Source: a virus. From it: DNA of 26,690 nt. The notes under the pieces are model-generated. The model worked only from the letters and a program-made list of their open reading frames with translations. It was not told the DNA's origin and made no database searches. The position numbers were made by a program, and so were the translations under genes. Positions 1 through 26,690 of this stretch are shown one piece after another. The DNA lies in the IMG/VR virus record IMGVR_UViG_3300042294_004463, positions 1 to 26,690 of that record; one strand, given 5' to 3'. Position 1 is the first letter of the stretch. Each line of letters starts with the position of its first letter.

Positions 1-1035
1 ATTGCGCGAGTCCTTATACACCTCAATTTCCAACTCGAAAGGAACTTGAATCGACTCTTTCTCGCGCAGGGCCGACCATACTTCTTGGGTATCAAAATTC
101 AGCGTGAGCGTCCTGTCGGGAGTAGGCGTCCCGCCGATCGGCACGAAAACCCTCATTTCCGGCACATCGGCACCCGCCGTTCCGTCATTGAGCCCCCCTT
201 GCCCAAAAGTGATGCGGGCTACGCCATTAGATGGGTTTTCTACTTTGACTCGCCCAGGGTAAGGCAGGCTTGCAAGAATGCGGTTCAGCGCTTCTTGAAT
301 TTGCGGCGCGCCATCCGAAAGAGTCAACAAGGTAGTGCGCCGCGGCAAGGCATCATAGCCTCTATCGTAAAATAGGAGCTGATACGTGCCCTTGGTGAAG
401 TCGGCAGGAATAACAAGTTCCTGAATTTCGTTCACATACCAAGTTCCGTCTTGGCTTGTATAGCCATCCTGCACCGTCCTCACAAAGGGAGGATCGGGCA
501 AAGCCTCTGCCGCTGAATCTGAGAAAACAAGCGGCGACTGATTCAAGCGCAGTTCTTGGACAAATCGCCCGTCACTGTAAAAGCGCTGATTGATATTGAC
601 AAAAGTTCGCGGGAACAGTCGGTTATCCGCCACCGACATTGTGTATTGGTTTGGAATATCAAGCCGCTCTACAATGTAAGTCCCTCTGTCAAAACCGACT
701 TTGTAGGTTCCAAAATGGAGTCCGTTTAGTTCGCGCTCTACCCGACGCGCATCGGCGGAGTGCGGAATAGGGGCCGTCGTCGCCGTGCCAACTCTCAAGG
801 CAAAATCGCCTCCGGACGGCCGCATGTCGGCGAAACCAACGGCCGCCTTGACGCTTCTGATCCGAGGCGTGATCTCCGCATATCGAGAGTTGATGATGTC
901 GATAAATCGCAGAGCAATTGTCCATACCTGCCCCGCCTGAATCTCCGGCAGGGTCATGGGTGCGCCATCGACACCGGTCGCGGGCTTTCTCTTGGCCAGA
1001 TCGGCGTAGATGATCGTCCTGCTCTTGGTGGCCAT
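1..1035 (-). CDS. Probable tail protein, 3' end outside window
   Basis: An open frame of 345 codons starts with ATG at 1035 and runs off the left edge without a stop, so the C-terminus is missing. The N-terminus reads MATKSRTIIYADLAKRKPAT. I recognise no domain. The protein looks soluble and mixed alpha/beta, with no membrane segment or signal peptide. It is the last gene seen downstream of the tape measure gene in a tightly packed run, so a distal tail, baseplate or receptor-side structural role is an inference from position only. A weak purine-rich ribosome site (GAGAGAAG) lies just before the ATG, and a TTGACA start-associated motif lies 14 nt upstream, with the TGA of the preceding gene embedded in it. 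Confidence 0.75.
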   Translation of the reverse strand, partial: MATKSRTIIYADLAKRKPATGVDGAPMTLPEIQAGQVWTIALRFIDIINSRYAEITPRIRSVKAAVGFADMRPSGGDFALRVGTATTAPIPHSADARRVERELNGLHFGTYKVGFDRGTYIVERLDIPNQYTMSVADNRLFPRTFVNINQRFYSDGRFVQELRLNQSPLVFSDSAAEALPDPPFVRTVQDGYTSQDGTWYVNEIQELVIPADFTKGTYQLLFYDRGYDALPRRTTLLTLSDGAPQIQEALNRILASLPYPGRVKVENPSNGVARITFGQGGLNDGTAGADVPEMRVFVPIGGTPTPDRTLTLNFDTQEVWSALREKESIQVPFELEIEVYKDSRN

Positions 1036-1049
1036 TTACTTCTCTCTTA

Positions 1050-1057
1050 TGTCAACC
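1050..1057 (-). promoter_or_regulatory. Start-associated motif, variant GGTTGACA
   Basis: 14 nt before the ATG at 1035; the TGA of the upstream gene is embedded in it. Confidence 0.55.
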
Positions 1058-1297
1058 AAGGAGACCCACGATGGGAGGAAGCTCCTCCATCTTATCCACA
1101 TAAACCGCGTTGAAGTAGCCGCCGTCAAATTCTCCCGCCGCATACGGAAGCGGCCGGTTCAGACTGATCGGCAACTGTTTCGATGCCTTCGTTGCCGCGT
1201 TTTGAGCAGCGACTCTTGACCCTTTGTTGAGGCCAAACTGATCAAAATTTCTGACTTTTGGATTGGGCGGCGCCCAATACCGGCGCACCGTGCTCAA
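1052..1297 (-). CDS. Small hypothetical protein, TTG start
   Basis: 81 residues, not recognised. The only workable upstream start is TTG at 1297, whose last two bases are the first two of the preceding gene's TGA stop (TTGA overlap). A GGGAGG Shine-Dalgarno lies about 11 nt upstream of it. A GTG three codons further in is an alternative. There is no internal methionine until near the C-terminus. The protein is basic in its first half (RRYW, KVRNF, KASK) and has no membrane segment. It sits between two probable tail genes, so a minor tail or assembly role is possible. Its TGA stop lies inside the TTGACA motif that precedes the next gene. Confidence 0.55.
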   Translation of the reverse strand: MSTVRRYWAPPNPKVRNFDQFGLNKGSRVAAQNAATKASKQLPISLNRPLPYAAGEFDGGYFNAVYVDKMEELPPIVGLLG

Positions 1298-2712
1298 CTA
1301 GTCCACAGCCTCCCAGAGTTGATGTTGTTCATTGCGGTGTTGAGAATTCTGTCAAATTCAGCTGTGACCGCACCCAAGGCACCCGCAGCAAGGGTAAACC
1401 GGCCCACAAAGAATGCCGTAGTCAACTCAATCGGCGCGGAGGCATTGATGTTGATCGGTGGAGAATTCCTCACGCCGTGATTGACGTTCCAAGTGGTGTG
1501 ATACTGCACAAAGGGGGCCCACGATCCGTTGGGCTTACCGTCATCGTCCTTTGGCCGACTTGCCACAGGCGGCTGCATCAAATAGAAGGTAAACAACGGT
1601 ATCATGTCCACGCCGGGGTCCGAGGGATCAAGGTCTCCGCTCAAAATACGAGCCGACAGCACTCCCTCAACATCCCTACCTTGCGGCACTTTTCCTTGGT
1701 AAATTCGCACCTGTCCTTGGCGCTGATCCAACACGCCAGTGTCAAACACCGTATTGTAGTCTACAAGCTGCCCCGTTAGTGGATTGGCGATAATGTCCAC
1801 AGTGGTCCGATAGGCGGCGCGCGGGACCTCCAGCCAAAAATCTTGGGCTACGACTTGGCGAGCATTCGCCGCCCTGCTTCCCGAGGTAAGATCTTGGGTT
1901 ACGCCGTTGTTGGTAATTTGGAAACCAAGTTGCGCAAGTAACTGCGCCGTGCTCTCCGCGCCAGATGCCAGATCCACGTTGGGATTGTATCCGTTTTGAC
2001 GCGCGAAAAACTCGGGCAAGCGTTGATCATTGGCAAATCCCTGCACTTTCGATACGGGCCCACGCGACAGCTCGATCCAATCGGCCGCATTGGTTTCGCC
2101 CAGAGGCGTAGTGAAAAGGGCGTTGACGCCTCCCGATTCGGAAGCGGCTCCTCCGGAAGCGCCCAACCCGCTGGTGAAGGTTTTGTAAACGGAAAACGGA
2201 TTGTAGCCATTGGCCCGCTGCGCGTAGATGGCGGGATCTATTCCGTTGCAAAACCCTGGCTTGATCGACAACTCCCAGCCCGCTTCTTTTTCGTCGCTTC
2301 CTTTATTATACCATGCAGTGACATACCACGCGTGCTGATATTCCGTCTCGTCATTCAGGCTTACGATGTATGCACCACGGCGACCAGCCACGCTCGCACC
2401 AATGCCTCCGTTGACGGCATATTGCTGAACTCCGGAGAGGTAGCTGCCGACCTCGGACAGCATGTGACCTGTTTTGAAGGCAATATTTTTGATTCCATTA
2501 ATCGCGCTGTTGATTGCCGTCTCGGCTGCGCTGGCAATGGCGCGCAATCTCGGGTCGGGCTCTTGGTTGATGATTTCTAAATCGGGCACTTCAATGCCCG
2601 ACAGCGTTTTTTCAATAGACTCCCAAGTTTTGGCGCGGCCGGAACGACGGAAGAAATCCTCGTCAAACCTGCCCGCCATGAAACCGATGTCTTCTTTCGA
2701 AAATGTTTTCAT
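1294..2712 (-). CDS. Hypothetical tail-region structural protein
   Basis: 472 residues from ATG at 2712. This start forms an ATGA overlap with the stop of the upstream gene and gives MKTFSKEDIGF; an in-frame TTG four codons earlier is less likely. No family is recognised. The first ~75 residues are predicted helical (WESIEKTLSG, AIASAAETAINSAING). The middle is glycine- and aromatic-rich (NGYNPFSVYK, ARQNGYNPNVDL, a repeated NGYNP pair), and the C-terminal part is rich in beta-forming residues. There is no signal peptide or catalytic motif that I can name. Its place three genes after the tape measure gene suggests a distal tail or fibre-type component; this is inference. Confidence 0.75.
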   Translation of the reverse strand: MKTFSKEDIGFMAGRFDEDFFRRSGRAKTWESIEKTLSGIEVPDLEIINQEPDPRLRAIASAAETAINSAINGIKNIAFKTGHMLSEVGSYLSGVQQYAVNGGIGASVAGRRGAYIVSLNDETEYQHAWYVTAWYNKGSDEKEAGWELSIKPGFCNGIDPAIYAQRANGYNPFSVYKTFTSGLGASGGAASESGGVNALFTTPLGETNAADWIELSRGPVSKVQGFANDQRLPEFFARQNGYNPNVDLASGAESTAQLLAQLGFQITNNGVTQDLTSGSRAANARQVVAQDFWLEVPRAAYRTTVDIIANPLTGQLVDYNTVFDTGVLDQRQGQVRIYQGKVPQGRDVEGVLSARILSGDLDPSDPGVDMIPLFTFYLMQPPVASRPKDDDGKPNGSWAPFVQYHTTWNVNHGVRNSPPININASAPIELTTAFFVGRFTLAAGALGAVTAEFDRILNTAMNNINSGRLWTS

Positions 2713-3203
2713 GCTGCAAACCAATAATGACTGATGCCTCCGATGCGACTCACGCCGTCATAGCGCGGCTCTCCCACCATATAGTTGAGGGGAAAATTCA
2801 CAATTTGATGGAATTCCCCATTGGGACGAAACATCGCAATGGGATAATAGCAGACAAACTCATCTTGTCTCTTGAAAGCGCGCATGGCGGTCGCCGCCGT
2901 TTCCACCTCGCTCAAAAATGAATCGGTGCTTTCATAAGATATGCCACGAAAAGCATAGCCATCCTCCAAATTGCCGGTCACGCGAGTTTTGATGCACATC
3001 CATGCTCTGTATTGCATGTCGTATTTTGTCGGCCCAGCAGCTTTGGTTGGTGGTATAAATTTCCCGTTGATCATACCCGCGCCAATTCTCACCACGCCCT
3101 TACTTAACGGCGTCACCTGAAAGACAGGATGAAAATCGGAATACGGCCGGAAACAGCCGAATATTCCGTGGCCATCCTTCTCGAAAATCGCTCCGCTATT
3201 CAT
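2709..3203 (-). CDS. Tail-region protein, probable paralogue of next upstream gene
   Basis: 164 residues with ATGA overlaps at both ends. I do not recognise a named family. It shares an ordered set of short motifs with the gene at 3200-3727: a KGVVRIGAGMINGKF-type segment near residue 35, a segment ending YYPIAMF near residue 120, and IVNFPLNYMVG near 138. The counterparts there are EGMTVGFGTVNL, EYPIAYFY and IAHFHLRYQV. The two are therefore probably a tandem duplicate pair that has diverged. There is no membrane segment. A minor tail role is inferred from the position downstream of the tape measure gene. Confidence 0.75.
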   Translation of the reverse strand: MNSGAIFEKDGHGIFGCFRPYSDFHPVFQVTPLSKGVVRIGAGMINGKFIPPTKAAGPTKYDMQYRAWMCIKTRVTGNLEDGYAFRGISYESTDSFLSEVETAATAMRAFKRQDEFVCYYPIAMFRPNGEFHQIVNFPLNYMVGEPRYDGVSRIGGISHYWFAA

Positions 3204-3727
3204 TCTTTGATGGCCCAGCCTCCGAACCCATTGGTGGGAAAAATATACGGTTTGTTTTTTCTCACTTGATAGCGCAGGTGAAAATGGGCGATTTGCAAAA
3301 ACCGGCCTACGGCCTTGCCCTCTTCAAAACCCAAACCCTCCTGCGTCATGTCTTGATCGGTGTAGAAATAAGCAATGGGGTATTCACCATTGGTCAAATC
3401 TACCGCCGCCCCACTCATGATTTCGACTTTTTCAATTCTGTCTAACCGGTCGCCGACGACTACCTTGACGTAAATATAGTGTCCGGGCGCGGGGAACCCT
3501 ATCGTGGGCTGCTTAAAGATGCTGCCGTCAGGATTGACCCCGCCGATTCTCTTGTCGCCTATCACCGCCTCGATGAGATTGACGGTGCCAAATCCCACGG
3601 TCATTCCTTCATTGGTATGTCTCACCATCCACGCAGGCTCATAGTCCTCGGCAAACGGCTGGTAGGTGATGCCCGTGGTGCCATCAGGGAACGTGGTAGT
3701 GAATGCGCCGCGACCGCCTGTGATCAT
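3200..3727 (-). CDS. Tail-region protein, probable paralogue of next downstream gene
   Basis: 175 residues beginning MITGGRGAFTTTF. The start ATG overlaps the upstream stop as TAATG and the end overlaps the following gene as ATGA, so the three genes are likely translationally coupled. Visible features are a glycine-rich beta segment near residue 43 (EGMTVGFGTVNL), a GHYIYVKVVVG strand near 83, EYPIAYFY near 117 and IAHFHLRYQV near 145. The same order of motifs occurs in the next gene. No enzymatic motif is seen. A tail structural function is an inference from the operon. Confidence 0.75.
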   Translation of the reverse strand: MITGGRGAFTTTFPDGTTGITYQPFAEDYEPAWMVRHTNEGMTVGFGTVNLIEAVIGDKRIGGVNPDGSIFKQPTIGFPAPGHYIYVKVVVGDRLDRIEKVEIMSGAAVDLTNGEYPIAYFYTDQDMTQEGLGFEEGKAVGRFLQIAHFHLRYQVRKNKPYIFPTNGFGGWAIKE

Positions 3728-4443
3728 TATCCGGTCTCCGTGCTGCCGTCGTAGATGTCGTCAACCCATCCGCCCAGGCCGCTATACATCCATTCTTGGG
3801 TGATCTCGAATGCATTGCCGCGCCAGCGCAGCTTGGGCGGTGCATACAGATAGTTGCGACTTCCAGATGCAGGCGCGGGAACTTTGCTGACCTCTGGCTC
3901 CGATATGATGCCCACGCCACTAAAAATACCAGCAGGCACATCGCGCGATGAGTATATCTTTCTGATCGTGCACCCCATGCGCAAAAAGCCTTCGATGCCC
4001 GCAAGGCTTTTGCCATCGGAAACATTGCTGACCAAACCCTCAGAAGAGGTCGCATCCGGATTGGGCGGCCACCGCAGGTTGCCGTTGGCCGTGAAATACC
4101 CCCCGTATTTATCAAATAAAAATTTGAAGTTGGGATGTCCCTGTAATGGGACTTGCTCGAAAAAGCCCTCCACTTCCTCAATGGGCTCCTTGCCGTCTTG
4201 CAAAAGGCCCTCGTAATAATCTCTGATGACGCCTACCCCGCCATCGGGTGATGCCTCGATTTCACGGCGCACGTGCGGCATGCCCATGAACTCCCCGGTT
4301 AAATCGGTCTCTGGATTTTGCGTGACCTCCTCCAATCTTTTCAGCGTCTTCCGAACCGCAATACCAAACCCGATGCGGTCGATGCTAAACCGCTCCAAGT
4401 ATTCAACCGGTATGCTGCCCTTTTCCTGAAGACCTCTGTTCAT
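3727..4443 (-). CDS. Hypothetical minor tail protein
   Basis: 238 residues starting MNRGLQEKGSIPVEYLERF. It is the first gene after the tape measure gene, one base after its stop, and it ends in a TAATG overlap with the next gene. No domain is recognised. The N-terminal third is predicted helical and charged; the central part contains FLFDKYGGYFTANGNLRWPP, and the C-terminus is aromatic-rich (EWMYSGLGGWVDDIYDG). In siphovirus-like genomes this slot usually encodes the distal tail or another tail-tip protein, but sequence alone does not show that here. Confidence 0.75.
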   Translation of the reverse strand: MNRGLQEKGSIPVEYLERFSIDRIGFGIAVRKTLKRLEEVTQNPETDLTGEFMGMPHVRREIEASPDGGVGVIRDYYEGLLQDGKEPIEEVEGFFEQVPLQGHPNFKFLFDKYGGYFTANGNLRWPPNPDATSSEGLVSNVSDGKSLAGIEGFLRMGCTIRKIYSSRDVPAGIFSGVGIISEPEVSKVPAPASGSRNYLYAPPKLRWRGNAFEITQEWMYSGLGGWVDDIYDGSTETG

Positions 4444-4444
4444 T

Positions 4445-7075
4445 TTATCTTTGATTTTGCGCCAAACTGCCGGGCATAGGCGCCGCAGCTTGTCCTGGAT
4501 CTTTCTCTACAACCCTTATCAACTCGCGCAGCAGCCTGGCCTCTTCGGTGCTGCCCGTCCCGCCTGTCTCTCCCGCCGCACCGCCGACGGCACCTATGCC
4601 GCTGGCAAATGTGCTGTAGCTTTGCTGCTCTTTGAGCAAGCGATCCGCCGTCACTTCTTGGCGGGCCAAGTTTTCGGCTTCTCCGGCATCCATACCTTCG
4701 GCGATGTAGCCGCTTGTTTTCTCTCGGATATTAGCCTCATCTTGCATGTCTCGCCCTTGTTGGATTTTGCTTTGGTCGCCCGTCGCCTCGCCAATCTTCT
4801 CCAAAGTTTCCCCGCGAACCCGTTGCGCCGTGTTGGCATTGTCTTGGTCCTGCTTGATTCGCTCGGCGGATACCCTCGCCGCAGCTTCGGCTCTGAGCGC
4901 GTCAATGGCTTCTTGCCTTGCGTCGATTTCGGCTTGCGTAGCATCGTCGATGTCCGCTCCGCTGGCCTTGAGGGCTTCCACCCACTCATCGAGCGCATCT
5001 TGCAAAGCGTCCGCCTCGGTCAGCATGCCCTCAGATTCAGCTGCGGCTTTCTGGTAAGCAGGACTGTTCATGAATCCCTCGGGCGGCTTATTCGGCATAT
5101 TGCGCGCTGCGTCCCGCTGCTTTCGCGCTTCGGCCTCCGCCGCTGACGCCTCTTCTGCCTCCTTTTCGCGGCGGTCTTGACCAAATACTCCGTCTGCAAA
5201 TGTTGCCACCCCGCCTACCACGCCGCCAGCCACGGCCCCTACGGCTGCTCCCACTGGCCCACCCGCCATAAATCCTATCGCTGCGCCGGTCGCCGCTCCG
5301 GTCATGATATTGCCCATGTAGTCGCCTGCTGTTTTTCCCTTGGCGCGTTTCTGGGCCTCGCGCCGCTTCTCTTGAGCCGCGCGAAATTGCGTTTCCGCTT
5401 GGCCTATCAGTTCTGCTTGCTCGGCGGGCGTCGATGAACCCGACTGAGCCGCCGCGATTTTTTGGGCCATGGCCTGCGCATCGTCAAATGTGGCTTTGGC
5501 ATTATTGCCGAAGTCTCCAAAACCCATGCTATTGAGCAGTGCCGATAATCCCGGAATCTTGTCGATCAGTCCCATGATCGTATCCCCAAACATGCTCAAC
5601 AGCGTAATCGCCGCGCCGATCGGACCCAAGAACCGCACAAAACCGGCACCGATAAAGGAGAGCGCTTTGCCCAAAACGCCGCCCGCCGCACCCGCCGTCA
5701 GGAAAGCTTTGGCCAGAGGCAGCAGGAAACGAACCGCCCCAACCAACAGTCGAAGACCCTGCGCCGCCGCCAGCGCGGACAGCGCAGCGATCACCACGAG
5801 GATGGCGCGGCCCACCAGCACCAGCCCTTGCTTCAGCCCTGGGAAAGCAGCGGCGAGTTTGACCGCGTTAAGGATAAGCGAATTGATCGCGTTGAATAAG
5901 GCCGCGATCGGAGACAAAATGTCTTTGAGCACGGGGCCGAATTCTTTCCACGCGACAGTTGCTGCACGGATGCCATCTTCTTGGCCTTGGGCAAACATGG
6001 CGCCAATGCTGGCCAACTGATTGCCCTTGGTATTGTCCAGCTTCTCATTGAGCCCTTGGATGCTCTCGCCGAGGGCATCTGCCGAGCCTTTGTTTTTGGC
6101 CAATTCGGCGCTGATGGCTGCCCACAGTCCACGGCCGCGCAACCCGCGCATTTCCATCAGCTTGAGTTTGTCGGCTGTCGCAGTCGATACCATGCCAAGC
6201 TGCTTGAGTTGATCTATGGCATTGCCCGCGTTTTTCCCGCTGAAAATATCTTCCCACGCTCCACCGATGACTGCTGCCGCATCAGCCATCGAGACCCCAG
6301 CGACTGCGGCGGCATCCGCCACCATTTTCATGGCGCTGGTGCCGGTCATGGCGCCCCGCGTCAGAACCTGCAGGCGCTTGCTGGCATCGACGACATCATC
6401 GAAGCGAAAAGGAGATCCTTCGGCAAATGCCGCAAGGCTTCGGAGCCGCTTTTCAGCGGCCGCTGTGTCGCCCAGCAATGCCTTGAACTGGCCGCTATAC
6501 ACGTCACGGTTGGCCGCCTCGCCCAAAGCATCGGCCAGCAACTGGGAGTTCGTCACAGCCTTGTAAAGGCCGATGGCCAAACCCAAAGCCAACCCCGCTG
6601 CCAGCCCAAGAGGAGAAAGCAGATCGGCGGCAATTGTCTTGAGCGCCCCACCAGCCGCCGCCGCGCGCTTCAGCGCCTCATCGACGTTTTGCGCGCCAAA
6701 CACCGAGTCCGCCAAATTGCGCGCGCCTGCCGCTAAATTGGTAGCAAACTGCTTGGTGACAGCCGCGATTTGAGCCCATACCCCAGGATTCGGGTTTGGC
6801 AATGGCGGTAGTCCGCCGCCGCCAGCTCTAAAATTCGGGATTCCCGAAATGACGCCGCCCTCTGCTAACTTCCGATCTACGCCTTGATAGCCGCCGACCG
6901 GCTCGTCACGCGTATTGGCCACCAGTAACCCCTCGGGATTGCTCGGAGATCTCACCCGCTTGTCTTGATCGACGTAAATTTGCGACTTGAGGACGCCGCC
7001 GCCCACCTCTCTTTCCACAGCACGACGGATGGCCGCATCACGCGCCCATTGTTTTAAGCTTTCAAACCAATTCAT
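4445..7075 (-). CDS. Tail tape measure protein
   Basis: 876 residues, the second longest gene in the window, placed directly after a small chaperone-like gene (ATGA overlap). This order and size are typical of tape measure genes, which set tail length and help DNA enter the cell. A Pro/Gly-rich segment near residues 85-100 is followed by long Ala-rich helices. A block of hydrophobic segments lies at roughly 385-500 (for example LVLVGRAILVVIAALSALAA). A glycine-zipper stretch is near 590-640 (GAAVGAVAGGVVGG). After it comes a charged, coiled-coil-like region rich in Glu, Ala and Lys. No lytic or peptidase motif is evident. At about 0.15 nm per residue the length would fit a tail near 130 nm (rule of thumb). 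No sheath gene is seen, so a non-contractile tail is likely. Confidence 0.9.
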   Translation of the reverse strand: MNWFESLKQWARDAAIRRAVEREVGGGVLKSQIYVDQDKRVRSPSNPEGLLVANTRDEPVGGYQGVDRKLAEGGVISGIPNFRAGGGGLPPLPNPNPGVWAQIAAVTKQFATNLAAGARNLADSVFGAQNVDEALKRAAAAGGALKTIAADLLSPLGLAAGLALGLAIGLYKAVTNSQLLADALGEAANRDVYSGQFKALLGDTAAAEKRLRSLAAFAEGSPFRFDDVVDASKRLQVLTRGAMTGTSAMKMVADAAAVAGVSMADAAAVIGGAWEDIFSGKNAGNAIDQLKQLGMVSTATADKLKLMEMRGLRGRGLWAAISAELAKNKGSADALGESIQGLNEKLDNTKGNQLASIGAMFAQGQEDGIRAATVAWKEFGPVLKDILSPIAALFNAINSLILNAVKLAAAFPGLKQGLVLVGRAILVVIAALSALAAAQGLRLLVGAVRFLLPLAKAFLTAGAAGGVLGKALSFIGAGFVRFLGPIGAAITLLSMFGDTIMGLIDKIPGLSALLNSMGFGDFGNNAKATFDDAQAMAQKIAAAQSGSSTPAEQAELIGQAETQFRAAQEKRREAQKRAKGKTAGDYMGNIMTGAATGAAIGFMAGGPVGAAVGAVAGGVVGGVATFADGVFGQDRREKEAEEASAAEAEARKQRDAARNMPNKPPEGFMNSPAYQKAAAESEGMLTEADALQDALDEWVEALKASGADIDDATQAEIDARQEAIDALRAEAAARVSAERIKQDQDNANTAQRVRGETLEKIGEATGDQSKIQQGRDMQDEANIREKTSGYIAEGMDAGEAENLARQEVTADRLLKEQQSYSTFASGIGAVGGAAGETGGTGSTEEARLLRELIRVVEKDPGQAAAPMPGSLAQNQR

Positions 7076-7665
7076 TGCTTCGCCTCCCTTGCCGCCTTGA
7101 GCGCGCGCAATTGAGCTAACGCAGCATCATCAACAGGCGTGATGACGCTGAAATCCGCACCCTCGGTGCGGGCCATTGCCGCGTTGAGCCAAGACAATTC
7201 GCCGATTGACATATTCCACGCCTCCTCACTCCGGCAGCCTGTCATCTTCGTGTAAAAAGCCACCTCCATCAGGGCGGGCTCGATGTCTATGATCTTTGTG
7301 CCGCCAGTGTCCTTGTCCTTCTGCATGATTTTAGGACTGGATACATAGGCTTGCAGGTAACGGTCAAAATCACGGCACGCCTTGGGCAAGTCGTTCATCG
7401 CCGCGCGCCAGATCTCCTTATACTTCCGCCACCTTGAAAGCTTCGGCTCTTTGTATTGCTGTGGGTATTGGGTCTGGCAGATGCCTACGGCACGCTCCAA
7501 ATCTTCAAAGCGCACCGCTTCCGCCGTGACAAAGGGCGAATCGCACAATTCCAACTGAAATTTGTGCCAGTAAGAGAATGGCTTCAAAACAACACCGAGC
7601 ACCTTGTGGGTGCCCGGTGTGAAAGCCCGAACAAATCGTTCGTCAAATACGAACTTTTGGGACAC
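7072..7665 (-). CDS. Probable tail assembly chaperone
   Basis: 197 residues starting with GTG at 7665, immediately after the TAA of the tail-tube candidate. It overlaps the tape measure start by ATGA. I recognise no sequence family. The slot between tail tube and tape measure is where tail assembly chaperones such as lambda gpG/GT lie, and the mostly helical, charged composition fits. The N-terminal half has aromatic-rich segments (PFSYWHKFQLELCDSPF, RWRKYKEIWRAAM). The C-terminus (DDAALAQLRALKAAREAKQ) is helical. I saw no clear slippery heptamer, and there is no second open frame of the usual kind, so a frameshifted extension is not supported. Confidence 0.6.
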   Translation of the reverse strand: MSQKFVFDERFVRAFTPGTHKVLGVVLKPFSYWHKFQLELCDSPFVTAEAVRFEDLERAVGICQTQYPQQYKEPKLSRWRKYKEIWRAAMNDLPKACRDFDRYLQAYVSSPKIMQKDKDTGGTKIIDIEPALMEVAFYTKMTGCRSEEAWNMSIGELSWLNAAMARTEGADFSVITPVDDAALAQLRALKAAREAKQ

Positions 7666-7998
7666 TTAGAACTCGTATCCGATGCCGCTGACGCGGAACT
7701 TTTGAAAGTCTTCGTTCGACCCGATGTTTTCCACTTTGGTGATCCAACTGTCACCTTCCACGCCGGGCAGGTCTACTGGGCCACCGAGGTCAGGCGCGGC
7801 TGTCCCATAGCCCTCCGCTTCAAAAAAGTATTTCTTGCCGCCATACAGAACGGCTTCGATCTCGCCTCCAGCACCCTTGGCTTCCGTGACGATAGAGAAT
7901 TCCGAACCAGAGCTAAACGAAGTGACAACATCGAGTCCAGTTACATTGATCCCTTCTGTTCCGAATTTCCAGTCCTGACCTTTTCTTTGCAGTGCCAT
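7666..7998 (-). CDS. Candidate major tail tube protein
   Basis: 110 residues starting MALQRKGQDWKFGTEG. The protein is rich in Gly, Val and aromatic residues and is predicted mostly beta (EIEAVLYGGKKYFFEAEGYG, then a C-terminal FRVSGIGYEF). That composition and the position two genes before the tape measure gene fit a tail tube subunit, although 110 residues is short for that family. No direct sequence match is recognised. The start has no Shine-Dalgarno; an AGTTGACA motif lies 16 nt upstream, carrying the TGA stop of the metallopeptidase gene. A neck or head-tail joining protein is the main alternative. Confidence 0.6.
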   Translation of the reverse strand: MALQRKGQDWKFGTEGINVTGLDVVTSFSSGSEFSIVTEAKGAGGEIEAVLYGGKKYFFEAEGYGTAAPDLGGPVDLPGVEGDSWITKVENIGSNEDFQKFRVSGIGYEF

Positions 7999-8014
7999 AA
8001 TAACTTTGCTTGGC

Positions 8015-8022
8015 TGTCAACT
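8015..8022 (-). promoter_or_regulatory. Start-associated motif AGTTGACA
   Basis: 16 nt before the ATG at 7998; carries the TGA stop of the metallopeptidase gene. No Shine-Dalgarno between. Confidence 0.65.
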
Positions 8023-8592
8023 TTTGAAATAGTCCAAAAGCTCTTGGCTTGGTTTGAGCACCGCTTCCAAGGGCAAAAGACGCTTTGGCATGCGGCCATA
8101 GACGCTGCGGTCGCGATAAGCCCGAGAGCACCACTTCCTGTCCTGCAAAGTGATGTGATAGCCGAGCACATAGGCATTGGCCTTCTGCGCATACAAGGCC
8201 GTGTCAATCGGCAGGCCATGGCGGCGAATTTTCGCTAAGCTACGTTTCTCGCAGTCATGCTCCAATCGAATGGCATCGAGGGCGCCCTCTCGGACCCGCA
8301 CCGGCCGCTGGCCCTGTAGCCAGGCATCCAACCTCGTCAGGCCTTCCTCGCACTTGGCAAACCATCGCTTGTCGCTGCGCACCTGATCAATGTGGCAGGT
8401 TTCGTGGCAAAGAACGCCAAGCCAGTGCTCAAACGAAACACCGGTCGCTACCTTTAACACGCGATCATCGCACCAGCCCGAGACCCTTGTGCTACCCAGC
8501 CGGAGCCTTCGGTCGCGACTGAAGACTAGGGAATGCGTGCCATGGTAGCGAAGCACGCAGGATCCGATGAAAGCTGCAACCGAGCGGGGCAT
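8017..8592 (-). CDS. Putative HExxH zinc metallopeptidase
   Basis: 191 residues. HETCH at residues 63-67 within LCHETCHIDQ is a zincin-type motif: two histidine zinc ligands and a catalytic glutamate. A second conserved-looking block, LEHDCEKRS near residues 110-118, could supply the third ligand (Glu111 or His112). The HExCH-x2-Q start, a following Trp, an E-x-DCE-type block and a later AxxANAY segment resemble, from memory, a family of uncharacterised putative metallopeptidases in other phages. No signal peptide or membrane segment is seen, so it would act in the cytoplasm or the virion. It starts one base after the winged-helix gene stop. The substrate is unknown; processing of a virion or host protein is speculation. 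Confidence 0.65.
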   Translation of the reverse strand: MPRSVAAFIGSCVLRYHGTHSLVFSRDRRLRLGSTRVSGWCDDRVLKVATGVSFEHWLGVLCHETCHIDQVRSDKRWFAKCEEGLTRLDAWLQGQRPVRVREGALDAIRLEHDCEKRSLAKIRRHGLPIDTALYAQKANAYVLGYHITLQDRKWCSRAYRDRSVYGRMPKRLLPLEAVLKPSQELLDYFKS

Positions 8593-8593
8593 T

Positions 8594-8830
8594 TCATTTC
8601 TTTGGTGTCACCTTGCGATACCCCGTCTTGCGGATAAAGCGCCCGTCGTCCCAAATCTTGAAATCTTTTACCTCGATAGCACCCGACTTGATGCCGGGGC
8701 CTAAGACCTCGCGGACGCGGTCAACGGAACACTCAAGCTGGTCGGCGATATCCTCTCTGGTATCCCAGCCCTTGGGCCATGCATACGAAGCTTTGTTCAT
8801 ACGATCCACTTCTGCTTTCCAGTTCATCAT
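8594..8830 (-). CDS. Small winged-helix-like protein
   Basis: 78 residues, starting at ATGATG with the first ATG overlapping the upstream stop (ATGA); the second ATG is equally possible. Residues 22-50 (WDTREDIADQLECSVDRVREVL) look like helix-turn-helix, followed by a short hairpin-like stretch (GAIEVKDFKIWDDGRFIRKTGYR) that could be the wing. DNA or protein binding is likely but the target is unknown. It lies between a metallophosphoesterase and a metallopeptidase inside the structural operon, so it probably belongs to the same inserted cassette rather than to the tail. Confidence 0.6.
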   Translation of the reverse strand: MMNWKAEVDRMNKASYAWPKGWDTREDIADQLECSVDRVREVLGPGIKSGAIEVKDFKIWDDGRFIRKTGYRKVTPKK

Positions 8831-9837
8831 AAAATGATTGGGGCAGTAATGGTCCGCCCCCTTTTGCCATCAAAGAGAAAATAGGTTTGCTGGGGCGGCT
8901 CATAGGCCGCCTTGATGCTGATGGCATACGCATTGTAGCCGATCAACGAACCATTGCTCACCCACTTTGGATTTTGCTGCTGTGTATGCCAGTGGCCAAA
9001 AACGTCCAAATCGGCTGGATTAGCGCGGTTCCACTGCGCGATGGCCTTTTCCACGGGAATGGTCAAACCGCCCACACCACCTTGGTAACGGATGTTATCA
9101 CCATGGTGAAAACGCAAAGTTTTGCCGTAGAGCTTGACGAAATTGAAGTAGCTATCAGCCACTTGGAACTCCACCGTGCAGGCCGTGGTGCTGTAGCCGC
9201 GTTGCGCCATCGTTTTATACAGCAGCCACTCGTAGCTGTTGCGATAGCCGGTCGCGTGGCGGGGCTTTTTGGTTGTCCGCCCGTGATTGCCGTAGCAACA
9301 AGGCACCAAGATTCGTTTGAAATTCTTACGTAAGAGACCAATGCCTGCCGTTAGGCGCTCCTGCAGCCACAAAATCGTCTCCGTGGGGCTTAAGCTGTTG
9401 GTCTCTTGCAGCTCCTCATGTATGTAGCCGGACATCAGGTCGCCGCCCAAAAACAACACGCAATCGTTGATGTCCACCCCGGCCCGCTGAATCTCCGTCA
9501 TGCGCACCACGTTGGTGAAAAACTGGTCGATCCGCTTCTCTGCGACACCCAGATTGTAGGCATTCAAGCCGTTGACCGAAACCGAATCCACCGTCTCCTC
9601 CACATGCCAATCGGATGCCACCGCCACCGCCACCGCCTCGCTTTTGGTCGTCTTTTTCACTTCCAGCACCCGGTTGGGTTCCACGCTGCGCAATGCCTCG
9701 GTCACGCCCAACTGGTCTTCCAGCTCTTGCACGCGCTGTTCGTAGCGCTCGACTTGGGCTTTGTAGTCTTCGATGACAGACCGGTGAGCATGCTCGTGTG
9801 CCGCCCGCGCAATCTGGCCCCAATTAGTCTTGGCCAT
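8827..9837 (-). CDS. Calcineurin-like metallophosphoesterase
   Basis: 336 residues. The five metal-binding blocks of the calcineurin-like phosphoesterase fold appear in order: SDWH (75-78), GGDLMSG (131-137), GNHGR (183-187), HHGD (244-247) and GHWH (281-284). The family uses two divalent metals to cleave phosphomonoesters or phosphodiesters, including nucleic acids. Here the N-terminal ~45 residues form a likely coiled coil (YKAQVERYEQRVQELEDQL), which suggests a dimer or a partner. It is not an SbcD partner by context because no SbcC-like gene is seen. It begins 67 nt after a tRNA gene, with no Shine-Dalgarno, and an AGTTGACA motif lies 16 nt before the ATG. The substrate is unknown. Confidence 0.85.
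   Translation of the reverse strand: MAKTNWGQIARAAHEHAHRSVIEDYKAQVERYEQRVQELEDQLGVTEALRSVEPNRVLEVKKTTKSEAVAVAVASDWHVEETVDSVSVNGLNAYNLGVAEKRIDQFFTNVVRMTEIQRAGVDINDCVLFLGGDLMSGYIHEELQETNSLSPTETILWLQERLTAGIGLLRKNFKRILVPCCYGNHGRTTKKPRHATGYRNSYEWLLYKTMAQRGYSTTACTVEFQVADSYFNFVKLYGKTLRFHHGDNIRYQGGVGGLTIPVEKAIAQWNRANPADLDVFGHWHTQQQNPKWVSNGSLIGYNAYAISIKAAYEPPQQTYFLFDGKRGRTITAPIIL
9324..9335. repeat. Palindrome TCTTACGTAAGA, copy 1
   Basis: 12-bp perfect palindrome in the metallophosphoesterase gene, coding part of LLRKNF. Confidence 0.6.
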
Positions 9838-9853
9838 ACTCTGAAAAGACCGG

Positions 9854-9861
9854 TGTCAACT
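9854..9861 (-). promoter_or_regulatory. Start-associated motif AGTTGACA
   Basis: 16 nt before the ATG at 9837. No gene ends here (the tRNA is upstream), so the motif is not a by-product of a stop codon. Confidence 0.65.
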
Positions 9862-9904
9862 CCCCCTTGCCCCCGTAGATAGATAAGCGCCGGAAAAGGT
9901 CGAT

Positions 9905-9977
9905 TAGCGGGGGTGGGAGTCGAACCCACCTATAGATGCTTATGAGACACCTGAACTCACCGGAGTTCTGCCCCGCA
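9905..9977 (-). tRNA. tRNA with CAU anticodon (Met-type)
   Basis: A full 73-nt cloverleaf can be folded by hand: 7-nt acceptor (TGCGGGG with CCCCGCT), 4-bp D stem GAAC/GTTC with an 8-nt loop, 5-bp anticodon stem with two wobble pairs and loop CTCATAA, 5-nt variable loop, and 5-bp T stem GTGGG/CCCAC with loop TTCGACT. The anticodon is CAU, so it reads AUG, or AUA if the C is modified by TilS. CCA is not encoded. The 1-72 pair is a T-T mismatch, position 8 is C, and the 11-24 pair is A-T; these are unusual for an elongator. It begins one base after the stop codon of the upstream gene. Confidence 0.85.
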
Positions 9978-9978
9978 A

Positions 9979-10401
9979 TTAGACGTCTTGGTTCTCCACC
10001 CCGAACACCATGGTAATGCTCTCCCCCTGTGAGCGGTCCTTCTTCTTGTGCTCACCCTTACCAAAATACACGAAGTGCGGCCAGCTGGACATCTGGGGCG
10101 TCCCTGCCTCCCGAATGGCCGACAACACGCTGCTCTCGTCGGCAAAAAATCCGTAGATGCGCTGCAGCGCCGCGCGCGCCGTCTCAGTTAGAGAGTCATC
10201 CATCTGCGATACATGCAGGATTTCGACCGTCACCTTCATAAGCTGATTGACCAGATACTCTTCCTCGACCGCGTTCACCGCGATGTAGGTCGCGGGTCTG
10301 GTCGTTTTGGCCCGCCCTTCGAGCACCGGCACACCGAGCGGCGGCTGCATACCGCGCAGCGCCCCGGCCACCATCAATTCCATTTCAATGCTTGCATTCA
10401 T
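9979..10401 (-). CDS. Probable tail completion or head-tail joining protein
   Basis: 140 residues. The start is ATG at 10401 (MNASIEMELMVAGALRGM), one base after the TAA of the upstream gene. A longer frame exists upstream but overlaps that gene completely and is rejected. No family is recognised with certainty. The size, the mixed alpha/beta look (PATYIAVNAVEEEYLVNQLMK) and the position as the second gene after the capsid gene fit tail terminator or tail completion proteins. The stop is followed after one base by the tRNA, so the transcript must be cut to release the tRNA. Confidence 0.6.
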   Translation of the reverse strand: MNASIEMELMVAGALRGMQPPLGVPVLEGRAKTTRPATYIAVNAVEEEYLVNQLMKVTVEILHVSQMDDSLTETARAALQRIYGFFADESSVLSAIREAGTPQMSSWPHFVYFGKGEHKKKDRSQGESITMVFGVENQDV

Positions 10402-10402
10402 A

Positions 10403-10762
10403 TTACCACCCGGATGGATCAGATACTGGTCCGAGGCGCAGAGTCGCCGTGCCGCCCTGCCATACCACGGCCAGAATCCGATACTGCACCGTGCGCCATT
10501 CGGCCAGCCAGCCATCGGTTACTTCCGGCAAAACCGTCAGGCCGGTGCTTGCTCTCAGCGGAGCCGCGTCGGCCTCCAGTTCGAAGTTGATCACCTTTTG
10601 CCGGCCGCCCTCGCGAAAATCACCGGACAATTCCCGTGGCATCTCAATGGCCCGGGCCACGCGCACAGCCTGGGGCGCCGAGGATTGCCACACCTTTACC
10701 GTATCAGGCGAAAGGATCTTGAAAGCCTCCTCGTCCGAGCTTGTAAACGCCTCGTCAAACAC
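10403..10762 (-). CDS. Probable head-tail adaptor
   Basis: 119 residues starting with GTG at 10762 (read as MFDEAFTSSDEEAF). There is no Shine-Dalgarno; a one-base variant of the start-associated motif, AGTTGACG, ends 13 nt before the GTG, and just upstream of that is the hairpin terminator behind the capsid gene. No domain is recognised. Position and size, as the first gene between capsid and tail genes, fit a head-closure or adaptor protein, and the C-terminal half looks beta-rich (VQYRILAVVWQGGTATLRLG). This is inference from gene order. Confidence 0.6.
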   Translation of the reverse strand: MFDEAFTSSDEEAFKILSPDTVKVWQSSAPQAVRVARAIEMPRELSGDFREGGRQKVINFELEADAAPLRASTGLTVLPEVTDGWLAEWRTVQYRILAVVWQGGTATLRLGPVSDPSGW

Positions 10763-10775
10763 ATTGGTAGGCGCC

Positions 10776-10783
10776 CGTCAACT
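10776..10783 (-). promoter_or_regulatory. Start-associated motif, variant AGTTGACG
   Basis: 13 nt before the GTG at 10762, just after the capsid terminator hairpin; no gene stop is involved. Confidence 0.55.
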
Positions 10784-10786
10784 AAC

Positions 10787-10826
10787 GCAAAAAAACACCC
10801 GCCATTGCTGACGGGTGTTTTTTTGC
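10787..10826 (-). terminator. Perfect 15-bp hairpin terminator after the capsid gene
   Basis: GCAAAAAAACACCCG (10787-10801) and its exact reverse complement (10812-10826) enclose a 10-nt loop. A GC-rich inner stem with a 7-nt A/T run at the base makes a strong intrinsic terminator that works on either strand. It begins 23 bp after the capsid stop codon. It would cap the abundant capsid transcript, with partial read-through into the tail genes. Confidence 0.85.
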
Positions 10827-10849
10827 AGTCCCAACCCACACCAGAAGTG

Positions 10850-11827
10850 TTATGCGTAGTTCGTCTTGATCAGCGTTCCGGCACACTCGTTCACCACGTG
10901 CTCTTCGTTATACTGACGAACACGGATCACGTCGCTGCGGCGCGCTTCGTCGCGGAAGCTCTCCACCACATAGTTGAACTCGACGTCCTCGGCCCAGTAG
11001 ATGGTGCGGCCCGCGCCGCCCATCGACGGATCTCCGCCAGCGATCGAACCCATCCAAACATAATCGTCGCCCCAGATGTAGCTGAGTTTGTTGTCAGCCA
11101 CGACCTCGCCTTTCTTCGCGGTCGAGACAACAGCCTCGGCGATGAAAAGGTTGGTGATCGGAGCGCTGTCTTGGAAGGTCGCCAAGAAAACGTCCTTGGT
11201 GATGATTTTTCCACCGGCATTGTCGCCGTAGATGTATTTGCGCAGCTGAGTCGAGCGGCGCAGACGCTTCCAAATGTTGCGGCTCATGATGATCGTGTTG
11301 ACCATCTCCCCGCGTTTCTGGACTCGCGCGATGGCCTCTTCGAAGTCAAGCGGAACGTCAAGCGTGTTGATGTTCGCTTCAGTGTAAGCCACCGATGCAT
11401 CCACCTTGCCCCAGGTTGCCTCGTTCATGACCTTGGCGGCCACGCGCGCTTCTTGAGCGCGGAGGATGTTGGAGAGGAGGAGCTTGGTGCTCACCTGCTC
11501 GGCGTCGAAGAAGCGGGCCAAGTCGTGCTGATCGCTGTCATCGACCACTTCGGTCAAACCGCGATCGCGGCAAGCGTAGCTCGCTTTTTCATAAGTTCTG
11601 TCGACCTCTTTGTAGGCCGTGCGGGGTGCACGCAGCGTCTCGTCGGAGCTGTTGCTCGCCAAGATGTTGCCCGTGCCCTTCTTGATTTTCCTATATTCGC
11701 CAGTTTTGGTGTTGCTCGCGAAAGGAGGGAAAACCATGTCGGCAATGAAAAACTTTTCAGCTTCCAAGGCCTCTTGAACAACCGCCTGGAGTTCCGGGCG
11801 GATTAGTGCGTCAGCATTTGTATACAT
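10850..11827 (-). CDS. Major capsid protein
   Basis: 325 residues starting MYTNADALIRPELQAVVQEA. It has the best Shine-Dalgarno of the window (AAGGAGG, about 9 nt before ATG), as expected for the most abundant product. It follows the prohead protease/scaffold and a small decoration-type gene, and precedes a strong terminator. This is the usual head-gene order of HK97-fold phages, where the capsid protein forms the icosahedral shell. Segments such as VNTIIMSRNIWKRLRR and NYVVESFRDEARRSDVIRV resemble known phage capsid C-terminal regions from memory. No long N-terminal delta domain is present, consistent with a separate scaffold. Confidence 0.85.
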   Translation of the reverse strand: MYTNADALIRPELQAVVQEALEAEKFFIADMVFPPFASNTKTGEYRKIKKGTGNILASNSSDETLRAPRTAYKEVDRTYEKASYACRDRGLTEVVDDSDQHDLARFFDAEQVSTKLLLSNILRAQEARVAAKVMNEATWGKVDASVAYTEANINTLDVPLDFEEAIARVQKRGEMVNTIIMSRNIWKRLRRSTQLRKYIYGDNAGGKIITKDVFLATFQDSAPITNLFIAEAVVSTAKKGEVVADNKLSYIWGDDYVWMGSIAGGDPSMGGAGRTIYWAEDVEFNYVVESFRDEARRSDVIRVRQYNEEHVVNECAGTLIKTNYA

Positions 11828-11845
11828 AGATTGTTACCTCCTTGA

Positions 11846-12199
11846 TTAGAGCGGGAAAACTTCGATCGTATCGCCGTCAGCCGAAGCGGCTTGCGCGGCG
11901 ATGCCGTAATCGGTGCCGCCGGTTGCAGCCACCTTGCCGTTGGCCGCACGCTTGACGACGCTGCCGACAGCGACTGCGCTGCCTGCAATGACTTCCAGCG
12001 ATCCGCCACCGTTGGTCAGGTGAACTTTGACCGGAGTTGTGTTGTCGTTGACCTTGAAATCGGTCACGCCGATCTCCTGGTCGCCTTGACCCGCGAGAGT
12101 GATCTTTCCGGTGCTGTCGAGTTTGACTCGCACATTGCCGGCGATTCCGCTGGTCCCGAGTGCGAGGAAACTCGCCTTGCTGTCGTCGATGTATGCCAT
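11846..12199 (-). CDS. Capsid decoration (cement) protein, DUF2190-like
   Basis: 117 residues, beta-rich with many Gly, Ala, Val and Thr. The C-terminal half (SAVAVGSVVKRAANGKVAAT, then GIAAQAASADGDTIEVFPL) has the feel of the DUF2190 capsid-cement family: a sensed value, a GKV turn, a GIA segment and a final V-F/L strand. Such proteins bind the outside of the shell at three-fold axes and stabilise it. The Shine-Dalgarno is AAGGAGC. It lies directly between scaffold/protease and major capsid genes, where decoration genes are usual. The family name is from recognition, not a search. Confidence 0.7.
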   Translation of the reverse strand: MAYIDDSKASFLALGTSGIAGNVRVKLDSTGKITLAGQGDQEIGVTDFKVNDNTTPVKVHLTNGGGSLEVIAGSAVAVGSVVKRAANGKVAATGGTDYGIAAQAASADGDTIEVFPL

Positions 12200-12210
12200 A
12201 AATTTGCTCC

Positions 12211-12957
12211 TTATTTGTCGGCCAGTGTCACGATGCCGCGGGCGGCGTTGTGTTCCGCATACGAGCGGGGATTGCTTTTCATCGTGAAGCGGATGGCTTC
12301 GGCGCGAGCCGCCGCCTTCGCTTTACCCTGCGATTCCAGCTCGGTGGCTTTCGCGCTCACCAAGCGGTCAAACTCAGTCACCTTGTCGTCGCCTTGATCG
12401 GCGGAGAACATGCGGAAAGACTCGGTCCCAGGAGTCGCGGCTTTGATGCCTTGGAGGCGGATGGTCCGCTGAAGGGCTTCGTTCTGCGCGATCAGGGCCG
12501 CCTGCTTCTGCTCAAGCACATCGAACGCATGCATGATCTCGGCGGATTCCTTGTCTTCCTTTTCACCGGCCAGCTTGGCCTCAAGTTCAACCACACGCTT
12601 GCGCAGCGCGGACAGCGCGGCACCGGCAGGTGCGGCAGCTTCAGCGGGAGCCGCTTCGGCTTCGCCAGCCTCGCCTTCCGCTTCGTCGCCTTCACCAGCC
12701 TCGACGGCGGCGTTGTAAGCGGCGATGGCTTCGTTGACTTCGGTGCGGTCAATCCCTTGCGCGGCCAACTCCTCGTCGCTCATCGCGGCAAGCTGCTCCA
12801 GTTCCTCGGCGGAAAGGGGCGTGTTGGCTTCAATAAGGGCGTCGATCTCGGCTTGGCGATTAGCCACAGCGTTGACCGTTTCCTGCACCTGTTGGAGAGC
12901 GGCGATAACGTCAGTCAGCGTCGGCTCTGTTGCTTGGTTGGCTTCTTTTTGGTCCAT
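12211..12957 (-). CDS. Possible nested scaffold protein from an internal start
   Basis: In-frame internal start at Met174 of the protease/scaffold gene would give a 248-residue scaffold without the protease domain. The ATG is preceded 20 nt upstream by AGTTGACA (12978-12985), the motif that marks eight other starts here, and by an A-rich stretch but no Shine-Dalgarno. The split falls exactly between the protease domain and the acidic coiled-coil part. Lambda makes its scaffold Nu3 from an internal start in the protease gene C, which is a direct precedent. Confidence 0.5.
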   Translation of the reverse strand: MDQKEANQATEPTLTDVIAALQQVQETVNAVANRQAEIDALIEANTPLSAEELEQLAAMSDEELAAQGIDRTEVNEAIAAYNAAVEAGEGDEAEGEAGEAEAAPAEAAAPAGAALSALRKRVVELEAKLAGEKEDKESAEIMHAFDVLEQKQAALIAQNEALQRTIRLQGIKAATPGTESFRMFSADQGDDKVTEFDRLVSAKATELESQGKAKAAARAEAIRFTMKSNPRSYAEHNAARGIVTLADK

Positions 12958-13476
12958 AAGGTTTTCTTTTTGCTCGCTGTCAACTAGCGCCGAAAAAAGG
13001 CCCGCTGGATTAGCCGCAGGCATCGGCACGCAATCGACGGCGAGGAGTTCTTCGCAACGCGCCGCGGCTTTGCCGTTTTTGAGCTTTTCTCCCTTGGGAG
13101 GTCCGGCGAATGCCGCGCTCAAGCCGAAGCAGTCGGGCATCCGCTCTGCCCGCTCGATGATCTTGTCGTATTCCTCGTGGGACTTTAAGAGATGCCAATC
13201 GGCGACAACCTTGTTGCCCTCGCGACGAAATCCCTCCAAAAACCCGCAAATGGATTGTAAGGCTTGCGGATCCTTGTGGTTCAGCTTGACCTGGACCCGC
13301 CCCTTGTCGTTACCGCACTCGACAATCTGTTTGAGCGTTTTGTCATCGACCTCCAGATTGTGACCGCGCGCTGTGACGCCGCCGGTAATAACAGCTACGC
13401 CGCGAATAACGCCGCTGTCGCGGTCCACACGACCGCTGATCGTGTTACAGTTGAATTGAATGATCTCTGAGCCCAT
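12211..13476 (-). CDS. Prohead protease fused to scaffold
   Basis: 421 residues in two parts. Residues 1-165 look like a phage prohead serine protease: NH67 in KLNHKDPQAL, then FGLS120AAF, then LAVDCVPMPAANPAGL near 145-160. These match the usual His, Ser and VDxVxxPAxP blocks of the family. Residues 174-421 are acidic, Ala/Glu-rich and coiled-coil-like (ELEQLAAMSDEELAAQ, EAEGEAGEAEAAPAEAAAPA), as in scaffolding proteins that fill the prohead and are then cleaved. An internal ATG (Met174 at 12957) is preceded by the same AGTTGACA motif found at other gene starts, so a separate scaffold may be made from the same frame. Its own start follows AATTGACA by 13 nt. Confidence 0.8.
   Translation of the reverse strand: MGSEIIQFNCNTISGRVDRDSGVIRGVAVITGGVTARGHNLEVDDKTLKQIVECGNDKGRVQVKLNHKDPQALQSICGFLEGFRREGNKVVADWHLLKSHEEYDKIIERAERMPDCFGLSAAFAGPPKGEKLKNGKAAARCEELLAVDCVPMPAANPAGLFSALVDSEQKENLMDQKEANQATEPTLTDVIAALQQVQETVNAVANRQAEIDALIEANTPLSAEELEQLAAMSDEELAAQGIDRTEVNEAIAAYNAAVEAGEGDEAEGEAGEAEAAPAEAAAPAGAALSALRKRVVELEAKLAGEKEDKESAEIMHAFDVLEQKQAALIAQNEALQRTIRLQGIKAATPGTESFRMFSADQGDDKVTEFDRLVSAKATELESQGKAKAAARAEAIRFTMKSNPRSYAEHNAARGIVTLADK
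12978..12985 (-). promoter_or_regulatory. Start-associated motif AGTTGACA inside the protease/scaffold gene
   Basis: 20 nt before the in-frame internal ATG at 12957 (Met174). Confidence 0.6.
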
Positions 13477-13489
13477 GCCCAGAGAGCCG

Positions 13490-13497
13490 TGTCAATT
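13490..13497 (-). promoter_or_regulatory. Start-associated motif AATTGACA
   Basis: 13 nt before the ATG at 13476; begins at the last base of the TAA of the SET gene. Confidence 0.65.
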
Positions 13498-13991
13498 TAG
13501 ACCGTCATGGCCACCATCGGTTGCGATGGCTTGCACCACTTGTTGAAGAATCCCTCTCCGTGGTAGACGCAGATTTCCTCATGAGCTTCGATTAGGCGGG
13601 AGGCCCAGAACACCACCAGCTTGTTCTGGGAAAACACCGCATACTGCGCGTTGGCCGTCTCAGCGCTTTGCGCTGAATTGTAGATCGACCCGAATCCCAG
13701 AAGGAGCATGGCGATATTGTCGTTGCCGTAAGCGTAGCGGCTGATCTGGGGCTCAGCCAAAAACTGGCGTGGCGTATCGCAAGTGATGCAGTGACAGAAC
13801 TCGATGTATTCGTCCTCCGCAATTTCACGGCGGGCAAAGACCCCCAAGCCCTTGCCCGGGGAATGCTTCACATACAAGTTGTCGAGCGAGAAGCCCGTGT
13901 TCGCCAACTGCTCCCACTTGTAAAGCAGGCTCAGCGCACTATCCCCCTGTGGCGTTTTGATCGTCACGCCGCGCCGTTGCTTTTCCGTCAT
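13497..13991 (-). CDS. SET-domain protein, putative lysine methyltransferase
   Basis: 164 residues. SET-type motifs appear in order: SPGKGLGVFARREIAEDEYI (44-63), the SAM-binding entry of the fold; GFGSIYNSAQSANA-like block at 99-114, matching the GxxxxxNHS region with the His replaced; and HEEICVYHGEGFF (137-149), matching the EEL-x-x-x-YG end motif. SET enzymes transfer methyl groups from SAM to protein lysines. No DNA-binding or membrane part is seen. It overlaps the preceding glycine-zipper gene by ATGA and directly precedes the protease/scaffold gene. A virion or host protein substrate is possible. The changed NHS motif may mean altered activity. Confidence 0.75.
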   Translation of the reverse strand: MTEKQRRGVTIKTPQGDSALSLLYKWEQLANTGFSLDNLYVKHSPGKGLGVFARREIAEDEYIEFCHCITCDTPRQFLAEPQISRYAYGNDNIAMLLLGFGSIYNSAQSAETANAQYAVFSQNKLVVFWASRLIEAHEEICVYHGEGFFNKWCKPSQPMVAMTV

Positions 13992-14545
13992 GCTCCAAAA
14001 GCGGCGGATTTAGTCCCCGGCCAAGGGCGCGCACCAGCGAATTTCGGGTTAATCATTCCCCTCTTGAATAATGAAGCGCCTAGTCCAGCGCCCAGTCCGG
14101 CTCCTGCGATACCGCCCGCAGCAGCGCCTAGTCCAGCGCCGGTTCCAGCGCCCTGTTTCATGCCCTGCCAAATACTTTGATCCTTTTTGAATGCGCCCTT
14201 GATAGCCCCCAGCGCGCCTCCTAATACGGCGCCGCCTGCCAGACCCTTGATCAGTCCCGCGCCGCCGAGCACGGCGCCTCCGGCTAGAGCGGCACGGCCA
14301 ACTCCAAGCTCAATTTTAGGCGTCAACGCATTCATTTCTTTCTTACTGGCCATGCCAATCATTTGTTTGAGCCGTTGCGCGATCATCGAGCGGCGCTGGG
14401 CTTTCTCGGCGTCCACGTTCCCGTAAGCCGCCGCCATGGAATTCGGATCCACCCCGCCCGTCTCATTCGCCACATACTGACCCATGTCGTTGCGCGGGCG
14501 CGGATCGACAAACTCGATCATGCTTGGGCGAAGCGCGGAATCCAT
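13988..14545 (-). CDS. Glycine-zipper membrane-active virion candidate
   Basis: 185 residues. The first ~75 are polar and helical. Residues ~80-115 and ~130-163 are long Gly/Ala zippers (GGAVLGGAGLIKGLAGGAVL and GAGTGAGLGAAAGGIAGAGL), of the kind that insert in or pack within membranes. The C-terminus is basic and Pro/Gly-rich. There is no signal peptide. It sits in a set of three consecutive genes with such segments between portal and protease, so an internal head protein ejected with DNA and acting at the host membrane is a fair inference. The start lies one base after the upstream TAA. Confidence 0.7.
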   Translation of the reverse strand: MDSALRPSMIEFVDPRPRNDMGQYVANETGGVDPNSMAAAYGNVDAEKAQRRSMIAQRLKQMIGMASKKEMNALTPKIELGVGRAALAGGAVLGGAGLIKGLAGGAVLGGALGAIKGAFKKDQSIWQGMKQGAGTGAGLGAAAGGIAGAGLGAGLGASLFKRGMINPKFAGARPWPGTKSAAFGA

Positions 14546-14546
14546 G

Positions 14547-15179
14547 TTAGCGATCCAGCTGTTCCGTCAGCTTTACCAAACGATCTTTTGCGGAAAACTT
14601 TAGCCTGCCTGCCGTAAGAATTCGGGCGATGCCGCGGAGACCGCCCATAAGGCCTTCTGACTTGACCATTTTGGGGCCAAGCCGCCCTGCTCTCTTGAAG
14701 CGCCCGGGCATTTCTTGAGCAATCTCTCCAGCGCGAGCAGCATAGCCGCCGACGCGGTCTTGAATTTTTTGACCGATAGCTCCTGCTTGAGAGGCACCTG
14801 CTTCCGCTTTGTTGCGCAGGCTGTTCAGCATAGAGCCATAGGCCTCGCGGCGATTGACCTCGGAAGTAAAGCGAGGACCGTCAGATCCGAACGTGGGACG
14901 CAGAGGAGCTGCGGCCCGGTTGGCAATGGAGCGTGGGCTGCCGGGCTCCATGTCACCGACCGGCAGCAAATTGCGGCGGCCATATTTTCCCATGATGGCG
15001 CGATCCGCTTTAACGGCTCCATACCCCGCGGCTCCAACGCCAACGCCAGCGGCGCCGGTTTTCAGAAGCGAGCCATCTTCTTCCTGATACAAACGACCGT
15101 CAGGGCCACGATAAGTGGCAAAGAGCTTCTCATCAATTTTTGCCTCCAAGGCAACCAGCTTGCTTTTGATCTCGTCCAT
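14547..15179 (-). CDS. Hypothetical virion protein with glycine-rich segment
   Basis: 210 residues. It begins with a likely coiled coil (MDEIKSKLVALEAKIDEKLF), then RGPDGRLYQEEDGSLL, then a Gly/Ala-rich hydrophobic stretch (TGAAGVGVGAAGYGAVKA) near 42-60. The rest is basic and helical (SLRNKAEAGASQAGAIGQKI) and ends with RLKFSAKDRLVKLTEQLDR. Its ending resembles linker stretches in the 1456-residue protein encoded just upstream (for example RFEFAEKKKK), suggesting a shared origin. The start ATG follows the variant motif AGTTGACT by 14 nt, with a weak purine stretch (GAAAGAG) between. No enzymatic motif is seen. Confidence 0.7.
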   Translation of the reverse strand: MDEIKSKLVALEAKIDEKLFATYRGPDGRLYQEEDGSLLKTGAAGVGVGAAGYGAVKADRAIMGKYGRRNLLPVGDMEPGSPRSIANRAAAPLRPTFGSDGPRFTSEVNRREAYGSMLNSLRNKAEAGASQAGAIGQKIQDRVGGYAARAGEIAQEMPGRFKRAGRLGPKMVKSEGLMGGLRGIARILTAGRLKFSAKDRLVKLTEQLDR

Positions 15180-15193
15180 AAATTGCTCTTTCT

Positions 15194-15201
15194 AGTCAAC
15201 T
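15194..15201 (-). promoter_or_regulatory. Start-associated motif, variant AGTTGACT
   Basis: 14 nt before the ATG at 15179; overlaps the TAG stop of the 1456-residue protein gene. Confidence 0.55.
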
Positions 15202-18200
15202 ATGCCGTCGCGGCGGGAAGCAGCGTGGGCTGCCACTCTTTGCTCGGCTTGGGCCGAATGCTACGGTTGCGCCGAACCCTGTTGATCATGCCCATCATGC
15301 GGTTTTTGACTGCACTTACTGCTTTTGCGCGGCCCGCCCCGCCAATGGCCAAGGCGCCTGCGCCAGTGCCAATGGCAGCAACAAGGCCGCCCCCGATAAG
15401 CAAATTGCGCTGGTTCCGCTTGCGCTCATGCCATTTGGATTCTCGCCGGACCCTCCGCTTGCTGTTGGGCGCAAACACTCGGGCGCTGCGGCCGCGTGCA
15501 TCGCGAAGATCCCACCCTTCCATATCTGCATCGTAATAGGAAAACTCCTTGCGGCTGGAAGCTGCCGCTACGCCCGCGCCGCCGACAACGGCCACGGGAG
15601 CCAAGGCAAGGCGCCGCGCATACATTTTTGCCGCGCCCTTTTTATGGGCGGCCAATTGATCGAAATAATCGCGAACATCCTTGTTGCGCGTGCTCGTCGC
15701 TACATGGCGTATGGCCTCTTTTTCATTTTGACCGTAATTGTAGAGTCGGTCTTGTATTTCTTTCTGAGCCGCATCGCGGCGTTTAGCCATCCGGGCGTGA
15801 CCGGACTTGCTTTTGACTCTTTGGCCAACCTCCCAGTCCCAATGGCCAAGAGCTTCTTTTTGACCCGCCCTGAACCTGGCATAATGACTGACCTTGAAAT
15901 CGTCTCCGGCAACGCCCGTTTTGCGCAATACGGCAGCTGTCATTCCGCCTGGCTTTTGCTTCGCCGTTTGCAGAACTTTGCCAATCACTTTTCCATGAAT
16001 GCCGCTGTTAAGAGCGGCCTGCGATGCATCGAGATAGTCAGAAACAAATCGCCCGCCGTTATAGGGGTCGCTTTTCGGCGACTTAAACACTTTTCTTTTT
16101 GCGACGTTGCCGCCATGGCGAATTTGGATTTTTGCCATTTTGTAGGCGGCTGGCAGCATGCTCGCGCCGAGCGCGGCTGTTCCCAGCCCTGCCGCCACGC
16201 CTGCCGCTTTTTTCCAAGTGCTCTTGGGCTTGTCCTCAAAAAGCACGATCGTGTGGTTGAGTCGCGCGCTCATCAGGCCAACGCTCTTCGTTACCGAATC
16301 CCGCATTTTATTCTTCTGATCTACAACGTATTTGGTGGCGCCCTTCACGCTATCGGAGTAACCGCTCACCCATTTGGGGGCGTTTGGCCGCAGGGCGCGG
16401 CGCATGACAAGGCCATGGGCGGCAAGTCCTCCGGTCAGAGCCGCGACGGCGACAGCTTTCTGAAAGTATCCCTTCTCCCATTCTCTCTTTTTGGTCTTCC
16501 TGCCCTGCACAACCTCTGTCACATCTTTCCCGAGGCGAGCGGTGCGGCGCGCTGTGCGGAATCCTTTTTCTGCTTCACGGCGAGCAGAGCTGATAAACGT
16601 AGGAAGTGTGACGGTGGCGGCGCGGCCCTCGCGATCCACCAAGTCTTCGCCGCGCACGTAGTCTTTAAAGCCTGAAGCCCGGCCAGTTCTTTCGTTGCGG
16701 ACCCAAATATCAAAAGCGTGAGTCGGCTGATTAGATGCAAATTTGAATTTGCGGCGCAGCAACGCCAAGGCAGCAATCATATTTTTGCGCTCGCCCCTGC
16801 TGTGCAAAGCGGGATTTCTAATACCCTCTTGCAGATTTTTACCTGTGGAGATCATACGCTCCGAACTCATGAGTGGGGCATGCTCAACCTGACCCACGGC
16901 GCCAGACTTCAGGGTAACTTTGCTGCTGCCAACGGGCACAGACTTGCGACCTTCGGGCAACGAATCTTTGATGATCGGACGAAGGGCGGACGAGCGGTCT
17001 GTTCGCAATTGTCTGCCTGCCCGCATGCGGCCGCGATCGGCGGACTTGCGCATGATAAGTTCCCCGCGCAATTTTGAGCCGAGCGGAAGGCTGATTTGCC
17101 CTCTGCGGGACGTTAAGGTTGCCCGCTCAGCGGCAATGCGGCGGTAGCGGTCTACTTTACTAATGGCTGGCCCATTTTCTCCGAGGCCGCGCTTGCGCAA
17201 AGACTGTTTGGCGAATTCAGACGGCGGGAGCGCCAGCGGGGTGCCGCGAGCCACTTTGCGATCTTTGCCCGTGACGTATTTGCCGAGGACATCGGCGGGG
17301 CGGGCCCCACCGGCAACCGCGGTTTTATACATGGCCTCATTTGCGGCATTGGCTTTTTTGATTGAGCGAATGCCAAGATAAGCGGCCGTGCCGACCGGAA
17401 CCGCGACACCTCCGGCAATAAGGGCGGCGTTGCGCAGCTGACGCTGTTCTTCCGTCAGTTGAAATTCCAACGGCTGCGATTTGTCGGACATCAAATAGTC
17501 TTCGACGAAGTTGCGAAGTTTATTTTTGATGCCACGGTTCCACGAGGGCTGACGCTTGCGCATATCGACAAGCATTGCTTGCTTTGTCGGGTGCTTTACA
17601 TTGTCAACAAGTGGATTGATGATTTCTCCCTTAGGATACGGGAGGCGGATCGGGGGCTTGGCCTTTCCGATGAAGAGCGATTTTTGCAAAGCTCTCCCCG
17701 CAATGCCGAACTCCACAAGTTTTTGCTCGGTGGAACAATTCCACCGCTTCAAAGCGGCTCCCTTTGGCGTCAGCTTGCCATCCTTGCTCGTAGGACCCGG
17801 CATACCTCCCATGCGCGCACAAAAGCTGGCGCGCCGCTTGGCCGACTTGCTACCCGGCTTGAGTTTGCTCGGCTCGGTCGTGACCGGACGCTTGAGGTTG
17901 CTGCCATTTTCTCGGTTGTATTGCTTGCGGTAGCTGTCGTTCAGGCCGCCGGTCTTGGCATGGCGCTTCTTGTTGTAGCCATGAAACGGTTTTTCCAGCT
18001 CAATGGTTTCAGAAGTCGATTGCATCTTTACTTTGTTCTTGAGTTTGCTTTTGATGAACTCTGTCGAGCGTTGAATCCGCTGCTTCATGCAGCTGTTGCA
18101 ACATCCAGCCAGTTCAATGGTGCGGCTAGTTGCCGACATTTTGCGGATGTCTTTGCGAAGATTGCGAATGGTGTCCACCTGTTGTCCTTCATCGGCTCCG

Positions 18201-19570
18201 GTAAATGCGCCATAGCCGCCACCGGCCACTGCACCGACGCCCGTGGCTTTGAGAGAGCCAGATTTGGTTAGCCAATTAGCTGGACGCCATTCATTGGCGA
18301 GACCGGCAATTTTGCGGTTAATTTTGGGAACTCGGCGCATGAGCAGGCCGCCCGCAGCCCCCGCCGCCGTGCCAACGATGGCACCGCCAACCGCAGAACG
18401 GATGGCAAAGGGCGCGCGCTCCTTGGGTTTGGGTTCGCCTACGATTTTGCTTCCTACAATGCTGCCACCGCCAACAACCCCGCCGGTAAACAAGGCTCCC
18501 AGAGCGCCGGTTTTAAGGGCGCCGCCGAGACCTACTCCCCTGCGAAGCAGGGCTAGGCCGCCAAGACCGGCGCCGGATGCAGCACCAGAAAGGCCCGCGG
18601 TTAGATATGGGTTTATCTCCTTCTTTTTCTTTTCGGCAAATTCAAAACGTCCATCCGACATCTTGAACTTCTTACGTAAGATCCTGTAAGCGCCATATCC
18701 AGCTGCCCCTATACCGGCAAGAGCCGGAACGCTTTCGGCCTTTTTGTCTCCTCTCTGACGCTCTCCGTAAGGATCGCGGCGGTGCTTGGTCAACTGTCGA
18801 ATGCCTAAAACGCCAGCAATTCCGGCCGCCGCGCCGAAACCTGCGGCACTGCCCGTCGGCATTGCGCGCAAATAGGCGCGCGCAGGACCTACTTTTGCGC
18901 CGCTTGGAATAAGTTTTCCGGGCCGGTAACTCTTACGTAAGAGTGCGCCTCCGACTGCTCCGGCCACGCCCGCGCGAAGCAAATTGGCATCGCGCCGGTC
19001 CAAGTCCTCATCTCTGATCTTTTTGACCCAACGATCTCTTGGAACCCTGCCGGTCAGTGGAATCCCAGCTTCATATCCAATTGGCAATGGCTCTTGGCGG
19101 CGACTACTCATCTCAAGTCGTCCCCTGTCAATTCGGGCAAACCTGCTTTCTTTGTTCTCCGGCTTGAAGTGCCTCGGCATCTTCATGGCTTTACGCAACG
19201 CTGGGGAACGATCGGGAAAGCGCGGCTCTTGGTAGGCCACGATTTCCACCGGAACCTTAGTGATGCCCTCTTGCTGTGCAGCCACCATGCGATGCCTTCC
19301 CTCATGGCCGGTGACTTTGAAATTCGCCGGATGATTGAATCCGCCGCCGCGCGCGCGGTTTACAAAAAGTTGCGGCGCATCAATCTTTTCCCCTGACCGG
19401 ATAGCCTTTCGGTATTTCTCTACAGCCGGTCCATGCGCGCCTCCTTTCCCAAAAGGCAAAGCCTTTTTCAGAAAGTCAGCGGGAGTCATTGTTGCCGCCT
19501 GCGACTTCCACTTAATGTATTCCCGCGAAATACGAAACTTTCCGGCCAATTCGTGGCGCACCAATTTCAT
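15200..19570 (-). CDS. Giant modular protein, candidate ejected polyvalent-type protein
   Basis: 1456 residues from ATG at 19570 (MKLVRHELAGKF), which overlaps the upstream stop as ATGA; a GTG five codons earlier is possible. Residues ~55-112 resemble a ParB/sulfiredoxin-like domain (AIRSGEKIDAPQL, then GHEGRHRMVAAQQEGITKVPV). About twelve Gly/Ala-rich hydrophobic segments follow, near 198, 240, 281, 322, 348, 391, 441, 713, 1038, 1120, 1321 and 1388. Residues ~526-613 form a basic domain ending SFCARMGGM...ALKRWNC, which I associate with DUF6321 of aquatic viruses. The protein is very basic. Its place between portal and protease is where MuF or ejection proteins are often encoded. Internal MS-starting stretches (154, 304, 478, 694, 1100) suggest a fusion of several units. 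Confidence 0.8.
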   Translation of the reverse strand: MKLVRHELAGKFRISREYIKWKSQAATMTPADFLKKALPFGKGGAHGPAVEKYRKAIRSGEKIDAPQLFVNRARGGGFNHPANFKVTGHEGRHRMVAAQQEGITKVPVEIVAYQEPRFPDRSPALRKAMKMPRHFKPENKESRFARIDRGRLEMSSRRQEPLPIGYEAGIPLTGRVPRDRWVKKIRDEDLDRRDANLLRAGVAGAVGGALLRKSYRPGKLIPSGAKVGPARAYLRAMPTGSAAGFGAAAGIAGVLGIRQLTKHRRDPYGERQRGDKKAESVPALAGIGAAGYGAYRILRKKFKMSDGRFEFAEKKKKEINPYLTAGLSGAASGAGLGGLALLRRGVGLGGALKTGALGALFTGGVVGGGSIVGSKIVGEPKPKERAPFAIRSAVGGAIVGTAAGAAGGLLMRRVPKINRKIAGLANEWRPANWLTKSGSLKATGVGAVAGGGYGAFTGADEGQQVDTIRNLRKDIRKMSATSRTIELAGCCNSCMKQRIQRSTEFIKSKLKNKVKMQSTSETIELEKPFHGYNKKRHAKTGGLNDSYRKQYNRENGSNLKRPVTTEPSKLKPGSKSAKRRASFCARMGGMPGPTSKDGKLTPKGAALKRWNCSTEQKLVEFGIAGRALQKSLFIGKAKPPIRLPYPKGEIINPLVDNVKHPTKQAMLVDMRKRQPSWNRGIKNKLRNFVEDYLMSDKSQPLEFQLTEEQRQLRNAALIAGGVAVPVGTAAYLGIRSIKKANAANEAMYKTAVAGGARPADVLGKYVTGKDRKVARGTPLALPPSEFAKQSLRKRGLGENGPAISKVDRYRRIAAERATLTSRRGQISLPLGSKLRGELIMRKSADRGRMRAGRQLRTDRSSALRPIIKDSLPEGRKSVPVGSSKVTLKSGAVGQVEHAPLMSSERMISTGKNLQEGIRNPALHSRGERKNMIAALALLRRKFKFASNQPTHAFDIWVRNERTGRASGFKDYVRGEDLVDREGRAATVTLPTFISSARREAEKGFRTARRTARLGKDVTEVVQGRKTKKREWEKGYFQKAVAVAALTGGLAAHGLVMRRALRPNAPKWVSGYSDSVKGATKYVVDQKNKMRDSVTKSVGLMSARLNHTIVLFEDKPKSTWKKAAGVAAGLGTAALGASMLPAAYKMAKIQIRHGGNVAKRKVFKSPKSDPYNGGRFVSDYLDASQAALNSGIHGKVIGKVLQTAKQKPGGMTAAVLRKTGVAGDDFKVSHYARFRAGQKEALGHWDWEVGQRVKSKSGHARMAKRRDAAQKEIQDRLYNYGQNEKEAIRHVATSTRNKDVRDYFDQLAAHKKGAAKMYARRLALAPVAVVGGAGVAAASSRKEFSYYDADMEGWDLRDARGRSARVFAPNSKRRVRRESKWHERKRNQRNLLIGGGLVAAIGTGAGALAIGGAGRAKAVSAVKNRMMGMINRVRRNRSIRPKPSKEWQPTLLPAATA
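18670..18681. repeat. Palindrome TCTTACGTAAGA, copy 2
   Basis: Identical 12-mer in the giant gene, coding part of ILRKKF, 8 nt before internal Met304. Confidence 0.6.
18931..18942. repeat. Palindrome TCTTACGTAAGA, copy 3
   Basis: Identical 12-mer in the giant gene, coding part of LLRKSY, 261 bp from copy 2. Confidence 0.6.
19126..19133 (-). promoter_or_regulatory. Start-associated motif AATTGACA inside the giant gene
   Basis: 14 nt before the in-frame internal ATG at 19111 (Met154, MSSRRQEPLPIG). Confidence 0.6.
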
Positions 19571-19746
19571 ACCACTGTCCCCCACCTGTGAATAAACATC
19601 TGCATCCCGTTCCGAAGCTGCTGCAGATCACGGCGGGCAATGGCCAAGTCCATCGTCAGCTTGTCAGCGCGGTCCACGAGGGACCGCAACTCATTCATCG
19701 CCGCCGCTTGCTGTGACGCTTCCGCTGTTTGAATTTCCGCTTCCAT
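19567..19746 (-). CDS. Small helical protein overlapping the portal gene
   Basis: 59 residues starting MEAEIQTAEASQQAAAMNEL. The start ATG at 19746 has a GGAG Shine-Dalgarno about 7 nt upstream and overlaps the portal gene end by 56 nt in another frame. A second ATG at 19698 would overlap the portal stop by only 8 nt and give 43 residues, but has no ribosome site. The protein is predicted as one long helix (LRSLVDRADKLTMDLAIARR). The stop overlaps the next start as ATGA. The role is unknown; a small head or portal-associated protein is possible. Confidence 0.55.
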   Translation of the reverse strand: MEAEIQTAEASQQAAAMNELRSLVDRADKLTMDLAIARRDLQQLRNGMQMFIHRWGTVV

Positions 19747-21427
19747 TAGTTTGCTCCACTTTGGGGCGCTTTTCCGGCACAAGGGCTTCGGCCTTGGTGC
19801 GCGGGACGCCGTAAACGAAGACCAGGCTTTGGATCGCGCTTTCGCGCTCCAGCTTGCCTTCGGCATAGGCCGTCAGCACTTCGATGAGTTGCGCGGCGGG
19901 CTTCTCGCCGACCTTGGCAATGTAGCCCTTGGGCGCTGGCGGGGGCGGGGCGGGCGGCATGTTGATGGCCGCCAGCATCTGGGTCGCATTGCTGAGCGAC
20001 GGCGAGATGAGTTCGATTGGCACGGCGCTCTGGGCCGCAACTTCCTGAAGCTCTTTGACTTCGCGAGCCAAGGTGCGGCTGATTTCCAAGCTGCTGCTGC
20101 CGTCGATCTCCTCGACAATCTTGCCGCGCGTGATCAGGCCGTTCTGCAAAAGGAGCAGTTGTTCTTGAACATAGTTGCCGGTATCGCCGGTCAAGCGGGC
20201 GCCGAAGTTCCAGCTACCCTGCTGCCAATCGGGATGCCACGGAACCGCGCCCATGGCGATGCCGCGCTCGATCACGATGTCGCGCAGCCGATTGAGCACC
20301 TTGTCCACCATGAGCTGCTGGTAAGTCGCGATGGCGCGCATGGCCTGCATGACTTCGATGCGGGCGGTCACGCCGCCAAGCTGGGCCATGTCGTAAACAA
20401 ACCCGTAGGGCAAGTTCATGCCCAAGGCGATTTCCCTGACGAGAATCTGGACAAACTGCATGAGGTTGGCAGAAGGACGGCCCGTGCTGCCGGGGAACGT
20501 AATGTCTTCGCCTTCCTGAAGCCGCTTGATCATTCCGGCCTCGACTCGCATCGAATTGGTTGAGCCCGATCCGTCTTTCTTCGTCAGCCAATCCAGACCG
20601 GAGCCGGTCGGAACGCTGTCCTTGCGGCGAATAAAGCCCGCAAACGCCGCCGCGAATTTCATGGCCTGCTTCTCAAAGCCAAAAAGTTCGTGAATGTCCC
20701 GCGCGTGCGGAAGGGCGCAGCTCATCCAACTCTCGCCGTGATATTGGTCGGCGCGGATGGGACGGAAAAGGTGCAGGAAGGAATCCGGCCCGATCTCCAT
20801 CTCCAAGTTGTATTGGCCCATGCGGGATCGCTTGTAGATCTCGTAACCCACCACCCTTCCGTATTCGTCGATCTTGATGCCCTGGATATTGGACTCGTCG
20901 GAATTAATCCGGTCGGGGCCGCCGATCCGGTCGGCTTCGATGGGCTGGAGGCGCAATTCGTCGCCGTCAGGAACAAGAATCCAGCCATACTCGCCATCCC
21001 TCACCATGCCGCGAAAACCGAGCTGAAGAAGCTCCACCAAGCGGAAGCGTCCGGTTAGATCCGCTCGTCCGCACCAATCGTGGAAGTAGTCTTGATAGGC
21101 CGCATCCATCTCCGTGTCTCCCGTGCGGCTTTGGTAAGTAATTGACCCGCAAGTATATTGCACCAGCTTGTCGAGCAGGCCGCGCACAAACGGAAACTTC
21201 TCCTCCATGTCCCGTGCCTCCCAAACGCGGTCAATCCGCTGCCGGTTGCGGCGAGCGGATTCGGAGGCGGCGTGACGGCTGCGGCCACCGCTGTAACCCC
21301 GCTGCTCGGCCTTCCAATCCCCGCGCTCAAATTCGGTCAGCCAGTAGCGAGCCGTTAAACGACGAACAGCCGCCTCAGGTGAGACGGCGGCCAGTGCTTT
21401 GTCGAAAAATGTGATTTTTTGCTCCAC
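19691..21427 (-). CDS. Portal protein, lambda gpB-like
   Basis: 578 residues from GTG at 21427, which directly follows the TAA of the gpW-like gene. Blocks typical of lambda-family portals are present: an Arg-rich N-terminal RNRQRIDRVWEARD (about 60-73), a LLDKLVQYTCG segment, and HLFRPIRADQYHGESWMSCA near 220-240 with the usual H-x-F-x-P-x-R-x-x-Q pattern. A long helical part follows, and a Pro-rich then Ser/Gly-rich tail (NGSGNSNSGSVTASGGDE). The portal is the dodecameric ring through which DNA enters and leaves the head. The gpW-like gene before it repeats the lambda W-B order. Confidence 0.9.
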   Translation of the reverse strand: MEQKITFFDKALAAVSPEAAVRRLTARYWLTEFERGDWKAEQRGYSGGRSRHAASESARRNRQRIDRVWEARDMEEKFPFVRGLLDKLVQYTCGSITYQSRTGDTEMDAAYQDYFHDWCGRADLTGRFRLVELLQLGFRGMVRDGEYGWILVPDGDELRLQPIEADRIGGPDRINSDESNIQGIKIDEYGRVVGYEIYKRSRMGQYNLEMEIGPDSFLHLFRPIRADQYHGESWMSCALPHARDIHELFGFEKQAMKFAAAFAGFIRRKDSVPTGSGLDWLTKKDGSGSTNSMRVEAGMIKRLQEGEDITFPGSTGRPSANLMQFVQILVREIALGMNLPYGFVYDMAQLGGVTARIEVMQAMRAIATYQQLMVDKVLNRLRDIVIERGIAMGAVPWHPDWQQGSWNFGARLTGDTGNYVQEQLLLLQNGLITRGKIVEEIDGSSSLEISRTLAREVKELQEVAAQSAVPIELISPSLSNATQMLAAINMPPAPPPPAPKGYIAKVGEKPAAQLIEVLTAYAEGKLERESAIQSLVFVYGVPRTKAEALVPEKRPKVEQTNGSGNSNSGSVTASGGDE

Positions 21428-21673
21428 TTAAACAGTGACTCCCGAAAAATCGGCAACGGCGGTGAAGTCCTCTTCCCGATAGTTTCTCATCCGTTTTACT
21501 CTGTTGGCGGCCTGAAGCCGGTCGCGCACTTCGCGCAGATCCTTGGTGTAGGACTTGCTCCCGACCTGTTGGCTGGCAAAGGGCGAGGCCAGCTTTTTCA
21601 AATCCTCAATCTCGGACGCAAGCTCCGCATCTGTGTAGCTCGCATAAATTTCTGCCCAGTCAGCCGCCGCCAT
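21428..21673 (-). CDS. gpW-like head-tail joining protein
   Basis: 81 residues, helical: ASYTDAELASEIEDLKKL, then QQVGSKSYTKDLREVRDRL. Length, a turn around VGSKSYTKDL, and position directly before a lambda-type portal match the gpW head-tail joining family, which seals DNA in the head and gives a site for tail attachment. The assignment rests partly on gene order. The ATG lies 13 nt after AATTGACA, which carries the TGA of the upstream gene, and there is no Shine-Dalgarno. The TAA stop abuts the portal GTG. Confidence 0.7.
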   Translation of the reverse strand: MAAADWAEIYASYTDAELASEIEDLKKLASPFASQQVGSKSYTKDLREVRDRLQAANRVKRMRNYREEDFTAVADFSGVTV

Positions 21674-21686
21674 GTCGAAGGAGGCG

Positions 21687-21694
21687 TGTCAATT
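21687..21694 (-). promoter_or_regulatory. Start-associated motif AATTGACA
   Basis: 13 nt before the ATG at 21673 of the gpW-like gene; carries the TGA of the upstream gene. Confidence 0.65.
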
Positions 21695-22048
21695 CGGACG
21701 ATGGCGTTCTTTTTTCACTTTGACGGCTTTTTCCAAATGCAGCTTATGCTTTTTATCCTTCGTTATGTAATCCAGATCCCAACTCAGCATTTCCAAATAA
21801 GAGGCCGAAAAGAACTGTGCTTGCGCTCGATCCAAGGTCCACATGGGCATTGTGGCTGTTGCCAAGGCAATCCCCGCCTCTTTGTAGCCCAGCCCTGCGT
21901 TGATAAAGTCATGGATTGTCAATCCGCACCTCGTTGTGCCCGCGAAGTATTTGCGCTGTTTCCGCCACTTCCAATAGATGTGGTAGCCCGCGCGAACGGA
22001 TTTTGCCCCGTGGTGAATTTCTTCGCTCGAATTTAGTATTTCGCCCAT
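21689..22048 (-). CDS. Hypothetical protein between FkbM-like and gpW-like genes
   Basis: 119 residues from ATG at 22048 (MGEILNSSEEIHHGAKSVR), overlapping the end of the methyltransferase gene by 16 nt. A longer open stretch upstream lies wholly within that gene and is rejected. No domain is recognised. The protein is aromatic-rich in the first third (GYHIYWKWRKQRKYF) and ends in a basic tail (KKHKLHLEKAVKVKKERHRP). In lambda-like order this slot would hold the terminase, but at this size it is not a large terminase. A small DNA-binding or packaging role is possible but unsupported. Confidence 0.65.
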   Translation of the reverse strand: MGEILNSSEEIHHGAKSVRAGYHIYWKWRKQRKYFAGTTRCGLTIHDFINAGLGYKEAGIALATATMPMWTLDRAQAQFFSASYLEMLSWDLDYITKDKKHKLHLEKAVKVKKERHRPN

Positions 22049-22632
22049 AAAATATCGCTGACATCCTCGCCCAAAATCTCGTAGCCGCAAGAATGAAGGC
22101 TGTCGCAAATTTCCTGATAGAACGGGTTGCGCCATCCGGTGTGGGTAAAGTGCATCTCCAGCCGGATCAGCTTTGGCTCCGTCCGCATGTCGCGGATGAC
22201 AAACCATTCGGCGCCTTCGGTATCCACGCAAAGCACATCAAGCTGGTGCTTTTCCAAGCTCCACCAAGGATAGCTGGTCACTGTCCGCACAAACTGCGGA
22301 TCGAAGCTGTCGCGATTCATGGCCGAATGTTTGTGGTGCTCATCCGGCGCTTGGCCTTTGGGAACGTCTTCGATCCAGCTCCCCTCGCCACGGTCGTAGA
22401 GTTTGACCTCGCCTCTGGTCGCTCCTACCACGCCTTCAACAACCTTGGCGGTCGGAAATGCTTCGCGCAAGCGGGCGCAGCACCAAGGCAGCGGTTCGAC
22501 CAAGATGCCTTCCACGCCCTTGCGCAGCCACGGCGCTACGGAGCATTTCTCCGGTTCATTGACTCCTACTTCAGCGACCAAGCGCGGCTGGCCGCCCCAG
22601 ATTCGACGATAGATGGTTTCGAGTGCAAACAT
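22033..22632 (-). CDS. FkbM-like SAM-dependent methyltransferase
   Basis: 199 residues. RLVAEVGVNEPEK (17-29) is the SAM-binding motif I of a Rossmann methyltransferase, E46 in GILVEPLP is the expected acidic residue after strand 2, and LDVLCVDTEGAEW (131-143) is the DxEGxE block typical of the FkbM family. FkbM enzymes often methylate sugar hydroxyls on glycans. A GT9 glycosyltransferase in the same operon supports glycan modification of the host surface or virion. There is no signal or membrane segment. The ATG at 22632 has no clear Shine-Dalgarno; a short inverted repeat (22646-22670) lies just upstream. Confidence in the family is high, in the substrate low. Confidence 0.8.
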   Translation of the reverse strand: MFALETIYRRIWGGQPRLVAEVGVNEPEKCSVAPWLRKGVEGILVEPLPWCCARLREAFPTAKVVEGVVGATRGEVKLYDRGEGSWIEDVPKGQAPDEHHKHSAMNRDSFDPQFVRTVTSYPWWSLEKHQLDVLCVDTEGAEWFVIRDMRTEPKLIRLEMHFTHTGWRNPFYQEICDSLHSCGYEILGEDVSDILWAKY

Positions 22633-22730
22633 AAGTAGTTGGCGGGTTCCGTTTTATGCGGTTACGGAACAAGGGATATGAATGACCAGTGAAAGTGAAC
22701 ACACCGCCGCATTCCTTGTTGCCGCCAAAG

Positions 22731-22883
22731 TCATAATTTGATCGTTACCCACCACAGCCCCGCTTGGGCAAAACTGTAGCCAAACCAGATCATGGCCTGT
22801 GGGATTTTGCCGTTGATGGCCTGCTCGACGCCGATCACCGCGTAAGCAAGGCCCGTGAGAGCTATAAGGATCGCGCTAGTCAT
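22731..22883 (-). CDS. Small two-helix membrane protein
   Basis: 50 residues starting MTSAILIALTGLAYAVIGVE. Two hydrophobic segments, about 3-19 and 29-48 (AMIWFGYSFAQAGLWWVTIK), are separated by a short polar turn (EQAINGK), giving a likely hairpin in the inner membrane. The ATG overlaps the end of the lipoprotein gene (its TAG lies inside the first codons), a coupling typical of this operon. Function is unknown; a holin-like or exclusion role is possible but no lysin is nearby. Confidence 0.65.
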   Translation of the reverse strand: MTSAILIALTGLAYAVIGVEQAINGKIPQAMIWFGYSFAQAGLWWVTIKL

Positions 22884-23115
22884 GCCATTCGGTCAAAATC
22901 GGCCGGTAGCTGCGGGTTAAGAAGTCCCACTCCATACCTTCCGGCGCCGTCCATTCCCGGTATTTGTCCACCGCGTTCTGCCAAGAAAACTCCAGAGGCT
23001 TGTTCCACTCCTCGGCGGGAGGAAAGTTCCACGGCGCGGTGTCGCGCCAAATTGGATGGGCGCAACCCGCATAACCGGCGGCAAGCAGTCCTACGGCTAT
23101 CCATCGAGCGGCCAT
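22876..23115 (-). CDS. Small lipoprotein
   Basis: 79 residues from ATG at 23115. MAARWIAVGLLAAGYAGC is a lipoprotein signal: a basic residue at 4, a hydrophobic core, and a lipobox YAGC with Cys18. The mature part is about 61 residues, Trp- and Pro-rich (HPIWRDTAPWNFPPAEEW). It would be anchored to a membrane by lipid on Cys18. A start further upstream is rejected because it would put the signal inside the protein. The gene overlaps both neighbours. Possible roles are superinfection exclusion or an outer spanin, but no lysin or inner spanin is seen here. Confidence 0.7.
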   Translation of the reverse strand: MAARWIAVGLLAAGYAGCAHPIWRDTAPWNFPPAEEWNKPLEFSWQNAVDKYREWTAPEGMEWDFLTRSYRPILTEWHD

Positions 23116-23444
23116 TTTTCCTCCAGTTTGTTTTTCAACTCTTGGATCTTTGCCAAGGGCCACATCCCCCATTCGGCCTCTTGCCAGTTCCAAAATGGAA
23201 CAACCCCAAGATCGTTAGCCGCTTTGCGCATCGAGATGTCGCGGGCGTGACGCGCTTTGAACAACTCGCGGCCGGCAAGAACCTGCTTAGCCTGGTCGCC
23301 AAAGAGATGCCCCTGCCCTTCGCAGCGGTCGCAGCATCGCTCTGGCATGACAAATGCCGCGTCCTCGTTGTCCTGATCGGAAGGAAAACCAAACTGAGCG
23401 TGAATCACGCCCATGCCCTCGCAATTAGGACACATCGCATTCAT
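23097..23444 (-). CDS. CxxCxG zinc-finger protein, DnaJ-like repeats
   Basis: 115 residues. Two CxxCxGxG-type knuckles, CPNCEGMG (5-12) and CDRCEGQG (38-45), are like those of the DnaJ zinc-binding region and should bind one zinc together. After them comes a helical part with ISMRKAANDLGVVPFWNWQE (70-89), which could be a helix-turn-helix. The start ATG overlaps the GT9 stop as ATGA. No J domain is present. Small proteins of this kind are common in phages and of unknown function; binding of protein or nucleic acid is likely. Confidence 0.7.
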   Translation of the reverse strand: MNAMCPNCEGMGVIHAQFGFPSDQDNEDAAFVMPERCCDRCEGQGHLFGDQAKQVLAGRELFKARHARDISMRKAANDLGVVPFWNWQEAEWGMWPLAKIQELKNKLEEKWPLDG

Positions 23445-24565
23445 AGCTCGTAAGGCAAAGTTGTGGGCGGCACCTCATCCCCAGATGAGATGCCGCCCGC
23501 GCTGCCAGAAGCCACTTGACCCCCCCGAGTCCGTTTCTCCTCCAGCAGTCGCATAGTTTCGCGCACGATGCGTTCCGGCTCGATTGTCGCCAGCGCTTCG
23601 CATTTCCCCGTCTGCGCGCAAGGCCCGTGCGCCGGGTAAGCCGAGCCGCGTCCATGCCAATAGCAAGGCGCGCACTTAAGATTGCCACTCAAGGCACGGA
23701 TGGACGGCGCATAAGCCGTGCGCGCTTTCCAAGGAAATGGCGCATACAAAGCAACAGTCGGCAGGCCCAGCGCACCGGCCACATGGCACATGGCCGAATC
23801 CGGCGCGAGGACAACATCGCAATCAGCCAATACCGCGCAGGATTGCCCGAACGTCTTGGCGGCGGCGGCGATGTTGTAGACACTGGGATTGACGTCGGTC
23901 AGTTCTACGCTGCCGGGACTTCCAAAGATCGCGATTTCCACATTATGCATGAGCAGACCCAGCAGGGCTTTGTGCATAAGTTCGTGCGGATACGTGCGCG
24001 TCGGCGCGGAGGCCATGAGCTGCACGCCTACCCGTGGCTTGCGATTGCGGGGAAAGTTCTCCTTGGCCCACTGCATATCGGCAGGGCGAACGGAGTAAAG
24101 AAGCTCTTTGCTGACCAGTTCCACGCCAGCTCGCTCCGCGATCAGGTCCACGGCGTGTCGCTCTGGTTCCGGCGCAAACTCAATGACCCCCTCCAGCCAA
24201 ACATGGTAGCCGTAGGGCATCACTTGGCCCATCCGCATCGGATATGGAATGTAACCTATTTGCGGAAAAGCCGAGAGGGCATCAGCGTAATTGCGATGGC
24301 AGCAAACGGTGACTTTGCTGCCCAAAGCGAGAAACGCCTTGATCGTCGGCGTCATAAATAGAATGTCACCGAAGCCGCCGCTGCGAGTGATCAGAACATC
24401 CTTGCTGGACGGATCACTCTGAATCTCGACATCCGTGACCTTGCCTGCCACCCCCATCATCAGCAGATGCGCCAGAGTCGGATCTTCCAAAAGATACCGC
24501 TCGCCAGCCTTGAATTCCAGCCCGTGACCGGCGTAATCCTTGAGAACTTCAGTTTGCCGTGCCAT
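23441..24565 (-). CDS. Glycosyltransferase family 9 (heptosyltransferase-like)
   Basis: 374 residues. ITRSGGFGDILFMTPTIKAF (59-78) is the N-terminal GDxLxxTP signature of GT9 enzymes, and APDSAMCHVAGALGLPTVAL (254-273) is the C-terminal nucleotide-sugar-binding block. A four-Cys cluster (LKCAPCYWHGRG...HGPCAQTGKC, 297-322) matches the cysteine-rich loop near the end of many heptosyltransferases. About 50 residues precede the fold (YAGHGLEFKAGERYLLEDPT), an extra N-terminal extension. There is no signal or membrane segment. The gene has a good Shine-Dalgarno (AAAGGAGA). It likely alters a host surface glycan or phage structure, together with the FkbM-like gene downstream. Confidence 0.85.
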   Translation of the reverse strand: MARQTEVLKDYAGHGLEFKAGERYLLEDPTLAHLLMMGVAGKVTDVEIQSDPSSKDVLITRSGGFGDILFMTPTIKAFLALGSKVTVCCHRNYADALSAFPQIGYIPYPMRMGQVMPYGYHVWLEGVIEFAPEPERHAVDLIAERAGVELVSKELLYSVRPADMQWAKENFPRNRKPRVGVQLMASAPTRTYPHELMHKALLGLLMHNVEIAIFGSPGSVELTDVNPSVYNIAAAAKTFGQSCAVLADCDVVLAPDSAMCHVAGALGLPTVALYAPFPWKARTAYAPSIRALSGNLKCAPCYWHGRGSAYPAHGPCAQTGKCEALATIEPERIVRETMRLLEEKRTRGGQVASGSAGGISSGDEVPPTTLPYEL

Positions 24566-24830
24566 TTGATTCTCCTTTCAGGGCTTCCACGGCGTGCCAG
24601 TAGCGCACCGCTTTGTCGCCGTTCCACCCCCGCTTGCCGGACTCGATTTCGGAAAAATGCGAGGGACACATACCCATTTTGCGCGCCACGGCACGGCCCT
24701 TGATCCCGTGCTGTTGACGGTAGCTCTTGGCGGCAGCCCCCGTGGCAGCGTCATCCACGATCGGCTTCCAGCCGGTGATCTTGAGAAACGGCGGTGTATT
24801 GGACACCGTGCAAGTCCACGTTCTTACCAT
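24549..24830 (-). CDS. XRE-type helix-turn-helix protein
   Basis: 93 residues. Residues ~43-68 (IKGRAVARKMGMCPSHFSEIESGK) form a clear helix-turn-helix of the XRE/Cro kind, with the usual SHFSEIE recognition helix and a following GKRGW. The first ~30 residues have no recognised fold and may be dispensable or mis-started; no better ATG is available. It likely binds an operator as a repressor or regulator of this operon. It ends inside the start of the GT9 gene (17-nt overlap). Confidence 0.75.
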   Translation of the reverse strand: MVRTWTCTVSNTPPFLKITGWKPIVDDAATGAAAKSYRQQHGIKGRAVARKMGMCPSHFSEIESGKRGWNGDKAVRYWHAVEALKGESNGTAN

Positions 24831-24910
24831 TTGTCGGAGTCAAAAATGCAGACCAACAGGCAGGTCAAAAACGCGGCCAAGGTCAGATAGGCGGGAATGA
24901 GGTGATCCAT
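24824..24910 (-). CDS. Tiny membrane peptide
   Basis: 28 residues starting MDHLIPAYLTLAAFLTCLLV, with one hydrophobic segment (about 4-22) and a polar end FDSDKW. The ATG overlaps the upstream TGA as TGATG, and the stop overlaps the start of the XRE gene by seven bases. Overlaps at both ends and a plausible membrane helix support a real gene, but at this length chance is not excluded. Confidence 0.5.
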   Translation of the reverse strand: MDHLIPAYLTLAAFLTCLLVCIFDSDKW

Positions 24911-25071
24911 CACTTTTCCGGCTCCTCCGCTCGCCACTCGCCCTGTTCCAGCGGCTTGTCTGGATGCACCAGCTTGAAGCGGTTGATGCCCAGTTCCAGC
25001 AGCTTCTCGACGGACATATCGCCCTCGACCTCAAAGCTGTAGCCACGATTATCGCGAAACTTGATCTTCAT
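24910..25071 (-). CDS. Small hypothetical protein
   Basis: 53 residues starting MKIKFRDNRGYSFEVEGDMS. Charged, probably a small beta-hairpin followed by a helix (SVEKLLELGINRF), with an acidic end. No match recognised. It overlaps the end of the gene before it by 23 nt and couples to the next by TGATG, as other genes here do. It is likely real from its spacing and codon pattern. Function is unknown. Confidence 0.6.
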   Translation of the reverse strand: MKIKFRDNRGYSFEVEGDMSVEKLLELGINRFKLVHPDKPLEQGEWRAEEPEK

Positions 25072-25402
25072 GGCTTTTCATGGCTGCGGCGACCTTCCAT
25101 GCGGCTTGGGCGATTTCGTCGGCCGTTAGTCCTGTGTTACCTTCTCTGGAGGCATATCCACTCAACAATCCTGTCAACGCAGCATTGGCGTAGGAACGCA
25201 GCACACGACGATGCGAGGCAGATGTTCGTGGGCGGCGGGGCGCTTTTTCTTTTAGCTCAAGGCCGGTCGCGTTGAGGGCTTCCTGCAACGCATCTTCCAA
25301 CAATGCGATCTCGGCTTGCTGCCCTTGGATGATTTGGTGGGCGCTCTGTTTGGGGGCAGTGTTCTTTTTGCGTGTGGCTTTAGTTTTGTCGTTTTGTCTC
25401 AT
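25049..25402 (-). CDS. Hypothetical early protein
   Basis: 117 residues. A very basic, disordered N-terminus (MRQNDKTKATRKKNTAPKQS) precedes a helix (IIQGQQAEIALLEDALQEAL), a second basic stretch (KEKAPRRPRTSASHRR) and helical LTADEIAQAAWKVAAAMKSH. Basic regions suggest nucleic-acid binding, but no domain is recognised. The start overlaps the upstream stop as ATGA. Confidence 0.65.
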   Translation of the reverse strand: MRQNDKTKATRKKNTAPKQSAHQIIQGQQAEIALLEDALQEALNATGLELKEKAPRRPRTSASHRRVLRSYANAALTGLLSGYASREGNTGLTADEIAQAAWKVAAAMKSHEDQVSR

Positions 25403-25680
25403 AGGGTTGCCTCCATCAGCGACTTCTCCAGCGCATCCGGCGTCTCGCCAAAAGCGACCAATTTGCGGAAGGTCACGGTTTCGTGGACGCTCTCGCGCAC
25501 GCGGGGGATGGCGTCCAAATGCACGTCCTCGGTCACCAGCTCATGCGCCTGGAAGCGCAGCCAGCTATACTTCTCGTTTACCGGACGGTCGGAGTGCGAC
25601 TCCCATCGGTCCACAATTTCCAAGCCGGGATAACGGCGCCGCAACTTGCGGAGCGCGGGGTCGGTGTCGTAGGTCATCAT
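25399..25680 (-). CDS. Hypothetical early protein
   Basis: 93 residues starting MMTYDTDPALRKLRRRYPGL; either of the two ATGs could be used, the first overlapping the upstream stop as ATGA. A charged, soluble protein with an Arg-rich segment near 11-16 and LRFQAHELVTEDVHLDAIPR in the middle. It ends in a helix (GETPDALEKSLMEATL). No family recognised. Its overlaps place it in the small-gene early operon. Confidence 0.65.
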   Translation of the reverse strand: MMTYDTDPALRKLRRRYPGLEIVDRWESHSDRPVNEKYSWLRFQAHELVTEDVHLDAIPRVRESVHETVTFRKLVAFGETPDALEKSLMEATL

Positions 25681-25970
25681 AAGTTTTTGAGTGGGTCTCG
25701 GAGCACAAATGTCCCTATCGGACGGTTATGGCACGTAGATCGGGATGACCGCTTGTAGCCCACACAGACCCACTCAGATTTGTTAAAGACGGCGCCCATG
25801 ACCCGCGGATCAATGCTGGGCGGTAAAGGACACAACCGGCGCACGTCGTTGATATTGACCGGCCCGCTGCGGCCCAGTTGTCTGGCGACCGCGCGCGCCT
25901 CGGCGAGCCAATCGGCACGCTTGGCCTCCAGGCGCGGGAGAACTTCTGTTTCAAAAAGACTTTGGGTCAT
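25677..25970 (-). CDS. Hypothetical phage protein, DVRRLCPLPP family
   Basis: 97 residues. The sequence DVRRLCPLPPSIDPRVMGAV, followed by W-VCVGY and STCHNRPIGTFVL, resembles from memory a protein seen widely in phage accessory regions, with unknown function. The N-terminus (WLAEARAVARQLGR) is helical, and the pattern of a helix, a DVxxLCPxPP block, and a two-stranded end suggests a winged-helix-like fold. DNA binding in early phage functions is possible but not shown. Coupled by ATGA to both neighbours. Confidence 0.65.
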   Translation of the reverse strand: MTQSLFETEVLPRLEAKRADWLAEARAVARQLGRSGPVNINDVRRLCPLPPSIDPRVMGAVFNKSEWVCVGYKRSSRSTCHNRPIGTFVLRDPLKNL

Positions 25971-26179
25971 GCTCTTTGCTCCCAGATCGGGGCCGGAATG
26001 TGCGGCGGATGCATTGTGCCGATCAATTGCAGCACGTGAATTTTGCGGCCCGTTTTGAGCGCCAGACGGCCTGCTTCCGTCTTGGCCTCCTCGAACGTCT
26101 CATGACGGACTTGCGGCTTGTCGCCTTCGAAAAATGGGTTGAGGCACATATACCAAACCCTCGGTGACCAGTTGCTCAT
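25967..26179 (-). CDS. Small hypothetical protein
   Basis: 70 residues starting MSNWSPRVWYMCLNPFFEGD. It has aromatic-rich strands, a helix (ETFEEAKTEAGRLALKTGRK) and IHVLQLIGTMHPP. The pattern of strand, helix, strand is common in small phage proteins of unknown role. The ATG is preceded by a copy of the 26-bp repeat that also precedes the gene at 26434, so the two may be controlled alike. An AGAGC stretch is the only ribosome-site candidate. Confidence 0.65.
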   Translation of the reverse strand: MSNWSPRVWYMCLNPFFEGDKPQVRHETFEEAKTEAGRLALKTGRKIHVLQLIGTMHPPHIPAPIWEQRA

Positions 26180-26189
26180 GCTCTAATCA

Positions 26190-26215
26190 TGCACCACTGT
26201 AAATTTGCCGGACGG
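26190..26215 (-). repeat. 26-bp repeat, copy 1
   Basis: Matches 26447-26472 at 24 of 26 positions. On the minus strand it lies just upstream of the ATG at 26179 and overlaps nothing but the gap between the two first genes. Core shared by both: GCAAATTTACAGTGG. Confidence 0.75.
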
Positions 26216-26434
26216 TCAGTTGTGGCAGGCGGCCTCCGGACGGCCGACCAGCAGAATTGTGAACTCGATATGTCCGACGGCCATGTCCGGCCCCGCCACC
26301 TTGCCGTCTTTATCAGTGTCCAGAGCGATGTGGATGGCCTTGGGGATGGTGAATTCCATGCTGGCGGCCTCGGCCTGCGAGCATGCCCCGACAATTTCGC
26401 GTAGTATCCCTTGCACGTAGTTGTAAATCGTCAC
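26216..26434 (-). CDS. Small protein with an EF-hand-like loop
   Basis: 72 residues from GTG at 26434; an in-frame TTG at 26476 would add 14 residues. Residues 39-50, DTDKDGKVAGPD, have Asp at 1, 3 and 5, Gly at 6, a hydrophobic at 8 and Asp at 12, the pattern of an EF-hand calcium loop. Helical (YVQGILREIVGACSQAEAAS) and strand-like parts flank it. AAGGA lies very close to the GTG. An overlapping frame in this stretch is rejected because this one fits the operon and has the motif. It is the first likely gene of the leftward operon. Confidence 0.55.
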   Translation of the reverse strand: MTIYNYVQGILREIVGACSQAEAASMEFTIPKAIHIALDTDKDGKVAGPDMAVGHIEFTILLVGRPEAACHN

Positions 26435-26446
26435 TCGTCCTTGTTT

Positions 26447-26472
26447 TGCGCCACTGTAAATTTGCTGGACGG
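26447..26472 (-). repeat. 26-bp repeat, copy 2
   Basis: Matches 26190-26215 at 24 of 26 positions and lies just upstream of the GTG at 26434. The pair sits 257 bp apart and flanks the first gene. Confidence 0.75.
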
Positions 26473-26518
26473 GCAAAATTGCGGACGGACGGGCAAAAAT
26501 TACGGACGGCGATTTTTA
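26466..26518. repeat. Short GGACGG/GCAAAAATT tandem repeats
   Basis: Imperfect units GGACGGGCAAAATTGC, GGACGGGCAAAAATTAC and GGACGGCGATTTTTAC follow each other between the promoter candidate and the first gene. They look like operator or iteron units, all in the presumed 5' untranslated region. Confidence 0.55.
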
Positions 26519-26540
26519 CCTGGGATTTTGCCTGGGCCGG

Positions 26541-26591
26541 TCAAAAAAAATATCTCGGTGGGTCGTGCGCCAGGTATTCTTGGTTATTCAT
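26541..26591 (-). CDS. Possible 16-codon leader peptide
   Basis: ATG at 26591 followed by 15 codons to TGA (MNNQEYLAHDPPRYFF). It lies 5-10 bp beyond the TATAAT box, so transcription would start almost at its ATG. There is no Shine-Dalgarno. It might be a leader peptide, or chance. Confidence 0.2.
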   Translation of the reverse strand: MNNQEYLAHDPPRYFF

Positions 26592-26596
26592 AAGTA

Positions 26597-26638
26597 ATTA
26601 TAAGCGTGTATGTTATTTTGCGCGTTTTGTATGTTATT
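26597..26638 (-). promoter_or_regulatory. Candidate leftward promoter with paired direct repeats
   Basis: On the minus strand TATAAT (26602-26597) forms a perfect -10 box. No -35 hexamer is present at 17 bp (ACGCGC). Instead two exact copies of AATAACATACA (26628-26638 and 26607-26617) are spaced 21 bp, two helical turns, and cover the region upstream of the -10. This is what an activator-dependent promoter would look like; the binding protein is unknown. Confidence 0.5.
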
Positions 26639-26690
26639 CGTCTCGTTTCGCGCGCGCGCTTGCGGTAGGATCGGCACGCTTATGAAAAGC

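Follow-up and report, generated by a model that had tools for sequence, protein, structure and literature searches.

In the stretch of viral DNA that we analyzed (the window, an IMG/VR record of 26,690 bases), the head operon encodes a 1456-residue protein (15200–19570, minus strand) whose translation and module comparisons resolve it into modules in the order N-B-C-S-E-F-H-K-Y-Z, with tags of ~10–16 residues between modules. The explanation that we favor, and regard as probable if only just, is that this protein is a string of cargo packaged in the head, in which the tags mark sites of loading, and probably of cutting, and from which the modules then leave with the DNA. The tags, which are the most informative feature of the protein, had been overlooked in the initial annotation.

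The open reading frame runs from an ATG at 19570 to a stop at 15200, and an alternative GTG start at 19585 would lengthen the protein by 5 amino acids; two longer records, 68.5 and 35.4 kb in length, represent the same phage. With 9.5% lysine and 10.3% arginine, a net charge (K+R−D−E) of +172 and a pI of 10.9, and with the genes that flank it, the product is indeed the 1456-residue basic protein between portal and protease that had been described. The order on the minus strand is the portal gene (19691–21427; lambda family, PF05136, 7.6e-47), the giant protein, a 210-amino-acid protein (14547–15179) with a tag-like N terminus, KSKLVALEAKIDEKLF, and a tag-like C terminus, KFSAKDRLVKLTEQLDR, a 185-amino-acid glycine-zipper protein (13988–14545) with a tag-like N terminus, MDSALRPSMIEF, a SET-domain protein, a prohead protease fused to a coiled scaffold (12211–13476), a decoration or cement-like protein (11846–12199; a weak assignment, with phrog_673 at 3e-7 and PF09956 slightly below its cut-off) and the major capsid protein (10850–11827; phrog_1005). 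Both small proteins after the giant gene had been annotated as glycine-zipper products; each is basic, but Gly and Ala together make up 38% of the 185-residue protein and only 28% of the 210-residue one.

Three other features of this region were recorded. The SET-domain protein (lysine methyltransferase family; 13497–13991, minus strand; PF00856, 5.1e-6) is encoded next to very lysine-rich proteins and, among the loci examined, was confined to this phage and one near relative (L019/L032); that it methylates cargo is a guess. A tape measure protein with a glycine-zipper segment lies at 4445–7075 (minus strand; phrog_594, with PF13441 sub-threshold). Upstream of the portal gene, at 22033–24565 (minus strand), are genes that by eye resemble FkbM-type methyltransferases and heptosyltransferase-like glycosyltransferases, and similar sugar-gene clusters adjoin the portal gene in L005–L009 and L012/L013.

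Searches with the portal, capsid and protease as queries returned 8, then 13, 10 and 48 IMG/VR loci (overlapping sets) as well as three loci in MAGs, and yielded ~40 relatives of the giant protein in uncultivated phages, a modular head-operon family spanning 232–1956 amino acids. A location between portal and protease was seen in relatives too. Between the window and L005 the portal (75%) and capsid (76%) are well conserved, whereas the giant protein is poorly conserved (~40%, with insertions). The best portal matches in cultured phages, among the matches listed, were at ~26%. No family with this architecture had been known to the initial annotation, and here the annotation was right in part: a family exists, and no cultured phage matches its protease or its Z module.

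We searched 40 operons with segments taken from the window protein (ten) and from its relatives (four) and detected Z in 35, K in 23, B and C in 22 each, DUF6321 in 8, Y and the ART-like module A in 6 each, the zincin-like module X in 4 and inorganic pyrophosphatase (InPase) in 2, all of which are lower bounds because diverged copies escape single-sequence phmmer and some contigs are truncated. The order of modules varies as well, being B-E-C-K-Z in L012, C-B-K-Z in L009 and K-A-Z in L063. In L012 and L013 DUF6321 separates B from C, in L014 Z precedes K and in L028 Y follows Z. L047, L051, L052 and L060 carry Y on another gene, and L056 has a gene for A by itself. By this comparison, the family has gained, lost and rearranged modules and has divided some of them among separate genes.

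Some of the accessory modules have recognizable kin. InPase was found in L069 (1.7e-43) and L042 (7.5e-45), and PHROGs of DarB-like, minor head and virion structural proteins include it as well. By eye, module A resembles ART (FRGT, AxxYA), with no support from Pfam, NCBIfam or PDB. In the window protein itself, HMM searches recognized no polyvalent domain (InPase, ART, MPTase or DdrB-ParB), and there was no Pfam or PHROG match to MuF. A further accessory module (HEYVAVVP...GKNSNSYARTL) is shared by L058 (6007–8490) and L072 (5146–7542), and L058 also has an IDGRHR segment resembling the GHEGRHR segment of the window; neither the module nor the segment has a Pfam match.

One of the MAG loci, L029, lies on a 250-kb Verrucomicrobiales contig (C4). 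This locus is most likely an integrated prophage, because an integrase-like gene is found at ~205.8 kb and the genes outside roughly 205–235 kb look bacterial (gene identities by eye). It carries a minimal K-Z protein of 286 amino acids, which suggests that K-Z is the core of the family and that Verrucomicrobiota are hosts.

Within the window protein, module N (residues 1–146; 19133–19570) was found in this phage only, with no relatives in IMG/VR outside it. Its GHEGRHR motif, which had been called ParB-like, is present, but the resemblance to ParB or sulfiredoxin is by eye only: profile searches of the segment gave no match in Pfam, NCBIfam or PDB, and ParB_N (PF02195) had no match in the window record at E≤10 in a search in which 11 of 14 controls were positive. 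A single-sequence AlphaFold model of the segment (pLDDT 44.5) was uninformative on a ParB/Srx fold, and no profile search supports a ParB identity. Module B (residues 164–302; 18665–19081) contains GIPLTG...DEDLDRRDAN and a Gly/Ala segment, and module C (315–476; 18143–18628) contains Gly/Ala-rich membrane-like segments. The Cys-rich basic domain that had been noticed is real and corresponds to module E (538–610; 17741–17959), a copy of Pfam DUF6321 (PF19846, 2.4e-13; 51 bits against a cut-off of 28.5), which is the only significant library match of the whole protein apart from several PHROGs without an assigned function that match the same residues. Module K (950–1098; 16277–16723) is marked by KKREWEKGYF and a Gly/Ala segment, module Y (1114–1338, SHYARF; 15557–16231) sits between K and Z, and the basic module Z (1345–1456; 15203–15538) combines WDLRDARGRSARVFAP with a Gly/Ala segment.

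The earlier count of about twelve Gly/Ala-rich membrane-like segments was roughly right, since ten 19-residue segments have a Kyte-Doolittle mean of at least 1.2 and every one is Gly/Ala-rich. They are distributed over modules B, C, H, K, Y and Z. Shuffled versions of the protein gave a mean of 2.3 such segments and a maximum of 8. This excess, together with the glycine-rich neighbors and the precedent that T7 ejection proteins refold into membranes (PMC8954989), could mean that the Gly/Ala segments of the giant protein and its two neighbors form a trans-envelope DNA channel after ejection, in the style of T7 gp14–gp16. We think such a channel improbable: no Pfam or PHROG homology to the ejection proteins of T7 (gp14, gp15, gp16) or P22 (gp7, gp16, gp20) was found, module C, which is the richest in these segments, went undetected in numerous relatives, Z being the one nearly universal module, and the tape measure gene points to a long tail. 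A membrane passage may nonetheless be compatible with the cargo-string explanation.

The nine tags of the window protein, which we listed by comparison with relatives, are RLEMSSRRQEPLPIGYEA (residues 151–168; 19067–19120), FKMSDGRFEFAEK (302–314; 18629–18667), RKMSATSRTIELAG (476–489; 18104–18145), VKMQSTSETIELEK (514–527; 17990–18031), NCSTEQKLVEFGI (611–623; 17702–17740), YLMSDKSQPLEFQL (692–705; 17456–17497), FKFASNQPTHAFDI (942–955; 16706–16747), GLMSARLNHTIVLFED (1098–1113; 16232–16279) and SSRKEFSYYDADMEG (1338–1352; 15515–15559), all on the minus strand. At the position of the second, a ~90-amino-acid module is inserted exactly in L006, L007 and L008. In the window's own clade the tags are degenerate. 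More distant relatives repeat a clearer tag, as in L048 (the same sequence as L047), with five copies of LSAKLRLREL or near variants, and L015, with six copies of LSAKLRGLKEF and similar sequences; the tags of L071, L063 and L066 are FQTPASGLIDF, FATPAQRMGLIEL and FSTPASSVFHF. Such phage-specific tags (SAKLRLREL, TPAxxxxIxFD) are repeated within a phage at junctions that are not homologous to one another. Codons differ among the copies of one tag, so that near-identical peptides point to selection on the protein.

Three tests bear on these assignments. The definition of the tags was partly post hoc, and because the patterns were chosen after the sequences had been viewed, the resulting numbers overstate certainty. 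In the first test, 152 homology breakpoints were placed along the window protein without reference to tags, and 49% of them fell within 8 amino acids of the nine tags, zones that cover 19% of the protein (circular shift, P = 0.011; de-duplicated bins, P = 0.003). For the second, which is the least exposed of the three to post hoc choice, the tag at each phage's Z junction was scanned against every operon after Z sites had been removed, and it scored better in its own phage than in the others (mean rank 0.27, 28 phages), as it did once near relatives were removed (n = 21, mean rank 0.30, KS P = 0.002); individually, the ranks of L005, L007 and L013, the phages nearest the window, were not significant. 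In the third, scanning of whole contigs placed tag patterns in cargo genes in five of five cases for L048, six of six for L015 and four of five for the window phage, whose pattern, M[SQ]x(3-6)[IVLF]E[FL], had a mean of 0.015 matches in shuffled sequence. Judged by these scans, the tags are nearly confined to the head operon.

More generic patterns were less useful. A PhixE[FL] regular expression was enriched in L015 and L016 and more weakly in L005, L008 and L014, and generic expressions had no or barely any enrichment in the window, which is why we relied on homology breakpoints and own-phage tests. At breakpoints overall the generic expression was in small excess (7.6% versus 3.7%), small because BLAST alignments also stop within modules of weak conservation. 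Unsupervised motif finding by expectation maximization on single operons returned low-complexity or spurious motifs and was abandoned.

Sequences located at homology breakpoints might simply be neutral hinges or linkers left by recombination during module exchange, with no partner that recognizes them. We consider this very unlikely, given that near-identical peptides are written in different codons and that module A bears the tag of whichever phage hosts it. That module ends in PLGDIQKK(N/Q)FS or a close variant in L007, L008, L013, L038, L063 and L056, and what follows is TPAQRMGVISFD in L063, ALKEF in L038, AKLRIRALCAKLRLVEF in L056, MHEF in L008 and RID in L007 and L013; by this comparison, the tag belongs to the phage rather than to the module. 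Also against neutrality, tags of this kind stand at the start of small proteins with genes of their own. In L052 the stand-alone Y begins with MIDRLKELAAFTGRLIEFSK, from a Met that lies 17 residues into the program-called ORF, and small neighbors in L069 and L057 open with MNALSRLRELSAKTTSTVKEFG and MNPIQRLVELSARCTTKEFSG, as the 185-residue protein does with its own tag-like start, some of these starts being internal Met codons of the program-called ORFs.

A candidate for the recognizing partner is the protease-scaffold gene of the same operon. His67 and Ser120 of the protease are invariant across 27 relatives, and its AlphaFold model (pLDDT 82.7) retrieved T4 gp21 (5jbl) as the top PDB fold in Foldseek (E = 3e-4, probability 1.00, TM 0.53), followed by herpesvirus assemblins. 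We set aside an HK97-type S78 identity, as Peptidase S78 (PF04586) had no match to the protease at E≤10 and an hhalign comparison with HK97 gp4 was not significant. Profile searches by sequence did not identify the protease; the identity of the protease accordingly rests on the invariant His and Ser and on the model, by which it is predicted to fold like T4 gp21. The scaffold part of the same gene holds RMFSADQGDDKVTEF, a sequence that resembles the tags ([FLM]S...[TH]EF[ED]).

The known systems with which these features invite comparison are of several kinds: head cargo, targeting tags, gp21-like proteases, polyvalent domains and DUF6321 are each known. In T4, a ten-residue N-terminal CTS brings proteins into the head, and gp21 removes it (PMC9026906). 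The window operon resembles that of T4 IPI–III and Alt in making putative cargo with the head, in the tag-like N termini of stand-alone proteins, in a protease with a predicted gp21 fold within the operon and in propeptide logic; it differs in that T4 has one N-terminal tag per protein, whereas here tags lie between up to ten modules, vary among phages and lack a fixed L/I-X-E. Several head proteins of SPN3US and phiKZ are likewise trimmed by one gp21-like protease with multiple propeptide cuts, and SPN3US ejection-protein propeptides are cut at several sites (PMC10052503), but those proteins come from separate genes, with an A-X-E site and N-terminal propeptides and no cassette string. Polyvalent proteins with genes close to the portal are probably taken into the virion and injected (Iyer et al., 2017, PMC5512222). 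Like P1 DarB and DdrB, the window protein is large, multidomain and encoded near the portal, among the head genes of a terminase-portal phage, and its family has variable accessory slots, with InPase in two relatives; unlike theirs, its modules have repeated tags between them and stand among Gly/Ala membrane-like modules. DUF6321, for which we found no paper in the open-access literature, is the same domain in cyanophages and pelagiphages (Eistla gp45 in the head region, a 'structural protein' of S-B43), where it is stand-alone or C-terminal, whereas in the window it is an internal cassette flanked by tags. A limited search of the open-access literature found no multi-cassette chain with lineage-specific repeated tags.

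These precedents also frame a reading in which the tags are loading signals only, bound by scaffold at multiple points, and the chain is packaged and ejected uncut and full-length. P1 DarB (251 kDa) is packaged through an N-terminal signal, of which the first 30 residues are sufficient (PMC9024508), N4 vRNAP is packaged unprocessed (PMC5512222), and the tags have no uniform cleavage residue: many fit hydrophobic-X-E (LRE, LKE, LVE), but others (VFHF, VISF) lack Glu, and no strict common signature such as the T4 L/I-X-E was found among them. We nonetheless judge this reading rather unlikely. A single tag per chain would do for loading, as one N-terminal tag does for P1 and T4 cargo, yet tags stand at most junctions and modules are exchanged there; repeated junction tags are hard to explain by loading alone, which favors loading plus cutting, followed by ejection.

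The protein is very basic and Gly-rich, and its place in the virion is predicted from sequence, so it could instead be a core or scaffold component that is lost as the head matures, or a membrane or lysis protein made late. Its location in the portal–protease interval and its ties through InPase and DUF6321 to head or virion proteins leave little to recommend such a role. Several lines support a head-internal, probably ejected protein set: the position between portal and protease, the gp21-like protease, InPase in two relatives and DUF6321 in the Eistla head operon. To that extent the earlier proposal of an ejected set that forms a membrane passage or protects the incoming genome is partly supported.

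We infer packaging, recognition by the scaffold/protease, cleavage, ejection and action on membranes or DNA from these comparisons, and they would combine in the cargo-string explanation as follows. The giant protein would be a string of head-internal cargo modules, and in each phage lineage the product of the operon's own scaffold/protease gene would recognize the tags, both within the chain and at the N termini of small proteins encoded alongside. During prohead assembly the tags would load the chain into the head, after which the gp21-like protease would probably cut at or near them, freeing separate basic, DNA-bound and membrane-active pieces that would exit with the DNA and enter the host. 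More tentatively, and with rather less than even confidence, we suggest that the protein is a head polyprotein, one ORF amounting to up to about ten ejected proteins, with a lineage-specific code for cleavage and targeting that the gp21-like protease-scaffold reads. We know of no established head polyprotein in a tailed phage.

If the polyprotein reading is true, cassettes (ART-like, InPase, DUF6321, zincin-like and membrane) would be swappable once they had acquired the local tag. If the cargo-string explanation is right, the loading of head cargo can run as a string of tagged cassettes rather than one protein per tag, and a tag code that differs among lineages would supply many natural pairs of tag and partner for comparison. 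The selection and trimming of head-internal proteins would then become directly testable, and unannotated ejected proteins could be found by means of a phage's own tag beside its protease gene.
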